This document shows positions 1 to 64,000 of a stretch of DNA of 64,000 nucleotides, piece after piece (within the stretch, counting starts at the first letter, position 1; each line of letters starts with the position of its first letter). Source of the DNA: Flavisolibacter ginsengisoli DSM 18119 (lineage in GTDB: Bacteria; Bacteroidota; Bacteroidia; Chitinophagales; Chitinophagaceae); assembly GCF_900129295.1 (NCBI RefSeq), contig NZ_FQUU01000002.1, positions 134,488 through 198,487 of the forward strand, written 5' to 3'. The position numbers and the translations under genes were made by a program. A model generated the notes under the pieces. It made no database searches. It was not told the origin of the DNA and was given only the letters and a program-made list of their open reading frames with translations.

Positions 1-1388
1 GGATGGTATTTTTTTCCGCCAGGTTCGAAATTTATGGCTTCATTAGGATTTCCACCCCAGTTCACCTTCCTTTTTTCCTCTGGCCTGAATGCAAGAATAT
101 AATTTCCTTTTTCCGCCTGGATAGGCAATACAAGCAAACCGCTTGCCTTGTCAGAATAGGCTAATGCCGGTTCAAATTCAAAGGAAAGGCCCTGTTGATG
201 ATAGGTCTTATCCACTTTTTTCGATTGTAACCAATAGACCAATTCATTGACCTCTTCCTGTGAAGGAACCCTGCCATATGAGATCTGGTTTCTATTCAAA
301 ATAATACTCACTCCTTCAGCACCTAATACACTCAATATATTCTTTTCATTTTTTTTCAACGCCTTAAATATATCAGCCTCTTTATATACATCTTCTACTA
401 TCTCCAGTTGTTTTGCCTGCATTCCTGATTTATAATTAAAGGTATCCTGGGCACTTAAAGATTGAAGTTTCGCTGAAAGAACATTTGACACTAATTCAAA
501 TAAGGCACAAAACTCAAAGGAAAGATAAAGTGGTTCGCGGTTATGACAGGCGATCAATCCCCAAAGTTTTCCGTTTTCCATTATGCGTGTAGACATGGAT
601 GCCTTGACCTTCATATTGGCCAGGTATTCCAGGTGAACACCTGCCACACTTCTTAAATTAGAGTCAGAAAGATTTGTAAATCCATTTACTGCCGGGTTGA
701 TTACAGGATACAGTTTTACCGGGACATAATCGATATTGGGAATCAGCCGATAAGGCATTTTTAGATAAAGTGCCCTGGCCTGCTGCGGCACATCGGAAGC
801 GGGAAACTTAAGTCCCAGATAACTATCCATTCCGGCTTCCATAACCTCTGCTATAACATCACCATTCCAATCTTCGTCAAAACTGTAAACCATTATTTTA
901 TCAAATCCTGACACACGTTTTAGTTCCTTAATGGCAATTAAGCAGGCTTCATTTATGGAATCAGCCCGCTCAATAGCAGCCATAACAAACTTCAATTCCT
1001 GGTATATGGGAATAAAAGAGGTTGCTTTCTGTAGTGATCGAATTTCCAGGTCCACTTCCAGGATAAAATAGGACTCTTGAAACTTTATAACTGCCAATCT
1101 TTCCCCGGTATGAAAGGAGAAAACAAAGGGTATGCCTTCTCCTCCTGAATAATGAAACCTATTTTTTACATCCTTCAGATCACTATCCGTTATATACGTT
1201 TCAAGCGAAGTATTGATAACATCATTAGCTGGTTTTCCCAGCAGATCTTCCACATTTTCACTAACCTGTAGTATGGTAAAATCTCTTTTGTCAATGACTA
1301 GCAGATATCCGTGGGGTTGTATAAGATTTGTTTGATGCAAGGGAACTTTGCCACAAAATTCCGCATCCGTTCTATTAAGAGCATTCAT
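1..1388 (-). CDS. Bacteriophytochrome photosensor, C-terminus off the left edge
   Basis: This is a red/far-red photoreceptor that binds biliverdin; 462 residues lie in the window and the reading frame is open to base 1. Cys12, followed by PLH and IQPHG, matches the chromophore-attaching N-terminus of BphP proteins. Next come a PAS region (about 10-120), a GAF region with SDVPQQAR and VHLEYLANM (about 140-310), and a PHY region ending in the WGGNP tongue motif. The output module, usually a histidine kinase, is outside the window. The ATG at 1388 overlaps the end of the upstream heme oxygenase gene by 14 bases, so the enzyme that makes the chromophore and the apoprotein are probably translationally coupled. 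The call is firm; the output domain is unknown. Confidence 0.9.
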   Translation of the reverse strand, partial: MNALNRTDAEFCGKVPLHQTNLIQPHGYLLVIDKRDFTILQVSENVEDLLGKPANDVINTSLETYITDSDLKDVKNRFHYSGGEGIPFVFSFHTGERLAVIKFQESYFILEVDLEIRSLQKATSFIPIYQELKFVMAAIERADSINEACLIAIKELKRVSGFDKIMVYSFDEDWNGDVIAEVMEAGMDSYLGLKFPASDVPQQARALYLKMPYRLIPNIDYVPVKLYPVINPAVNGFTNLSDSNLRSVAGVHLEYLANMKVKASMSTRIMENGKLWGLIACHNREPLYLSFEFCALFELVSNVLSAKLQSLSAQDTFNYKSGMQAKQLEIVEDVYKEADIFKALKKNEKNILSVLGAEGVSIILNRNQISYGRVPSQEEVNELVYWLQSKKVDKTYHQQGLSFEFEPALAYSDKASGLLVLPIQAEKGNYILAFRPEEKRKVNWGGNPNEAINFEPGGKKYH

Positions 1389-1962
1389 TCGATGTCGTTG
1401 TAATCCAGTTTTGAAATAAGGTAAACGTTGCATTAGCAGCATCAATCACTGCATGTACATCCTGCTGTTCATTGAGGGCATCCAGGAAGGTTTTCCATTT
1501 GGCGCCCGTTTGCTCCTTATAGCCACTAAAAAAATGCAATTGCTCTTCCTGCAAAGAGATAAATGTATTTGATTGCAGCCATTTACTGATAATACGTCCA
1601 CCAAGAGTAGACCCTTCCATTACATACATGCAACCAAATGCCTCTGCTTTATTAGAAATGGCAGGAATATCCCGGCAGATGGGAATATCAGTAACAGGAT
1701 ATCCTAATGAAAGAAGGTCTTCCAGGGCCAGGGAAGCAAGCTTTCTTTCACTTATATCTGCAAGGTCTGAATCAGTTAATATCCTGGAAATTTTGTTTTG
1801 AAGAGGGAAATAAAAACCATAAAAGGTATTTAATAACGAAGCATAATCTTCTACCGACCGGATATTACCGATCCTTGGATTCATGGTTTTTTCTACGTCA
1901 ATATGACGGGCTGCAGTTTCTTTTTTAAGCATAACTGCAGCAGGCTCAAGGGTTAAGGGCAT
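1375..1962 (-). CDS. bphO: Biliverdin-producing heme oxygenase
   Basis: This 195-residue enzyme opens heme to biliverdin, the phytochrome chromophore. His20, within KKETAARHIDVEK, fits the proximal heme ligand, and YVMEGSTLGG (113-122) is the conserved distal-helix motif of bacterial heme oxygenases. The length is normal for the BphO class. It is the first gene of a two-gene operon with the phytochrome, and its stop codon lies inside the phytochrome start region. The next in-frame Met (residue 11) is a possible alternative start just before the conserved helix. Confidence 0.88.
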   Translation of the reverse strand: MPLTLEPAAVMLKKETAARHIDVEKTMNPRIGNIRSVEDYASLLNTFYGFYFPLQNKISRILTDSDLADISERKLASLALEDLLSLGYPVTDIPICRDIPAISNKAEAFGCMYVMEGSTLGGRIISKWLQSNTFISLQEEQLHFFSGYKEQTGAKWKTFLDALNEQQDVHAVIDAANATFTLFQNWITTTSNECS

Positions 1963-2010
1963 CCGTAAAAATAGGGAAGAAATTAATTGAATCTTCGTGA
2001 AAATTGAACA

Positions 2011-2038
2011 TTGCCTGATTTTTCAACTCCTATCTTTG
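2011..2038 (+). promoter_or_regulatory. Bacteroidota-type promoter (TTG ... TATCTTTG)
   Basis: A perfect TAnnTTTG -7 box (TATCTTTG, 2031-2038) follows a TTG -33 element at 2011-2013 with 17 bases between them. Transcription should begin near 2042-2046, at or just upstream of the first ATG (2044), so the carboxylase may really start at 2059 or 2080. It also rules out the TTG at 2011 as the start codon. Confidence 0.6.
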
Positions 2039-2043
2039 TTTCT

Positions 2044-3675
2044 ATGAGCACTAACGATATGCCCACTGCCACCAACTCTATGTTGAACCTTCTTGAAAAA
2101 AGAAAACATCGATTATCAAAGATCTATGAAGGAGGAGGCTTGAAAGCTGTTGCAAAACAAAAAGAAAAAGGTAAACTCACTGCACGTGAACGTATAGAAT
2201 ACCTCACTGATAAGGGATCTCCATTTGTTGAGATCGGTTCATTTGCGGGGTATGAAATGTATGAAGAATACGGAGGCTGTCCTGCAGCAGGAACAGTCGC
2301 AGGCATAGGCTATGTCAGTGGTAAACAATGCATCATTGTGGCCAACGATCAGACGGTAAAAGCAGGTGCCTGGTTCCCGATCACAGGGAAAAAAAACCTG
2401 CGGATGCAGGAAATAGCATTGCAGAATAATCTGCCCATTATTTACCTGGTTGACAGTGCAGGTGTATTCCTTCCCATGCAGGATGAAATATTTCCGGATA
2501 AGGAACATTTTGGCCGTGTATTTTACAACAATGCACAAATGAGCGCCAAAGGAATTATCCAGATAGCAGCCGTTATGGGCGCCTGTGTGGCTGGAGGGGC
2601 TTACCTGCCCATTATGAGTGATGAAGTACTGATGGTGGAAGGAGCAGGATCTATCTTTCTGGCAGGACCCTACCTGGTAAAAGCGGCTATAGGCGAAGAA
2701 GTGGATACTGAAACCCTTGGCGGCGCAGTTACACATACTGAAATTTCAGGCATAGCCGACTATAAATTTGATACAGAAGAAGAATGTCTTGACCAGGTGA
2801 AAAGGATCATTGATAAAATCGGAGAAGTGGGCAAGGCAGGTTTTGATCGTGCAAAACCTAAAAAACCGAAAAAAGATGCTGGAGATATCTATTCATTATT
2901 TCCTGCAGATAATACCCGCCCTTATGACATGGTGGAGATCATTGAAAGAATTGTTGATGAATCCGTTTTTGACCAATACAAGGAAGATTATGGTAAAACA
3001 ATTCTATGTGGTTATGCACGTATTGACGGTTGGGCAGTTGGTATTGTAGCTAATCAAAGAAAAATTGTAAAGACAAAAAAGGGTGAGATGCAAATGGGTG
3101 GTGTTATTTATAATGACAGTGCTGATAAAGCTGCCCGCTTTATTATGAATTGCAACCAGAAAAAGATCCCACTGGTCTTTTTACAGGATGTTACCGGTTT
3201 TATGGTAGGCAGCCGCAGCGAACATGCAGGTATTATAAAGGATGGAGCGAAACTGGTAAATGCAGTTGCCAATTCAGTGGTACCCAAGATCACTATTATC
3301 ATGGGTAATTCATATGGTGCCGGCAACTATGCCATGTGCGGGAAAGCTTATGATCCCAGGTTTATATATGCCTGGCCTACTGCAAGGATCGCCGTAATGG
3401 GTGGTGAACAGGCCGCAAAAACCTTATTACAAATACAGGTTGCATCCCTGAAAGCAAAGGGAGAAACTATCACACCTGAAAAAGAAAATGCCCTGTTGGA
3501 TGAGATCAAAAACAGGTATGAAAAACAAACCAGCCCTTATTATGCTGCAGCAAGGCTTTGGGTGGATGATATCATTGATCCGGCGCAAACCAGGATGGTC
3601 ATCTCTGAAGGAATCAATGCAGCTAATCACCAGCCGCATATGAGTGAATTTAAAACCGGCGTTTTCCAGGTATAG
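2044..3675 (+). CDS. Acyl-CoA carboxylase carboxyltransferase (beta) subunit, methylcrotonyl-CoA type
   Basis: This subunit transfers the carboxyl group from biotin to an acyl-CoA. It has the two crotonase-like halves of the family: the first with GGAYLPIMSDE, the second with SYGAGNYAMCGKAYDPRF and AVMGGEQAAK. GNYAMCG and GGEQAA resemble methylcrotonoyl-CoA carboxylase beta (leucine breakdown) more than the propionyl-CoA enzyme. The biotin-carrying alpha subunit is not in the window. The -7 box at 2031-2038 makes ATG 2044 the earliest plausible start; 2059 or 2080 fit a leader better, and the family's conserved region begins near LLEKRKHR. Substrate is inference from motifs. Confidence 0.88.
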   Translation: MSTNDMPTATNSMLNLLEKRKHRLSKIYEGGGLKAVAKQKEKGKLTARERIEYLTDKGSPFVEIGSFAGYEMYEEYGGCPAAGTVAGIGYVSGKQCIIVANDQTVKAGAWFPITGKKNLRMQEIALQNNLPIIYLVDSAGVFLPMQDEIFPDKEHFGRVFYNNAQMSAKGIIQIAAVMGACVAGGAYLPIMSDEVLMVEGAGSIFLAGPYLVKAAIGEEVDTETLGGAVTHTEISGIADYKFDTEEECLDQVKRIIDKIGEVGKAGFDRAKPKKPKKDAGDIYSLFPADNTRPYDMVEIIERIVDESVFDQYKEDYGKTILCGYARIDGWAVGIVANQRKIVKTKKGEMQMGGVIYNDSADKAARFIMNCNQKKIPLVFLQDVTGFMVGSRSEHAGIIKDGAKLVNAVANSVVPKITIIMGNSYGAGNYAMCGKAYDPRFIYAWPTARIAVMGGEQAAKTLLQIQVASLKAKGETITPEKENALLDEIKNRYEKQTSPYYAAARLWVDDIIDPAQTRMVISEGINAANHQPHMSEFKTGVFQV

Positions 3676-3760
3676 CCTTAGGATAATGTTTATTAAAATC
3701 TAATAACAAACTACTCCGGGAATACAATATATAAGATTGAATTTCCCCTTACTTTCTATT

Positions 3761-4237
3761 ATGCAGGATATAATTATGTACACGGACGGATCTTCCAGGG
3801 GCAATCCCGGGCCCGGAGGCTATGGAACTATTTTGATGGCAGGACAAAAAACAAAAGAGTTGTCTCATGGTTTCCGCAAAACCACTAACAACCGCATGGA
3901 ACTTATGGCTGTTATTGCCGGATTGGAAGCCATGAAAAAAACTGGTTTGAATATTACTATTTACTCCGATAGCCAATACGTTGTAAAAGCAGTAAAGGAA
4001 GGATGGCTGAATAAATGGCTGGCTACCAATTTCGCTAAAGGGAAAAAGAATAAGGACCTCTGGGTGAAGTTTTACAACCTATCTACCAAACACCACCTCA
4101 AATTTGTATGGGTAAAAGGTCATGCTGATAATCCATACAATAACCGGTGCGATGAATTAGCCACATCTGCGGCAGACGGGAAAAACCTGGATATAGATGA
4201 AGGATATGAAATGGATCCCGAAAGACTGATACTTTAA
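3761..4237 (+). CDS. rnhA: Ribonuclease HI
   Basis: It cleaves the RNA strand of RNA-DNA hybrids. The protein is 158 residues from ATG 3761, close to the normal length. The catalytic set is visible: Asp9 (YTDGSSRGNPG), Glu47 (NNRMELMAV), Asp70 (YSDSQYV), Asp131 (NRCDELA), with His121 in KGHADN. The upstream in-frame TTG at 3737 would add eight residues not seen in the family, so it was not used. A terminator follows at 4244-4263. Confidence 0.95.
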   Translation: MQDIIMYTDGSSRGNPGPGGYGTILMAGQKTKELSHGFRKTTNNRMELMAVIAGLEAMKKTGLNITIYSDSQYVVKAVKEGWLNKWLATNFAKGKKNKDLWVKFYNLSTKHHLKFVWVKGHADNPYNNRCDELATSAADGKNLDIDEGYEMDPERLIL

Positions 4238-4243
4238 ATAAAA

Positions 4244-4263
4244 AACCCCGCCGATGCGGGGTT
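4244..4263. terminator. Bidirectional intrinsic terminator
   Basis: AACCCCGC (4244-4251) pairs with GCGGGGTT (4256-4263) around a four-base loop. An A-rich stretch lies on the left and a T-rich stretch on the right. It sits between the convergent rnhA and DUF6580 genes and can serve both. Confidence 0.85.
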
Positions 4264-4269
4264 ATATTT

Positions 4270-4866
4270 TTAAGCTAGTAGATGTTTAGGTGTCAAAATC
4301 GTTCGGTGTATAAGGTAATACGTCCCAAATAAAACACCACAGAAGAAAAGGTCCCCAATGAACAGGTTTCCATAAAAACCTTTCACCAGTCCATAATCCC
4401 TGAAGAAAGCAATACCATCATAATAACACATCATCAGGCCATCAAATGTTTTGGGTCTGCCCAAACCACCACCTCCAAACCAAACCATGAAGTTGGATGC
4501 AAGGAAAAACAATACAGAACCTGCCAATGAAAAACCGGCAACTCTTAACACTGTAATCTTCTTAAGCAGAAATCCAAATAACACCACGCCGCCGATAAGC
4601 AGGTAGTTTACCCACTGACCAGTATAAAAGCCTTGTATATCAGTTAACCCATTTATAAAGAGAACCTGGTATAATGCATCTGAAAGAAACATGGATAATA
4701 ACGGCAGAACAAAGGCCCATCTTTTATCCTTGATCATAGCCCCTGCAAATAATGCCATAGCCATTTGGGGAGCAAAACCGAAAGGACGGCCAGGCCAGGT
4801 ACGGTATAAAGAAGCAGAAAGTATCAATAAGCCGAAAGCTATCAACACAGATTTATTCAATTTCAT
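4270..4866 (-). CDS. DUF6580-like multipass membrane protein
   Basis: This 198-residue protein has about six hydrophobic segments. The N-terminal region with TWPGRPFGFAPQMAMALFAGA resembles the conserved RPFNFTPxxAMALF pattern of DUF6580 membrane proteins, whose function is not established. It converges on rnhA across a shared terminator. A TATTTTTG -7 box (reverse of 4888-4895) lies about 22 bases upstream of its start. No catalytic motif is apparent. Confidence 0.7.
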   Translation of the reverse strand: MKLNKSVLIAFGLLILSASLYRTWPGRPFGFAPQMAMALFAGAMIKDKRWAFVLPLLSMFLSDALYQVLFINGLTDIQGFYTGQWVNYLLIGGVVLFGFLLKKITVLRVAGFSLAGSVLFFLASNFMVWFGGGGLGRPKTFDGLMMCYYDGIAFFRDYGLVKGFYGNLFIGDLFFCGVLFGTYYLIHRTILTPKHLLA

Positions 4867-4887
4867 TTTTTATCATTTAGAGAGGAA

Positions 4888-4895
4888 CAAAAATA
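4888..4895 (-). promoter_or_regulatory. -7 promoter box TATTTTTG
   Basis: A perfect TAnnTTTG match on the minus strand, 22 bases upstream of the ATG at 4866. No TTG was found at the usual upstream spacing, so only the -7 element is supported. Confidence 0.4.
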
Positions 4896-4917
4896 AAGGA
4901 AGAATTTGTACTCTGAT

Positions 4918-6120
4918 TTAGTTTTTTACACCCAAAGGAACCAGGCAACGAAATAATTCACCCTTACCCGAACTTATATGCATCTCGGATCCCGGGCATA
5001 GAAAAACAGCTTCTCCCTTATTTAATTCAATTGTTACATCCTCAACTTTTACAGTTGCCGTGCCTGATAACAAGAACCATATCTCTGGCGATTGCGAAAC
5101 GACCATCTCCTGCTGTCCATTAAATTGATAAGAATGTAATTCAAACTCCTGGGCAGGGCTCAGGTAGGTAACAGCAAAATCATTTCCTGAAGGTAATACT
5201 GCAGGAACAGTGGCTTTGAAATCCACATGCTTGAGCAGTTCCTTCACATCAATATGTTTATCTGTAAGGCCCGCCCTTAGTACATTATCTGAATTAGCCA
5301 TTACTTCTACGTTCTGTCCTTCCAGGTAGGCATGCGGCATGCCCTGTGGTTGAAATATCCCCTCTCCTTTTTTCAAATGAACCAGGTTAAAAAAATAAAT
5401 GGAAAAAATACCGCGGTCATAATGCCCATCCTTGCAAAATGTAGATACTGCTCTTGCGGCCCAAAAATCTTCTGACTCCTTTTTTAACTGTCCTTTTTCG
5501 TACATGGAGATAAGCGGCTGAAGTAGTGTGCCCAATACCTGGTCTACCTCTTCCTGTTCAATGGTCATAACAGATTCATATAAAGCCCTGTAATTACCTT
5601 CACCAAATACGTTAAGGAGAAAATTGAACGCTGGCTTGTCCCGAAGTACCTCTTTTAACCTGGCTTCATCTTTAAACCCATGAAGCAACCAGAAATCGCC
5701 AAGGGCCACCATCAATTCTGGCTTATGATTCTCGTCTTTATAATTACGGTGCGGAGCATTTACAGGAATTCCCTTTTCATTTTCTAAGGCAAATTCCTTG
5801 ATAGCCGACTCTTTACTGGGATGCACCTGGATGGAAAGCATCTGTCGTACATCAAGTATTTTAAATAAAAAAGGAAGCGAGGAAAAATTCTTACTAACAC
5901 CAGGCCCTAATAGCTTTCCTGGTGCCTCCTTTATCATTGCTGAAAGTGTGAGTTCGCTATCTACTATGGTAGAAGGATGATTGGGATGAGCGCCCAGCCA
6001 ATACTCCGCAAATGGTTTTTGCTCTGCATTTTCAATTCCCAATAAAGCCGGTATAAAATTGTAGCCACCCCAGGAATAATGCTGCACTATTCCTTTGATC
6101 TTAAATAAACTATGAATCAA
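4918..6120 (-). CDS. manA: Mannose-6-phosphate isomerase, class I
   Basis: It interconverts mannose 6-phosphate and fructose 6-phosphate, feeding GDP-mannose synthesis or mannose use. This is a 400-residue type I zinc enzyme. QVHPSKES carries the Gln and His zinc ligands, ENHKPELMVAL the Glu ligand, and GMPHAYLEG the third His region. The C-terminal cupin half is complete. It is divergent from yraN, with only 28 bases between the two ATGs, so the promoters must overlap each other or the opposite coding region. Confidence 0.93.
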   Translation of the reverse strand: MIHSLFKIKGIVQHYSWGGYNFIPALLGIENAEQKPFAEYWLGAHPNHPSTIVDSELTLSAMIKEAPGKLLGPGVSKNFSSLPFLFKILDVRQMLSIQVHPSKESAIKEFALENEKGIPVNAPHRNYKDENHKPELMVALGDFWLLHGFKDEARLKEVLRDKPAFNFLLNVFGEGNYRALYESVMTIEQEEVDQVLGTLLQPLISMYEKGQLKKESEDFWAARAVSTFCKDGHYDRGIFSIYFFNLVHLKKGEGIFQPQGMPHAYLEGQNVEVMANSDNVLRAGLTDKHIDVKELLKHVDFKATVPAVLPSGNDFAVTYLSPAQEFELHSYQFNGQQEMVVSQSPEIWFLLSGTATVKVEDVTIELNKGEAVFLCPGSEMHISSGKGELFRCLVPLGVKN

Positions 6121-6148
6121 TTTGAAATATTTTTATTTTGATAAAGAT

Positions 6149-6505
6149 ATGGCACAGCATATTGAATTAGGCAAACAGGGAGAACAATTGGCAGTGAACT
6201 GGCTGGTTGATAAAGGATACGCCATCCTCCACCGCAACTGGCGATTTGGTAAATATGAATTGGATATCATTGCCATTAAAGATGGATTACTTCACATAGT
6301 GGAAGTCAAGGTGCGCTCCTCTACTCAATTCGGATTTCCGGAAGAAAACGTCTCAAAGAAAAAATTCAACTCGATCAAACTGGGTGCAGAAGAATTTCTT
6401 TTTCAACACCCTGAATTCCATAACATACAATTTGATATTCTATCTATAAACATTGTCAACGGAACAGAAAATGAATTCTTCTTTATAGAAGATGTGTTTT
6501 TGTAA
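6149..6505 (+). CDS. YraN/UPF0102 family nuclease-like protein
   Basis: A 118-residue protein of the UPF0102 family, which has an endonuclease-like fold and no settled role. Conserved features are GKQGEQLAVNWLVDKGY, NWRFGKYELDIIA and HIVEVKVRS, the last two forming the D...E-x-K pattern of PD-(D/E)XK nucleases. ATG 6149 gives the family's usual start; a TTG at 6122 in the same frame would add nine atypical residues. Confidence 0.88.
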   Translation: MAQHIELGKQGEQLAVNWLVDKGYAILHRNWRFGKYELDIIAIKDGLLHIVEVKVRSSTQFGFPEENVSKKKFNSIKLGAEEFLFQHPEFHNIQFDILSINIVNGTENEFFFIEDVFL

Positions 6506-6592
6506 TTTCCCATTTTGATTAGGTAGATTCCTATTGATTCATAAAGAAACCTTCCTTATGCATTGAATAATGGAATGTGACGGTATCTGGCT

Positions 6593-6600
6593 TACATTTG
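6593..6600 (+). promoter_or_regulatory. -7 promoter box TACATTTG
   Basis: A perfect TAnnTTTG box 15 bases upstream of the ATG at 6616, implying a leader of only about 10 bases. No well-spaced TTG was identified upstream. Confidence 0.5.
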
Positions 6601-6615
6601 TTCTAATACTTAATT

Positions 6616-7260
6616 ATGAAATTAGTTTTGCTCCTCTGCGCCTCTGTTTTATTTATAGCTTGTAATAATTCAGGTAAATCAGTCAAAACATTTTGCGATA
6701 CCACCTGTAAAACAGACTCATTTAATTTCAAAGGAGCCGACCGCTTTGAGTCCAGGGTAAACATTTCATTAAAGAATTGCAAACCAGATTCCATTACCTG
6801 GACACATGGAGGCATGACCATCACCAGGCAACTTCCCTTTAATGACCTCACCAACCAGGACGTACGGTTAAATCCCACCGCTATCAGTTGCATCATCAAA
6901 GACACCAGCTATGCCTGGCTCACGTTCAACGATTGCATGACAGGTCGCGGCTTCCTTGTGAAACTTCCTTTTAATAAAGCTAATAATATCAACAAGTTTA
7001 CTGGTGCGCTTAATAGCTTTGATCCTAAATTTTCATTAGAGCCAGATCTTAGGGCATATACAGACAGGGGATCTATCTACGTTACCGATATTAACTCCGG
7101 TAACCAGGAAGTGATGACCTTCAAGGAAACGTACGATATCGATTTTAATAATCTACACCAGGTAGTAGATTCCATAAATATCACCCATAAAAGAATTTAT
7201 GTAAAACTGCTGAAAAATGGCCAGGAAGTACCTATTGAAAAAGCCATTGACCTGAAGTAA
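6616..7260 (+). CDS. Hypothetical lipoprotein
   Basis: A 214-residue protein with a lipoprotein signal: hydrophobic residues 3-15 followed by a lipobox ending at Cys16 (FIAC), then CNNSGKS. The mature part is rich in beta-prone segments and Cys residues (CDTTC, KNC, SCI, DC). No family was recognised. It is monocistronic as far as visible, with its own -7 box, and precedes the recombinase gene by 40 bases. Confidence 0.75.
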   Translation: MKLVLLLCASVLFIACNNSGKSVKTFCDTTCKTDSFNFKGADRFESRVNISLKNCKPDSITWTHGGMTITRQLPFNDLTNQDVRLNPTAISCIIKDTSYAWLTFNDCMTGRGFLVKLPFNKANNINKFTGALNSFDPKFSLEPDLRAYTDRGSIYVTDINSGNQEVMTFKETYDIDFNNLHQVVDSINITHKRIYVKLLKNGQEVPIEKAIDLK

Positions 7261-7300
7261 GAATAAATGAATACTCATTTCAAAGAAAAATTGAAACTCA

Positions 7301-8197
7301 TTGTGGGAACCATATAAAAAAGGATTCAAAGCTTACCTGCAGTTAGAGCGTTCCCTGGCGGGTAATTCTATAGAAGCCTACCTGGCTGATATTGAAAAGC
7401 TCACGACTTTTTTACTCCTGAAAAATATAAAAAAGAACCCTTCGGAATTAGACCTGGGCGATTTGCAACAATTCGTAAAATGGATAGCTGAATTGGGCAT
7501 GACCCAAAGTTCCCAGGCAAGGATCATATCCGGGTTAAGAACATTCTATAAATATTGTTTACTGGAGGATATAACTAAAACAGACCCTACTGCTTTACTG
7601 GAAGCTCCCAAACTAAAACGCACGCTCCCTGATGTTCTGAGCTTTGGCGAAATAGAAAACATCATTGCGAGTATTGACCTTAGCAGCCCGGAAGGAACAC
7701 GCAATAAGGCCATAGTGGAAACCATGTATAGCTGTGGTCTCAGGGTGAGCGAAGTTGTAAACCTGAAGCTTTCACAACTCTACCTGGATGTTGGTTTTAT
7801 AAGAGTAATTGGTAAAGGTGATAAGGAAAGGCTGGTACCTATTGGCAGCAGCGCCATAAAATACATTACTATTTACCTGGCCACACGCAAGCATGTGGTT
7901 ATTCAAAGAGGAGAAGAGGACATACTGTTCCTGAACCGGCGAGGCAAAAGACTGACAAGGGTGATGATATTTTTGATCATCAAAGACCTTGTAAAAAAAG
8001 CTGGCATCACGAAAAATATATCACCGCACACTTTCCGTCATTCCTTTGCCACTCATTTAGTGGAAGGAGGCGCTGACCTTCGGGCAGTGCAGGAAATGCT
8101 GGGACATGAAAGTATCACCACTACCGAGATCTATACCCACCTGGATAGGGAATTTTTAAGGAAAACCCTTGAACAGTTTCATCCCGGCTTTAAATAA
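7301..8197 (+). CDS. xerD: Site-specific tyrosine recombinase, XerD type
   Basis: This 298-residue recombinase has the length and layout of XerC/XerD, which resolve chromosome dimers at dif. The N-terminal SAM-like domain begins FKAYLQLERSLAGNSIEAYL. The catalytic domain shows Arg in GLRVSEVVNL, Lys in GKGDKERLVP, HxxR in HTFRHSFATHL, His in LGHES, and the nucleophile Tyr in TTEIYTH. The frame is closed by a stop at 7292-7294, so the only start that keeps WEPYKKGF is TTG 7301. No mobile-element context surrounds it, which favours a housekeeping role. XerC versus XerD cannot be decided without comparison. Confidence 0.9.
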   Translation: MWEPYKKGFKAYLQLERSLAGNSIEAYLADIEKLTTFLLLKNIKKNPSELDLGDLQQFVKWIAELGMTQSSQARIISGLRTFYKYCLLEDITKTDPTALLEAPKLKRTLPDVLSFGEIENIIASIDLSSPEGTRNKAIVETMYSCGLRVSEVVNLKLSQLYLDVGFIRVIGKGDKERLVPIGSSAIKYITIYLATRKHVVIQRGEEDILFLNRRGKRLTRVMIFLIIKDLVKKAGITKNISPHTFRHSFATHLVEGGADLRAVQEMLGHESITTTEIYTHLDREFLRKTLEQFHPGFK

Positions 8198-8289
8198 TTA
8201 TAGTAATGTAGGTACCCTTCTATTTCAAGGGAATTAGTTTTAACGTCATAACACTTACTCTAAAGATAAAATCTTCTTATTTTAGGACA

Positions 8290-8877
8290 TTGGCCTCCTT
8301 AAAAAACATATTATCGGGCAAAACTGACAAGGAACTGGTTTCTGAGTTCTCTTCTACGCTGGATATTCAATTTGCAGGAGAGCTTTACAATCGCTATGCT
8401 GATCTGATTTATGGTGTATGCCTGAAATATTTAAAACATCCCGAAAACGCACAGGACAGCGCCGTTGCCGTCTTCGAAGAGCTGGTGGCTAAAATACCTA
8501 AACACAGCATTGAGAACTTTAAGGGATGGCTTTATATGCTGACAAAGAACCACTGCCTGATGCGCATTCGTTCCGGCAAAAAGGCACATACTGTTAATAT
8601 TGATGCAGAACTTATGCAATCAGAAGATCCCACGCATCTGGATGGTGTATTGGAAAAAGAAGAGAACCTGGTACAACTGGAATATTGCATGGGTGAACTG
8701 GCCATTGAACAACGCCAGGCTGTTGCACTGTTCTATATAGAAGGTAAATGTTATAATGAAATAAGTGCTCTTACAGGAATAGAATGGAATAAAGTGCGCA
8801 GCTACATCCAGAATGGCCGGAGAAACCTGAAACTGTGTATTGAAAAACAAAAAGCTAAATCAATGATAAGGGAATGA
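8290..8877 (+). CDS. ECF-type RNA polymerase sigma factor
   Basis: A 195-residue sigma-70 family protein of the ECF class: region 2 in ELYNRYADLIYGVCLKYLK and the segment after it, region 4 with EQRQAVALFYIEGKCYNEIS and a helix-turn-helix. The start is the TTG at 8290, giving MASLKNIL. Its stop overlaps the start of the next gene (ATGA at 8874-8877), so sigma factor and partner are translationally coupled. TATTTTAG upstream is one base from the -7 consensus. Confidence 0.87.
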   Translation: MASLKNILSGKTDKELVSEFSSTLDIQFAGELYNRYADLIYGVCLKYLKHPENAQDSAVAVFEELVAKIPKHSIENFKGWLYMLTKNHCLMRIRSGKKAHTVNIDAELMQSEDPTHLDGVLEKEENLVQLEYCMGELAIEQRQAVALFYIEGKCYNEISALTGIEWNKVRSYIQNGRRNLKLCIEKQKAKSMIRE

Positions 8878-9992
8878 GTGATTCACCAGGACATAAAAGC
8901 TATTCAGCTACCGATATTGAGCGTTACCACAATGGCCAGATGACGGCCAGGGAAAGACATGCGCTGGAGAAGGCAGCACTGGAAGATCCATTCCTGGCAG
9001 ATGCCCTGGAAGGGTATTCATTTACCACCACTCCGCAGAAAGATCTTGAAGAAATAAACCGAAGGATCTTTCAAAAAACGCAGGCAAAAAAGACCGTTCC
9101 TTTCATCAAAAGATACAGCTGGATCAAAATTGCAGCTCTATTCCTTATAGTTGCTGGTGGTGGATGGCTGATTTTGAATTCAGTAAATAATAAAAAAGAC
9201 ATTTCGCAGGCAGTTCCTGCTGTAACAAAATCGACACCTTCCAACCAACCTGCAGCTCTACCTGATTCCATAAGTTCAAAAGAACTTACCATTTCATCCC
9301 CTGCTGAGGTAAGTGCACAGGCATCAAAAACCATTATACCTGCAAAAACTAATGCCAGTAAAATCAGAACGGGTAAAACTTACAAAAACGCTAATAAGCC
9401 GGAATCGACTTCCCTGGCAAATCAATCAAATCCGATAACTAATGCTCCACCCACAGAATTGAATGAGCAAGCACCGGTAGCGGCCATGACGGCTAAAAGA
9501 AAAGAAACCTTTACTGCTTCTTCTGCAGCAAGGTCAAGAAGCTTTAATGCAGGCGACTCCAACCCCGGATATGTAAATAGCCCCGTAAAAGATTCGGATG
9601 TTTCACATGGAGACACCATCAGGAACGTAAATGTTGTATTGCAGCCTGATAAGGCAAATAATGACATTGAGATCGTAGAACTCAAATCGAAGCGCCCGGT
9701 AATTGCAAGGCCCTCACCTCGTTTTGAAACCCTTGAACCTGCCGAAGGATGGTCCCAGTTCAACGATTACATTGCTGATAATATTAAGGAACCAAAAACT
9801 TATAAAGAAAAGCCAATTACAGGTGATGTTGAATTAGCTTTTGACATTAACCAGGTTGGGATGCCTGTAAACATCCGGGTAGTAAGATCCCTCTGCTCCG
9901 CTTGTGATAAAAAAGCAATAGAACTGCTCGAGCAGGGCCCTGCATGGAAAAACACAAAGGATAAAAAAGGAAAGATAACTTTCCATTTCTGA
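8874..9992 (+). CDS. Membrane anti-sigma-like protein with C-terminal TonB domain
   Basis: A 372-residue protein with three parts. Residues 1-80 are cytoplasmic, with IERYHNGQMTARERHALEKAALEDPF, a pattern common next to Bacteroidota ECF sigma factors. One membrane helix spans about 83-103. A long low-complexity periplasmic stretch (Ser, Lys, Pro, Ala) leads to a C-terminal TonB-like domain (about 285-372, GDVELAFDINQVGMPVNIRV). It overlaps the sigma gene by four bases. The likely job is to hold the sigma factor and respond at the envelope; whether the TonB tail contacts an outer-membrane receptor is inference. Confidence 0.75.
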   Translation: MSDSPGHKSYSATDIERYHNGQMTARERHALEKAALEDPFLADALEGYSFTTTPQKDLEEINRRIFQKTQAKKTVPFIKRYSWIKIAALFLIVAGGGWLILNSVNNKKDISQAVPAVTKSTPSNQPAALPDSISSKELTISSPAEVSAQASKTIIPAKTNASKIRTGKTYKNANKPESTSLANQSNPITNAPPTELNEQAPVAAMTAKRKETFTASSAARSRSFNAGDSNPGYVNSPVKDSDVSHGDTIRNVNVVLQPDKANNDIEIVELKSKRPVIARPSPRFETLEPAEGWSQFNDYIADNIKEPKTYKEKPITGDVELAFDINQVGMPVNIRVVRSLCSACDKKAIELLEQGPAWKNTKDKKGKITFHF

Positions 9993-10028
9993 CAGCCAAT
10001 TGCTTCCAGCCTTTCAACCCCTTTTATA

Positions 10029-10036
10029 TACATTTG
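10029..10036 (+). promoter_or_regulatory. -7 promoter box TACATTTG
   Basis: A perfect TAnnTTTG box 16 bases upstream of the ATG at 10053, placing the transcript start about ten bases before the DUF2911 gene. Confidence 0.5.
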
Positions 10037-10052
10037 TAAAAAACCACTAATC

Positions 10053-10889
10053 ATGCTTACGAAACTTTTTTTGAGTGCAGGTATCACATTACTTTCTCTT
10101 GGTATAAATGCACAATCTCTTAAAACTCCTCAACCCAGTACCACCCAAACAATCAAGCAGGACCTTGGTATTGGATCTGTGGAATTATCTTATTCACGCC
10201 CCGGCATGAAAGGTCGCAAGATCTTTGGAGACCTCGTTCCTTTTGGCAAAGTTTGGCGCACGGGTGCTAATAGTGCCACCACCTTGCAATTCAGCGATAG
10301 TGTAACGATTGGCGGCACCAGGATCGCCCCGGGAAAATATGGCTTGCTGACCATTCCTGATAAAGACCAGTGGACTGTCATCATCAGCCAGCAAACAGAT
10401 GTTACCAGCCCCGCTGCCTACCAGCAGGACAAGGATCTTGCACGTTTAACTGTTAAACCGGTAAACAATACTTCCCCTGTTGAAACATTTACCATGCAAT
10501 TTGCCAATGTCAAATCCAATAGTGCTGACCTGCAGATCATGTGGGACAATACAACGGTCAATGTACCTATTACCACAGATGTGGAAAGTAAAGTGATGGC
10601 CCAGATCGATAACCTGATGAATAAGGATAACAAACCTTATTTCCAGTCAGCCATGTATTATATGGAAACCGGCAAGGACCTGAACCAGGCACTTGCATGG
10701 CTTGATAAAGCTATCGAGCAAAACCCCACAGCTTTTTGGGTGTACCATCAAAAAGCAAATGCTTTGGCAAAACTTGGCAGAAAAGAAGAAGCCAAAACCA
10801 CTGCATTAAAATCCATGAATCTTGCTAAGGAAGCTAAAAATGATGATTATGTTGAACTGAATAAAAAGTTGATCAGTAACTTAAAATAA
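10053..10889 (+). CDS. Secreted DUF2911 protein with TPR-like tail
   Basis: A 278-residue protein with a signal peptide (about 1-20, ending INAQ). Residues about 35-170 match DUF2911: SVELSYSRPGMKGRKIFG, PFGKVWRTGANSATTL, GKYGLLTIPDKDQWTVII. Residues about 205-262 (LNQALAWLDKAIEQNP, AFWVYHQKANALAKLGR) form one to two TPR-like helical pairs. The family is common in Bacteroidota and has no known function. It has its own promoter box and a strong terminator. Confidence 0.85.
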   Translation: MLTKLFLSAGITLLSLGINAQSLKTPQPSTTQTIKQDLGIGSVELSYSRPGMKGRKIFGDLVPFGKVWRTGANSATTLQFSDSVTIGGTRIAPGKYGLLTIPDKDQWTVIISQQTDVTSPAAYQQDKDLARLTVKPVNNTSPVETFTMQFANVKSNSADLQIMWDNTTVNVPITTDVESKVMAQIDNLMNKDNKPYFQSAMYYMETGKDLNQALAWLDKAIEQNPTAFWVYHQKANALAKLGRKEEAKTTALKSMNLAKEAKNDDYVELNKKLISNLK

Positions 10890-10929
10890 AAGATCTTCTT
10901 CCAGATAGATAGTCAGTTCATAGATATAT

Positions 10930-10967
10930 AAAAGCCCCGGTACAGTAAAGAGTGTACCGGGGCTTTT
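10930..10967 (+). terminator. Strong intrinsic terminator
   Basis: A perfect 15-base-pair stem, AAAAGCCCCGGTACA (10930-10944) with TGTACCGGGGCTTTT (10953-10967), loop of eight bases, followed by CTTTT. It ends the DUF2911 transcript and marks the left edge of the accessory stretch. Confidence 0.9.
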
Positions 10968-11005
10968 CTTTTGAGCTTCGTGTACTGATCTAATGGTGGC
11001 AACAA

Positions 11006-11122
11006 TTAATCAACGATTTCTTTTGCTTTCAGGATCTTGCCTAATGAAACATCGTTTTCGATCCTATCCAAAAGCCACTTCTCCTCCCGTCGAAGGAAAT
11101 AATAAAGGTCAACAAAGTCTCT
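11006..11122 (-). pseudogene. C-terminal fragment, possibly AbiEii-like nucleotidyltransferase
   Basis: An open run of 38 codons ends at the stop 11008-11006 and begins just after an in-frame stop, with no start codon. It starts RDFVDLYYFLRREEK and ends KILKAKEIVD. RDFxDLYFLL is a pattern seen near the C-terminus of AbiEii-type nucleotidyltransferase toxins; the rest of such a gene is absent. This is the remnant of a lost gene rather than a functional one. The family link rests on one short motif. Confidence 0.3.
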
Positions 11123-11128
11123 TTATGC

Positions 11129-11183
11129 GATGAGTTACCGCAGCACTAACTAGCTCTCTTCAGAATCTCACGCGGGACTCATC
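11129..11183. repeat. Inverted repeat with two-part stem
   Basis: GATGAGT near 11129-11135 pairs with ACTCATC near 11177-11183, and CCGC pairs with GCGG just inside, with a large unpaired interior. There is no T-run, so it is not a standard terminator. It lies between the gene fragment and the hydrophobic small frame. Confidence 0.45.
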
Positions 11184-11187
11184 GGTT

Positions 11188-11268
11188 TTATTTTTCCTCT
11201 CTATCCCTCGAACTCCAGCAATATGCCCATGAACACAGAATAAGCACGAAAACAGTGCAGGCAATCAT
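11188..11268 (-). CDS. Possible 26-residue hydrophobic peptide
   Basis: The frame MIACTVFVLILCSWAYCW, followed by a charged tail SSRDREEK, has one membrane helix and the outline of small toxic or regulatory peptides. No ribosome site or family supports it, and a frame this short can occur by chance. It is listed because the hydrophobic core plus charged tail is unusual for random AT-rich sequence. Confidence 0.2.
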   Translation of the reverse strand: MIACTVFVLILCSWAYCWSSRDREEK

Positions 11269-11450
11269 ATATGTTTAGATTAGAAAAGTACTAGTAGAAC
11301 ATATCATAGGCATTCATGTTGCCGATCACGTGCACCCACCTGAAATAAGTAAAGGTGAAATAAAATGTCTGCTCTTGCAATGGATTTATACACAGCTAAT
11401 AAGTTAATAAAGGCGAAGAAAAGGTGCAAGTAATGTGATTCAGCTGAAGA

Positions 11451-11490
11451 GTCCCGCCTTGAAACTCTTAAATTTTAGTTTTTGCTGCGG
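11451..11490 (-). repeat. Hairpin element E1 of the accessory stretch
   Basis: CCGCCTTGAAAC and GTTTTTGCTGCGG form imperfect arms around a TTAAATTTTA loop. The AAC ... GTT inner edges and TAAATTT-type loop match elements E2-E4. It lies just past the 3' end of the 11569-12333 gene. It is the weakest member of the set. Confidence 0.4.
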
Positions 11491-11568
11491 TGATTCATCG
11501 GTAAAGAAAGTAATGACGCTTACTGTCAGCCAATATACCAGCAAACTGTTAATTGTAGGCTTGCGAAG

Positions 11569-12333
11569 TCAACTTGCAACAAAGTTCTTTCCGTTAAAAG
11601 TATATGTCTTGTATTTTCCTGAGAATCCTTGTTTTGCCCCTTCAATTGGAACCCGAATTGTTCGACCACAATCTTTGATTTTAATACTTGGGACTCTTTG
11701 CTCTTCATTAAAGGCATGCAGATCAAATTCTACATAAACCTTTGACATCTTATCTGGAAATATTTTCGGTTCAATTAACTGCCCATTTACAATAGAAAAT
11801 GCTCTTAGCTCTTGCCATGGAAGTGCTGTTGAGCCTTGTCCGTTGCCCCAGGCTAAATAAATGCTTCTTCCATTTGTCGCCTTAATTGTGTTTACAGAAT
11901 TGTAGTGCATGTAAGAGTACGGCATACTTTCGTCAGTCGTGTCTACAAGCATTCTTGTTGCTACACCTTGGGGCGTTTTAAATATTGCCATAGTTGTAAA
12001 GGCAATCAAAGTCCCGCCAGTTCTTGTATCCCAAGAAACAAGAACAAGGTTTTTGTCCGCAGATTTGGCTAAATAAATAAAGTCGTAGTTAAGCGTGTCG
12101 GGAAAGTTGAACAAATGTGTTCTATACTGATTCAATATGCTTATAACTTTTTCATTTTCGCTTTCCAAAGAATCATAGCCACCAGATTGCTGCAGGCTGT
12201 CAATTCGTGCAAACTGCTTTGTAATTTTCTGGTATATATTTTTAAAGGGAAATGTCTTGACATAGTCACCCTTTCTAACTTGTCCGTGACATACAACAGA
12301 CCAAAGAGTAAGCATTATTAACAGGATTCTCAT
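11569..12333 (-). CDS. Hypothetical secreted protein
   Basis: A 254-residue protein with a signal peptide (about 1-18, ending CHGQ). The mature part has no recognised domain. It includes the stretches LVSWDTRTGGTLIAFTT and SIYLAWGNGQGSTALPWQELRAF, which suggest a beta-rich fold. It is a single gene bounded on both sides by hairpin elements (E2 five bases upstream of the ATG, E1 downstream), a cassette-like arrangement. Function unknown. Confidence 0.65.
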   Translation of the reverse strand: MRILLIMLTLWSVVCHGQVRKGDYVKTFPFKNIYQKITKQFARIDSLQQSGGYDSLESENEKVISILNQYRTHLFNFPDTLNYDFIYLAKSADKNLVLVSWDTRTGGTLIAFTTMAIFKTPQGVATRMLVDTTDESMPYSYMHYNSVNTIKATNGRSIYLAWGNGQGSTALPWQELRAFSIVNGQLIEPKIFPDKMSKVYVEFDLHAFNEEQRVPSIKIKDCGRTIRVPIEGAKQGFSGKYKTYTFNGKNFVAS

Positions 12334-12338
12334 AGCTT

Positions 12339-12373
12339 GCTACAACATGTAAATTTATCATATAAGTTGTAGC
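12339..12373 (-). repeat. Hairpin element E2 (perfect 8-bp arms)
   Basis: GCTACAAC (12339-12346) and GTTGTAGC (12366-12373) are perfect inverted arms around a loop containing GTAAATTTAT. CAACATGTAAATTTAT (12343-12358) matches 15 of 16 bases of element E4. On the minus strand TAAATTTA is also close to a -7 box, so a promoter role is possible. It sits between the Mrr-like gene and the secreted-protein gene. Confidence 0.6.
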
Positions 12374-12424
12374 TCATCAAGAAAAATAGTTACTGACTTC
12401 CCCCAGCTAACCGTAGAATCTATT

Positions 12425-13399
12425 TTACTTTGAAATTAGCTTAAGGTTGAAATTTCTTTTTTCTGACATTTTCAACGTCTTCCAAATATGAAGTCTTGGA
12501 AAAATATTCAAGCCAAAATTAAAAAGTTCTAGGTGCGCACTTGGAGTATTGAATTCTAATAAGTTCGGATTTTCAATTTTTTCCCAAGTTTCGCCCTTTA
12601 ATAAAGGAGAAGCAGTTAATACGGTTTCATCATTACCTGTAATATAATTTTTCAAAAGTTTGAATTCAAAAAGGGGGATAAACCTTAAACCGAAAATTCT
12701 TTTTAGGGTAAAACTTAATTCAAAATCTGAAAGCTCATATCTTTTTTGATCATACTCTAGTACACCACCCTCAAAAGAAAAACTATATTTTTCCTTATCT
12801 GTACATCCTTTGTTAACATCCCATTGTTGAAAAAATTGCTTTAAAAGTGTTTTCTTTTCTAAGTTCTTGGTGATTAGTGGCAAAGCCAAAAATGTTCTTA
12901 ACATCTCTTCTGAAAGTTTAACTTTATCATCTTCTCCCTTTCCAATTTCTTTGATATCTATACGAAATTCAAAGTCTACATCAATAGATTCTAGGACCGT
13001 AGGAAATTTATGATTAACAATAATATTATCAGAAATTACTTCATGAGCAGATAATAAATCAATTTTTAAATTTTTTGCTTGAGTAATAGCTGCCTTTGTA
13101 AAACCAGACTTACAAATCAGAATTCCCTTTTGAGCTCCGACATCTTTAATTACTGAACTAAATTCTCCTACAATTTTGACATCTGCAGGAATTACATGAT
13201 CTTTTACTTGAATTATCATTAAGATTTCGTGGCCTGCAATTTTATCTCTGACTGAAACATCAATTTGTCTTTCGATCCCAGTATCTTTTCCAAATATTTT
13301 GTCATTTATACGGACATCCGACTTAGGTGCCAACCAATTATATATCCGATGGATAGTTTCTTCATAGTAACGGCCATTATTTTTTTTGCTTTTCTTCAT
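12425..13399 (-). CDS. Mrr-like restriction endonuclease, orphan
   Basis: A 324-residue protein. Residues about 8-120 match the Mrr-type PD-(D/E)XK nuclease domain: GIERQIDVSVRD supplies the catalytic Asp, and MIIQVKD supplies the Q-x-K variant that is typical of Mrr rather than the usual E-x-K. IKDVGAQKGILICKSGFTKAA is the conserved helix-strand that follows. The C-terminal 200 residues are not recognised and may hold target recognition. No methyltransferase is nearby, which fits a modification-dependent or defence nuclease. It lies in the cassette-like stretch. Confidence 0.75.
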   Translation of the reverse strand: MKKSKKNNGRYYEETIHRIYNWLAPKSDVRINDKIFGKDTGIERQIDVSVRDKIAGHEILMIIQVKDHVIPADVKIVGEFSSVIKDVGAQKGILICKSGFTKAAITQAKNLKIDLLSAHEVISDNIIVNHKFPTVLESIDVDFEFRIDIKEIGKGEDDKVKLSEEMLRTFLALPLITKNLEKKTLLKQFFQQWDVNKGCTDKEKYSFSFEGGVLEYDQKRYELSDFELSFTLKRIFGLRFIPLFEFKLLKNYITGNDETVLTASPLLKGETWEKIENPNLLEFNTPSAHLELFNFGLNIFPRLHIWKTLKMSEKRNFNLKLISK

Positions 13400-13528
13400 A
13401 CCATTCTATATGTAAGGTTTTCGATTATTAGGGAAATTAGAGTTACAAAAAAGGTGTACAGCCGGTGAGATACAATACTAAATGTAGGTTCTTCCAAAGC
13501 CGCTAATAAAGTGTCATGTAACGGTTCG

Positions 13529-13640
13529 GGTATTTCTGCAGTAGCGGAAGTCCGAATTCCGCCAGCTTAAATTTATTGATAAAGATGAATAATGTTCATT
13601 TGTTCAGCACTCATTCTTCAGCCGCTATTGCAGAAATACC
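13529..13640. repeat. 112-bp element E3 with near-perfect 19-bp inverted ends
   Basis: The arm at 13529-13547 (GGTATTTCTGCAGTAGCGG) matches the reverse complement of 13622-13640 at 18 of 19 bases. Outside the arms, TAAC (left) and GTTA (right) are also complementary with a small offset. The interior carries CCGCCAGC and TTAAATTTAT (13567-13576), the loop motif shared with E2 and E4. The right arm overlaps the last codons and stop of the GIY-YIG-like gene, so the gene end is formed by the element. Confidence 0.7.
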
Positions 13641-14284
13641 ATGTTAGCGGCTTTGCTTTCTTTTTGTAACTGAATATTCCATTCAAAACGCTTATTAGAC
13701 AAAATAGTTCTTTCAAGTTGTTCGATTTCTTCAGAAGACTTCTCACTCATTTCGTGTATACCTAAAAAGATTTCACTCGCAGTAGAGTTAATTATTGAAT
13801 TTAAATGGCAATTAGTTGCTTGCCCATCCAAAAGACAATTGTACGAAGTAATACTTCCGTAATCACCATTTATCCTACTTTTGAAACTCGTTTTGCAACG
13901 ACCTACATACTTAACTTGACCTTCTGAATAGTAGCAGTATAAACCTTTGTCTTTAAGATATGAGTTGATACAGTAAGAACAATACTTTTCGTCTCCATAT
14001 TTGTTTAAGTATAATTTATAATCTAGATTGCCTTGTTCTTTTAGGTGTTTGATAAAATGACCTAATGGTTGCTTAAAAAACTTACTGTACTTATCCCCAT
14101 GTTTTTTTAAAACTGAGTTGTAGCAATAAGTCGGCTTTTTACGTGCCTTTTCGTAAGTTTCTTCTAAAGTGCGACGGGAATAATGTGCAAAAACATTATC
14201 TACATTTCTCTTTGATATTTCTATTGGAACTAAAATAAAATTAACGGAGCAGTTGGAAGCTGTTATATTAATCATAGTCTTCAT
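13625..14284 (-). CDS. GIY-YIG-like nuclease domain protein
   Basis: A 219-residue protein. In the second half, GLYCYYSEGQVKYVGRCKTS followed by SRINGDYGS resembles the GIY...YVG-R core of GIY-YIG endonucleases, and a Glu in the later helix (ASEIFLGIHEM or IEQLERTI) could be the metal ligand. The first 110 residues, with CSYCINSYLKDK, are unrecognised and hold a CxxC that might bind zinc. The ATG overlaps the stop of the upstream lipoprotein gene (ATGA). The last six residues are encoded by the arm of element E3. Family assignment is by motif only. Confidence 0.55.
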   Translation of the reverse strand: MKTMINITASNCSVNFILVPIEISKRNVDNVFAHYSRRTLEETYEKARKKPTYCYNSVLKKHGDKYSKFFKQPLGHFIKHLKEQGNLDYKLYLNKYGDEKYCSYCINSYLKDKGLYCYYSEGQVKYVGRCKTSFKSRINGDYGSITSYNCLLDGQATNCHLNSIINSTASEIFLGIHEMSEKSSEEIEQLERTILSNKRFEWNIQLQKESKAANMVFLQ

Positions 14285-14649
14285 AGTGCGTAAACATAAT
14301 AATTGCCATCATCATGCTTTCTTGCAGCAAAATAAAACTGGTAATCATAGCCCCGGCATCTCATTATAATGTGGCATTTGTCGCCTTTAAACTTAGTTCT
14401 CAAATATTCGGCTTCTTCCCATAAAAAATTTCTATTGTGTCGTTCCATAGCATTTCTTTCATCGGAAAAAAAGGCATGGCTACTTTCAGACTTTCTATAA
14501 ATTTTATTCCAACCGTCGCTATCATTCTCTTTAAGGATTGTAAACAATGTTTTTCCTATGCTCTCAGGACTATCTTGCTTGATTTGATTGCAAGAAAAGA
14601 AGATGAATAAGAATAAGGTAAAAAAGAGCATGGCTGTAGACGTCTTCAT
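14281..14649 (-). CDS. Hypothetical lipoprotein
   Basis: A 122-residue protein with a lipoprotein signal (hydrophobic 7-18, lipobox ending at Cys20 in FFSCNQ). The mature domain (GKTLFTILKENDSDGWNKIY and later YFAARKHDDGNYYVYAL) resembles small envelope proteins of unknown function. It is coupled to the GIY-YIG-like gene by a four-base overlap, so the two probably travelled together. Confidence 0.6.
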   Translation of the reverse strand: MKTSTAMLFFTLFLFIFFSCNQIKQDSPESIGKTLFTILKENDSDGWNKIYRKSESSHAFFSDERNAMERHNRNFLWEEAEYLRTKFKGDKCHIIMRCRGYDYQFYFAARKHDDGNYYVYAL

Positions 14650-14724
14650 ACGTTTTGGTTTGTCTAATTTAGAAAATTTTCAAAAATTTGGTCTTTGCAA
14701 ATTATGAAGTGTGGCGCTTAGCAT

Positions 14725-14762
14725 TGCCGCCAACACGTAAATTTATGTTTCCAGAGGCAGCT
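14725..14762 (-). repeat. Hairpin element E4
   Basis: TGCCGCCAAC (14725-14734) and GTTTCCAGAGGCA (14747-14759) are imperfect arms around ACGTAAATTTAT. CAACACGTAAATTTAT (14731-14746) matches E2 at 15 of 16 bases. It lies about 80 bases upstream of the lipoprotein gene and is the outermost element of the set. Confidence 0.5.
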
Positions 14763-14899
14763 CTTCAATAAAAAACAGCTATTGATTTCCAATTCTTTAT
14801 TAATATAGTTTTTGTATTGTCGTTAGGACAATCCACCACATTATACTTTTTGTATTGTCGCTTCCTGCCAGCTAAACTTTTTTATAATTCTTAAAGGCT

Positions 14900-15571
14900 T
14901 TACTCCATCGGCACCCATTCATCCCTTATCTTTTCCCTGGGCCTTTTCAACACTGTTTTAAGTCCCCTGAATTCATCTATTATACGGCCGGCAAAACATA
15001 TGGGTATCTCGTAGTCCTTCGGAAACTCACCTGCAAACACAACCTGCCAGTCAAAATCATCCGATTCATTCATAAACAATTCCTTGTCCTCCTCTGTGGG
15101 TGGCTCACTGATGATGAAGGTGATCTTTTCATTTTTCTTCTTTTTGCGCCTGGCCTGCTTGTCTTGTTCCCTGGCCTCAGCCTCCCTCAGCAAGGCAGGT
15201 AGGCACTGTTCAAAATCTTCCGCACTGATAGCCAGGCAATGCAGCGAGTCTAAAAAGCTATGAAGCCTGCGCAGCACTTCTTCATCACTTATACCTTCAT
15301 TTACCAGTGCAAAACTTTTCTTCATGCAAAGACTGGAGAGCGTGCCACTCTTGCAGCCAGGCATTACATAACGGTATACCAATGAATTTAAGATACTGCT
15401 CCATCCAAAGCGCCCGGAACTGGCCCTGGTGTTGGCAAAGGCAGCATCGTTGAGATAACGTTCAGTATCCACGCCTGTTTTTGCCCGTGCCCGGTATTCA
15501 CCTTTTTCTTTATAAAAGTTCAGTTTCTCAACAGTTCCCACTGCTTTGATAGAACTGGTTTGCTTTGCCAT
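14900..15571 (-). CDS. Bacteroidota orphan family protein (MAKQ-type)
   Basis: A 223-residue soluble protein from ATG 15571; a longer frame to 15619 adds an unlikely N-terminus. The beginning (MAKQTSSIKAVGTVEKLNFY, then RARAKTGVD) resembles an uncharacterised family that occurs in many copies in Bacteroidota genomes and usually starts MAKQ with a G-T-x-x-x-x-x-F-Y pattern. The middle has a basic cluster (RRKKKKNEK). No catalytic motif is evident. The upstream region holds large inverted and tandem repeats. Confidence 0.6.
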   Translation of the reverse strand: MAKQTSSIKAVGTVEKLNFYKEKGEYRARAKTGVDTERYLNDAAFANTRASSGRFGWSSILNSLVYRYVMPGCKSGTLSSLCMKKSFALVNEGISDEEVLRRLHSFLDSLHCLAISAEDFEQCLPALLREAEAREQDKQARRKKKKNEKITFIISEPPTEEDKELFMNESDDFDWQVVFAGEFPKDYEIPICFAGRIIDEFRGLKTVLKRPREKIRDEWVPME

Positions 15572-15694
15572 AGGGTCGGTTTGAACTATAAATATTAAAA
15601 ATATTCTCCATTTAGTCAAGGGTTTAAGGCCTGTTTTCTCCTAACAATAGCCATGGGCTTACATAAAAGCTTGATAGCTAACCCCTACCCAAGC

Positions 15695-15783
15695 TATACT
15701 TACGCCCTACCAACGGTATGGATACACCGTGCTGGCACGGAGTATCCATACCGTTACTATGCCCTTGATAGGGCGTAAGTATA
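15695..15783. repeat. 89-nt nested inverted repeat (cruciform)
   Basis: Three nested perfect stems: TATACTTACGCCCTA (15695-15709) with 15769-15783; AACGGTATGGATAC (15712-15725) with 15742-15755; CCGTGC (15727-15732) with GCACGG (15735-15740). The right half also has a small GCCC/GGGC hairpin. There is no adjacent T-run on either side. It is too large for a normal terminator and is unexplained. Confidence 0.85.
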
Positions 15784-15908
15784 CTATTGGCATGCCTATG
15801 CTATACTTTCTTCCCCGATGAGTTCCCGCGGTAAAGTCTCTCGTCTTCAGACTTTGAGAAAAACTTCATCTCCTCTTTTACGCCCAACCCAGGCCAAGGC
15901 AAAGAGCA

Positions 15909-15996
15909 GGATATCCCGAAGATATCCCGAGGATATCCCGAGGATAAGCCGACGATAAGCCGACTCTTATAGAGTCGGGATATCCCCGGGATATCC
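15909..15996. repeat. 11-bp phased GATATC/GATAAG array
   Basis: Five consecutive 11-base units (15909, 15920, 15931, 15942, 15953): three carry GATATCCCGA, two carry GATAAGCCGA. A hairpin follows (CCGACTC 15960-15966 with GAGTCGG 15972-15978), then two further GGATATCC units at 15978 and 15989, again 11 bases apart. GATATC recurs once more at 16023. One unit per helical turn is what a row of protein-binding sites would look like. Confidence 0.75.
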
Positions 15997-16178
15997 ATGG
16001 CATATGTATGGGAGAATAGTGGGATATCTATTACCTTTTCATGGCTTTGGTATTTAGCTACCTTCTTGAGATATTATTATGGCCTTGAAGGAGCTTCTGA
16101 TTTCCAGGGAAAATAAAATAGCAACTCCCTTTTTCAGTACGAAGGGTTTTATGAGGAAAATAAGGCCAGGGACAGTTT

Positions 16179-17927
16179 TTACTCTTCCAAACTGCTTAAG
16201 CTGGGTTGGAGAGTGCTAACAGGTTTTAATTTTTGAGGAAATATCATTTCGGCTATTGCAGCCACAAATACAACGCCTATGGCGCCAATCACATTCATCC
16301 ACAGGAAACTAATATCAGGCAGCCAGTTCATAAAGCTTATCTGCTCATTAAAGAAAAGGACCACTACACAACATTCTACAATTACAGCTGCAATGAATAC
16401 TGCTGTTCCATTGATCTTTTTGAAATAGAAAGCTACCAGGAATATCCCAAGAATAACCCCATAAAACAGCGAGCCCAGTACATTCACTGCCTCTATCAGG
16501 CTTTGTCCAAGGGCACTGGAAGATTGCGCGATCAGGATGGAAAACACACCCCAGGCCAATGTGTACCATTTGGAGATCCTGTACTCATCAACCGGCTTAC
16601 CCCTGCCAACAATCTGCTGGTGAAAATCGCAAACGGTACTGGCAGCCAGTGAATTTAAAGCGGCAGCAATGGAACCCCAGGCTGCCAGGAATATTACAGC
16701 TATCAGCAGCCCTTTTAACCCCGCAGGTAGATGGTGTTTGACAAAGGAAAGAAATACATAGTTGGTATCATTTGTATCCTTTCCGGTTGCTTTCCTTGAC
16801 ATCTTTTTGAACGCCTCTCTATAACCTTCAGAGGCTTTATTTAACTGGCGGATAACATCGGTATTGGTTTGAGTGCCATTGGTGTAGGCAAGCAATGCTT
16901 TTGATTTCAGTGCATTGACCGAATCAAACCCCGCTTGCAGGGTAGTTAAACTATCCTTATAGGATGTTTGCTGTACTTCATTTACCAGCGAATCATTAAA
17001 TGACAAGGGGGCATTATTGAACTGGTAAAATGCAAATACCAATACCCCTATCAGCAATATGGAGAATTGCATGGGGATCTTGATGAGCCCATTCATTAAT
17101 AATCCCAGCCTGCTTTCCGTATTATTTTGTGCTGTCAGGTACCTGCCCACCTGCGACTGGTCGGTGCCAAAATAAGATAGTGCAAGAAAAAAGCCGCCAA
17201 TGATACCACTCCAGATATTATAGCGGTCGTTCCAGTTAAAGCCGTTTTCATTTCTTCCGGAAGTTATCACATTGAGTTTACCTAGTTTGCCACTCACTTC
17301 CAGGGCTTCAGAAAAACCCATATTACCTGGCAATAGCTTCACCACCATATAACCGGCCATCGCCATGGCAAAAAAGATGATGACCAGCTGTATCTTTTGA
17401 GTATAGGCTACTGCCCTGGCACCACCTGCCACCGTATAGATGATCAGCAGGCCACCCATAATGATATTGGTCCAGTAAATATCCCATCCGAACAAGGAAG
17501 ACAGGATGATGGAAGGTGCGTATATGCTGATGCCCGTAGATAATCCCCTCTGTAATAAAAATAGAAACGAGGTCAGTGTCCTGGTTTTCCCATCAAAACG
17601 CTTTTCCAGGAACTCATAGGCTGTGTAAACCTTAAGCCCGTTGAACATGGGTACGAAGGTGATGCATATGACCACCATGGCCAGGGGAAGTCCGAAATAA
17701 TACTGAACGAAACGCATGCCATCGGCAAAGGCCTGCCCGGGGCCTGAAAGAAATGTAATGGCACTTGCCTGTGTACCCATGATGCTTAACAGGACCAGGT
17801 ACCAGGGCATGCTCCTGTTGGATAAAAAATATCCATCAAGATTTCTTGTTGTACGGCTTTTGTATAATCCATACACAACGATGCCCGTCAATACCAGGAA
17901 GATGATGATCCAGTCAAGCTTTGTCAT
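16179..17927 (-). CDS. Sodium:solute symporter (SSS family)
   Basis: A 582-residue inner-membrane transporter with about 13 membrane helices. The family pattern is clear: GYFLSNRSMPWYLVLLSIMGTQ near the N-terminus, GGARAVAYTQKIQ, and YFGTDQSQVGRYLTA in the middle. A long loop (about 310-400) is inserted between helices. It ends a four-gene run with the PIG-L deacetylase and two small membrane proteins, which suggests uptake of an amino-sugar or related product. The substrate cannot be told from sequence. Confidence 0.9.
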   Translation of the reverse strand: MTKLDWIIIFLVLTGIVVYGLYKSRTTRNLDGYFLSNRSMPWYLVLLSIMGTQASAITFLSGPGQAFADGMRFVQYYFGLPLAMVVICITFVPMFNGLKVYTAYEFLEKRFDGKTRTLTSFLFLLQRGLSTGISIYAPSIILSSLFGWDIYWTNIIMGGLLIIYTVAGGARAVAYTQKIQLVIIFFAMAMAGYMVVKLLPGNMGFSEALEVSGKLGKLNVITSGRNENGFNWNDRYNIWSGIIGGFFLALSYFGTDQSQVGRYLTAQNNTESRLGLLMNGLIKIPMQFSILLIGVLVFAFYQFNNAPLSFNDSLVNEVQQTSYKDSLTTLQAGFDSVNALKSKALLAYTNGTQTNTDVIRQLNKASEGYREAFKKMSRKATGKDTNDTNYVFLSFVKHHLPAGLKGLLIAVIFLAAWGSIAAALNSLAASTVCDFHQQIVGRGKPVDEYRISKWYTLAWGVFSILIAQSSSALGQSLIEAVNVLGSLFYGVILGIFLVAFYFKKINGTAVFIAAVIVECCVVVLFFNEQISFMNWLPDISFLWMNVIGAIGVVFVAAIAEMIFPQKLKPVSTLQPSLSSLEE

Positions 17928-18046
17928 GAATACATATTCGTCAATAAGGTAAACAAAACAATTAGCAGGATAAGGAAGCCTATGACGACCATGTACCAGG
18001 CTGTCCAGGTTTTAAAAATGGGTACTTTCTCCTTATGCCCTTTCAT
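17924..18046 (-). CDS. 40-residue membrane peptide upstream of the symporter
   Basis: The frame starts MKGHKEKVPIFKTWTAWYMV and continues with a hydrophobic helix VIGFLILLIVLFTLLT, ending NMYS. The stop TGA overlaps the symporter ATG (ATGA, 17927-17924). The position, overlap and single-helix design suggest an accessory subunit or coupling peptide for the transporter. It has no recognised family. It is supported by context rather than by homology. Confidence 0.6.
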   Translation of the reverse strand: MKGHKEKVPIFKTWTAWYMVVIGFLILLIVLFTLLTNMYS

Positions 18047-18110
18047 ATAGTCTATTTTAATTTCAAGACAACTAAGCAAACTATTAATGATAATCAATCT
18101 CGACGCACCA

Positions 18111-18272
18111 TTATCGTCTTTTTAGCATACTTGATCCCAATAGTCCAAGCGCTAATCCTATGATCAATCCAAGCTGCACTCTTTTTATAAATATCCCTAT
18201 AACTAATCCCAACAGGATCACAAAGAAAAATCCTATGGTTCCCCTCGTCTGGTCCGGTTTCCTCTCTGGCAT
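18111..18272 (-). CDS. 53-residue two-helix membrane protein
   Basis: The frame begins MPERKPDQTRGTIGFFFVI and has two hydrophobic segments (GFFFVILLGLVIGIFI and LGLIIGLALGLLGSS) separated by KRVQ. Its ATG overlaps the stop of the PIG-L gene (TGATG at 18274-18270), so it is co-translated. The Gly-rich second helix resembles small glycine-zipper membrane proteins. Function unknown. Confidence 0.6.
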   Translation of the reverse strand: MPERKPDQTRGTIGFFFVILLGLVIGIFIKRVQLGLIIGLALGLLGSSMLKRR

Positions 18273-20764
18273 CAAAACTCCTTTTTTCTATTCAATGCAA
18301 TAATATTGGCTAATAACCTGTATGCACCCGGAACACCTGCAGGCAATTCCCTGAAAAATACCAGGCCTGTGTATGTAAAATAGCCTTTACCATATTTACT
18401 TATCATCAGGCTGCCATCATCAGGCGCTTCACCAGGATCATTCATGCGCAAGATGTACCTGAAAGCAGTATCCTTACTTGTGCCATGATAGATACTTCTT
18501 TCCTGGACCCAGTCTTTAAAATCATTGGCAGTGATCTCATTGGGAAAATGCAATACCGGATGATTGGGATCGATAAAACTTACGGCCGCATTTTCATCGG
18601 TTATGCGGTTACGCGTGATAGTGAGGTCATAGGGTGCTATTTTAGCCCTTACAGGTCCAATATTATTACTGGTATTGTATTGTACAATGAGGTTGCCGCC
18701 ATTCTGAACGTACTTCATCAGCTTATCATAATGGTTGTTCATCCAGTCATTGGTATTATAGGCCCTAATTCCTGTAATGATAGCATCATACTGGTCCAGA
18801 TGATTCCGTGATAATTCCTTATCTCCAAGCAAGGTTACTTCATACCCCATTTGCTCAAGACCTGCAGGCACCTTGTCACCCGCTCCTACAATGTAACCCA
18901 CCTTCTTTCCAGAGGTCTTAAGGTCTATGTTCAATAGCTTCACACCGTCGGAATAAAAATACCTGATGGTAGGAATATGGTCATAGTTGATGCTGGTCAT
19001 TGCCAGGTAGGCATATTTATCCTGGCCATTTTCTGTGAAATCAGCAAATGGCTGTACGTAATCAGTTTCTTTATTTAGTTTTTCATTGGAAAGCATGAAA
19101 GAATATTCACTGGTATTATTCTTACTAATACTGACAGCTCCCTGTTTTTGGGAAATATCAAAATTAGCCGACCTTATTCTTGGCACCATGCTGCTGGCCA
19201 CAATGTTTTTGTTGGCAGCTGCCACCAGGGTGATCTCCTTTGATTGCAATTTTCCTTTCTGAAATAATACAACATCAGGAGAAGAATATACGGTCATGGG
19301 TGGAATAACAAATACAGGCTCGTACAACTCACCTTTTACAGGATCGGTATGTTTGTATTGAACTGGCTTTGCAACTGAAAGCGTATCCTTTCCAAATAGT
19401 AAATTGAACCTTGCCACATAAGCAGGGGTTATGTCCGGTTGACCAATCAATAATTGATCATTTACCTGGAAGATGCCTTCTTCCATTTTTTCCTTCAACC
19501 AATAAGGCTGGCTCAACGATTTTGTATTACTTACCAATAATGATTTTGATATAGACAGGTTTTGATTGGGAGCTAATGGTGAATGAACAATGGTATCAAC
19601 ATTTTCAACAGTTATCTCTGCAAGTGAAACCGGGATACCGCTCCTGTTATTCAATAAGAAGTTCACTTTGAGTGAATCCCCCTGCACAGCATTCTGAACA
19701 TCAGATGTAGCCTCTATAAACAATCCGCCTGCCTGCTCCACCAGTTTTTCTATCTCTGCCAGTTTCCTGTTTCTCCAATACCCTTCCGGCATGGACAATA
19801 AACTATTCCGAATATCTAAAAGTGCTGCTACAGACTTTTGTGGGGTTACGAAATCAAAATTCGCAATAAGGCCGCTGATCTTTTTTTCAACCTGGGCACT
19901 TCCGGGCACTCTTTGCCAACTGGTATTCACATCATCCATCAAATCGTTTGAAGGCTCACTGCCACCCGTAGTTTTAAAAAACTCAAAGGCTTCTCCCCTG
20001 CTGGCCGGGACACCAAATCCCTGGCTTTTATGCTGGCTACGGCCAAGTGCCGCTATTTCGCCATAACTCTTACCCAGAACTGCATTGTAGCCTCCCACAT
20101 CAAAATGGAACTGGCTGTTGTTAGTGGTATTGGTACTTCCGAAGTTGAATGTGTTCCAAAGTATACGTTTCGCCTGCCAGGGTTGAACATATTTCAATTG
20201 TTCAGGAAAGCGTTTAGGATCTGCTGCTGCGGTAAATGCTTCATTAGCAAGAATAGCAGAAGCGGTATGGTGACCGTGACCCCCTTCACCGGTGGTTGGA
20301 AACCTTGTAATGATGACATCCGGTTGAAACTTGCGAATGACCCAGACCACATCAGATAAAATCTTTTCCCTGTTCCATTTGGTAAAAGTCTCCTCGGGGG
20401 TTTTGGAATAACCAAAGTCATAGGCCCTGGTAAAGAATTGTTCGGCACCATCAATTCTCCTGGCGGCGAGCAATTCCTGTGTACGCACCAGGCCAAGCGA
20501 AATACCCTGTTCATCACCTATAAGGTTTTGCCCGCCATCGCCCCTGGTAAGTGATAGATATCCCGTTCGGTACAATTTTTCCTTAGAGAGGTACGCCAAA
20601 AGTCTTGTATTCTCATCATCGGGATGTGCGGCAATATACAATACACTCCCCAGCACATTCAGCTTTTTCAGGCCTAAATAAATATCAGCAGATGTATAAT
20701 TGGTTTGGGCAATGGATGGAAGTAAATAACAAAAACAAACTATGGCAAGGAGTGCTTTCTTCAT
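18272..20764 (-). CDS. Large secreted PIG-L family deacetylase
   Basis: An 830-residue exported protein with a signal peptide (1-19). The N-terminal domain is a PIG-L/LmbE zinc N-deacetylase: AHPDDE at 46-51 and HGHH at 163-166 supply the zinc site. The rest (about 300-830) includes beta-rich regions and a late segment (about 620-800, YDAIITGIRAYNTND, GGNLIVQYNT) that looks like a class I glutamine amidotransferase-like fold. The family removes acetyl groups from N-acetylated sugars; the real substrate is unknown. It is the first gene of the operon leading to the symporter. Confidence 0.87.
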   Translation of the reverse strand: MKKALLAIVCFCYLLPSIAQTNYTSADIYLGLKKLNVLGSVLYIAAHPDDENTRLLAYLSKEKLYRTGYLSLTRGDGGQNLIGDEQGISLGLVRTQELLAARRIDGAEQFFTRAYDFGYSKTPEETFTKWNREKILSDVVWVIRKFQPDVIITRFPTTGEGGHGHHTASAILANEAFTAAADPKRFPEQLKYVQPWQAKRILWNTFNFGSTNTTNNSQFHFDVGGYNAVLGKSYGEIAALGRSQHKSQGFGVPASRGEAFEFFKTTGGSEPSNDLMDDVNTSWQRVPGSAQVEKKISGLIANFDFVTPQKSVAALLDIRNSLLSMPEGYWRNRKLAEIEKLVEQAGGLFIEATSDVQNAVQGDSLKVNFLLNNRSGIPVSLAEITVENVDTIVHSPLAPNQNLSISKSLLVSNTKSLSQPYWLKEKMEEGIFQVNDQLLIGQPDITPAYVARFNLLFGKDTLSVAKPVQYKHTDPVKGELYEPVFVIPPMTVYSSPDVVLFQKGKLQSKEITLVAAANKNIVASSMVPRIRSANFDISQKQGAVSISKNNTSEYSFMLSNEKLNKETDYVQPFADFTENGQDKYAYLAMTSINYDHIPTIRYFYSDGVKLLNIDLKTSGKKVGYIVGAGDKVPAGLEQMGYEVTLLGDKELSRNHLDQYDAIITGIRAYNTNDWMNNHYDKLMKYVQNGGNLIVQYNTSNNIGPVRAKIAPYDLTITRNRITDENAAVSFIDPNHPVLHFPNEITANDFKDWVQERSIYHGTSKDTAFRYILRMNDPGEAPDDGSLMISKYGKGYFTYTGLVFFRELPAGVPGAYRLLANIIALNRKKEF

Positions 20765-20842
20765 GCAGAGTGATTCAAATTGAGCGTGAAATAAATAAAA
20801 AGGGTGGTATTACCTGCACCCTTTCCAATAATTATATAAATT

Positions 20843-23341
20843 TTATTGTCCTACAAGGAATACGGCATTAGAAAAAAGAAGTTTCCCGTTTTCCCAAAAG
20901 CTTCTGAATAAAACATCATCAGCAAGATAGGTAATAGTGCCCTGGCCTATATCCTGCACCCCAAATAGTAAACCGTCCTGGAGATGACTTTGCAATTTAG
21001 CACCTACAAATCCAGCCACCTGCTTTTCTTTTTTGATAACCCCTACGTTCCAGCCACCTTCCTTGATGAATTCATATATAGCATCATCCTGTTTTAATGT
21101 ATAATAGTAATCAGGAAAGCCAAAGGCTAGTGGGTGCGTATTATCAAGGTCTACCTTGTAAATGGATCCTGGCGTTGTATTAGGAATATAATCCCTTTCC
21201 CGGTCCTCGTATTTTTTTAATGAAGCATAAATATCCTTTGTTTCGGGCTCCTCTTCCTTTTTTTGTTTAATGGTCCAATCCAGGTGGGCGAGTTGAGCAA
21301 CTGCAGACTCCAGGGCTATTACATGTCCTCCCCCTTGTATCCATGTCTTCAGCAGATCTGTTTGTGGTTTGTCTGAAAGAAAACGATAATTGCCATTGGG
21401 AAGTATCAAAACGTCATAGTTGCTCCAATTGATGCGATTGACGTCATTGGCATTGATCAATGTAATAGGATAATGTAATTGCTGGTCAAAGAAATGCCAT
21501 ACTTCTCCTGTGCTTAAAGTGCTGACACCATCGCCTGTTAGCATAGCAATTCTCCTTTTAGCCAGTGGACGTATATAAGGGCTTCCCAGGTCATTACCCT
21601 TGTCTACAAATCCTGAAGAAACAGGCGTAAGCTGTATTTTAAATTGTGTGGCAATATGTTGAATGGAATCCCATAGTTTAGGATAAAACTGGTTACTTGT
21701 TTTTAATATTAATACAGTGCCTCTCTGGAATTGCTGGCTACCTATTGAAAAGGGGTGTTCACTGAAACGAAGCTTTACACCCCTTTGCAGAAGGTCAGTA
21801 ACAAGCTTAACACTTTGCACTCCATTCCAGGGTATGGCATAACCATAACTTTGACCCGCATTATTAATTATGGAGGTATCAAATTTTGCTCCAGGAGAAA
21901 TGAATTGCTTAGTGGCGAATGCTTTTACTCCGTACACATAGGGCAAAGCCCAGGCTGTAATATCATAGGTAACACTATCGGACAGGCGGGTGGAAGGTTC
22001 AAAAAGTACTTTTACAAGAGTACCTTTTGGCTGGGCAGATTGAACTATTATATCAGAGCTTTCAAGGTTGAAAGTTCCTTCTTTCCCTGTATCATAATTA
22101 TACCCTTTATAAGTGGCTGCCTTACCGGTATTGTATTCAATTTTATTTTTATCAAGCAATTCAAGAAGTGCCTTTATGCGTCCTGCATCCCGGGGATCGT
22201 TTTTAATGACATATGATTTGTATTCTCCAATTCCTTTCATGGAATTCTTGTAATATTCCTGGAATTGAGCCACCAATCTGGAAGCGTTTTGTGAAGCGAC
22301 TTCCACGGTACTCAATCCTGTTGTATAATGATGTGTTACCCTGTCCAGCAAGGTGAGCGTATCACTGCTACTATTAATGACCATCAAACCACCTGCATTA
22401 CCGCCACCCTGCTCATATGTCATTCCTATTGCGCCATTATACAGCGGGTAGGTATCCCCGTAAGAAGGATATAACAAGTCGAATCTTTCTTTGGTAAAGT
22501 ATAGCCATCCCTTTTCATCAAAATAGCGTGCATGATTCAGGCCAATGGTCTTTTGAAAATCTCTTTGCCATGGGGTGATCACTTCATGAAATGGTTCTGC
22601 AGCGGGGGCAAAATAATAGGGATCATCAATACCCTGCTCATGAAAATCTACGTGTACCTGTGGCAGCCATTCATTATACAAATGCAGACGTTCCTGCGTC
22701 TCCAGTTGCGTTTGCCAAACCCAGTCCCTGTTCAGATCAAAATAATAATGATTGCTTCTGCCGCCGGGCCATGGTTCGCGATGCTCTCTTGCATCAAGTG
22801 AGGCATTGGGTTGTGCACCAACAACAGAATTAAACCAATTGACGTACCGGTCGCGGCCGTCAGGGTTTAAGCATGGATCCAAGATTACCAGGGTATTTTG
22901 CAACCATTGTTTAGTCTTGTTATTAGATGAATCAACCAATGCAAACAGTGTCAGCAAAGAAGCTTCTGAAGAGGATGTCTCGTTACCATGTACATTATAA
23001 CTTAACCAAACAACCGCAGGAGCATTGCTTACCTCCCCCCCGGGTGCCATTTGTGCCAGGGCCTGGTTGTTGTGCCTCACAGATTCAAGGTTGGTTATTG
23101 TTGAAGCATTAGACACATAGGCTACCAGCAGTTCCCTACCCTCATAAGTGCGGCCATAACTTTGGAGCTTTACCAGGGAAGGAACCTTTGAAGCCACATA
23201 TTTATAATACTCCACTATGCGCCAGTGTGGTGTAAACCTGGTTCCTATTTTATATCCTAAAAACTCTTCCGGAGATTGCAGTTGTGCAAAGGAGAGTACA
23301 CAAAGGAAAATACCAGTTAGTAAAGCACACAACTTTTTCAT
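20843..23341 (-). CDS. Secreted M14 family zinc carboxypeptidase
   Basis: An 832-residue exported metallopeptidase; ATG 23341 gives a clean signal peptide (MKKLCALLTGIFLCVLSFAQ), whereas the longer frame to 23377 hides it. The M14 domain shows HGNE (zinc ligands His and Glu), HVDFHEQG (third ligand region) and MTYEQGGG (catalytic Glu). The C-terminal 350 residues have a glutamine-amidotransferase-like segment (MLTGDGVSTLSTGEVWHFFD, YDVLILPNGNY). Members cut terminal residues from peptides; this one acts in the periplasm or outside. Confidence 0.88.
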   Translation of the reverse strand: MKKLCALLTGIFLCVLSFAQLQSPEEFLGYKIGTRFTPHWRIVEYYKYVASKVPSLVKLQSYGRTYEGRELLVAYVSNASTITNLESVRHNNQALAQMAPGGEVSNAPAVVWLSYNVHGNETSSSEASLLTLFALVDSSNNKTKQWLQNTLVILDPCLNPDGRDRYVNWFNSVVGAQPNASLDAREHREPWPGGRSNHYYFDLNRDWVWQTQLETQERLHLYNEWLPQVHVDFHEQGIDDPYYFAPAAEPFHEVITPWQRDFQKTIGLNHARYFDEKGWLYFTKERFDLLYPSYGDTYPLYNGAIGMTYEQGGGNAGGLMVINSSSDTLTLLDRVTHHYTTGLSTVEVASQNASRLVAQFQEYYKNSMKGIGEYKSYVIKNDPRDAGRIKALLELLDKNKIEYNTGKAATYKGYNYDTGKEGTFNLESSDIIVQSAQPKGTLVKVLFEPSTRLSDSVTYDITAWALPYVYGVKAFATKQFISPGAKFDTSIINNAGQSYGYAIPWNGVQSVKLVTDLLQRGVKLRFSEHPFSIGSQQFQRGTVLILKTSNQFYPKLWDSIQHIATQFKIQLTPVSSGFVDKGNDLGSPYIRPLAKRRIAMLTGDGVSTLSTGEVWHFFDQQLHYPITLINANDVNRINWSNYDVLILPNGNYRFLSDKPQTDLLKTWIQGGGHVIALESAVAQLAHLDWTIKQKKEEEPETKDIYASLKKYEDRERDYIPNTTPGSIYKVDLDNTHPLAFGFPDYYYTLKQDDAIYEFIKEGGWNVGVIKKEKQVAGFVGAKLQSHLQDGLLFGVQDIGQGTITYLADDVLFRSFWENGKLLFSNAVFLVGQ

Positions 23342-23379
23342 GGCAGGAAAATAACAACCAAAAAATGAATTAGACAAAA

Positions 23380-23407
23380 AAGGTTCGGGAAGCAGATCCC
23401 GAACCTT
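23380..23407 (-). terminator. Intrinsic terminator of the TonB receptor gene
   Basis: AAGGTTCGGGA (23380-23390) pairs with TCCCGAACCTT (23397-23407), six-base loop. Read on the minus strand it is followed by a T-run, 22 bases past the receptor stop codon. It separates the receptor from the M14 gene. Confidence 0.85.
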
Positions 23408-23428
23408 ATAAAATAAACAAGCAATAGC

Positions 23429-26236
23429 TTATAATGATAATTCTATTCTTCCAAAAATATAACGGCCGTTATAACCAAATTGTGTTGCCCTGCGGGAATA
23501 AATGAACTGGTTAGAGGTGCGTGTGGCAGGATCAAGTGTTTCATCAGGGTAAACATCCAGCAGGTTGTTAGCGCCAACAGAAAGTCGCAGGTTATCGGTG
23601 AACTTATAACCTATTGATGCATCGGTAACAACTTTGGAACCATATACCTGTTGTGCAGCCACTACATTGGTAGCTTCTGTTACTTCGCCAAACCATACAT
23701 TGCGCACAAAGAAATTGAATTTGCTGATTCCATAAGTAAGGGTGAGCCCTACTTTCTCCCTTGGCACTGAACGCTCGAGAAACAGCCTGTTTGATTCACT
23801 GAAATAAATGTTCTCTTTACCTTTTAAAAGCTCCGACGCCTTGATGTCACCAACTCGTTGGGTCTCTGTAATATTTCCTGACAGGTCAGCACGAAAATTC
23901 CCGCCGCCCAACCGTATGCCATATGAAACTACCAGGTCAACACCCTTTGTTTCCGTATTAATGGCATTGGCAAAGAATTGTGCCCTGTTGGCATTGGCCA
24001 GCGCCAGCAAGCGATAGATCTCCTGGTCGGTAGGAGAAGCTGTAGGAGAATTACTACCCTGGAACAAATCAGTATAAACGATCCTGTCATTGATGCGGAT
24101 ATAATAACCATCCAGTGTTATTTTAAAATCACCCACATTTCCTGTAAATCCTGCACTGACGTTCTTAGATTTCTCGGGACGCAAACTGGGTATGCCCAGT
24201 AATTGGGCAGGCCTGCTGTCATTGGGAAAGGTTCCCACTTCATAAGGTATACCCGCTACAAATAAGGTAGACGTAGTTGACAAATAGCGCTGGTGTAAGG
24301 AAGGTGCCCGGAATCCTGTGCTAACGGAAGCCCTTACGGCAAAATTCTCTCCTACTTTATACCGCATGGCCAGCTTGCCGTTCACTGTTGATCCAAAATC
24401 ATTGTAATTTTCAAACCGGCCTGCCACATCTACCAGGAATGCCCGGGAGAAATTAAACTCTATATCCCCATAGGCTGCTATGGCACTTCGTGTAGCATTG
24501 ACCGCATTTTCCGGGCGGAAACCTGGGAAGGCCTGTGCACCGCCACCACGGGCAGAACTGTCAGCACCGCCAAAGCGCGTGCTTATGGGTCCTTTTGGAT
24601 CAGGCACCAGGATTGGTTTACCATTGGCATCAACACCAACCTGTCTTGCATTGCCATAATTGGTATAAGAGGCTTCTTCCCCTGCAAGCAACTGGTATCT
24701 TTCAAATCGATGCTCCGCACCAAAACCAATATTGATACCGCTTAATAGATCAAACCTTTTGGAAAAATCAAGATTGGTTGTATTCTGGGTGAAAATAGGT
24801 CCACCGGAATTAAACCTTGTCGGCGAAGTTTTTTCCATGGAAGCATTGATGGTATTAACTACCCTGAAAATAAACTGGTTCTGCCCAAATGTGTTGCTGA
24901 AATCAACATCCCACCCTCTTAATTTGCTCCTGATACCCAGCGATAAAGACTTGTCATATATGTCTGAATGTATCTCAGGCAAAAAACCAAGGGGATAGAT
25001 CTCAATTACGTTATTGGCAATAGAGGGAAGCCTGCGGTTGGCAGCCGCCTGGCCATTCCTGTATCCAATACCTCCAAAAACATAAAACTCAGTTCCATTA
25101 TCATCCATTGGAATAGCTCCATTCAACATAAACTGCCCGCTTCTTAACAATGATTGTCCTACTCTTTGTTTAAAATCACCACGTGTTAATTTGTTAGCAG
25201 TAAGGAATGAATCCGTAGCATCAACCGTTTGAACAGCACCTGAAGCATTCCGGCCATTATATCTTGAAAAGATTACACCGGTTCTGTCTCCAGCCCTGTT
25301 GGTATAATTTCGATAGTCATATGAACCTGAAAAGTTCATAAAACCACCACGCTGACCCATGGGTATTCCAAAATTGACGGCTGTTTGCACTGTTTCACCA
25401 TCTGTTACTGACTTCCCCTGGAATTTGGTAACATTTTCACCACCTGTCAGGGAAGCTGTCACCTTGTTCACGTTGCTTTTTAAAATTATATTAATGACAC
25501 CGGCAATGGCATCACTGCCATATTGGGCTGAAGCACCGTCTCTTAATATCTCCACCCGATCTATAGAAGATACAGGGATTGAGTTAAGGTCCGTGCCTAC
25601 AGATCCACGGCCAAATGTTCCATTCAGGTTGACCAATGCAGTGTTGTATCTTCTCTTACCATTGATCAGCACCAATACCTGGTCAGGTCCTAATCCACGA
25701 AGTGAAGCAGGATCTATATGATCGGTTCCATCGGCAACAGTTTGGGTTCCGGAATTAAAAGAAGGTGCTGCATAAGTAAGTATCTGGTTGATATAAACCT
25801 GGGGAGCATCACCAGCCAGTTTTTTTATGTCTATCACATCTACAGGTGCCGGGGTTTCCAATTGTGTCCGGGGCAGGGAACGTGAACCCAGTACTACTAC
25901 TGCCTGTTCCTGTCCTCTTTCCTCCAGGACGAAATCAACAGTAACCGTTGACTCACTTGTTACGGTAACTGTTTTTTTAGCACTGGAAAATCCTACATAA
26001 CTGGCATTGATAGTTTGGGTACCCGTGGGAACCAACAGGCTAAAACTGCCATCACTCGTAGTGCTTGTTCCCCTGGTGCGCCCCTGGATGGTAACCGATG
26101 CACCACTAAGAGGATTACCACTGGCATCTTTGACAGTACCCTTGATGGTACCTGTTTGGGCATTAACACCCATCGCAGTTAACAGGAATAATAGAAAAAG
26201 GGAACCGTACTTTCTAAGAAATAATTGTTTGCTCAT
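23429..26236 (-). CDS. TonB-dependent outer-membrane receptor
   Basis: A 935-residue protein with a signal peptide ending NAQ. A carboxypeptidase-regulatory-like domain follows (TGTIKGTVKDASGNPLSGAS, about 28-110), then a plug domain (SLRGLGPDQVLVLINGKRR, IDRVEILRDGASAQYGSDAI) and a 22-strand-type barrel to the end. It imports a large or scarce substrate across the outer membrane using TonB energy. No SusD partner is adjacent, so it is not a classic polysaccharide-utilisation pair. Substrate unknown. Confidence 0.92.
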   Translation of the reverse strand: MSKQLFLRKYGSLFLLFLLTAMGVNAQTGTIKGTVKDASGNPLSGASVTIQGRTRGTSTTSDGSFSLLVPTGTQTINASYVGFSSAKKTVTVTSESTVTVDFVLEERGQEQAVVVLGSRSLPRTQLETPAPVDVIDIKKLAGDAPQVYINQILTYAAPSFNSGTQTVADGTDHIDPASLRGLGPDQVLVLINGKRRYNTALVNLNGTFGRGSVGTDLNSIPVSSIDRVEILRDGASAQYGSDAIAGVINIILKSNVNKVTASLTGGENVTKFQGKSVTDGETVQTAVNFGIPMGQRGGFMNFSGSYDYRNYTNRAGDRTGVIFSRYNGRNASGAVQTVDATDSFLTANKLTRGDFKQRVGQSLLRSGQFMLNGAIPMDDNGTEFYVFGGIGYRNGQAAANRRLPSIANNVIEIYPLGFLPEIHSDIYDKSLSLGIRSKLRGWDVDFSNTFGQNQFIFRVVNTINASMEKTSPTRFNSGGPIFTQNTTNLDFSKRFDLLSGINIGFGAEHRFERYQLLAGEEASYTNYGNARQVGVDANGKPILVPDPKGPISTRFGGADSSARGGGAQAFPGFRPENAVNATRSAIAAYGDIEFNFSRAFLVDVAGRFENYNDFGSTVNGKLAMRYKVGENFAVRASVSTGFRAPSLHQRYLSTTSTLFVAGIPYEVGTFPNDSRPAQLLGIPSLRPEKSKNVSAGFTGNVGDFKITLDGYYIRINDRIVYTDLFQGSNSPTASPTDQEIYRLLALANANRAQFFANAINTETKGVDLVVSYGIRLGGGNFRADLSGNITETQRVGDIKASELLKGKENIYFSESNRLFLERSVPREKVGLTLTYGISKFNFFVRNVWFGEVTEATNVVAAQQVYGSKVVTDASIGYKFTDNLRLSVGANNLLDVYPDETLDPATRTSNQFIYSRRATQFGYNGRYIFGRIELSL

Positions 26237-26412
26237 AGCAGAATATTTAGTGAATAAGTAATTCTTGTATAGCAGTGCAATTCGTAGTGCCTTGAAAGAG
26301 AGGGGTACTTACTCTAATTTAAGAATTTAACCAGTTATGAGCAAATAAGGATTCATAAAATGGCAACTGAATTAACGGGGCTTCCTTAACTTAACAGCTT
26401 TAAATCCCCGGC

Positions 26413-28125
26413 ATGAAAAAACTGGCACCCCTGCTGTTATTGATATTATTTTCCTGCAGCAGCACAAAAAATGTTATAGATAAAAATAATGTTGACCCCT
26501 GGAATTATTCCATTACAAAAAACCTGGTTGCACAGAAAGGCGCTGTTGTTTCTGCTCATCCCCTGGCCAGTGCAGTGGGCGTAGCCATTTTAAAAAAAGG
26601 CGGCAATGCAGTTGATGCTGCCATTGCAACCCAACTGGCATTAGCGGTAGTATACCCCGGAGCTGGAAATATTGGTGGAGGTGGCTTTATGGTGGCAAGG
26701 CTGGCAAACGGTGAGACCCTGGCACTGGATTACAGGGAAATGGCACCGTCTTCCTCAAGCAGGGATATGTATCTTGATGCTAATGGCAATGTGGTTCAGG
26801 GAAAAAGTATCAATGGACATTTATCCAGCGGAGTACCGGGATCCATTGCGGGCATGTTCGCCAGCATGAAATATGCAAAGCTTTCATTTAAAGAATTGAT
26901 ACAACCTGCCATTGACCTTGCTGAAAAAGGTTTTGCCATTTCGGAAAGAGAGGCAAGTTCTTTAAATAGCATTCAGCAGGATCTTCAAAAATACAATACG
27001 CAACCATCAGCCTTTCTTAACTCAAAGGGATGGAAAGCCGGTGATACCCTGGTACAAAAAGACCTTGCCAATACATTGAAACTTATCAGGGATAATGGTG
27101 AAGCGGGTTTTTACAAGGGAAAGACTGCGGAACTGATAGTGGAAGAAATGAAAAGAGGCGGAGGTATCATCACATTGGATGACCTAAAAAACTACCAGGT
27201 GAAATGGCGTACTCCACACAGCTTTGATTACCATGGCTATACCATTGTATCCATGCCAATGCCAAGCAGTGGTGGTATATTATTACACCAGATGCTAAAA
27301 ATGCTGGAAGACAAGCCCCTTTCTTCTTATGGCTTTTTATCTCCCCAGGCAGTTCAATTAATGACAGAAGTGGAACGACGGGCATTTGCAGACAGGGCAG
27401 AATACATGGGAGATGCTGACTTTTATAAAGTGCCGGAAGCGCAACTCACTAATGAATCCTATTTAAAGAAAAGGATGAATGATTACCAGCCAGGCATAGC
27501 CGGGAACAGCACACAAATAAAGCCTGGTGTATTGCCCATGAAAGAAAGTGAGCAAACCACGCATCTTTCTGTATTGGATGCTGAGGGCAACGCCGTATCT
27601 GTTACAACCACATTAAATAATTCCTACGGTAGTAAAACAGTCATTGGTGGTGCAGGTTTTTTTATCAATGATGAAATGGATGATTTTAGTGTGAAACCCG
27701 GAGTACCTAACCTGTATGGTGCAGTTGGAGGCGAGGCTAACGCCATTGCACCTGGAAAAAGAATGCTAAGCTCTATGACCCCCACCCTGGTACTGAAAGA
27801 TGGAAAACCCTTTATTGTTGTAGGAACACCAGGGGGAACAACCATTCCTACCTCTGTTTTTCAAACCATAGTTAATATCATTGACTTTGGAATGAGTGCT
27901 GATGATGCAGTGAATAAACCTAAATTTCACCACCAGTGGTTGCCAGATCAAATTGATGTGGAAAGATCATTTCCTGAAGCCACGCGTATTGCACTTCAGA
28001 AAATGGGATATACTATTAAAGAACGTGGTTCCATTGGCAGAACAGAAGTGATCAAAAAAATCCCGGGAGATGGAATGGAGGCCGTTGCAGACAAAAGAGG
28101 TGATGATGCTGCTGCAGGTTATTGA
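26413..28125 (+). CDS. ggt: Gamma-glutamyltransferase
   Basis: A 570-residue enzyme that hydrolyses or transfers the gamma-glutamyl group of glutathione. The signal has a lipobox ending at Cys15 (FSCSS), so it is probably a lipoprotein. AVAAHPLAS-like and GGNAVDAAIATQLAL motifs mark the large subunit. Thr382 in QTTHLSVLD is the expected self-cleavage site and nucleophile of the small subunit, followed by GSKTVIGGAGFFINDEMDDF and the GGTTIPTS region. It is divergent from the TonB receptor gene. Confidence 0.93.
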   Translation: MKKLAPLLLLILFSCSSTKNVIDKNNVDPWNYSITKNLVAQKGAVVSAHPLASAVGVAILKKGGNAVDAAIATQLALAVVYPGAGNIGGGGFMVARLANGETLALDYREMAPSSSSRDMYLDANGNVVQGKSINGHLSSGVPGSIAGMFASMKYAKLSFKELIQPAIDLAEKGFAISEREASSLNSIQQDLQKYNTQPSAFLNSKGWKAGDTLVQKDLANTLKLIRDNGEAGFYKGKTAELIVEEMKRGGGIITLDDLKNYQVKWRTPHSFDYHGYTIVSMPMPSSGGILLHQMLKMLEDKPLSSYGFLSPQAVQLMTEVERRAFADRAEYMGDADFYKVPEAQLTNESYLKKRMNDYQPGIAGNSTQIKPGVLPMKESEQTTHLSVLDAEGNAVSVTTTLNNSYGSKTVIGGAGFFINDEMDDFSVKPGVPNLYGAVGGEANAIAPGKRMLSSMTPTLVLKDGKPFIVVGTPGGTTIPTSVFQTIVNIIDFGMSADDAVNKPKFHHQWLPDQIDVERSFPEATRIALQKMGYTIKERGSIGRTEVIKKIPGDGMEAVADKRGDDAAAGY

Positions 28126-28156
28126 CCATACTTTATAAAAAATTATAGCTATACTC

Positions 28157-28660
28157 ATGGATATAGGCACAGTATACCTTGGAAGTGTTATCAAACGTTT
28201 TAATGAATATAAAACTCTTGGAGATAAAACATTTGCTCAATTGTCGGAAAACGATTTCTTTTTCCAGCCCAATGAAGCATCAAACAGTATCGCTGTCATT
28301 ATTCAACACATGCATGGAAACATGCTAAGTCGCTGGACAAATTTCCTTACTGAGGACGGAGAAAAAGATTGGCGGCAAAGAGATGAAGAATTTGAAATAA
28401 AGGATCTATCCCGGGAGCAGTTGATTCAAAGATGGGAAGAAGGCTGGAATCTCCTATTCGATACATTGGATTCTTTAACCACTGGAGATTTACTAAAACA
28501 AATTACTATCCGTCAGCAACCATTAATAGTAGTTGACGCTATCAACCGTCAACTGGCTCACTACAGTTCACATGTTGGCCAGGTCGTTTACCTGGGAAAA
28601 TGGATCAGGGGGAACCAGTGGACTTCATTGTCCATTCCCAAAAAAAATCCAGCACAATAA
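28157..28660 (+). CDS. DUF1572 / DinB-like protein
   Basis: A 167-residue four-helix protein of the DinB superfamily. IIQHMHGNMLSRWTNFLTEDG and RQLAHYSSHVGQVVYLGK hold the His residues that bind metal in the fold; a middle His (at the WEEGWNLLFDTL region) is not obvious. The DUF1572 group may act as a thiol-dependent transferase or be non-enzymatic. It follows ggt by 31 bases and may be co-transcribed, which would fit a thiol theme, but that is inference. Confidence 0.8.
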   Translation: MDIGTVYLGSVIKRFNEYKTLGDKTFAQLSENDFFFQPNEASNSIAVIIQHMHGNMLSRWTNFLTEDGEKDWRQRDEEFEIKDLSREQLIQRWEEGWNLLFDTLDSLTTGDLLKQITIRQQPLIVVDAINRQLAHYSSHVGQVVYLGKWIRGNQWTSLSIPKKNPAQ

Positions 28661-28678
28661 TTTAATTGAAGTTTTTTA

Positions 28679-29167
28679 TTACTGTTTTAACCCACTAGTA
28701 TTTTTATACAGGAGAGTAATATTATAGTCGCCCGCCTCAACCAGCTTAAAAGGTGACCTGGCTTCAATTGGAAGTTTATCCCAGAGCTCTGCTGATTTTC
28801 CTTTAAAGGAAATGTCGAGCATGGCAGCCGATTGCTTGTATTGCATGTTCACAGCCTTTACGCCTTTTACTTTTTTGAGATCATCTTTCAATATAACCAG
28901 GTTATTATCGTCATACTCGATATTTGAGATATAGATAGAAATTGTATCTCTTTTATTTCCAAAAAGGGAATTGAATGAGCTCTTAAGATCATTCATAGCC
29001 ATCTTTAATGAATCAGTTTTAACAGTTAAAGATTGATTCCCGGAGGGACCTGCAGACTGGGATGTTTTGGAGTTGGAAGAAGGCCTGGCTCTTGCCGTTT
29101 GGTTTTGCGCTCTTGAGGAAAAAGAAATGATAAGAAAACAGGCAAAGTACAGGCAATAGCATTTCAT
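28679..29167 (-). CDS. Hypothetical secreted protein
   Basis: A 162-residue protein with a signal peptide (about 1-20, ending SSRAQ), a Ser/Asn/Gln-rich linker (21-47) and a C-terminal domain of about 85 residues (SIYISNIEYDDNNLVILKDD, KKVKGVKAVNMQYKQSAAM). That domain has the beta-alpha-beta pattern of small ferredoxin-like folds. No family recognised. It is convergent with the DUF1572 gene. Confidence 0.65.
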   Translation of the reverse strand: MKCYCLYFACFLIISFSSRAQNQTARARPSSNSKTSQSAGPSGNQSLTVKTDSLKMAMNDLKSSFNSLFGNKRDTISIYISNIEYDDNNLVILKDDLKKVKGVKAVNMQYKQSAAMLDISFKGKSAELWDKLPIEARSPFKLVEAGDYNITLLYKNTSGLKQ

Positions 29168-29294
29168 AACCAGGTTTTTTAGCTGTGATGAAATTTCCTG
29201 TACAGATGAAGGGGGTACGTCTGACCAGTATAAAGTTAAATTGTTTTCCAGTTAAGCTAAGAGAGATATTTTCTATTGAACAGTTGTGGATTCG

Positions 29295-29972
29295 TCATGA
29301 GATCTTTTTCAATTCCCTTACTGTTCCATCATTATTCCCGCTAATTACTATATCAACCCAGCTATAGGGAAATAGTCCACATTCTACCACACCGGGAATA
29401 GCATGGATGGCTCCTTCCAAAGCTTCAAGATCTGTTATGGTTTGGAACTGGCAATCAATGATCCAGTTGCCATTATCTGTTTTATAAAAATTATCTCCTG
29501 ATTGACGCACAGTTGCTTTACATCCCAGTGCTTCCAGGTGCGGAATGGCAAAATTATAACCAAATGGTATTGTTTCCACTGCCACCGGAAAACGGCCAAG
29601 CTTTGCAGATAATTTAGAATCATCAATAATAACAATAAATAGCTGGCTATTGAAGGCGAGGATCTTCTCACGGGTCAGTGCTCCTCCTCCCCCTTTAATA
29701 AGGTTGAATTGGTCATCCACCTCATCTGCACCATCAATATAAATATCAACACTAGTTATTTCGGTCATACCTGCCAGTGGTATCCCGGACTCTATTGCCT
29801 GCTTTGCGGAGGCCAGGGAACTGCACACAGCTCTTACGCGCATTCCCTCCTTCACCATCTCTCCTAATTTTTGAATAGCATAAAAAGCCGTGGTGCCTGT
29901 ACCGAGGCCAACGATCGTATCCTCTTTAATGTATTCAACAGCTTTTAAAGCTGCAAGTTGTTTGGGATTCAT
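29295..29972 (-). CDS. rpiA: Ribose-5-phosphate isomerase A
   Basis: A 225-residue enzyme interconverting ribose 5-phosphate and ribulose 5-phosphate in the pentose phosphate pathway. GLGTGTTA (about 22-29), IDIYIDGADEVD and KGGGGALTREK are the RpiA signatures, including the catalytic Asp and Lys. Length is typical. It reads in the same direction as the HAD gene 34 bases upstream. Confidence 0.95.
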   Translation of the reverse strand: MNPKQLAALKAVEYIKEDTIVGLGTGTTAFYAIQKLGEMVKEGMRVRAVCSSLASAKQAIESGIPLAGMTEITSVDIYIDGADEVDDQFNLIKGGGGALTREKILAFNSQLFIVIIDDSKLSAKLGRFPVAVETIPFGYNFAIPHLEALGCKATVRQSGDNFYKTDNGNWIIDCQFQTITDLEALEGAIHAIPGVVECGLFPYSWVDIVISGNNDGTVRELKKIS

Positions 29973-30006
29973 GGCAACACCTTATAAATATTGTAAGCCT
30001 TCTCAA

Positions 30007-30621
30007 TCAGGGATATTGTTCCAGAATGGTTTTCATTTGTTCAAAACCCGTATGTTGAAAAGATGGAATATTTGCACGCCTTGCAGCTTCCACCAGGTAG
30101 TTCCGGTCATCAAAATACAGGCATTCCTGCGTGCTCACCTGGGCAATGCCTAATGCCAATTTAAATATACCCGGATCGGGTTTTCTCATGGCAACCTCAC
30201 AGGAAGATACAAAGGCATCAAAACAGCGATGCAAACCAAATTTTTTAATACGGTAGTCATTTAATTCGCGTCCTTCATTATTGATGGAAATGACCTTTAC
30301 TTCTTCCCGCTTGCTTTGCTTCCAATCTATCAGCCATTCAAGGGTTTGGGGAAGTTGTTGTGATTCGGAGAACATGAAAGATTTAAAATCCTCCCTTGTA
30401 AAATTACGGGGTTTATAAAATAAGGTGGTATCGAGGTATTCGTCCAGGGTGAGCTTGCCAATTTCGTAAATATTGAAAATGAATTCATGCAATGCATTCA
30501 CTTCTTCATAATCAAAACCAAAGACCTCCGCAGCTTTCTGCCTTGACTGGTGTCCCCAACCATTTGTCAACAGAACGCCTCCTATATCCAGGAACAATAC
30601 CTTTAGTACAGGTGGTTGCAT
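30007..30621 (-). CDS. HAD-superfamily hydrolase
   Basis: A 204-residue phosphatase-like protein. Asp12 in FLDIGGVLL is the nucleophile; the next acidic position is Gly, as in YihX-type members. Motif II is in VISINNEG, motif III Lys in RKPDPGIFKLA and motif IV in YFDDR. The helical cap is inserted after motif I. Substrate unknown. It likely shares a transcript with rpiA. Confidence 0.85.
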   Translation of the reverse strand: MQPPVLKVLFLDIGGVLLTNGWGHQSRQKAAEVFGFDYEEVNALHEFIFNIYEIGKLTLDEYLDTTLFYKPRNFTREDFKSFMFSESQQLPQTLEWLIDWKQSKREEVKVISINNEGRELNDYRIKKFGLHRCFDAFVSSCEVAMRKPDPGIFKLALGIAQVSTQECLYFDDRNYLVEAARRANIPSFQHTGFEQMKTILEQYP

Positions 30622-30699
30622 ACTCTTTTACCATAAATATACTGGAAGCCTTGCAGAATTAAATGGAAACGGTAAAAGAGCAATAACAAAAGCATTTAC

Positions 30700-31431
30700 T
30701 TATGCTATGATCCTAAACTCTTTGGGCTGAGGGGCTTTGGAACGGATATGACGGCGTAATTGCCATACCTGCTTTACATCTTCCAATTTCAGGGGTACTT
30801 GCGGGTATTGCTCATCGTTATCAGAGATCAGTACCCATTCAACAGGTGATTTTTTATAAATACGTTTTACCAGGAGTTTATCAGAAGTATGAATAATATA
30901 AACGCTGAAATTTTTCACATCAGCCCAATCTTCAGGATGAACCATTGTAGCCAGGATCACATCTCCTGCACTTAATGTAGGCTCCATACTATCCCCATCT
31001 ACTTCAAAGTACCGCCAGATGGCCCCCAACGAATTAACACCCGGAGGCAATGAATACTTTTCTAAAGTATCCATATAATCTACCTGTTCATATGCTTTCA
31101 CATAACCTGCCTGGGCTTTAATGCCTACAAGAGGAACAAGTTGAGAAACAGGATCATTCTTATGTTCCCGCCTGCTTTCCAGGTAAGTATGCCTTAATTC
31201 GGAATGAAAATGTGAAGGCATTCCCAATATATTCACATCTTGTGAATTTTTAGTCAGGGGATTATCTTGTAAAAACCGCTGAACCTTTTTCCATGTTGGC
31301 TTTTTCATCTCCACTTTGCCATTTTCAATTTTGCTCACTAATTCCCTGCTCATATTGGCCTTACGCGCAAAATCTGTTTGATTGAGCCCGTATAATTGCC
31401 TGATATCCATTAAGTTATAGCTATTTTCCAT
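30700..31431 (-). CDS. Phage-type repressor: XRE helix-turn-helix with S24 autopeptidase
   Basis: A 243-residue regulator. Residues about 7-55 form an XRE helix-turn-helix (LNQTDFARKANMSRELVSKI). Residues about 98-220 are a LexA/CI-type S24 domain with Ser148 (DGDSMEPTL), Lys189 (LLVKRIYK) and a probable Ala108-Gly109 self-cleavage site (KAQAGYV). It is divergent from the recombinase cluster, across a region with four TTGTGAATA half-sites. The design implies derepression of the cluster on DNA damage. Confidence 0.85.
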   Translation of the reverse strand: MENSYNLMDIRQLYGLNQTDFARKANMSRELVSKIENGKVEMKKPTWKKVQRFLQDNPLTKNSQDVNILGMPSHFHSELRHTYLESRREHKNDPVSQLVPLVGIKAQAGYVKAYEQVDYMDTLEKYSLPPGVNSLGAIWRYFEVDGDSMEPTLSAGDVILATMVHPEDWADVKNFSVYIIHTSDKLLVKRIYKKSPVEWVLISDNDEQYPQVPLKLEDVKQVWQLRRHIRSKAPQPKEFRIIA

Positions 31432-31443
31432 AATGTTAACCTA

Positions 31444-31527
31444 TTGTGAATATAATTGTGAATAATGTGTGGATATTATACTAATTCGTATCTTTATTAT
31501 TCACAAATTTAACTCAAATAATCACAA
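31444..31527. promoter_or_regulatory. Operator cluster between repressor and recombinase genes
   Basis: Four related half-sites lie in the divergent gap: TTGTGAATA at 31444, TTGTGAATAAT at 31456-31466, and the inverted copies ATTATTCACAA at 31496-31506 and ATAATCACAA at 31518-31527. The first pair starts 12 bases apart and the inverted pair 22 bases apart. TATCTTTA (31489-31496), one base off the -7 consensus, overlaps the third site, so bound repressor would block the rightward promoter. Confidence 0.75.
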
Positions 31528-31536
31528 TTCCAAATT

Positions 31537-31839
31537 ATGAGGAAGACAAAAAAAGAATTTGCTTTCCACTTCCCATTAAAGCATAAAGTGGTTCGTGAAC
31601 TGAAAATTGTAACTGAACATATTGGGGACCTGGAAATTGAGGGAGTTGGGTATTTTAATTCCAATGCCTCCTTACTTGACATTTTTGACAGGTTTGACGT
31701 GGATATAGATTTTGTTAAGTGGAATGGAACTGATATAAAACCTGTTTTGGAAGTAACAGGTGCCATGGATGAGATCACCGAAGCAGCCATAAGGTACTTT
31801 GCTCAAACATTTGAGAACGGATTTAAGAAAGCTGCCTAA
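31537..31839 (+). CDS. Hypothetical protein in phage-derived early cluster
   Basis: A 100-residue, charged, soluble protein with no recognised domain (MRKTKKEFAFHFPLKHKVV, DIFDRFDVDIDFVKWNGTDI). It is the first gene to the right of the operators, so it should be under the S24 repressor. The start codon lies 10 bases after the last half-site, giving a very short leader. Confidence 0.6.
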   Translation: MRKTKKEFAFHFPLKHKVVRELKIVTEHIGDLEIEGVGYFNSNASLLDIFDRFDVDIDFVKWNGTDIKPVLEVTGAMDEITEAAIRYFAQTFENGFKKAA

Positions 31840-31884
31840 CTCCAGGTCAATTCAATTATTAAAGCAAGAACAATCAGCAATATC

Positions 31885-32745
31885 ATGCAACTAAGAAAAG
31901 CAACAAGAAAAAAAGCAAAGATCCGCCTGGGACTGTCGGCAGTATCAGGAGGAGGTAAAACATATAGCGCTATACTCATTGCAAAAGGACTTTGTGGCGA
32001 TCTTTCCAAGGTAGCCATTATAGACACAGAAAATGGAAGTGCCGACCTCTATGCTCACCTTGGAGACTACAATGTTTTGAGCCTGGCACCACCATTTTCA
32101 CCAGAACGGTACATTGAGGCTATCCGTTCATGCGAAAAGGAAGGTATGGAAGTGATCATTATCGACTCTATATCGCAGGAATGGGATGGCAAAGGGGGTT
32201 GTTTGGAAATTGTAGAAAGCCTTGGTGGTAAATACCAGGACTGGGCTAAGGTTACACCTCGTCACCAGGCCTTCCTGGAATCTATCCTTCATAGCCCTTC
32301 TCACATCATAACTACAGTCCGTCGCAAACAGGACTATGAAATGATAAAAGATGGGAATAAGGTTAAGATTGAAAAAGCCGGACTTCGCGAGATCACAAGG
32401 GAAGGATTTGAATACGAATTGACTATTAATCTTGAAATGGATATTCAACACAATGCTTCCGCATCAAAGGACCGCACTAATCTTTTCATGGGAAAACCAT
32501 CGTTTGTACCAACAGAAGAAACCGGAAGATTGATTGCCAGCTGGTGCGAACAAGGCGAAGAAGATTTCACAGTGTTACGTCCGGGTAACGAATGGTATAA
32601 TAAGGTTGACACCTGCAGTTCTCAACGCGAACTGGTGGACCTGTACCAAAAGAATAAGCCGGAAGTGGATGCAAATCCATTATTGCAACAATTAATAGCT
32701 AACCGTAGAAACCAGATCAATGGAAAAACACTTAACGCAGCCTAA
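31885..32745 (+). CDS. Sak4-like phage recombinase ATPase
   Basis: A 286-residue RecA-fold ATPase. Walker A is GLSAVSGGGKTYS (about 17-28, with Lys25 and Thr26), Walker B VIIIDSIS (about 88-95). The pattern LGLSAVSGGGKTYSA and the later ITTVRRKQDYEM match Sak4-type single-strand annealing/recombination ATPases of phages. It lacks the DNA-binding loops of full RecA. With the repressor next door it forms the core of a phage early region. It overlaps the next gene by 26 bases. Confidence 0.75.
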   Translation: MQLRKATRKKAKIRLGLSAVSGGGKTYSAILIAKGLCGDLSKVAIIDTENGSADLYAHLGDYNVLSLAPPFSPERYIEAIRSCEKEGMEVIIIDSISQEWDGKGGCLEIVESLGGKYQDWAKVTPRHQAFLESILHSPSHIITTVRRKQDYEMIKDGNKVKIEKAGLREITREGFEYELTINLEMDIQHNASASKDRTNLFMGKPSFVPTEETGRLIASWCEQGEEDFTVLRPGNEWYNKVDTCSSQRELVDLYQKNKPEVDANPLLQQLIANRRNQINGKTLNAA

Positions 32746-33205
32746 CCAATCTACTCTTCCTTCTATCCGTGAAGGATTAACAAAGAAAGAGATTGAATTG
32801 TTGGCCCGGCAATCGGTGGCCACCCTTCTTGAAGAAGGAAATGTATTCCAGGTAGCAGAGGCCCTGGCTGCAATGGAAGAATTTGCTAAGACTGTAAGAA
32901 AGAATGAAGATTATATAGAATTTTTAAGAGAAGAATTATCCAAGAACAATGGCAGGTTATCTACTCCTTCGGGAGCAAGGATCGAAATCTGTGAAGCAGG
33001 CATTAGTTATGACTATTCGCAAAATGCAGAATGGAATCAGATCAATGAACAGGTGAATTATTGGCAGGCAAGAAAAAAACAGTTGGAAGAAAAACTGCGC
33101 AGAATAGCACCCGGTAAAATAACTGTTGACCCCGAAACCGGGGAAGTAATGGAAGGCGTTAATAAAACTTCCCGGTCAACTTATCGTATCACATTGGCAA
33201 GGTAA
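32720..33205 (+). CDS. Hypothetical phage-like protein
   Basis: A 161-residue, mostly helical protein with a coiled-coil-like stretch (about 105-125, INEQVNYWQARKKQLEEKL) and a conserved-looking tail, KITVDPETGEVMEGVNK. The last pattern is typical of small phage early proteins that sit next to Sak4. No domain name can be given with confidence. The overlap with the ATPase gene indicates coupled translation. Confidence 0.6.
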   Translation: MEKHLTQPNQSTLPSIREGLTKKEIELLARQSVATLLEEGNVFQVAEALAAMEEFAKTVRKNEDYIEFLREELSKNNGRLSTPSGARIEICEAGISYDYSQNAEWNQINEQVNYWQARKKQLEEKLRRIAPGKITVDPETGEVMEGVNKTSRSTYRITLAR

Positions 33206-33226
33206 GCAAGACATTCCTGCCGCAAA

Positions 33227-33517
33227 ATGATCGTTATGACAAAATCAATTTTAAACGAATGCGTTGAAATAATCAAGGACCTGGTTGGTAATGATTACCT
33301 GTATTTCAACAATGCAGTGGAAGTGAAAACCACTCCTCATAGTTTTCCTTTCAATGCCTGGGCTGTGTGTGTAAGTCCTAAGAATGAATTGTACGTAATG
33401 GATAGCGACGAGCAATGGCATAAAACCGAATTAAATGACTCTAGTGCAGCATTGGTTATCGGAAGCCTGTACCAGCGCCTGAAACTGATGCGTGTTAGCT
33501 ATGCCAAAGCGAGCTGA
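33227..33517 (+). CDS. Hypothetical small protein
   Basis: A 96-residue soluble protein (start MIVMTKS; MTKS at 33236 is an alternative start). AWAVCVSPKNELYVMDSDEQWH resembles a small beta sheet domain. Not recognised. It is co-directional in the phage-derived cluster, 21 bases past the previous gene. Confidence 0.55.
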   Translation: MIVMTKSILNECVEIIKDLVGNDYLYFNNAVEVKTTPHSFPFNAWAVCVSPKNELYVMDSDEQWHKTELNDSSAALVIGSLYQRLKLMRVSYAKAS

Positions 33518-33559
33518 GAATACTTTCAAGAATTATTAAATGTTTAACCAGTAAGGACC

Positions 33560-34195
33560 ATGAAGTACAGTACAAATGCACTGACTTTACAGGAAAAGGT
33601 AAAAGAAGAACTGCCCAAAGCTACCCAAAGAACTAAGAAGCAATTCGTGCATTCCCTGGAATATGAATTAATAGCAGGTCTGGCATTACAGCAATATATA
33701 AAGGATGAAGAGGCAGATTTTCAACTACTATTATCTATTCCTCTTTCAGAAAGAATCCCAGGCTTTATCAGGGAATATGGGCTTAAGAGAATTCACCAGT
33801 TAATAAAATTGTTGGTAAAAGAGTTTTATTCTACTCCCCCGCTGCATAAGATTAAGAAACCCAATGAAACAAAGCTAGCCTTTTGTGCATGTGAGATCAT
33901 GCTGGCAGCTATGGAAGACCAGTTAAGTATTGAGGACCTCATCATTTTCCTGGAATTAACTCAAAAAGGAAAATATGGAAGTTTTAAAGGTATTGTGCCT
34001 CATTCAATAGTGACTGAAAAACTTGAAGATTACCGCCAGGAACGTTTTGAGGCCTATATATCACTAAAAGGTCAAATGCACCAGCACCAAAAGAACCTGG
34101 GGCCCTCCGAAAGAATCAATGGTGGTCCTGTTTCCATGCAGCAGCTTCTTAATGAGCAGGACTGGTCAATTATCCCTTTAAAGAAGATCAGCTAG
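33560..34195 (+). CDS. Hypothetical helical protein, end of phage-derived cluster
   Basis: A 211-residue helix-rich protein. FIREYGLKRIHQLIKLLVKEF and LAFCACEIMLAAMEDQLSIEDLIIFLEL resemble phage-encoded helical proteins involved in DNA processing, but no family can be assigned. The C-terminus (NGGPVSMQQLLNEQDW) is polar. It is the last gene before tRNA-Asp, 81 bases away. No structural, lysis or packaging genes follow, so this is not a complete prophage. Confidence 0.55.
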   Translation: MKYSTNALTLQEKVKEELPKATQRTKKQFVHSLEYELIAGLALQQYIKDEEADFQLLLSIPLSERIPGFIREYGLKRIHQLIKLLVKEFYSTPPLHKIKKPNETKLAFCACEIMLAAMEDQLSIEDLIIFLELTQKGKYGSFKGIVPHSIVTEKLEDYRQERFEAYISLKGQMHQHQKNLGPSERINGGPVSMQQLLNEQDWSIIPLKKIS

Positions 34196-34276
34196 GAAAA
34201 AGAGATTTTTAAAAAGATCATACTTTGTTTTGGGTGGAATTATTTTCTCTCCTATTTTTGCACCCCCAACGAATAA

Positions 34277-34350
34277 GGATCGGTAGTTCAGTTGGTTAGA
34301 ATGCCGCCCTGTCACGGCGGAGGTCGCGGGTTCGAGTCCCGTCCGGTCCG
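34277..34350 (+). tRNA. tRNA-Asp (GTC)
   Basis: A complete cloverleaf: acceptor GGATCGG (34277-34283) with CCGGTCC (34343-34349), D arm, anticodon stem CCGCC/GGCGG with loop CTGTCAC (anticodon GTC, 34311-34313), T arm GCGGG-TTCGAGT-CCCGT, discriminator G at 34350. The terminal CCA is not encoded. Its 3' end is repeated at 45085-45110. Confidence 0.97.
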
Positions 34351-34358
34351 CAAAAAGG
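34333..34358 (+). other. Left attachment repeat (attL) in the tRNA-Asp 3' end
   Basis: Bases 34337-34358, TCCCGTCCGGTCCGCAAAAA plus GG, are identical to 45089-45110; extended to 34333 the match is 25 of 26. tRNA 3' ends are the classic integration sites of tyrosine-recombinase islands. The repeat keeps the tRNA intact on this side, as expected for attL. Confidence 0.8.
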
Positions 34359-34391
34359 GACAAATCATCACAAGTATGGTTTGTCCCTTTT
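34353..34391 (+). terminator. Terminator after tRNA-Asp, probably brought by the island
   Basis: AAAAGGGACAAA (34353-34364) pairs perfectly with TTTGTCCCTTTT (34380-34391). The left arm begins inside the attachment repeat. A different terminator follows the distal repeat at 45127-45160, so the tRNA seems to have exchanged its old terminator for this one on integration. Confidence 0.8.
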
Positions 34392-34587
34392 GCATTTCTG
34401 CTGATCCTAGCTCAAGCCAGCACGAGTTGAAAATGAAAATTACTTTAGGTTCGGGACGAGCTTTTCTTGATTTGCCATCAGGATAAATAATCACGATGGT
34501 CACATGACTTTGAAAAACGTCGGGGCTAATACTTTATTCAACGCATTAGTGGAAGAACAAATCAAAACACAACTTGCCTTTACTGCC

Positions 34588-35322
34588 TCACCCAACAGCG
34601 TTGTGTGGCGATGTTCCCTTGCGGTAGTCAGATGGAGAGATGCCCACTTGTTTTTTGAAAAACTTTCTAAACGAATATTGATCGGGAAAGCTGAGTTCAT
34701 TGGCCACTGCTGCACGGATAAGTCCGGGTCATGCAGCAACGCTTGCGCTTGTACCGCCACCACTGCATCTATCCACTCACAGGTCGAGCGGCCTGTTACG
34801 TCTTTCACATTCTAAGACCGGTATTTGGGTGTCACAAAAAGTTTATCCGCATAAAACCGCACGCCGTGCTATTGCCTGAAAAGCTGGAACAAAAGCTCGT
34901 GAATTTGATATTCAGTTCCTCTTTGCGGCTCATTTTTTTTGAACCTGTTGAAAATGCTTTTGATAGGCAGCTTCGAAATCATACAGCAATGCCATCATCA
35001 GGTTTCCGGTGATTTCTTTGCGGAAGGGATGGCCTGCTTCGCGGAACTGCTGCCAGATGTACACAAACTGCGCCTGCAACTGTTCGGCTTCTGCCTGGCG
35101 CAGATGCACCACCGGTATGGCCCCTGCCGAGCAAAACTGGAACCTGTCCAGCACGTGCGGGTTGATGTAATTAGCCTTGAGAAAACGCCGGGAGAAAACA
35201 ATAAAACGGCACCGGAAATTTTTGCTCGTTTCCAGCACCTTAAGCACCGGGTATGGCGTGGTAATGATCATGGAATGAATGCCGCCTTCATAAACTGCCA
35301 GGTTAATTTCCATCTTAATCAT
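34588..35322 (-). pseudogene. AraC-family transcriptional regulator, broken
   Basis: The N-terminal sensing domain is intact in one frame (MEINLAVYEGGIHSMIITTP, then VIFSRRFLKANYINPHVL-like text). It breaks at an A8 run (plus-strand 34933-34940). The helix-turn-helix half continues in another frame (YADKLFVTPKY, VKDVTGRSTCEWIDA) with in-frame stops at 34869-34871 and 34812-34814. A further one-base shift near 34706 leads to VANELSFPDQYSFRKFF and SPSDYRK. Two frameshifts and two stops make it a clear pseudogene. Its N-terminus abuts the DJ-1 remnant. Confidence 0.8.
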
Positions 35323-35342
35323 TCCCTGCGTGCAGATCCCGA

Positions 35343-35468
35343 TCAGGTAGCCACGCCTTTGTCTGCCAGAGAATAATAATGTGCTGCAAATTCTTCTACC
35401 CAAAAACCGGTCTTTTTGCCGGTGTTGTCCAACTCGCTATGGGATGTTAGTACAAATAATACTTTCAT
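35343..35468 (-). pseudogene. DJ-1/PfpI-family gene, N-terminal fragment
   Basis: The first 41 codons read MKVLFVLTSHSELDNTGKKT and GFWVEEFAAHYYSLADKG, the standard start of Bacteroidota DJ-1/PfpI glutamine amidotransferase-like proteins of about 220 residues. The frame then stops and the sequence runs into the AraC remnant. A deletion probably removed the rest of this gene together with the start of the regulator. Confidence 0.75.
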
Positions 35469-35527
35469 GATCTTGTTTTATCAGTGAATAATAAATAAAG
35501 TTGAAGTAGATTTTTGTTTGGTTGGTA

Positions 35528-36526
35528 TCAAGCCTCCACAATCATCTTACCGGTATTGTCCCCTTTGAACAAGCCCAGTAATGCCTTCGGTAAATTTTGA
35601 AAACCATGTTCAATGGTTTCGGTTCCTTTTAATTTGCCTTCTTTCACCCACTGGGCCAGGTGTTTTATGCCTTCCGGAAACCGGTCTTTGAAATCACCCA
35701 CGATAAAACCCTGCATCAACACACTCCGGGTGAGTAACATTGGCTGCAACCTTGGCCCCATGGGTGTTTCTGTAGTGTTGTATAAAGAGATTTGACCGCA
35801 CAAGGGGATCCTTGCATGAAAATTTATGTTCTTAATAACCGCATCTGAAATTTCTCCTCCCACATTATCAAAATAAATATCAACTCCTTTTGGACAAGCC
35901 GCTGCAATAGCTTTGTTCATATCGGGAGTAGTTTTGTAATTGATGGCCTCATCAAATCCAAATTCCGATTTCAGCAACTTCACTTTCTCGTCTGAGCCGG
36001 CAATTCCCACCACATAGCATCCCTGTATTTTGGCGATCTGTCCAACCACGATACCGACTGCTCCGGCGGCTCCGGAAACTACAACCGTTTCCCCGGCCTT
36101 TGGCTTACCAATATGTATTAATCCGAAATAAGCCGTTAATCCGGTCATGCCCAGCACGCCGAGGTAATAGCTGGGAGGAGCCAGACTGGTATCGATCTTT
36201 CTTGCTTCTTTTTCAGTTGCGATAAAGTCTTTTTGCCAGGGAAAATTGCCCACCACCATATCACCGGGTCTAAAGTGCTCCGAAAGACTTTCCATTACTT
36301 TTCCTATAACGCCGCCATAGATAGGTTTGTCAATTTCAAAAGGTGGAGCATAAGATTTTGCGTCGTTCATCCGGCCGCGCATGTAGGGGTCAACTGAATA
36401 ATACAGACCCTTCAGTAATATCTCCCCAGGCTTTATTACCGGAAGTTCAACTTGCATCATTCGAAAGTCATCACTGACCGGTAAACCTTTTGGTCTGGAT
36501 GCCAATACAATTTGTTCAGTTGTCAT
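35528..36526 (-). CDS. NADPH-dependent zinc-free oxidoreductase (MDR, CurA-like)
   Basis: A 332-residue enzyme of the medium-chain reductase superfamily, leukotriene B4 dehydrogenase/CurA group. ATG 36526 (MTTEQIVLASRPKGLP) is the family start; the longer frame to 36583 adds 19 residues. VDPYMRGRM, the GMTGLTAYFGL motif, the nucleotide loop VSGAAGAVG and the FDNVGGE motif are present; zinc ligands are absent. It probably reduces alkenals or enones with NADPH. With the broken AraC and DJ-1 genes it may have formed an electrophile-response unit. Confidence 0.88.
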   Translation of the reverse strand: MTTEQIVLASRPKGLPVSDDFRMMQVELPVIKPGEILLKGLYYSVDPYMRGRMNDAKSYAPPFEIDKPIYGGVIGKVMESLSEHFRPGDMVVGNFPWQKDFIATEKEARKIDTSLAPPSYYLGVLGMTGLTAYFGLIHIGKPKAGETVVVSGAAGAVGIVVGQIAKIQGCYVVGIAGSDEKVKLLKSEFGFDEAINYKTTPDMNKAIAAACPKGVDIYFDNVGGEISDAVIKNINFHARIPLCGQISLYNTTETPMGPRLQPMLLTRSVLMQGFIVGDFKDRFPEGIKHLAQWVKEGKLKGTETIEHGFQNLPKALLGLFKGDNTGKMIVEA

Positions 36527-36583
36527 TTTTTTAGATTTAGTGTGGTAAACAATTCGGGTAATCAGCCGGGGATACTGGTACAT

Positions 36584-36975
36584 AAATTTCGGCTAATTGT
36601 TTGTCAGTTATATATAATGAAAGCAGTTATTTGTCAGATGTTTGAAATAGTTATAAACTAAATAACAGCGTTTTGGAAAAATAGTTGAACGAAGAAGTGA
36701 TCCGTTGGAAAGTTTTAGACGGGGTAGATTTCTCCTTGCTACCTGAGTTTGGCCGAAACGCGTGGTAGCACAATAATAATGGGTGACCTTATGATATACT
36801 ATAAGGTAATAATGCCTATCATTTTAAAAAAAATCAATGGCAATATTGAAATTTGAAACTATATTTTTAATAATAGAAAATAATAAAGCAGTATTTATTG
36901 TTTAGTCTTGCTCTCCTATGTCTTTGAAATGACATGCATCCAACACTAAGTTTTCTTTTTATATTCTATTTCATT
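36584..36975. other. Intergenic gap, one small hairpin
   Basis: No gene was seen in about 390 AT-rich bases. ACCTTAT (36786-36792) and ATAAGGT (36801-36807) form a 7-base stem without a T-run. No remnant of an integrase was recognised. Confidence 0.4.
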
Positions 36976-37701
36976 TCACATCAACCTAAGAAAAGTCCAG
37001 TAGACACCTATGAAAGCAATCAGCATTGAAATAGGGTAAACAACACCCTTTTTATACCATATCTTATTGCAAAGAGGAAAAATAATGAGCAAATAAACAA
37101 ATAGAATAACAAGTATTTGCCCAATTTCTACACCCGCATTAAATGAAATAATTGATGTGAAAAATTTATTGCGTGGCAGCCCTATTTCATTTAAAGCTGC
37201 CGCAAACCCCAATCCATGGATTAGCCCAAACAGAAAAACAATCAATATACGCCAAACCTTTAGCTCACTTATTAGAATATTTTCAACTGCTACAAACACA
37301 ATTGAAAGGGCAATTAATGGTTCAACAATATCTGAAGGAAGTGTAACAATGCTCTTCATGCTTAGTGCCAGTGTTATGGAATGCGCTACTGTAAAAGCGG
37401 TTGCCTGCCAAAGAATTGTTTTAAGTTTATTATTTAAAAGACAGAGCGCAATGACAAATAAGATGTGATCAATACCCATTGGTACTATATGGGCAATACC
37501 TAGTTTCAAATAAAACAAAACAACATCATGTGTGGGGGCCTTTTCCAGTGCCAAATTCACTGTATGAGCAAACACAAGATATGGTGCAGATAATACAATA
37601 CTAAGTAGTATACAATATCTTATCAGTGAGGACTGTATAATTAGCTTGAAAGATTTTATTTGATTTCGATTTCTGATGTGATAATTATTTATTGCCCTCA
37701 T
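36976..37701 (-). CDS. HupE/UreJ-like membrane protein
   Basis: A 241-residue protein from ATG 37701 with a signal-like first helix and about six more. The HupE/UreJ pattern is clear: LGIAHIVPMGIDHILFVIAL, FTVAHSITLALS and FGLIHGLGFAAAL place conserved His and Asp residues in the membrane. The family is linked to nickel or cobalt uptake, but no nickel enzyme is nearby. It follows a decayed outer-membrane gene by ten bases. Confidence 0.82.
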   Translation of the reverse strand: MRAINNYHIRNRNQIKSFKLIIQSSLIRYCILLSIVLSAPYLVFAHTVNLALEKAPTHDVVLFYLKLGIAHIVPMGIDHILFVIALCLLNNKLKTILWQATAFTVAHSITLALSMKSIVTLPSDIVEPLIALSIVFVAVENILISELKVWRILIVFLFGLIHGLGFAAALNEIGLPRNKFFTSIISFNAGVEIGQILVILFVYLLIIFPLCNKIWYKKGVVYPISMLIAFIGVYWTFLRLM

Positions 37702-37711
37702 ATTCTTGCTA

Positions 37712-38389
37712 TTAGAAGAAAACAGCCAGTTTGATCCGTGCATAAAAAGGTGCGGGTGAAAATTTAACTCTGTTCAAATGCTGTCTCATTTATCAATCGC
37801 GAAGTGGTACCAAATTGAGCTTTATTCCTGGTTGTATTCAATATATTTTCCATTGTATTGGCCTGCTTCATATTTTGGTTGGGTGTAATTAATAGCACCG
37901 GCATGAATGTAATATCCTTTTGCAACGATGGGATTATCCTCATTAGCGCTCTGGTCATGAATATACTGGCAGGAAGTGCATACCATCCTGTTTTTGCTTG
38001 GTAATTTAATCCACCCACCCAAGTTATTGCAGTGCTTGAGGAATAAAATCTTGCCCTTTTGCCACATTTATGATCCAGGATTTAATTAAATTCAATTTGC
38101 ATTAATCAATTTAGAGCTTATAATTATTTTGTTTGGAGGCTGAATTGCAATCAGTTTATCAACATAATCAAACTGCAGGTTGTCAGCACGAATGCCAGCA
38201 TTATCCCGCTATTTGAACTTTGAAATTGTTGTTGAGCAAAAACAGAAACCATTCAACTCCTTGATTTAACCCTAGTTGATAGTCCCAAAGATCTCTTGTT
38301 GCCTTGAATGTTCAAGGCGGCTATCTCAATTCCATCATATCTCATACCCGTTCCATAAAGTAATAAAATATGATAACTGTGGCCGATGT
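37712..38389 (-). pseudogene. Decayed gene, probably an outer-membrane beta-barrel protein
   Basis: Several minus-strand frames read like pieces of one protein. A 5' piece (GHSYHILLLYGTGMRYDGIE, IAALNIQGNKRSLGLSTR) ends in a stop. Later pieces read VAKGYYIHAGAINYTQPKYE and KAQFGTTSRLINETAF. A final piece ends FSPAPFYARIKLAVFF just before TAA at 37714-37712, with the terminal Phe typical of outer-membrane barrels. At least two frame changes separate them. It lies between the TPR gene and the HupE-like gene, all on one strand. Confidence 0.5.
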
Positions 38390-39730
38390 TTACTGCATTT
38401 TAAGCGCCTCTATTGCTTCCTTCTTTAACAGTGGATCCAGGTTGGGATTATTTTGTAAACCTTGTTTTAAGAAATTTGCAGATTTGACACGATCACCTGC
38501 TTTAGCATAAATAATCCCGGCACGAAGCAATAAAACAGGATTTCTGCAATTGGTCCGTAATGCAGTGGATAAAAAAGATAAAGCGTTTTGAATATCCCCA
38601 TTTTTATAGTACGCCCAGGCCACCGCTTCGTTGACATCAATATTATCTGGCCGTCGGCTATATTCTTTCATTGCATGTTCAATTGCTTTTGCTGGTTCGT
38701 TTTTTAATAAATAAACATAAGCCAGCTCTTTATCTGCATGATGATTGACGCTTGCCTGACCTTCTTTTGCCCCCAGGTTTAATTGTTCAATTATGGCATT
38801 GATCATGTACTTGGCCTTACCCGGCTGCGAAGTCAAGCTGTATAGCTCGGCAAGTTGCTCTTTTAATGCAATATCATTCAAAGTAGAGTCAGCAGATTCA
38901 TAATACCTGATTGCTTTAACATAATTCTTTGATGCCATAGCTATATGACCTAAACCAGCAATTGCATATCCATATCCCGGACGTTCATTCAATGCAATAT
39001 CATATTGCATTTCAGCGCTTCTTATCTCACCAGTATTTTCATACAACCGTGCTAACTGAATACGACTCCATTCTGTTCCTTCATCTCCATATCCTCCCGC
39101 TTCCACAGCCATCTTCATAGCTTCTATTGCACCTGGGTTATCTCCATGAATTTCACGTAAATAAGAAACCCTGGCATAAGATCGTATGTCGGGCCTGATT
39201 GACATCATCTTATCAGAATATTCAACAGCAGCAGGGTAATTACCCATCTCCACATTGCCATCCACCATGATGCCATAAACATAAGCGTTGTAGGGATTAA
39301 TTTTTTGTGCCTGACTTGCAGTTTCCAAAGCATCGCTGAAATGATGTTGTGAAAGCTGCAGTATGGCTTTTAGGACCAATGCCTGGAAGTTTCGTGGATC
39401 CATAGTCAGGACATCACCAATATATTTTGTAGCGGCACCATCATAATAAGTATAGTTGCCTGTTACCCTTGCTTCCTGGATGTAAAGTGCTGCCAGTGCC
39501 AGTGTTGATTTAATATCAGTTGGTGTTTCCCTCACAATGCGTATGAGCTTATCACCATTGGTTTTTGTAGTTGCCCATTCCGGAAGCAATGCAGCGCTAC
39601 CTTTTCTTTCCTGTAAAGGATAAAAGGCAACTTCATTATCTTTTAATCTTAAATGATACCTAATGACAATAAAAGACGTCATCCCGCCAAAAAATAAAAG
39701 CAATAAAATATAGGTAAACTTTTTATGCAT
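38390..39730 (-). CDS. Membrane-anchored TPR protein
   Basis: A 446-residue protein with an N-terminal membrane helix (about 6-25) and about nine TPR-like repeats from residue 70 to the end (for example AYVYGIMVDGNVEMGNYPAA, AVAWAYYKNGDIQNALSFLS). It should be a periplasmic scaffold. It follows two DUF4331 genes on the same strand, a pairing that suggests a shared process, though a terminator lies between them. Confidence 0.8.
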   Translation of the reverse strand: MHKKFTYILLLLFFGGMTSFIVIRYHLRLKDNEVAFYPLQERKGSAALLPEWATTKTNGDKLIRIVRETPTDIKSTLALAALYIQEARVTGNYTYYDGAATKYIGDVLTMDPRNFQALVLKAILQLSQHHFSDALETASQAQKINPYNAYVYGIMVDGNVEMGNYPAAVEYSDKMMSIRPDIRSYARVSYLREIHGDNPGAIEAMKMAVEAGGYGDEGTEWSRIQLARLYENTGEIRSAEMQYDIALNERPGYGYAIAGLGHIAMASKNYVKAIRYYESADSTLNDIALKEQLAELYSLTSQPGKAKYMINAIIEQLNLGAKEGQASVNHHADKELAYVYLLKNEPAKAIEHAMKEYSRRPDNIDVNEAVAWAYYKNGDIQNALSFLSTALRTNCRNPVLLLRAGIIYAKAGDRVKSANFLKQGLQNNPNLDPLLKKEAIEALKMQ

Positions 39731-39803
39731 AAGAAGATTTTTAAGATTCGATTATCCGCGGTTGTATAAGGTTTGCTTGAAATGATCTGTCAATTAAAAA
39801 AAG

Positions 39804-39834
39804 AATAAGGCCCGTTATTTCTAACGGACCTATT
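39804..39834 (-). terminator. Intrinsic terminator after the DUF4331 genes
   Basis: AATAAGGCCCGTTA (39804-39817) and TAACGGACCTATT (39822-39834) form a stem with one bulge and one mismatch, and on the minus strand it is followed by a T-rich run. It lies 12 bases past the second DUF4331 stop. Confidence 0.75.
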
Positions 39835-39845
39835 CGTTTTAATTC

Positions 39846-41906
39846 CTAATGTTTAATGACACGGATGGATTCCTTAACCTGTCCATTACTGATGGCTTTT
39901 ACAAAATAGACGCCTTTAGACAACTCGTGAGAATCGAATATGGCACTATAGGTTCCGGTTTCCTGATGCTGGTTAACCAGGGTTTTCACAAGGTTCCCTG
40001 CAGCATCATAAACCTGTATGATCACATTTGATGGAGTTTCCAACCGGTAACGAATGGAAGTGCTATTGGTAAAAGGGTTAGGCGATGACGCCATGAATAC
40101 CTCTGGAGTGGCCAGGCGCATCACACTGCTGGGTTCCAGTACTTGCGGTTGTTCATATCCGGTAGGTAGCCCTGCGCAATTACAGGTGCCCGGCCAGGGC
40201 GTTTGCTCATAAGGAAATGAAGCCATCAATGTAGTATCATTTTTTTCTACTCCTGTGGAATAATTCAATACCATTCCCAGTCTTGTTGGTTCTTCATATG
40301 GCAAACCAATTGCTGCCAGCACCACACCGCTTACAGCCTGTAATTCAATACGTGTAACATCATCCTCCAGTCTTCTGCCATTAGGAAATCCATCCATATT
40401 AGGTATGAATTCCAATTTGGTGTTGGTGTTAAACCTGGCATCAGTTAAACCCAATACCGCTGCAGCAAGTAAACCTTCTGAACTGAAATCGGGGCTATTT
40501 CTTGGCGTTGGCGGAACTGCCATATTCAATCGCAGCATATCACCTCCATTGGGTAAGAAATTGTTGATAAATGGTTTCCCTTCAGCCAGGGGGTTTCCGT
40601 TTTTCCCTGTAGCTAACTGGTAGGGCCGGATATTGGGCACTCCCAGCCGGAATATGGGATAAAGGTCAACAGAACGTGGTTTTTTAGGCCCAGGCAGTAA
40701 TACACTTCCAAAAGCTGCTTCATCGAAGGCTGTTCCTGAAACGGCTGCGGAGTGGCGTAAAGAAAAAAGCCCGTTCTTGCCATTTCTGAAATCAAATTTT
40801 CCCAGCGAATTCGTTTGAATTCGCAACGGAGATAAAGCAGGTACAGCCGTTCCAAACTGGCTGTCATCCATATAGAGGGCTAACTCGGGATTGTAAAGGT
40901 TATCATCAAAGACCTCGTTCTTACTGAATTTACCATCATTCAAACTTGCCTCCTGGTAAGGAGTCAAAGAATTCCACAGATCTTTTTCTCCTATTGGATT
41001 TACCACTTCGTTAGTAAGTGGCATTCCCAACCTTGACACCTGCACCCATGCTCCCTGGTAATTTTCCGTTCCATTTGTATTGAGTGTTCTGATCTTTCGC
41101 CTGCTGGCGGAAGCCCAAACACCAATTACAAAATTCGGATCCAGGATAGAGGAAGCTTTGTCAACAGATTTATGGTCTTTTTGCAAGGTCGAGATATCAA
41201 TCTGCAAGGCAATGGTGGATACATTTTTGCATTTCAATCCGTCTGCTGACTTTCCACCTGCAGTCCGGGGAATATCACCCAGGTCAAATGCGCCTGCCAG
41301 GTCTACAAAGAAGGGATCATCTACAGGGCCGCAAAATACTTTCTCTCCCGAACTTGCGGTCATGATGGCCTTGTTCATCAGGCTATTGTAATCAGGCGCA
41401 TTCAGGCCTACAGGGCTACTTATAGAGCGGGGGCCAATATTGGGTGGCGGAACGATTCCATTGCTTACTATGGTTTGAAAATTTACCCCTCCATCCATAC
41501 TTCTTTCAACAGTATAGGTTGTTTTAAGATTCTCCTTACCCAACCTGATATCAAAAAAAGTTGAGGGATCTTCATTGGTCCTTTGGAAACTGAAACGATA
41601 CACAATATCATCTCCGGATGAATAAGTGTTATTGCCGGCATTGTTATCAATATGTATCTCGTAGCGCACATTATCACTAAAATGATAGTAATAAGGCCCA
41701 CCCTGTGGCAACTGGAATGGTATGTAATTGGCCAGGATAGTGATCCTTTCCGGGTTGTCAGGGCTTCTGAAGGCGTATAGGTCTGTATTATCAGCAGTCG
41801 GATCACCCAGGAGCAGGGGTGCCTCGCGATGACTGGATGACATCAAAATTGCTGCAATACTAAAAACGCCTGCAAGCAATAATGAACTAAGTATCTTTCT
41901 TTTCAT
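39846..41906 (-). CDS. DUF4331 protein with type IX secretion tail
   Basis: A 686-residue exported protein. SSHREAPLLLGDPTADNTDL directly after the signal peptide is the DUF4331 hallmark; the domain spans about 28-600 with GPVDDPFFVDLAGAFDLGD and DDVTRIELQAVSGVVLAAIG. Residues about 610-686 (SSPNPFTNSTSIRYRLETPS and VKTLVNQHQETGTYSAIFDS, ending VIKH) are a type IX sorting domain. It should be secreted to the surface. It is 60% or so similar by eye to the gene upstream, 21 bases away, so the pair is a tandem duplication. Function unknown. Confidence 0.88.
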   Translation of the reverse strand: MKRKILSSLLLAGVFSIAAILMSSSHREAPLLLGDPTADNTDLYAFRSPDNPERITILANYIPFQLPQGGPYYYHFSDNVRYEIHIDNNAGNNTYSSGDDIVYRFSFQRTNEDPSTFFDIRLGKENLKTTYTVERSMDGGVNFQTIVSNGIVPPPNIGPRSISSPVGLNAPDYNSLMNKAIMTASSGEKVFCGPVDDPFFVDLAGAFDLGDIPRTAGGKSADGLKCKNVSTIALQIDISTLQKDHKSVDKASSILDPNFVIGVWASASRRKIRTLNTNGTENYQGAWVQVSRLGMPLTNEVVNPIGEKDLWNSLTPYQEASLNDGKFSKNEVFDDNLYNPELALYMDDSQFGTAVPALSPLRIQTNSLGKFDFRNGKNGLFSLRHSAAVSGTAFDEAAFGSVLLPGPKKPRSVDLYPIFRLGVPNIRPYQLATGKNGNPLAEGKPFINNFLPNGGDMLRLNMAVPPTPRNSPDFSSEGLLAAAVLGLTDARFNTNTKLEFIPNMDGFPNGRRLEDDVTRIELQAVSGVVLAAIGLPYEEPTRLGMVLNYSTGVEKNDTTLMASFPYEQTPWPGTCNCAGLPTGYEQPQVLEPSSVMRLATPEVFMASSPNPFTNSTSIRYRLETPSNVIIQVYDAAGNLVKTLVNQHQETGTYSAIFDSHELSKGVYFVKAISNGQVKESIRVIKH

Positions 41907-41927
41907 AATTAATTTCTTAATAGATTA

Positions 41928-43709
41928 TTATTGATTGGTTACCACTGTACCTCTCCATGGAGCTTGTACATAAGGGAATGCATTCTGGAAAGAAGTATCG
42001 TTCTTTTCCACTCCGGTTGAATACTGTAGTGTATTCACTAAACGGTTAGTAACAGGTGATTGGGATGTATTTGCAGGATTGTAATCATCGTACCATAAAC
42101 CTATTGCTGCTAATACCACACCTCCTACTGTTTGCAATTCAATTCTTGTAACATCATCCTCCAATCTTCTTCCATTGGGGAAGCCATCCATATTGGGAAT
42201 AAATTCCAAATTTGTATTGGTGTTAAACCTTGGATCGGTTAATCCAAGAACAGCTGCCTGCACCAATCCCTCAGAACTAAAATCAGGGCTATTTCTTGGA
42301 GTAGGCGGAACAGCCATATTCAACCTGATCATATCACCACCATTGGGAAGAAAATTATTAATGAATGGCTTTCCAGCAGCTAATGGGTTGCCTTTCTTAC
42401 CTGTGGCCAACTGGTAGGGACGAAGGTTGGGCACTCCCGTATGAAATATAGGCCAGATATCAACAGAACGTGGCTTACCGGGACCAGGCAGTAACAATGT
42501 TCCTGCAATGGCATCATCCAGAGCAGTGCCCGAAACAGCAGATGTTCCTTTTAGTGGATACAAACCCATCATAGTGTTTCTAAAGTCAAACGTGTGCAAA
42601 GAATTGCTCTGAACTCTTAATGCCCTGAAGGCAGGTACGGCACCACCAAACTTGCTGTCATCCATATAGAGAGCCAGTTCAGGATTATAATAGTTATTTC
42701 CAAATGTGCTTATATAGGCCAGGTCCTGGTAAGGTGTGAGGTGATTCCAAAGATCTTTAACCCCCACATTGCTCAGCACTTCGTTATTCAAGGGCATAGC
42801 TACTCGCGATACCTGCACCCAATTGCCTTCTTCAACAGAAGTACCTCCATTGGTTGGATTAAATGGCGAACCACCATTCGGAGTCCTAAGAGTTTTAGTT
42901 GCCTGCCTGCTTGCTGAAGCCCATACGCCGATTACAAAATCTCCATCGAGGATGTTGGCAGCCTGGTTCACATTTTTATGATCTTTTTGCAAAGTAGAGA
43001 TGTCAATCTGCAAGGCAATTGTGTGAACGTTATATCGGGCCAGTCCATCTCTTGAACCTGTTGTTTGACGTGGCAAATCGCCAAGATCAAAAGCGCCAGC
43101 AACATCTACAAAAAAAGGATCATCTACAGGCCCGGCAAAAACAGTTTCTCCTGTACTGGCCATTGTAATGGCATTATGCATTAATACATTATAATTACTG
43201 TTTAGACCAACGGGAGATTCAATACTTCTTGGTCCTATGTTATTTGGTGGAACAATTCCATTGGTAACAATAGTTTCAAAAGCCGCACCTCCATTTATAC
43301 TGCGCTCAAGTGTATAAGTGGTTTTTTGATTCTGCTTACCCAGCCTGATATTAAAAAATGTTGTGGGATCCTCGTTGGTGTTTTGAAATGTGAAACGGTA
43401 AATAATGTCATCGCCTGTGGTTGCTATGTTATTATCTATATGAATTTCATAGCGGATATTTGTTCCAAAATTGTAATAATTAGGGCCACCTTGTGGTAAT
43501 TCAAGTGGTATATAATCTGCGATGATGTTCACCTTTTCAGGCTTGTCCGGGCTGCGGAAAACATAGAGGTCCGTATTGTCCGCCAGTGGATCGTCTGCAA
43601 TTAATGGCGCCTCCCGGTGGCTGGAAGACATAAGTACGAAGGTAATAATGGCCCCTAATGGTAGCAACAGGTACCAAAGCCTTCCTTTCCTGGTAAAACT
43701 TTTCTGCAT
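41928..43709 (-). CDS. DUF4331 protein without sorting tail
   Basis: A 593-residue exported protein with an N-terminal membrane/signal helix and the same SSHREAPLIADDPLADNTDL motif and domain as its neighbour. It ends soon after the DUF4331 domain (RGTVVTNQ) and lacks the type IX tail, so the two copies probably end up in different compartments. It is the first gene of the pair. Confidence 0.88.
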   Translation of the reverse strand: MQKSFTRKGRLWYLLLPLGAIITFVLMSSSHREAPLIADDPLADNTDLYVFRSPDKPEKVNIIADYIPLELPQGGPNYYNFGTNIRYEIHIDNNIATTGDDIIYRFTFQNTNEDPTTFFNIRLGKQNQKTTYTLERSINGGAAFETIVTNGIVPPNNIGPRSIESPVGLNSNYNVLMHNAITMASTGETVFAGPVDDPFFVDVAGAFDLGDLPRQTTGSRDGLARYNVHTIALQIDISTLQKDHKNVNQAANILDGDFVIGVWASASRQATKTLRTPNGGSPFNPTNGGTSVEEGNWVQVSRVAMPLNNEVLSNVGVKDLWNHLTPYQDLAYISTFGNNYYNPELALYMDDSKFGGAVPAFRALRVQSNSLHTFDFRNTMMGLYPLKGTSAVSGTALDDAIAGTLLLPGPGKPRSVDIWPIFHTGVPNLRPYQLATGKKGNPLAAGKPFINNFLPNGGDMIRLNMAVPPTPRNSPDFSSEGLVQAAVLGLTDPRFNTNTNLEFIPNMDGFPNGRRLEDDVTRIELQTVGGVVLAAIGLWYDDYNPANTSQSPVTNRLVNTLQYSTGVEKNDTSFQNAFPYVQAPWRGTVVTNQ

Positions 43710-43916
43710 GGTTAAATTTTTTTTAAATGAAAAATTGGCTCTACAGGATAGAAGATTTGATTACTGGATAACCGAAGCTTGCTTACAAAGGGGTGATTAA
43801 GGTCTTTACAGACGTTATGAATACAATAAAGGCCTATTGTTGATATACGGCTTTAGATATAATTTGGATTTCTAAAAAAGAAAAATAAAAAAAGAATAAC
43901 TACTTCATGATTACAA

Positions 43917-44735
43917 TTAACGGTGATATTGAAGCATCCATTCATAAATATTCATCCCATCGCTTTTGAAGGATGGATCGAGTGCCCTGGTCCAGGCATC
44001 ATGCCCTCCGGTAGGCCAAAGAGTTAATTTGGGCATTACTGTTGGGTGAAATGATGCTATCGAAGCAATGAAACCCTTAGCATAAGAAACGTTGATGGTT
44101 TGATCATCTTCTGAATGGAATGCCCATAATGGAAGATTTCCCTCAGCTATTCTTTTACATTTATCTGAAATGGCATAATCTGCAGGTATCCCAGCCATCG
44201 GAATTATAGCAGCTATATTATTTGTATTGGTGGCGGCAAAATTGCAAATAGCCTCACTCCCGCTACTTAATCCGGAAAGATAGATTCTGCTACTGTCAAC
44301 CCTGTATGTTTGTTTGGCAAATTCAATACAGGCAGCTATGTCTGCATTTCCTGCAAAGGATCTTGTTTGAGGCATGAGAATAATAAAGGAATAATCATTT
44401 TCATGAACCTTAAAGACTCCGGGTAAACGCTTTTCGTCCAACAGCTGCGCCGGGCCATCATTCAGAAGCAATGGAAGATCAAGCGATCCATTTCCAAACT
44501 GACCAGCACCATGAAGGAATACCAATAATGGATAGGATGAATGAGTTTGCTTATAATTAGATGGTATAGCTATATAATAACCACCAATATTACCCGTAAT
44601 TGTATGAGTTACCGGCTGTAAAACGGATGTTATATCCAAAGCTTCCTTAATGACAGGATTAGCATTTGGTTGGTCCTGCCTGGGCTTTTTACAACTGGTC
44701 GATAAAATTGAAATCAAAATTATGATGCACAGCAT
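43917..44735 (-). CDS. Alpha/beta hydrolase lipoprotein (PHB-depolymerase-like esterase)
   Basis: A 272-residue protein from ATG 44735, whose lipobox ends LSTSC at about residue 15; the longer frame to 44777 hides the signal. The hydrolase shows LLVFLHGAGQFG (oxyanion region), GLSSGSEA (nucleophile Ser), HSEDDQTI (Asp) and GGHDAW (His), as in feruloyl esterase or PHB depolymerase-like proteins. The substrate is unknown. It is the last gene before the distal attachment repeat. Confidence 0.8.
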   Translation of the reverse strand: MLCIIILISILSTSCKKPRQDQPNANPVIKEALDITSVLQPVTHTITGNIGGYYIAIPSNYKQTHSSYPLLVFLHGAGQFGNGSLDLPLLLNDGPAQLLDEKRLPGVFKVHENDYSFIILMPQTRSFAGNADIAACIEFAKQTYRVDSSRIYLSGLSSGSEAICNFAATNTNNIAAIIPMAGIPADYAISDKCKRIAEGNLPLWAFHSEDDQTINVSYAKGFIASIASFHPTVMPKLTLWPTGGHDAWTRALDPSFKSDGMNIYEWMLQYHR

Positions 44736-45084
44736 TTTCAAACTTTTGAAACTGCATGCAAAATAAAAATTGATCAAGGCTATTATTTAAAATGGTAATT
44801 AAAACAGTTCTCTGAAACTGGTTTGGCTTGTTCCTGGCTTTAAAGCAACAAAATATATGCCCCTTGCTGTACATTAATTTTGTTTATAGAGTTATATTAA
44901 ATATTGAAATTATATTGAACAAAATGCAAAGAGAAATAAAAAAGAGTGCAATAAAGACCCTTGTATACCCCATATTGAGTAATAAAATAATATTCCGTAA
45001 CTAGTTTTCACCCAATGGATGAAAGGAAGGAACTATGGAAGTGAAGTCAAAGGATAGGGGAAGTCGAGGAGATGGAACATAGAA

Positions 45085-45110
45085 CGACTCCCGTCCGGTC
45101 CGCAAAAAGG
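45085..45110 (+). other. Right attachment repeat (attR): orphan tRNA-Asp 3' end
   Basis: TCCCGTCCGGTCCGCAAAAA plus GG (45089-45110) is identical to the tRNA-Asp 3' end at 34337-34358; extended to 45085 it is 25 of 26. No D arm, anticodon arm or acceptor 5' strand precedes it, so it is only the tail of a tRNA, as expected for the distal end of an island integrated in that gene. Confidence 0.8.
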
Positions 45111-45126
45111 CAAAACAAAAAAGATT

Positions 45127-45160
45127 AAAGCCGCTTAAAATACATGTTTTAAGCGACTTT
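45127..45160. terminator. Terminator, probably the original one of tRNA-Asp
   Basis: AAAGCCGCTTAAAA (45127-45140) pairs with TTTTAAGCGACTTT (45147-45160) with one mismatch, followed by TTT. It lies 16 bases past the attachment repeat, as a tRNA terminator would have before integration. Confidence 0.75.
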
Positions 45161-45504
45161 TTTCATTTCAGCTACTCAATAAACTTAGGCAGCCCTGAAG
45201 CTGCCTTGTCACTGCTTAATGGAATAATTGCTTAGGATTAAACTTGTTTTAAAAAACCTTTGTTACTGGCCATAGAAGCTCATAAATTGTCCTTTTACTC
45301 TACTTCCAAAGACAATTGATAACCCCTCCTAGAGTTTTTAGAGAAGTCCGCACATCCTTCAATAATTCTTTCATTTGCCTCCAGCAAAACAATAGTAGAT
45401 ATTCGCTTCTTATCCTTCCTAACGTTCATGCTATTGTTACAGGGGTTCATATTGAAAATTATAGGCAAGCCGGGTTTTTGTATTATATTAAACAAATAAG
45501 ATTT

Positions 45505-46626
45505 ATGCAGGAAAAAGAATTTCCATTGTATGCAAAGGTTACGATCATCCTGTTTGGACTCGTGCTAGCCACCTACATCTTAAAAAACCTTGGCGATATT
45601 CTCACGCCTTTAGCCTTCGCTATTATCATCGCCATCTTGCTGAATCCACTGGTCAATAAATTGGGCACTTTCAAGCTTGGAAAAATTCCCTCCATTCTTA
45701 TCGCCATGCTTTTAACCATTTTGGTTATGACGGGGATATTTTATTTTTTATCCTCTCAAATAATGGGTTTTGGGGAGAATCTCCCGGCCCTGAAAGCAAA
45801 ATTCAGCAGCCTGTTGGCAAGCCTTCAAAGCTGGCTGCAACTAAAATTTGGTTTCTCCATCCAGAAACAAATGCAAATGATCAACGAAGCGGCCAACAGC
45901 AGCAAGGCACTTATAGGTGGCACCCTGAATACCGTTATTGGTACCTTGGGCGTGCTGTTACTCTTGCCGGTGTATGTGTTTCTTTTTCTGTACTACAAAA
46001 TCCTGATATTGAATTTTCTGTTCAGGGTCTTTGCCAGTGAAAATGCAGGTAAAGTATCCGAGATATTGGGGCAAACAAAACTCGCCATTCAAAGCTACAT
46101 GGTAGGTTTGCTGCTGGAGGCAGCCATTGTTGCAGCACTCAACTCTACGGCCTTGCTTATCATAGGTGTAAAGTATGCCTTATTGTTTGGCGTGATGGGC
46201 GCCATCCTGAACATGCTTCCGTACATCGGTGGCATCATTGCCATCGCCCTTCCTGTCTTGATGGCAACTATCACCAGCGAAGGATTTTCAAAACAATTAT
46301 GGATCATAGTTGCATATCTCATTATCCAGTTTATAGATAATAATTTCCTGGTACCTCGTATTGTTTCCTCTAAAGTCAAGATCAACGCCCTGATCTCTAT
46401 CCTCGCTGTCTTGCTTGGCGGTGCATTATGGGGAGTAGCTGGCATGTTCCTTTCCATTCCTTTTGTAGGCATATTAAAAATCATCTTCGACCGGGTAGAT
46501 GGCCTGCAGCCCTGGGGCGAATTGCTGGGCGATGTAGTACCCACTAATTATAAAAGATTTGCCTACAGGAAAAATAAAAAACCTTCCCTGGCTGAGAAAG
46601 TAATAAGAAAGTCAACAGAAAAATGA
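45505..46626 (+). CDS. AI-2E family transporter (PerM-like)
   Basis: A 373-residue membrane protein with about eight helices; ATG 45505 (MQEKEFPLYAKV) matches the family start, while the frame open from 45316 adds 63 residues unlike it. LATYILKNLGDILTPLAFAI, GVLLLLPVYVFLFLYYK and the C-terminal GGALWGVAGMFLSIPFVGIL are typical. The family exports or exchanges small molecules; AI-2 itself is shown in few members. Confidence 0.87.
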   Translation: MQEKEFPLYAKVTIILFGLVLATYILKNLGDILTPLAFAIIIAILLNPLVNKLGTFKLGKIPSILIAMLLTILVMTGIFYFLSSQIMGFGENLPALKAKFSSLLASLQSWLQLKFGFSIQKQMQMINEAANSSKALIGGTLNTVIGTLGVLLLLPVYVFLFLYYKILILNFLFRVFASENAGKVSEILGQTKLAIQSYMVGLLLEAAIVAALNSTALLIIGVKYALLFGVMGAILNMLPYIGGIIAIALPVLMATITSEGFSKQLWIIVAYLIIQFIDNNFLVPRIVSSKVKINALISILAVLLGGALWGVAGMFLSIPFVGILKIIFDRVDGLQPWGELLGDVVPTNYKRFAYRKNKKPSLAEKVIRKSTEK

Positions 46627-46964
46627 ACCTATCTATCTTTAAATTTTCTTCTACCTCAGGCATCGAAGGACTGTACATACTGTCCTTGTGAATAAAATGA
46701 TTACTCCCATGTTTGGCGTCATTGTAGAAGGATTTCAAACCTATTGCTATTACAAAGGAATGATAACCTGCGTGCCTGGATTGGCATACCCCTGAGTATG
46801 GACATATATGACCGTATGGCGGGTACACTTGATGCGCTGTGACTGACGGCGAAAATGATACGGTACTGAGTTTTTTTACATTCAATAAGCAAACCGCCGT
46901 TTCTTAGGAGATCACTTACCATACCCTGTAGATGCTTATCCGGAAGGTAGCCAGCACTTTTCCA
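46627..46964. other. Intergenic gap with a possible short remnant
   Basis: No gene is supported. One plus-strand run around 46750-46845 reads DNLRAWIGIPLSMDIYDRMA and stops, and it could be a gene fragment, but nothing extends it. Confidence 0.25.
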
Positions 46965-48372
46965 TTATCGTTTGATAACTTTTGCGCTGTATCGCTCTGA
47001 ATGGTCTATAACATCAATAAGATAACTGCCTTTGGCAACAAGGCATTCAACTGGTAATGTAAACCTGTTGACACCTTCCATGCAATTGAAATTATTACTG
47101 TAGATAATAGATCCCATAGAATTGTATAGGATAATATTAATTACAGTTCGCTGCCTGGCCCTGAAACTAAAACTCAACTCATTGTAAACCGGGTTATCAA
47201 ATACAACTAACGGGTTTTGCTCATGACTAACTTCTTCCTGCAACAACAATACATTGGAATACTGTTTCAGTCCATCCTTATTGATTATTTTTAAACGGTA
47301 ATAATGAGCAGGAGTAGTTTGTATTTTAGAGAAATAGTACTTTCCCTTTCCATTCTTATTCCTTATTGCAATAGTATCTAAAAGAACAAAATTATTACCA
47401 TCTATACTCTGTTCCACTTCAAATCGTTTTGCTGTCTCATTTCCATCTACATCCCATGTAAGATGTATAGTTTTATTTTTAACCCTCCCTGAAAACTGAA
47501 TCAGTTTCACACCCAAAGGAATATAGGTAAGAATGGGACAGTTGGTATTGGAAGGTGTCAAAAAAGCATTCATGTACATGCGCATTCCATTGATACCGGC
47601 AAGACCGGTAGCAGCAAAAGAGTGATTCCCTAAGTAAAACACCAGGCTTCCTTTTCCATATAAATACTTGGAAACACTGGCACCGATTGAACTTGTGTTA
47701 GAACCTGTACCCGTAGCAAAATCATGCTCATTATTAACAGTAGCTCCAATGATCTTCCAGTTTTTTAAGCTCCCACCCAGGCTGGCATTATAATCACCTT
47801 CAAACTGGCAAAAGCTTAAATCAGGATTGGGGTATAAAAGAGTAGTACCGATATTGGCATTGCTGATCGTTATGCCTGAATTGGTTTGAAAGCGTCCCGA
47901 ACTATTATTTTCATAATTGTTAATAGCCTCACACTGCGCAAGGAAGTTGCCACCCTTGGAAACAAAATCTTTAATAGCACTGATAGCGTTATTAACAGCC
48001 GCTCCGGATTTTGTATTGTGAGGTTCGGATGCAAACGTGAAACAATTTGACAACAGATCAGTTCCTGTAGAAGTTGCATAGCTTGCCGATGGAATGGCAC
48101 ATTCAGTCATATAGGTAAGATGAATGTTTTGATTGCCTCCATCTGTAAGTACAGCAGCCTTTGGCCGAAACCCGGTTAGATCATAACGGATATCGACATT
48201 GGCTGCATTGCCTGTTAAAACGATACAACTGGGGGCGGTTGGCACCTGTTAGTCCATTAGAGCTGCCCGAAGGAATTGTCTGCAGGTTAGCAGAGGGGCC
48301 AGGAAGATCTGTATTCTGTGCTTGAATAAGTACAGGAAAACAGATCAACAATAAAGCAATCAGTTTTTTCAT
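46965..48372 (-). pseudogene. Type IX-secreted protein interrupted by a frameshift
   Basis: The signal peptide (MKKLIALLLICFPVLIQAQN) starts at 48372 in one frame; the 426-residue body (CIVLTGNAANVDIRYDLTGF onward) continues in another. Removing one base of the G5 run at 48231-48235 joins them into about 469 residues. The body has a segment with FVSKGGNFLAQCEAI, a fibronectin-like region (about 270-340 of the body) and a C-terminal type IX sorting tail ending SAKVIKR. A real mutation, programmed slippage or a sequencing error would all look the same. A -7 box lies at 48419-48426. Confidence 0.75.
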
Positions 48373-48418
48373 TTCATAGGGATTGGTCGCTTAGGCTTTC
48401 ACAGGTATGGACAGACTA

Positions 48419-48426
48419 CAAAAATA
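48419..48426 (-). promoter_or_regulatory. -7 promoter box TATTTTTG
   Basis: A perfect TAnnTTTG match on the minus strand, 46 bases upstream of the ATG at 48372. Confidence 0.4.
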
Positions 48427-49072
48427 ATATTATTTTTTCAGAATTACTAATGACCCTCCTTACATCTATCGAAAGGCAAAACTTTATAAATTGATAGTAT
48501 GAAAATTGAAATTTGCGTACAAATCCGATCGGCAATACTCTTAAAGGAAATACCAACCCCCTTCTTTCAAAATAGATGCACACTCTATAAAATCCTGCCT
48601 TCATCAGTCTTGAATAAATAAAAGCACAAAATGAAATCAATATCTCCCCGGTGTAACATGAACATGAATTAAGCTGTTACTGTGCACTGATTTTAGACCT
48701 CTGAAAGTAAAGGACTCTTCCTGACATTCGCTTCATCTTTTTCAATCGGGAATTTAGTATGCCAGATTAAAACTCATTTGCCTGCTCAATCTATATCTCC
48801 TTCCTGGCTGGGGACAACCCTCGGCATACCTGGTGTATGGGGCGGTGGATGAAATCCGTAGTTCTACTTAATGCATAGAATTTATACCTATTGTTTTCAA
48901 CCCAGGTCAATAAAGAGAACAACCTTTATGACTTCATAAAACAGGCTCAACGGTTAAAAGAAAAACTCATTTGAATGTGCATTAATATGTTCATAATTGG
49001 TGAAACTCTTTTTAGGCCCCTGTTAAACAAAGGGAACGGCCTTTGAACTAATAAAGGGATTATAATCTAAAA
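48427..49072. other. Gene-free stretch
   Basis: About 650 AT-rich bases with no supported gene, RNA or repeat. The frame on the minus strand within 48416-48640 is basic and Phe-rich and looks like chance. Confidence 0.4.
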
Positions 49073-49846
49073 ATGCCAGAATTACCCGATATAGAAGTCT
49101 TTACCAGGAACCTTAAAAAAATGTTTGGCGGAAAGACCTTATCCAGGATCAAACTGGTCAATAACAAAAACATTAAGGATTCACAAAAGGACCTTTCCAA
49201 AGCCCTGGAAGGACAAAAGCTAAAAGACGTATACAGGTCCGGGAAAGAAATGCGTTTTCTATTTTCTAATGGCAAGGTCCTTGGACTTCACCTTATGCTT
49301 ACAGGTGATCTGATACCTTTCCAGGAACAAAATGAAAGAAAATCAACTAAGGTGGAATTTTATTTTAATGGGGGAACTAACCTGGCCCTCACCGATCGTT
49401 TCAAAGCGGCATTCATAAAGCTCGATCCTGAAGATAAGGAAGGGATAGACGCACTTGATCCAAAATTGAATTACAGTTTTTTAAAAAAAGCATTGAACAG
49501 GAAGGCTGCTATTAAAAATGTTTTACTTGATCAGAATGTTATACGTGGAATCGGCAATGCTTATTCGGACGAAATACTCTGGCAAACCGGTATTTCTCCT
49601 TTTTCAAAAGCTGAGGCTATCCCAGATGAAAAGATTAATGAGCTCGCAAAGAATATTAAAAAGGTGTTGAAAAAAGCAACCACCAAAATTTATAATAGCC
49701 ATCCGGATTTGATCCATGGAGAAGTAAGAGACTTCCTCGATATTCATACAAAGAAAAAAGAAAAAAGTCCCACAGGTGCTAAAATAAGGGTGGCTGATAG
49801 AGGAATGCTAAATACTTACTACACCGATGAACAGGTACTGTATTAA
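49073..49846 (+). CDS. Fpg/Nei-family DNA glycosylase without zinc finger
   Basis: A 257-residue base-excision enzyme. The start MPELPDIEV supplies the catalytic Pro2 and Glu3. The H2TH region is DQNVIRGIGNAYSDEILWQT. The C-terminus normally holds a four-Cys zinc finger; here no Cys is present, but the fold is kept as a zincless finger (GAKIRVADRGMLNTYYTDEQ) with Arg in place. It removes oxidised bases such as formamidopyrimidines or oxidised pyrimidines; which, cannot be told. Confidence 0.88.
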   Translation: MPELPDIEVFTRNLKKMFGGKTLSRIKLVNNKNIKDSQKDLSKALEGQKLKDVYRSGKEMRFLFSNGKVLGLHLMLTGDLIPFQEQNERKSTKVEFYFNGGTNLALTDRFKAAFIKLDPEDKEGIDALDPKLNYSFLKKALNRKAAIKNVLLDQNVIRGIGNAYSDEILWQTGISPFSKAEAIPDEKINELAKNIKKVLKKATTKIYNSHPDLIHGEVRDFLDIHTKKKEKSPTGAKIRVADRGMLNTYYTDEQVLY

Positions 49847-50059
49847 ACAATTTAGGCCTGGAGGTGCAAACAACGTACGAATACTAACATTGCTCAGGTA
49901 TTGTAGACCAGGTGCTTTCAACTACCCTCGGATCCTCTCATCATCATTTTCCCTATATCTGTTTGCGCATCATCTACCCTCATCTATTATCCATTTTTTC
50001 AGCTTGTATCAATTTTAGTTTTACAGCAAACGGTCACTTAACCAATAAAATCAGGGATC

Positions 50060-50410
50060 ATGAGAAAGTATACCTTCATATTAGTTTGCACCTCCATGTT
50101 AATTGCCTTTTCAATGAACTGTGCTGCACAGGAAGAGAAAATATTCACTCCTAAATGGATTTCTCCTAATGGCTACTGGGTGGTAGAATCCAATATCAAA
50201 ACACCCTTGAATTCTATTATCTATTTCTACAATAATGACAACCAGGTTATCTATAAAGAAAAACTGGTTGGCATCAGGATCAATATTAAAAAAAGAAAGA
50301 CACTAATGGGCCTAAGAAAGATCCTGGAGGCATCTGTTGCGGCATGGAATACCAAGCAATCACCTGGTGAAAACAGGTTACTGGTTGCCAACGCATTCAA
50401 AAGCCATTGA
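50060..50410 (+). CDS. Hypothetical secreted protein
   Basis: A 116-residue protein with a signal peptide ending NCAAQ (about 1-24). The mature 90 residues (WISPNGYWVVESNIKTPLNS, IIYFYNNDNQVIYKEKLVG) look like a small beta-sandwich. It may belong to a Bacteroidota family of unknown function. It stands alone 210 bases after the glycosylase. Confidence 0.6.
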   Translation: MRKYTFILVCTSMLIAFSMNCAAQEEKIFTPKWISPNGYWVVESNIKTPLNSIIYFYNNDNQVIYKEKLVGIRINIKKRKTLMGLRKILEASVAAWNTKQSPGENRLLVANAFKSH

Positions 50411-50540
50411 TCATTCCAAATAATGCCTGCTTCTATTTGATGAATGGCGGCATTGTCAATCGTCGAAAAAGCTCTTTAGTCGACAAAACCTGTTAATACC
50501 TCTATTATTACACCTACGGTTGTAACTTATCCATACAGTA

Positions 50541-51728
50541 ATGGTAACTTTAAAGGAGTGGATCATTATGACTGAGCATCCTTTTATCTTTTCCAATGAA
50601 CCGAAATACAGGATACAAAGGCACCTAAGCTTTTGGGCGGCCTGGTGCATATTTCAAACCATTATATATAGCTTCGTTCATATGCCGGAGGTCAGTTTCC
50701 TGAAAAGAATACCAACCTCATTTATTGATTCGATCCTCTTCATGCCGGCTCATATTTTTCTATCCTACTCATTAATGTATTTCGTAATTCCTTTTTACAT
50801 AGTTCGCCATAAATATATTTTGTCGGCCATTTGGATAATCATTCTCGGTTTTGCTACAGCCGCATTGTCTGGGATTACCGCCATTTATATTATTGATCCC
50901 GTACGCATCTTTTTCTTATCCCAATCTGCTATAGTTCCATCACATCCCCTGCCTGGTTCCAATATATTTTTCTATTCCTTAATGGCAGGATTGCGTGGTG
51001 GCATTTCAATCGGGGGAATGGCGGCAGCTATCAAATTAATGAAACACTGGTATACAGAAGGACAACGAAACCTGCAATTGCAAAAAGAAAACATTCAATC
51101 GCAACTGCAAGTGCTGAAAGCACAAGTGCATCCACACTTTCTTTTCAATACACTCAATAACATTTACTCTTATACTCAGGATACTTCTGCCATTGCTTCC
51201 AGGCTGGTTATGGGTTTATCCGATATCATCCGCTATATGTTGTATGAATGCAATCAACCCCTTGTGCCACTCAGTAAAGAACTGATTATGATCAGGGAAT
51301 ATATCAACCTGGAACGTATTCGCTATGGCAACCAACTGGACCTGCATATAGAATTGCCAGGCGATGAAACGCGCAACACATTTATATCACCGCTATTGAT
51401 CATTCCCTTTGTTGAAAATTGTTTCAAACATGGCCTCAGCAATATGCTGGAGCATCCATGGCTTAGCTTTACTGTGCTTTTAGATGAAAATCATATGACA
51501 ATGCATCTTTTGAACAGCAAGCCTGCAACAACCAATGTATTACACGCCACTGGCATTGGAATAGATAATGTCCGCAGGAGGCTCGAACTTTTGTACCCCG
51601 GCAAATATGAATTAGTGATCAACAATGAAGAAGAAGTATTTATAGTGAACCTTAAACTGGAACTAGAAAAAAGAAAAGATCTTAACATCCTTTCGCAGGA
51701 ACCAATATTAATGGCAGCGAATGCCTGA
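50541..51728 (+). CDS. LytS-type sensor histidine kinase
   Basis: A 395-residue kinase with four membrane helices (about 30-170), then a His_kinase domain whose phospho-acceptor is in KAQVHPHFLFNTLNNIYS, followed by the ATP-binding motifs IPFVENCFKHGL and GIGIDNVRRRL. The sensing region has no extracytoplasmic domain. The ATG at 50541 or the one at 50568 (MTEHPF) could be the start. It overlaps the LytTR regulator by eight bases and forms a pair with it. Confidence 0.87.
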   Translation: MVTLKEWIIMTEHPFIFSNEPKYRIQRHLSFWAAWCIFQTIIYSFVHMPEVSFLKRIPTSFIDSILFMPAHIFLSYSLMYFVIPFYIVRHKYILSAIWIIILGFATAALSGITAIYIIDPVRIFFLSQSAIVPSHPLPGSNIFFYSLMAGLRGGISIGGMAAAIKLMKHWYTEGQRNLQLQKENIQSQLQVLKAQVHPHFLFNTLNNIYSYTQDTSAIASRLVMGLSDIIRYMLYECNQPLVPLSKELIMIREYINLERIRYGNQLDLHIELPGDETRNTFISPLLIIPFVENCFKHGLSNMLEHPWLSFTVLLDENHMTMHLLNSKPATTNVLHATGIGIDNVRRRLELLYPGKYELVINNEEEVFIVNLKLELEKRKDLNILSQEPILMAANA

Positions 51729-52443
51729 TAAAACCATGGCTATTAAATGTTTAATTATTGATGATGAACCACCAGCCCGTGAAGTGCTGAAGCGATATGT
51801 AGAACAGCTACCCATGCTGCAGCTAACCGGGGAATGCAGTAATGCCATACAGGCAATAGGAATGCTGCAGCAGCAGGACATAGACTTGCTATTCCTGGAT
51901 ATCAGGATGCCCCAGCTCAATGGGATTGATTTTCTAAGAACATTAAACACTCCTCCCAAAATAATATTTACTACGGCCTTTGCAGAATATGCCGTGGAAG
52001 GGTATGAACTTGACATTGCAGATTACCTCATGAAACCTATCCGGTTTGACAGGTTTATCAAAGCGGTCAACAAGGCCTTTCCTAAACAACCCACCATAGA
52101 TACCGAAGAAAAATTTCAACCTTTGGAAGAAAAAAGAACTGAATCTTTCGTGTACTTCCGTGCCGACCGGAAAATGGTAAAGGTTTTACTTAATGATATA
52201 TTATACATTGAAAGCATGAAAGACTATGTAAAAGTGTATACAACCAACACCACCATTATCACCAAACAATCACTGTCATCTGTAGAAACTATGTTACCTG
52301 AGAAAAGATTCATCCGCACCCACCGCTCCTTCATCGTTGCTATTCACCATATCAGCACCTTCACCAATGAGATCATTGAGATCAACAAAACAGAAATTCC
52401 TATCGGAAAATTGTATAGGAATACTGTACTGAAACTATTATAA
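51721..52443 (+). CDS. LytTR-family response regulator
   Basis: A 240-residue regulator. The receiver has IIDDEPPAR and the phosphorylated Asp60 in LLFLDIRMP. The C-terminal LytTR DNA-binding domain (about 140-238) shows VKVLLNDILYIESMKDYVKV and RFIRTHRSFIV. It overlaps its kinase gene. ATG 51736 is an alternative start with a shorter N-terminus. The target genes are not evident from the sequence. Confidence 0.9.
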   Translation: MPDKTMAIKCLIIDDEPPAREVLKRYVEQLPMLQLTGECSNAIQAIGMLQQQDIDLLFLDIRMPQLNGIDFLRTLNTPPKIIFTTAFAEYAVEGYELDIADYLMKPIRFDRFIKAVNKAFPKQPTIDTEEKFQPLEEKRTESFVYFRADRKMVKVLLNDILYIESMKDYVKVYTTNTTIITKQSLSSVETMLPEKRFIRTHRSFIVAIHHISTFTNEIIEINKTEIPIGKLYRNTVLKLL

Positions 52444-52506
52444 AATTTCCTGGGTTTCGAATGGCAAATCAAAAAACTATTCTCATTAAACCTCAATCTG
52501 CCCCTC

Positions 52507-53568
52507 TTAATCCTGCACCAGGTCTTTGGGAATATTTTTTGCACTTGGCTTTATGTCACCAGTAAGACTACTTAAAAATGCTATGATACTATTTACCTCC
52601 TCAGTTTTGAGCTGTTTATTTAACTGAACTTTCCCCATGATCTTTACCGCAGAATCCAGTTGCACAATGCTGCCATCATGAAAATAGGGATAAGTTCCAA
52701 TGACATTTCTTAATCCCGGCACCTTGAATACGTCTTTATCGGAAACCTTATGGGTAACAGCCATTCTGCCTTCGTCATTTACCTTGCTTCCGGTAAGTGT
52801 CCGGTAATCGGTTACCAGGCCAAAGCGTTGCATTTGTGCCCCTCCTATCCCTACACCGTTATGACAGTTGGTACACCCTGACTTAATAAAAGTAACAAGC
52901 CCTGCTTTTTCCTCCATTGTAAGGGCTGCAGTTTCACCTTGCATATACTTATCAAACCTGGAAGGGGTGAGAAGTGTACGCTCAAAAGCTGCTATAGCTT
53001 TTTCTAAATTGGTATAGTTCAACGGTGCTTTTTCTCCCGGAAAGGCAGTAGCAAACAGCTCTTTATACCTGTCTACTTTAGCAAGTCGTTGCACCAACAT
53101 TCCTTTATGAGGAATGCCCATTTCAATCGAATTCAAAATAGGCATACCAGCCTGCTCCTCAACATTTTTAGCCCTGCCATCCCAGAACTGCATGTTATGC
53201 AATGCTGCATTGAAAACAGTTGGTGAATTCCTATTGCCTTTTTTACCATTATCTCCAATAGAGGTGCGCTGGTTATCCACTCCAAAGCTTTGCAGGTCGT
53301 GGCATGAGTTGCAGCTTTTATTGCCTTTGGCTGAAAGCCGCGTATCATAATAAAGCATCTTTCCCAGTTGTACTTTATCGTCAGTTACTGCGTTGTCCTG
53401 GTTGTCAGCCACAGCCGGTATTGGTTGAAAAAAGGCATGTGCCAGCTTCTTGATTGAATCTTCAGTGAAGTTGCCATAAGCAGTGGCTATCTTATTTTTG
53501 TTGCCCTGGGTGCAAGCCAAAATAGCTATTACAACCAGCAGGCAGCTTATTAAAACTAACTTTTTCAT
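52507..53568 (-). CDS. Di-heme cytochrome c peroxidase-like lipoprotein
   Basis: A 353-residue exported protein with a lipobox at Cys19 (ILAC). Two heme c sites are visible: CNSCH in the first half and CTNCH in the second, with KVPGLRNVIGTYPYFHDGS after them, as in bacterial CcpA and MauG-like proteins. It probably reduces hydrogen peroxide in the periplasm, or modifies a protein as MauG does. Convergent with the LytTR gene. Confidence 0.9.
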   Translation of the reverse strand: MKKLVLISCLLVVIAILACTQGNKNKIATAYGNFTEDSIKKLAHAFFQPIPAVADNQDNAVTDDKVQLGKMLYYDTRLSAKGNKSCNSCHDLQSFGVDNQRTSIGDNGKKGNRNSPTVFNAALHNMQFWDGRAKNVEEQAGMPILNSIEMGIPHKGMLVQRLAKVDRYKELFATAFPGEKAPLNYTNLEKAIAAFERTLLTPSRFDKYMQGETAALTMEEKAGLVTFIKSGCTNCHNGVGIGGAQMQRFGLVTDYRTLTGSKVNDEGRMAVTHKVSDKDVFKVPGLRNVIGTYPYFHDGSIVQLDSAVKIMGKVQLNKQLKTEEVNSIIAFLSSLTGDIKPSAKNIPKDLVQD

Positions 53569-53749
53569 GAACAGGTTTTGGATTAAAAGTAAATTCTGTT
53601 AACTGTCAAAACCCTGACCACGAACATTGAAAACCATGATTGTGAATAGTGAAAATACTTTCCGGCAAAGCTGATCATTTTATACCTGCTTACTATAATA
53701 GCAGCAAGCTTAACTGCCAAACATGAGCTTTTTTAATTAAATTTATTCC

Positions 53750-54040
53750 ATGACACTATTTGGCTTCCTTATTTTACTGATCATAGCCGCCGTTTGTGGC
53801 GCTATTGGACAATCTTTAGCTGGCTACGACCTTGGTGGTTGCCTTGTTTCTATTGTGGTTGGTTTTATAGGTGCTTATATCGGTCTTTGGATTGCCGCCA
53901 AATTTGCCTTACCCAAAATATGGGAAATATCCATAGAAGGAAGACCATTCCCCATTGTATGGGCCATAATAGGTTCTGCCTTGTTTACACTTGTCATGGC
54001 CTTGTTGCGAAGAGCCTTCGTGGGTCGCAATGATTACTAA
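53750..54040 (+). CDS. GlsB/YeaQ/YmgE-family membrane protein
   Basis: A 96-residue protein with three membrane helices (about 2-20, 30-50, 68-88) and the Gly-rich pattern GQSLAGYDLGGCLVSIVVGF of the transglycosylase-associated/GlsB family. Such proteins are stress-induced and of unknown role. The final residues RRAFVGRNDY are basic, cytoplasmic. Confidence 0.8.
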   Translation: MTLFGFLILLIIAAVCGAIGQSLAGYDLGGCLVSIVVGFIGAYIGLWIAAKFALPKIWEISIEGRPFPIVWAIIGSALFTLVMALLRRAFVGRNDY

Positions 54041-54067
54041 AATTGTATCCAATACTTCTATAGGACA

Positions 54068-54089
54068 GACAATATTAAAACATATTGTC
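54068..54089. repeat. 8-bp perfect hairpin between convergent genes
   Basis: GACAATAT (54068-54075) and ATATTGTC (54082-54089) form a stem around a six-base loop. It has no T-run and may be a weak terminator for the GlsB-like gene. Confidence 0.4.
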
Positions 54090-54173
54090 ATAACCATTGT
54101 GCTTACGTAATGAGACTTTGTCAATGCCTACCAATCCTCAAAACTTTTCAATAAAAAGGCAAAATACCAGGAA

Positions 54174-55439
54174 TCATCCCTGGTTACTATTCCATTTTAC
54201 GTTAAAATGATGATGTTGATTAATATACCTGTAGTCTATAGTTATACCTGAAACTTCAGCTATTTGCTTAATAATGGATAGTCCAAGGCCATTATGATGG
54301 TTATCAAAAGAAGGCCTATAAAATCGTTGAAATAGTTTTTTAGGATCAAGCATTGCTTCTTTGCTGGTATTGCTGATAGTTAATGATCCGGGAGCAAGGT
54401 TCACACTGATGTTTCCCCCATTGTAATTATGTCCCGTCGCATTGCTGAATAAATTATTTAGTAAAATATCTGCCAGTTCCGGGTTCATTTGAACAATGCT
54501 TTCTTTCAAAGAAATATCAACAGTAATAGACCTGGATTGCCACAATTCCTTGAAATCAAGAATTTTTTCTTTCACTTTATCATACAGTAATACTTCCCCC
54601 CTGTTATCAAATTGGTGGTTTTCTATTTTGGCCAATAATAACAGAGAACGGTTCAAACGGCTAAGTTTATCTATCGCATTGTAGGCACTTTGCACCAGGG
54701 TACCCTGACCCTGCGTGAGTTGCTCGTCCTGTATCAGCAAGTCCAGTTTTGAACGTATCACGGCAATGGGCGTTTGTATTTCGTGGGAAGCATTTTCACT
54801 AAACGTTTTTAGTGATAAATATTCAACACGGGAACTCTGGGTAACTTCTTTAAGGGTTTCATTCATAAGCTGAAACTCTTCAATATATGTCGATGGCAGC
54901 ATCATGAGATCTCCCTTTCCGATATGAAAATTTCTCACGGCTTCAAGTGTGACATAAAATGGTTTCCAAAGCTTCTTTAATAAATAGCGGTTAAGAATAA
55001 CAGATACGATTAAAATGACAAAAATAGCGCTCACCGTAATGAATAATATGGAACGCATTAGGCTATTGGACCCCTCAAAGGACTTGGAAATCTCAGCCTT
55101 ATAACTTTTACCCCCTGCTTTTACTTGAAACAAGAATCGCCTGAATTCTTCAGGTTCTTCCTCATTCTTTTGTTGTAGAGCAGCCCAGGAATACCCCGGA
55201 TGTACTTCCTGTTTAACAGGGGTAAATAAAATTACCTGGTCTGAAACAGAAAAACTTTCAGGTAACTGATCATGTTTTTGTACATACTCTACAATTTCAT
55301 CATGTTCAATTTCAAGATCCTCATCGATCTGTTTGATAAGTATAAAACGGAGTGCAAAGTAAAAGGCCACGCTGGCGATCAGGAAAATAATAATATTCGC
55401 GATCAAATTGGCGCGGTTATATCGTGTAAACAGCTTCAC
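54174..55439 (-). CDS. Sensor histidine kinase (OmpR-type system)
   Basis: A 421-residue kinase with helix 1 (about 12-32), a periplasmic sensor of about 95 residues, helix 2 (about 130-152), an H-box in SHEIQTPIAVIRSKLD, the N-box in LLNNLFSNATGHN and the glycine-rich lid in NHHNGLGLSIIKQIAE. The HATPase end is complete. It is the second gene of an operon; its ATG overlaps the regulator's stop by four bases. Confidence 0.88.
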   Translation of the reverse strand: MKLFTRYNRANLIANIIIFLIASVAFYFALRFILIKQIDEDLEIEHDEIVEYVQKHDQLPESFSVSDQVILFTPVKQEVHPGYSWAALQQKNEEEPEEFRRFLFQVKAGGKSYKAEISKSFEGSNSLMRSILFITVSAIFVILIVSVILNRYLLKKLWKPFYVTLEAVRNFHIGKGDLMMLPSTYIEEFQLMNETLKEVTQSSRVEYLSLKTFSENASHEIQTPIAVIRSKLDLLIQDEQLTQGQGTLVQSAYNAIDKLSRLNRSLLLLAKIENHQFDNRGEVLLYDKVKEKILDFKELWQSRSITVDISLKESIVQMNPELADILLNNLFSNATGHNYNGGNISVNLAPGSLTISNTSKEAMLDPKKLFQRFYRPSFDNHHNGLGLSIIKQIAEVSGITIDYRYINQHHHFNVKWNSNQG

Positions 55440-56113
55440 GACATTGAAAATTTATATCCCATGCCATAGACTGACTTTATATAATCCAAAGCACCTGACT
55501 GAACAAGCTTTCTCCGTAGGTTTTTAATATGAGTATAGATGAAATCATAGTTATCTGAAATATCAAAACTATCACCCCACAAATGAATAGCTATAGCATT
55601 TTTAGCAACTACCCGGTTTTTATTGCTTATAAAATATAATAGGAGTTCATATTCTTTTTTTGTAAGTTCCACTGGTATATTATTGACTTTCAAAACCTTC
55701 TCATGCAGGTCAAGTTCAATGTTATCAAAACGCACGAGGTTTTTACCATCAAAAGATTTACGACGAATAATGGCTGAAACCCGTGCAGCCAATTCTGGCA
55801 AGTGAAAAGGCTTAGTCAGGTAATCATCCGCTCCTGCCAACAAGCCCTTTACCTTGTCATCAATTGAATTTCGCGCTGATACAATGATCACTCCATCCAT
55901 TTTATCTATAGACCGCAGTTGCTTTAATAAATCCATTCCATTACCTCCGGGAAGAGAGATATCCAGTATCACGCAGGCATAATCATAAAGCAGAATCTTT
56001 TCAAGGGCCGCATGATAATCATAAGCCGATTCACAAAAATATTGCTCATTATTCAGGTAAGCACAGATGCTCTGTGATAATTCCTTTTCATCCTCAACGA
56101 TCAAGATTTTCAT
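55436..56113 (-). CDS. OmpR-type response regulator
   Basis: A 225-residue protein: receiver with IVEDEKELS and phospho-acceptor Asp51 (CVILDISLPGG), conserved Lys in DDYLTKPFHLPEL, then a winged helix DNA-binding domain (about 125-222, ELTKKEYELLLYFI and YTHIKNLRRKL). It is coupled to the downstream kinase. A PepSY-like gene lies upstream on the same strand, as often seen for genes controlled by such systems. Confidence 0.92.
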   Translation of the reverse strand: MKILIVEDEKELSQSICAYLNNEQYFCESAYDYHAALEKILLYDYACVILDISLPGGNGMDLLKQLRSIDKMDGVIIVSARNSIDDKVKGLLAGADDYLTKPFHLPELAARVSAIIRRKSFDGKNLVRFDNIELDLHEKVLKVNNIPVELTKKEYELLLYFISNKNRVVAKNAIAIHLWGDSFDISDNYDFIYTHIKNLRRKLVQSGALDYIKSVYGMGYKFSMS

Positions 56114-56385
56114 TTCAAGGATTTATAATGATTTTGGCATGCCTCAGCACCGCACGATTCCTTTATTCAGCAATGATTTCATTTACAATTCTAGCAAAAC
56201 AATAATCTATAATCACTGGTTTTGACCAATATTGAAATGTAAAGAAATCTTCGAGTAATTATACATGAATTGATCAACACCTGTTTCCAAAGCTGCAAAA
56301 TATCCCGCATTTTTTCTGACAAGTGCAGATATTTTACAAGACCACAGGCTATGCGGTCCGTAAAAATATGCAATGAACCGGGTGC

Positions 56386-56820
56386 TTAATCTTCCGCTTT
56401 AATAAAATTACCTTGCTCATCAAATACCAGGTCTTTCCTCTTCACCTCAGCCTCGTAGGATATCTTGCCTTTTGCATCTGTAATTTTACCCGCTTCTGAT
56501 ATCCGGGCACCCTTATAATGCGATTTAATATAACTAACTGCATTCTTAGGCAAATGGCTTACGGGAATGGCATTTACAATTTCAATGAATTCTCCGGCAG
56601 CGTTGAACTGAACAGAATTATCTTCTCCTCCTTTTCCGCCCCAATTCGCTTCATAATTTCCTTTTTCTTTTTCCCAACTTACTTTAGTTGCATTCGGGTA
56701 TTTATGTAGAAGAGCACTTTTTACAACTACCGGCACTTCAGAGCTCTTTACATCCTGGGCATGTAAAGCACAGGAAAATCCTACAACTGAACCTAACAAT
56801 AAAATGATTTTTGCTTTCAT
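56386..56820 (-). CDS. Secreted PepSY-like protein
   Basis: A 144-residue protein with a signal peptide ending LHAQ. Two PepSY-like repeats of about 60 residues follow: KYPNATKVSWEKEKGNYEAN and IKSHYKGARISEAGKITDAK. Each has the pattern of a curved sheet packed on a helix, as in the beta-lactamase-inhibitor-like PepSY proteins of Bacteroidota. It is probably in the regulon of the two-component pair that follows on the same strand. Confidence 0.82.
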   Translation of the reverse strand: MKAKIILLLGSVVGFSCALHAQDVKSSEVPVVVKSALLHKYPNATKVSWEKEKGNYEANWGGKGGEDNSVQFNAAGEFIEIVNAIPVSHLPKNAVSYIKSHYKGARISEAGKITDAKGKISYEAEVKRKDLVFDEQGNFIKAED

Positions 56821-56928
56821 AAAATTTATTTACCTGCTAATCTCTGTTAGCAATCTGGTGAAATCCTGAAGATTTCCACTTTACTTCAGCAAACTTTCTA
56901 ATCTTAACTAAATATCTATGTTAAATAA

Positions 56929-57300
56929 TCATTTATTTGATTTAGCAACCAATTTTGACTTTTCAATCAAATACAAGGTATTGGGAACATCCTTTGATTT
57001 TTCGCAGGACAGATAAAAACTATGCGCATTCTTGTAGTGCAAGCCTTCAATTTGCCATTCCTGTTTTTTTCCATTATTCATTTTATAGTGCGACTGATTA
57101 CCGGAAATGAAATCACTATCTTAAAACCCCGATAGTATCCAGATATTAGGTTTTATATGTCCTTCTTCATACCCCGAAAGAGCTATTTCATTTTGTTATT
57201 CATTAATGGCGGCATCTGTTTCAAACCTTTTGTATCATGCAAGAAAATAACACGAGCGGTATAGCTATCTGGAACCCCGTCGATAGCACAGCGACCATAT
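56929..57300 (-). pseudogene. Decayed C-terminal gene remnant
   Basis: Minus-strand pieces join into one protein-like tail: CAIDGVPDSYTARVIFLHDT, then after a shift near 57222, ALSGYEEGHIKPNIWILSGF, DSDFISGNQSHYKMNNGKKQ and KSKDVPNTLYLIEKSKL up to a stop at 56931-56929. Two in-frame stops and one frame change interrupt it. The text resembles the end of secreted beta-propeller or phytase-like proteins, but this is a weak guess. No start codon is left. Confidence 0.55.
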
Positions 57301-57461
57301 GATAATAATTAAAAACTCACTTTTATAAAAAATATGAATATTTTCTTCCCCACTTCAGATTTCCTCCAGATTTGAGCTATTGATCCCTATTAACACTTAG
57401 TGGGTATGTCTTTTGAATAGGTAGAGAGAAATTAATGCCTGTATTTACTCCCTACCCTGTT

Positions 57462-57487
57462 AATGCCTTCAGCATGCTGAAGGCATT
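57462..57487. terminator. Perfect 26-bp palindrome, terminator-like
   Basis: AATGCCTTCAGCATGCTGAA plus GGCATT is a perfect palindrome, followed on the plus strand by TTTTAG. No gene ends just upstream on the plus strand, so what it terminates is unclear; it lies 100 bases before the TonB receptor start. Confidence 0.6.
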
Positions 57488-57561
57488 TTAGTTATCTGTG
57501 ATGATAAAATGCGGTTGCGACAAAACTTTTGCCTCATCAGATTTCGCACAGAATTGACTAC

Positions 57562-57569
57562 TAATTTTG
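57562..57569 (+). promoter_or_regulatory. -7 promoter box TAATTTTG
   Basis: A perfect TAnnTTTG box 19 bases upstream of the GTG start of the receptor gene at 57589. No TTG sits at the usual spacing. Confidence 0.5.
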
Positions 57570-57588
57570 GCCCTTTTAAATAAGAATT

Positions 57589-60069
57589 GTGAAAAGACCC
57601 TTTATACTGTTTTTTTTGATTTTATTGTTTTTGCACCCAGTTTACGCTCAGTCTAAAAAAGCTGGCAATGCTATACTTTCAGGAAAGATCATAGATTCAG
57701 CGTCGCATTTACCGCTTGAATATGCTACTATTACTATTTATACTTCTGCAAGCCAATTGCCTTTTTCGGGTTCCACTTCTGACAACGCGGGATTATTTAC
57801 CCTTAACGATATTCCTGCGGGTAATTATCGATTAATGGTAGAATCCATAGGATATAATTCTTTTAATATTCCTACAATCGAAATAACAAAAAACAGTATC
57901 ATCGATCTTAAAAATATTTCCTTAACCAAAAAATCCGTCTCACTTCAGAATATCACCGTAGTGGCCCACGGAAGATTGGTAGAGAACAAGATCGACAAAA
58001 TGGTCTATAATGCAGAGAAGGATATTACCTCCCAATCGGGTGTCGCAACGGATATTTTAAGAAAAGTTCCCATGGTTTCCGTAGATGTGAATGGCAATGT
58101 AGAGCTATCCGGCAGCTCAGGCATTCGTTTCCTGATCAACGGCAAGCCATCTTCAATGTTTGGCAGTAACATAGCTGACGTGTTGCAAAGCATACCGGCC
58201 AGCCAGATAAAAAGCATTGAGGTCATTACAAATCCTGGCGCCCGGTATGATGCACAAGGGTTAGGAGGTATAATTAATATTATTTTAAAAAAGAATACGG
58301 CCCATGGCACAAATAGTACTATTTCACTAGCCAGTGGCTCCCGCACTGATAATGGGTCTTTTAATTTCAATGCCCGCAAAAACGACTTTGGATTTCATGC
58401 GTATGTAAGTGGAAATATCAGGCCTTATGCAACCACCCCTTATACATCCAACCGCAATTCATCGGATTCAATTCAACATACATCGACCTTATACCAACAA
58501 GATGGTTCAAGCCGTTTTAGAAGGCAGGCAATTCAAACTGGATTGGGCTTCGATTGGACGGTAAAAGAGAAAAATAATTATTCTGGTTCTGTTAGCTATA
58601 ACCAATTTGGCTATACTGGTAATGGCACTGTTTTCCAACATCAAAAGAACTGGTCTGCTGACCAGTCATTGCTTTCTGATGTAAATTCTTTAAGCAATAC
58701 CTCAAACTTTTATAAAGCCCATAATATAGATGCTGGTTTCAATTATAAAAGAACGTTTGACAAAGAGGACCAGGAATTAGAAGTTTCCATCACATCCAGC
58801 CTTAATAACAGCACATCAACAGCTGGAAACAATCAATTGCTTTTGCCTATGGATTCTTTATATTATGGCATTAACAATAGAAACCCTGGAAAGGAAACTG
58901 AAACTGAGTTGGAAGTGAATTATACACAACCATTACAAAAGGAAATTCAATTGGGACTGGGAGGCAAATTCAGTTTATTGGATATTTCCAGCCAGGCCGA
59001 TATTTGGAGCCTGGTTCCAAACTTAAAATCCTATACTCGAAACAAGGCTTTATCGAACAACCTTGATTACCATCAAAAAGTTTATGCATTCTACTCTGAA
59101 ATAAAATTACCCGTTGGATCGCTATTCGATGCCAAGATGGGAGCCCGTTATGAAAGGACGGAAATCAACTCATTTTATTCTAATGCACAACGGCAAATCC
59201 CAACTCCTGGATACAACACACTGGTTCCATCCATATACTTTTCTAAAAAAATAGGTGATAGGCACACATTAAAACTCAGTTATTCAAAAAGAATAGAAAG
59301 ACCTGATTATGGTGACCTCAACCCTTTTATCAATACGGCTGATCCAAAAAACATTACTGCAGGCAACCCATATTTAAAACCTGAGATCGGCAACCGGTAT
59401 GAGTTGGGATATGCCCTTGACCTTGGATCTGTAGGATCTTTCATGGCCAATTTGTTTTACAGGGCCAATAATCATGATATACAGCCTTATATTATGTATT
59501 ATCCTGTCCTGGTTATTGGAGATTCCACTTTTTCCAATGTCTCTGTCAGTTCAAGAGAGAACATTGGTATGGAAAAAAATACAGGACTTAATTTGTTTGG
59601 GGACATTCATTACTCCAATAAATTCACATTCAGGAGCAACCTGTTCTTTTTTCACAGACATATTATTAATGTACTTCAGCCAGGTTTTGATGCATACAGC
59701 TTTAATTACCGGATGAATATCAACCTAACTTACCAGTTCAATACCAGATGGGTGGGAGAGTTTTTTGGAAATTTCAATTCCCCCCGCAATGAGGTGCAGG
59801 GCCGTTATCCTTCTTTTGTTACTTATAGTTTTGCATTTCGCAAACAATTCTGGAATAAAAAAGGTAGCCTGGCTCTTACAGCTACTAATCCTTTTAATGA
59901 ATATGTTAATCAACAAACTGAAGTAAAAGGGCCCAATTTTTCATTAAACAGTAATCGGAAGATTCCCTTCAGGTCTTTTGGTGTCAATTTCACATGGAAA
60001 TTTGGAAAACTGGAATTTAAAAAAGAAAAAGATGAAATTCCCGGGGGTATAAATGGTCCTACAGATTAA
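57589..60069 (+). CDS. TonB-dependent receptor-like outer-membrane protein
   Basis: An 826-residue protein started by GTG 57589, with a signal peptide ending VYAQ. A carboxypeptidase-regulatory-like domain (about 28-115) and plug (VATDILRKVPMVSVDVNG, IKSIEVITNPGARYDAQGLG) precede an outer-membrane barrel of the OMP_b-brl_3 type (SYSKRIERPDYGDLNPF, NPYLKPEIGNRYELGY). Members are common and often lie next to sensor systems or efflux genes, as here. Substrate unknown. Confidence 0.88.
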   Translation: MKRPFILFFLILLFLHPVYAQSKKAGNAILSGKIIDSASHLPLEYATITIYTSASQLPFSGSTSDNAGLFTLNDIPAGNYRLMVESIGYNSFNIPTIEITKNSIIDLKNISLTKKSVSLQNITVVAHGRLVENKIDKMVYNAEKDITSQSGVATDILRKVPMVSVDVNGNVELSGSSGIRFLINGKPSSMFGSNIADVLQSIPASQIKSIEVITNPGARYDAQGLGGIINIILKKNTAHGTNSTISLASGSRTDNGSFNFNARKNDFGFHAYVSGNIRPYATTPYTSNRNSSDSIQHTSTLYQQDGSSRFRRQAIQTGLGFDWTVKEKNNYSGSVSYNQFGYTGNGTVFQHQKNWSADQSLLSDVNSLSNTSNFYKAHNIDAGFNYKRTFDKEDQELEVSITSSLNNSTSTAGNNQLLLPMDSLYYGINNRNPGKETETELEVNYTQPLQKEIQLGLGGKFSLLDISSQADIWSLVPNLKSYTRNKALSNNLDYHQKVYAFYSEIKLPVGSLFDAKMGARYERTEINSFYSNAQRQIPTPGYNTLVPSIYFSKKIGDRHTLKLSYSKRIERPDYGDLNPFINTADPKNITAGNPYLKPEIGNRYELGYALDLGSVGSFMANLFYRANNHDIQPYIMYYPVLVIGDSTFSNVSVSSRENIGMEKNTGLNLFGDIHYSNKFTFRSNLFFFHRHIINVLQPGFDAYSFNYRMNINLTYQFNTRWVGEFFGNFNSPRNEVQGRYPSFVTYSFAFRKQFWNKKGSLALTATNPFNEYVNQQTEVKGPNFSLNSNRKIPFRSFGVNFTWKFGKLEFKKEKDEIPGGINGPTD

Positions 60070-60345
60070 TGGCTGGTAACATAAAGCGGTCACTTTAGAA
60101 TATATTAGGGTTCCGTGGCTAAGTTTATAGAATCCCGGTGCCTTAGATTAATAGAGGATGTAAAATGAATTGGTGTAAAGCATGAATCCATGGAATAATA
60201 ATTGAATTATCAAATGATGGAATAACAATGGGTCGCGAAAGAATTAATTGTGCAGGCTGTTTAAAATGATCAATAGATAATTTTAAACTAGAAAATTTAT
60301 AACTATTACAGAACAGGGATTGCCTTATAATTAACGAAAGAAAGA
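60070..60345. other. Intergenic gap before the efflux operon
   Basis: 276 AT-rich bases without a gene or a clear promoter box. Confidence 0.35.
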
Positions 60346-61584
60346 ATGAGGTTTTGTTGTATTTTACTATTGATCATACTTTTCAAGGCAGGCTATGCAC
60401 AGACCCATACGCTGGATTATTTCCTGCAAAATGCCAAACAAAACAGCCCTGGGCTGAAAGATTTTCAAAACCAGGTACTTTCATTACAAATTGACAGCCA
60501 GTTATTAAAAGCCTCCCTTGGGCCACAAGTCAATTTCCTGAGCAACAACAGTTATGCTCCCATCATTAATGGCTGGGGGTATGATGAAGCCATTACCAAC
60601 AGGGCCAACATCTCCGGCCTGATACAGGCCAGCCGCAATTATTTATCCCGCGGACAGATCAGCGCACAATACAGGACCATTGCCCTGCAGCGCAGATCCC
60701 TGTTGGATACCATTGCCTTATCGCAACAGGACCTCGCAAGAACCATTACAGAGCAATATATTGCTGCCTATGGAGACCTCTTAGCCATGGATTTTAACCG
60801 GGAAGTGTATGACCTGATGCAGAGAGAAGAACAGGCACTAAAGAAACTGACCCAGGCAAACGTTTACAAACAAACGGATTACCTGACATTCTATGTAACC
60901 ATGCAGCAACAGGAACTGACCTGGCTGCAGGCACAAATTCAATACAACAATGATTTCCTTACCCTGAATTACCTGTCAGGACTGGTAGATACAACCATAG
61001 AAAGAATTGAAAAGCCGGCCTTGACGGACTCATTGGGAATGGATTTTTACAACACAGTTTTTTATAGCCGTTTTATTACAGATAGCCTTCGATTGGCTAA
61101 TGAAAAAGACCTGGTCAATTTTGAGTACAAGCCCAGGATAGGTGCCTATACAGATGCCGGATACAATTCAAGCTTACAAAACACACCCTATAAAAACTTC
61201 GGTTTGAGTGCCGGTGTAAGTGTTACTATTCCCATTTATGATGGACGACAAAAGCAAATGAAGCTGGCACGCATTGATATACAGGAAAGAACAAGGCAAA
61301 GTAACAGGGAGTTCTATGTGAACCAGCACAATATGCAGTTACTGCAATTAAAACAGCAATTGCTTTCCATTGATCTTATGGTTGAAAAAATAAATAAGCA
61401 GATCGGCTATGCACATACGCTTATTGTAGCCAATGGAAAACTTTTGCAAACAGGAGATATCACAATGAAAGATTATGTAACGGCCATAAATAATTACCTG
61501 CAGGCGCAAAACCTGCTGACACAAAATAATATCAACCGCCTGAAGATCCTGAACCAGGTCAATTACTGGAATGTGAAACCTTAA
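60346..61584 (+). CDS. TolC-family outer-membrane efflux protein
   Basis: A 412-residue protein with a signal peptide ending GYAQ. The two repeated helix-strand halves of the TolC fold are present: KQNSPGLKDFQNQVLSLQID in the first and GLSAGVSVTIPIYDGRQKQM in the second, with long coiled-coil helices between. It forms the outer-membrane channel of the pump encoded by the next two genes. It is shorter than E. coli TolC but within the family. Confidence 0.88.
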   Translation: MRFCCILLLIILFKAGYAQTHTLDYFLQNAKQNSPGLKDFQNQVLSLQIDSQLLKASLGPQVNFLSNNSYAPIINGWGYDEAITNRANISGLIQASRNYLSRGQISAQYRTIALQRRSLLDTIALSQQDLARTITEQYIAAYGDLLAMDFNREVYDLMQREEQALKKLTQANVYKQTDYLTFYVTMQQQELTWLQAQIQYNNDFLTLNYLSGLVDTTIERIEKPALTDSLGMDFYNTVFYSRFITDSLRLANEKDLVNFEYKPRIGAYTDAGYNSSLQNTPYKNFGLSAGVSVTIPIYDGRQKQMKLARIDIQERTRQSNREFYVNQHNMQLLQLKQQLLSIDLMVEKINKQIGYAHTLIVANGKLLQTGDITMKDYVTAINNYLQAQNLLTQNNINRLKILNQVNYWNVKP

Positions 61585-61593
61585 ATTGATAGT

Positions 61594-62526
61594 ATGCAAA
61601 GAATAAATATATACCTGGCTACCATTCTTCTGTTTTTTGTTTCCTGTAAGGATAAAGCAGATACTAGCGATGAAGCAGTGGCGCCTGAAACTGTGCAGAT
61701 ACCTGTTACAGTTACCACCATTCATATGCAAACACTCAATGACTACGTTGACCTCAATGCCACTTCCTCCTTCCTTCAAAGCAATTTTATTAAAGCATCT
61801 GCCAATGGGTACCTGAAATCTGTGAAAGTTCATTTGGGGGAAATGGTACATGCCGGGCAACAGGCTTTTACCTTGCAAACCAAAGAATCCAAAGCATTGG
61901 GGAATACCATTAATGACCTCGACCCCTCTTTCCATTTTAATGGCCTGATCAGCATTAAAGCTGCTGCAAGCGGGTACATACAGGAATTGAATCATCAGCC
62001 AGGAGATTATGTCCAGGACGGCGAACAACTGGCTGTACTGACGGATTCCAGGAGCTTTGGATTTGTTTTAAACCTGCCCTATGAACTGAGACAATATGTG
62101 ACCAAAGGCAAACAACTGGAACTGAACCTACCCGATGGGACACATGTGAATGGTGTTGTCAACTCCATCCTTCCCAATGTGGATTCAGCATCTCAAACAC
62201 AACAGGTGTTAATAAGAGTAAACCAGTCAAAGCCCTTGCCGCAAAACCTTATAGCCAAAGTGCGCATTATAAAGGCACAAAAGAACAATACTCCTTCCCT
62301 GCCAAAACAGGCTGTGCTCACCGATGAAGCCCAATCAAATTTTTGGGTAATGAAAATGATCGACTCTGTAACAGCCGTAAAGGTTCCCATCATTAAAGGA
62401 ATGGAAACTGCTGACAGGGTGGAGATCCTGAGGCCACAGTTTCAAACCGGAGATAAGATATTACTCACAGGGAATTATGGATTGGCAGATACTGCCAGGG
62501 TTAAAATCGTTAAAAGCCAGGAATGA
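61594..62526 (+). CDS. RND efflux periplasmic adaptor (HlyD/AcrA family)
   Basis: A 310-residue protein with a lipobox at Cys18 (FFVSC). It carries the barrel-sandwich hybrid halves (NGYLKSVKVHLGEMVHAGQQ and ASGYIQELNHQPGDYVQDGE) and a beta-barrel segment, but the helical hairpin between the lipoyl halves is almost absent (a short KESKALGNTIND stretch), so it is a compact adaptor. It starts ten bases after the TolC gene and overlaps the pump gene (ATGA). Confidence 0.87.
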   Translation: MQRINIYLATILLFFVSCKDKADTSDEAVAPETVQIPVTVTTIHMQTLNDYVDLNATSSFLQSNFIKASANGYLKSVKVHLGEMVHAGQQAFTLQTKESKALGNTINDLDPSFHFNGLISIKAAASGYIQELNHQPGDYVQDGEQLAVLTDSRSFGFVLNLPYELRQYVTKGKQLELNLPDGTHVNGVVNSILPNVDSASQTQQVLIRVNQSKPLPQNLIAKVRIIKAQKNNTPSLPKQAVLTDEAQSNFWVMKMIDSVTAVKVPIIKGMETADRVEILRPQFQTGDKILLTGNYGLADTARVKIVKSQE

Positions 62527-64000
62527 GAAACTTTTTTATATCCTACAAGAACCCCCTTACTGTCATAATTGTACTCATTATTATGGGTGGTGCTTTCGTT
62601 TATGGCAAACTGCAAACCTCCCTCTTTCCTGAAATAACCTTTCCCAAGATCAAGATCATTGTAGATGCAGGACTCCAGCCGGTAAACAAGATGATGGTTA
62701 CCGTTACACAGCCACTGGAAAATGCCATCAAGCAGGTGCCGGAACTGGAAGATGTGCGCAGCACTACCAGCCGTGGAAGTTGCGAGATATCTGCATTCAT
62801 GAGCTGGAATGCCAATGTGGACCTCGGCCAGCAACGTATCGAATCAAGGATTGCCCAGATCCGGAACAGTCTTCCACCCGATGTACAGATCACGGTGGAA
62901 AAAATGAACCCTTCTATCCTGCCTGTGATCGGGTACACCCTGGAAACAAACAGCAATAGCCATACGCCCATAGATATGCGGCAACTGGCATTGTACACCA
63001 TCAAACCATTTTTATCCCAGGTTCCCGGTGTGGCCGAGGTACGCATCAGTGGTGGAAAACAAAAAGAATACTGGTTGATGCTTGATGCGCAAAAAATGAG
63101 CACCCTGGGCATAACGCCGGAAGCTTTAACCAATACGCTTACACAAACCAATTTCATTCAGTCAAATGGATACCTGACGGATTACCGCCTGCTCTACCTG
63201 ACGGTTACAGATGCCACGGTGCATTCTTTGGAAGAACTGCAAAAACTGGTAGTATCAAACAATGGCAAACGAATTGTTTTGCTGCAGGACATTGCAACTG
63301 TAAAGATCTCGGAAGGGGTGGAATACACCAAGATCAACGCCAATGGAAAACCTGGCGTGTTGGTAGCGGTGATCAAACAGCCCAATACCAATCTCATAGA
63401 TATTTCACGTGAGATGGACCAGAAAGTGGAGGAATTGAAAAAGATCCTTCCCAATGGTGTAACCATCAAACCATACTATGTACAGGCAGACTTTGTGCAT
63501 GATTCCGTGAAAAGTGTTACCGACAGTCTTTGGATTGGCCTGGTGCTGGCCATTATTGTTGCCATCATCTTCCTTCGTTCTTTGAAGGCAAGTGCCACTA
63601 TTTTAATTACCATACCTGTAACCATTTGTCTTTCACTGATTGTGATCTATGCTGTAGGCTATACGCTGAATATTATGACCCTGGGCGCCATTGCCGCAGC
63701 TATTGGACTGATTATAGATGATGCCATTGTGGTGGTAGAGCAGATACACCGTTCACATGAAGAACACCCCGACGAACCCTCCACAAGTGTAGTGCAAAAG
63801 GCCATTCATTATTTGCTGCCAGCTATGATCGGATCTTCATTAAGCACTATTGTGATCTTTATTCCTTTCGAATTAATGAGCGGTGTGGCTGGTGCTTATT
63901 TCAAGGTAATGACCAATACCATGATCATTGCATTGGTCTGTTCCTTTTTTGTCACCTGGATCTGCCTGCCGGTGATATACCTTTTTCTGACAAAGGAAAA
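62523..64000 (+). CDS. RND efflux pump, partial at the right edge
   Basis: The first 492 residues of an AcrB-type inner-membrane pump; the frame is open to the end of the window. Helix 1 (NPLTVIIVLIIMGGAFVYGK) is followed by porter-domain text (TFPKIKIIVDAGLQPVNKMM, GVAEVRISGGKQKEYWLMLD). Helices 2-4 follow, with GAIAAAIGLIIDDAIVVVEQ holding the paired Asp residues of the proton relay. The start overlaps the adaptor stop by four bases. Substrate unknown. Confidence 0.92.
   Translation, partial: MRNFFISYKNPLTVIIVLIIMGGAFVYGKLQTSLFPEITFPKIKIIVDAGLQPVNKMMVTVTQPLENAIKQVPELEDVRSTTSRGSCEISAFMSWNANVDLGQQRIESRIAQIRNSLPPDVQITVEKMNPSILPVIGYTLETNSNSHTPIDMRQLALYTIKPFLSQVPGVAEVRISGGKQKEYWLMLDAQKMSTLGITPEALTNTLTQTNFIQSNGYLTDYRLLYLTVTDATVHSLEELQKLVVSNNGKRIVLLQDIATVKISEGVEYTKINANGKPGVLVAVIKQPNTNLIDISREMDQKVEELKKILPNGVTIKPYYVQADFVHDSVKSVTDSLWIGLVLAIIVAIIFLRSLKASATILITIPVTICLSLIVIYAVGYTLNIMTLGAIAAAIGLIIDDAIVVVEQIHRSHEEHPDEPSTSVVQKAIHYLLPAMIGSSLSTIVIFIPFELMSGVAGAYFKVMTNTMIIALVCSFFVTWICLPVIYLFLTKE

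Follow-up and report, generated by a model that had tools for sequence, protein, structure and literature searches.

Does a tRNA 3' end that recurs some distance away mark the borders of a mobile element? The question is raised by a locus of Flavisolibacter ginsengisoli DSM 18119 (genome 4.68 Mb, in 55 contigs), where an intact tRNA-Asp gene and a copy of its 3' end enclose a block of about 10.7 kb. An earlier note on this DNA had read the block as a genomic island integrated by a tyrosine recombinase. The window analyzed here is the whole stretch of 64,000 nucleotides around the locus and all positions refer to it. The numbers with G and L are our labels for genomes and loci, respectively. 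The features of the locus are listed in Table 1.

Table 1. Coordinates of the features at the tRNA-Asp locus, from the left flank to the right flank.
Feature	Position	Strand	Basis
Left flank: S24 repressor (-) and five + strand genes, including an AAA_24 ATPase	30700..34195	mixed	Pfam
Intact tRNA-Asp (gtc)	34277..34351	+	ARAGORN; Rfam RF00005
Left repeat copy, 26 nt, tRNA 3' end and 7 nt, att-like	34333..34358	+	sequence comparison
Terminator-like hairpin after the tRNA	34353..34391	+	inverted repeat I3; RNA fold z -6.85, 0/200 shuffles as good
AraC-family regulator pseudogene, with stops and frameshifts	34615..35352	-	residues 49-295 of the G014 protein
DJ-1/PfpI gene, first 39 codons, remnant fused by a deletion to the AraC remnant	35352..35468	-	comparison with G014
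NADP-type oxidoreductase (ADH_N_2, ADH_zinc_N)	35528..36583	-	Pfam PF16884, PF00107
HupE/UreJ-type membrane protein	36976..37743	-	PF13795
TPR protein	38390..39730	-	Pfam
DUF4331 protein with C-terminal sorting domain (Por_Secre_tail)	39846..41906	-	PF14224, PF18962
Second DUF4331 protein	41928..43709	-	PF14224
Esterase-like protein	43917..44777	-	abhydrolase matches below Pfam cut-offs (PF02230, PF20434)
Right repeat copy, no tRNA body before it	45085..45110	+	sequence comparison
Terminator-like hairpin after the right copy	45132..45155	+	RNA fold z -3.32
Right flank: AI-2E family transporter gene, start codon uncertain	45316..46626	+	PF01594

The direct repeat of the tRNA-Asp 3' end

The two copies of the repeat lie on the same strand, with a spacing of 10,752 nt from start to start. 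The exact repeat reported in the earlier note was confirmed: 22 nt (34337-34358 and 45089-45110), made up of the last 15 bases of tRNA-Asp and the next 7. The agreement is 25 of 26 positions over 34333-34358 and 45085-45110, and 28 of 31 over 34333-34363 and 45085-45115. The repeat begins in the T-loop and extends 7 nt beyond the tRNA end, and such bounds would be expected of a tyrosine-recombinase core. When the tRNA with its flank was compared with the segment, the longest exact match was 22, and shuffled sequences (n = 300, blocks of 3 nt) gave maxima of 8-16, with 9 or 10 in 242 shuffles and 16 in one.

The tRNA-Asp completed by the left copy, likewise as first described, is the sole complete copy found by searches of the host genome. 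A genome search with 34320-34420 as query (E ≤ 0.001) located the tRNA-Asp 3' end nowhere else than at these two places, the third match being the left hairpin paired with its own reverse complement; the 26-mer is thus not a repeat scattered through the genome, as the earlier note had allowed for. At the right copy ARAGORN finds no tRNA, and the alignment of the 60 nt before 45089 with the tRNA body is at chance level (a score equalled by 794 of 2000 shuffles), in agreement with the earlier description of a copy without a body. An intact tRNA at one boundary and a direct repeat of its 3' end at the other, two features by which islands are recognized, are both present.

Each copy is followed by a terminator-like hairpin, and we infer that one of the two should be the original terminator of the tRNA. 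A similarity 3' of tRNA-Asp with G022 was considered as an element end and rejected, as it looks like a similar terminator.

Gene content of the segment

The left 2 kb of the segment is a decayed, foreign-looking block. Its counterpart in G014 comprises the AraC gene, divergent genes that include HlyD-like and outer-membrane efflux genes, the DJ-1/PfpI gene and an 85% homologue of the oxidoreductase. Compared with this block, ∼4.6 kb is missing in the window, where DJ-1 codon 39 is joined to AraC residue 49. The open reading frame 34930-35403, absent from the gene list of the earlier note, is part of the broken AraC-type gene. The oxidoreductase was found in 2 of 18 genus genomes and in 3 of 38 relatives, host included (E ≤ 1e-40). 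The GC content of 34400-36600 is 0.450, above that of every background window (mean 0.397), and in tetranucleotide composition 9 of 255 background windows are as distant.

The right part is occupied by HupE, TPR, two DUF4331 and esterase-like genes. The names given in the earlier note were supported by Pfam for HupE, both DUF4331 proteins, TPR and the oxidoreductase, while "esterase-like" rests on matches below the Pfam cut-offs. The order HupE-TPR-DUF4331-DUF4331-esterase is identical in G002, where the esterase homologue adjoins DUF4331, and no tRNA-Val repeat was found around that block. DUF4331 and TPR occur with HupE in G001, G003 and G005, and without it in the G013 stretch. From all five stretches with these genes (G001, G002, G003, G005, G013) tRNA-Asp is absent; in G013 a decayed tRNA-Asp-like sequence lies ∼7 kb from the DUF4331 and TPR genes, and in G005 tRNA-Asp lies 47-49 kb from the HupE-TPR-DUF4331 genes on the same contig. 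Over most of its length, DUF4331 is present in 6 of 18 genus genomes, elsewhere than at tRNA-Asp, and shorter pieces occur in two more (G004, G009). In the DUF4331 tree the paralogues of the host and G002 pair with full support. In the TPR tree the host row falls in no supported group, and therefore the HupE-TPR-DUF4331 block gives no clean transfer signal. A literature search on DUF4331 found nothing.

Near the HupE-TPR-DUF4331 genes there are urease subunit genes in G005 (L037:7464-15744) and a cation-efflux gene in G001 (L034:11123-16309); there is a hint of a metal-related role of the HupE block (36976-43709). In both G002 (L032:17962-19017) and the window (45316-46626) an AI-2E-like gene follows the esterase-like gene. 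The two AI-2E-like genes share 25% identity and differ in orientation, and the common neighborhood is probably a coincidence.

Integrase, composition and empty site

No integrase was found in the segment by Pfam search. A tblastn search with three integrases detected no relic of one there either; apart from the XerD-like gene (7301-8197), its matches were due to chance. In the host genome there are five matches to PF00589, of which one is this XerD-like gene and none lies in the segment, and a single match (29%) to the tRNA-linked integrase family described below. The tetranucleotide composition of the whole segment is ordinary, as 13 of 30 background windows are at least as distant.

The earlier note had proposed that relatives should show an empty site, with tRNA-Asp followed directly by the sequence before the AI-2E gene. 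No such site was found in the stretches examined, and divergence and rearrangement among the congeners are too great for one to be recognizable. The AI-2E gene is absent from the 20 stretches fetched around tRNA-Asp matches, and a match to it is present in 17 of 18 genus genomes. The surroundings of its three closest homologues (79-81%; G006, G010 and G012), the only ones examined in this way, are unlike the window and contain no tRNA; those of G010 and G012 agree with each other. For either flank there was no DNA match beyond the repeat itself in the relatives' loci compared. Four genus genomes (G002, G008, G011, G017) gave no tRNA-Asp match and are uninformative for an empty site. The opposite outcome that the earlier note had named, relatives sharing the whole region in the same order, was seen in no examined relative.

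At tRNA-Asp, the flanks were also compared for conservation upstream and variation downstream. In the group of the window, L012, L018 and L022, 6 of 6 pairs match upstream and 0 of 6 downstream; in the group of L014, L020 and L021, the counts are 3 of 3 and 0 of 3. We regard this as weak support, because an upstream match was what defined the groups, the first group does not include the inverted copies of G006 (L016), and all 16 flank sets together give 10 upstream against 6 downstream pairs.

Flanks and rearrangement of the locus

The left flank contains six genes: the S24 repressor, the AAA_24 ATPase, which matches PHROG 1366 (function unknown), and four without a Pfam match. Of the 24 named loci, 13 (L054-L066) keep this gene order, in one case with a gene that is only partial; at least four of the 13 are the same contigs as other relatives' loci examined. 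This phage-like module is common to several Chitinophagaceae genera (also L012, L016, L018, L022 and L030), and part of the modules end next to tRNA-Asp. In G000, G003 and G014 tRNA-Asp follows the end of the module directly, and in G009 it follows after 2.2 kb; the G001 contig breaks off within the tRNA-Asp after the module, and the module of G006 has next to it two tRNA-Asp copies that are oriented the opposite way. A flipped tRNA-Asp relative to conserved neighbors was observed in G006 (L016:8366-11971 versus L012, L018 and L022), and also in G015 and G016 (L024, L025) versus G005, G010 and G012 (L014, L020, L021).

Beyond the repressor, G003, G006, G009 and G014 carry a gene that we take to be accA-like and that has weak similarity to the window's carboxylase. 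The host homologue is on contig 38, so the host locus is rearranged on its left side too, and more than one event therefore shaped it.

tRNA-linked integrases in the genus

The start of an intact integrase gene lies 247 nt after tRNA-Asp in G004. Two further cases are in G005: on contig 56 tRNA-Asp is closely followed by a broken relative, and on contig 47 a tRNA-Asp 3' fragment without a body is followed by an intact one. The integrases of G004 and of contig 47 of G005, the two on which Pfam was run, contain PF17293, PF13102 and PF00589. By association, tRNA-Asp is an integration site in the genus.

The integrase family has matches at 31 other places, 12 of which were fetched. Just upstream and on the same strand, 10 of the 12 have a tRNA (Ser, Arg, Asn, Pro or Lys); the two without one are L089 and host contig 13 (L093). 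A right-hand repeat was detected in one of the seven integrase loci tested, a 49-nt tRNA 3' copy ∼19 kb on from the tRNA-Asn of G016; the stretches examined for the other six, some of them cut off by the end of the contig, showed none. Since tyrosine integrases adjoin tRNA-Asp or its 3' fragment in the genus, and their relatives adjoin other tRNAs, an island origin of the segment is plausible. Literature searches found nothing on tRNA-Asp islands with an integrase in Bacteroidetes, and only off-topic items on genomic islands of Flavisolibacter.

GIY-YIG cassettes behind tRNA genes

The host genome has 11 matches to PF01541, and six of them lie behind a tRNA of the same strand: two in tandem behind tRNA-Met (L134/L136), two in tandem behind tRNA-Val (L135/L137) and one each behind tRNA-Pro (L132) and tRNA-Ser (L139). 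Cassettes of relatives, likewise just behind same-strand tRNAs, are found at L020, L027, L142, L150, L158, L170, L172, L173, L178, L179, L184, L186 and L187. Across host and relatives, many cassettes terminate in a tRNA 3' copy with a hairpin, and several form tandem arrays. After the stop codon of the cassette, a copy of the tRNA 3' end follows with 21-22 of 22 bases for Pro, where ARAGORN calls the tail a tRNA-Pro, with 22/22 and 20/22 for the two Met genes and with 18/22 for Ser. For Val a straight comparison gives 11/22, because a hairpin-forming stretch, as read by eye, replaces the T-loop.

At least 64 distinct GIY-YIG frames shorter than 250 aa were present in the loci examined, among the matches listed. 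This set is no full census: it comprises the host matches, the top match from every relative and the majority of the small genus matches listed; each array member counts as one frame, and the presence of tRNA-Asp is the reason for including L020 and L027. Among the same matches, a tRNA of the same strand ends within 1.1 kb upstream of the stop in 31 of the 64 frames, is lacking in 27, and six have too little upstream sequence; some of the 27 are array members with tRNA-like tails whose tRNA lies beyond the contig or stretch. As a background, 20,000 points were drawn at random in 300 kb of the host genome, and 38 of them had such a tRNA; the comparison is rough, since those 300 kb hold one tRNA. 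The units of the tandem arrays measure 351 nt (G010), 430 nt (G012) and 420 nt (G015), and the tails of the arrays shown have, by eye, a short perfect hairpin in a tRNA arm or replacing it. Decayed tRNA copies with such a hairpin were also observed next to or behind real tRNAs at L020:10640-10760 (-), near 7768 in L027, near 9827 in L029 and near 18515 in L035, and in L172, L173, L179 and L186.

The cassettes resemble tiny mobile genes associated with tRNAs and are possibly of an undescribed kind; to our knowledge, no such arrangement of GIY-YIG genes and tRNAs has been described. The arrangement did not appear in the titles and abstract openings returned by a literature search on GIY-YIG genes at bacterial tRNAs. 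The homing endonuclease SegB of phages, as an amplifier of anti-defence loci, is the subject of PMC13096335. We consider the cassettes to matter more than the island itself, as many small GIY-YIG genes stand directly behind tRNAs in the family and several end in tRNA copies, so that tRNA 3' repeats have a second possible source. No GIY-YIG trace precedes the fragment at 45085, and the cassettes therefore stay an observation beside the main finding.

Origin of the segment

Four sources of the right copy were weighed. Chance can practically be dismissed: 22 bases are identical where none of the 300 shuffles exceeded 16, and the two copies share a strand, correspond to the end of a tRNA tail and are the only two places found in the genome. 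The main rival is that the right copy is what is left of a second tRNA-Asp whose 5' part was deleted or rearranged away, with a segment that was never a mobile island. It takes this rank because in five relatives (G006, G018, G019, G020 and G022) one contig carries two equally oriented tRNA-Asp matches at a distance of 3.5-28 kb, and the decayed tRNA-Asp copies of G010 and G013 and the rearrangement on the left side of the locus fit it as well. However, not a residue of a tRNA body is left before the copy, yet its tail is intact in 22 of 22 bases, and the boundary falls in the T-loop as it does in att sites. We hold this explanation to be doubtful, though worth keeping in mind.

The right copy may also have been the tail of a former GIY-YIG cassette behind tRNA-Asp, the 10 kb having arrived later by other means. 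Cassettes that end in a tRNA 3' copy do occur in the host, behind tRNA-Met and tRNA-Pro and, less exactly, behind tRNA-Ser and tRNA-Val, and in G010 and G020 there are cassettes behind tRNA-Asp itself. Such units are, however, 0.35-0.43 kb long in arrays and ∼0.5 kb in the tRNA-Met pair of the host, against 10.7 kb here; the best profile score before 45085 is 1.8 bits (i-Evalue 0.1), which is no coding trace, and the 5' strand of the T-arm and the hairpin of other cassette tails are absent at the right copy. This makes a cassette origin unlikely. In its wider form, the tRNA 3' duplications of this lineage would have two makers, tyrosine integrases and GIY-YIG cassettes, and 45085-45110 would be a cassette tail that seeded a 10 kb patchwork, which we think very unlikely.

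Most likely, the 10.7 kb block of metabolic genes between the intact tRNA-Asp and the copy of its tail is the decaying remnant of an ordinary integrated island that has lost its integrase. That one or more elements were integrated by site-specific recombination at the 3' end of the single tRNA-Asp gene, and that the segment is what remains of them, is the account we favor with moderate confidence. Observed are the repeat, a hairpin after each copy, the decay, a distribution that seems patchy and the integrases beside tRNA-Asp in congeners, and from these we infer the integration event and the loss of the integrase. The element or elements would have entered the tRNA-Asp 3' end site-specifically, with incoming DNA that brought its own copy of the tRNA tail. 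The tRNA would still be whole on the left because of this copy, and the displaced tail would now be found at 45085-45110. After a later loss of the integrase the segment would have decayed, as in the AraC pseudogene and the 4.6 kb deletion relative to the G014 block. The outcome would be an immobile patchwork of two parts, the foreign-looking block with the oxidoreductase to the left and the HupE-TPR-DUF4331-esterase block to the right. The repeat with its hairpins, the decayed state and the mixed gene content seem, on balance, to be explained with the fewest assumptions by an island followed by integrase loss and decay.

The tyrosine-recombinase island of the earlier note is therefore upheld in its anatomy and by the congener integrases at tRNA-Asp, and weakened by the missing integrase, the lack of an empty site in the stretches examined and the ordinary overall composition. 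The narrow distribution of the oxidoreductase and the deviating composition of 34400-36600 also speak for an island; the HupE-esterase block at other places in relatives, the rearranged left flank and the right-hand repeat in one of seven integrase loci speak against it. The segment is probably an integrase-less island remnant, which is less than proof. As no integrase was found, it is called a remnant on the strength of its anatomy and is not filed as an integrative element. Taken as such, a tRNA-bounded block without an integrase is ordinary, and the main use of the locus is the caution that a tRNA 3' repeat alone is no proof of a mobile element.

Comparison with known systems

According to PMC5704250, tyrosine-recombinase elements have repeats of 8-60 bp, a range that includes the repeat at tRNA-Asp, and tRNA 3' ends are among their usual targets; elements of this type at tRNA 3' ends of Bacteroidetes named there are NBU1, NBU2, Tn6031 and MTnPi4. 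Like these four, the segment has an intact tRNA at one end, a short tRNA 3' repeat at the other and cargo in between. Unlike them, it has no integrase and, as annotated, no mobilization genes, its decay is visible and it would not be expected to be mobile. The right copy resembles the tRNA gene fragments of PMC9897764, which attributes partial tRNA copies to the integration of horizontally transferred DNA; that work draws mainly on 20 archaeal genomes. The integrase loci of congeners (G004, G005 and the tRNA-Asn of G016) share the genus and the kind of target with the segment, and two of these genomes, G004 and G005, also share the tRNA. Those loci carry an integrase with PF17293, PF13102 and PF00589 (by Pfam in the two searched), whereas the segment carries none. 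The locus is probably an island remnant of a known kind.
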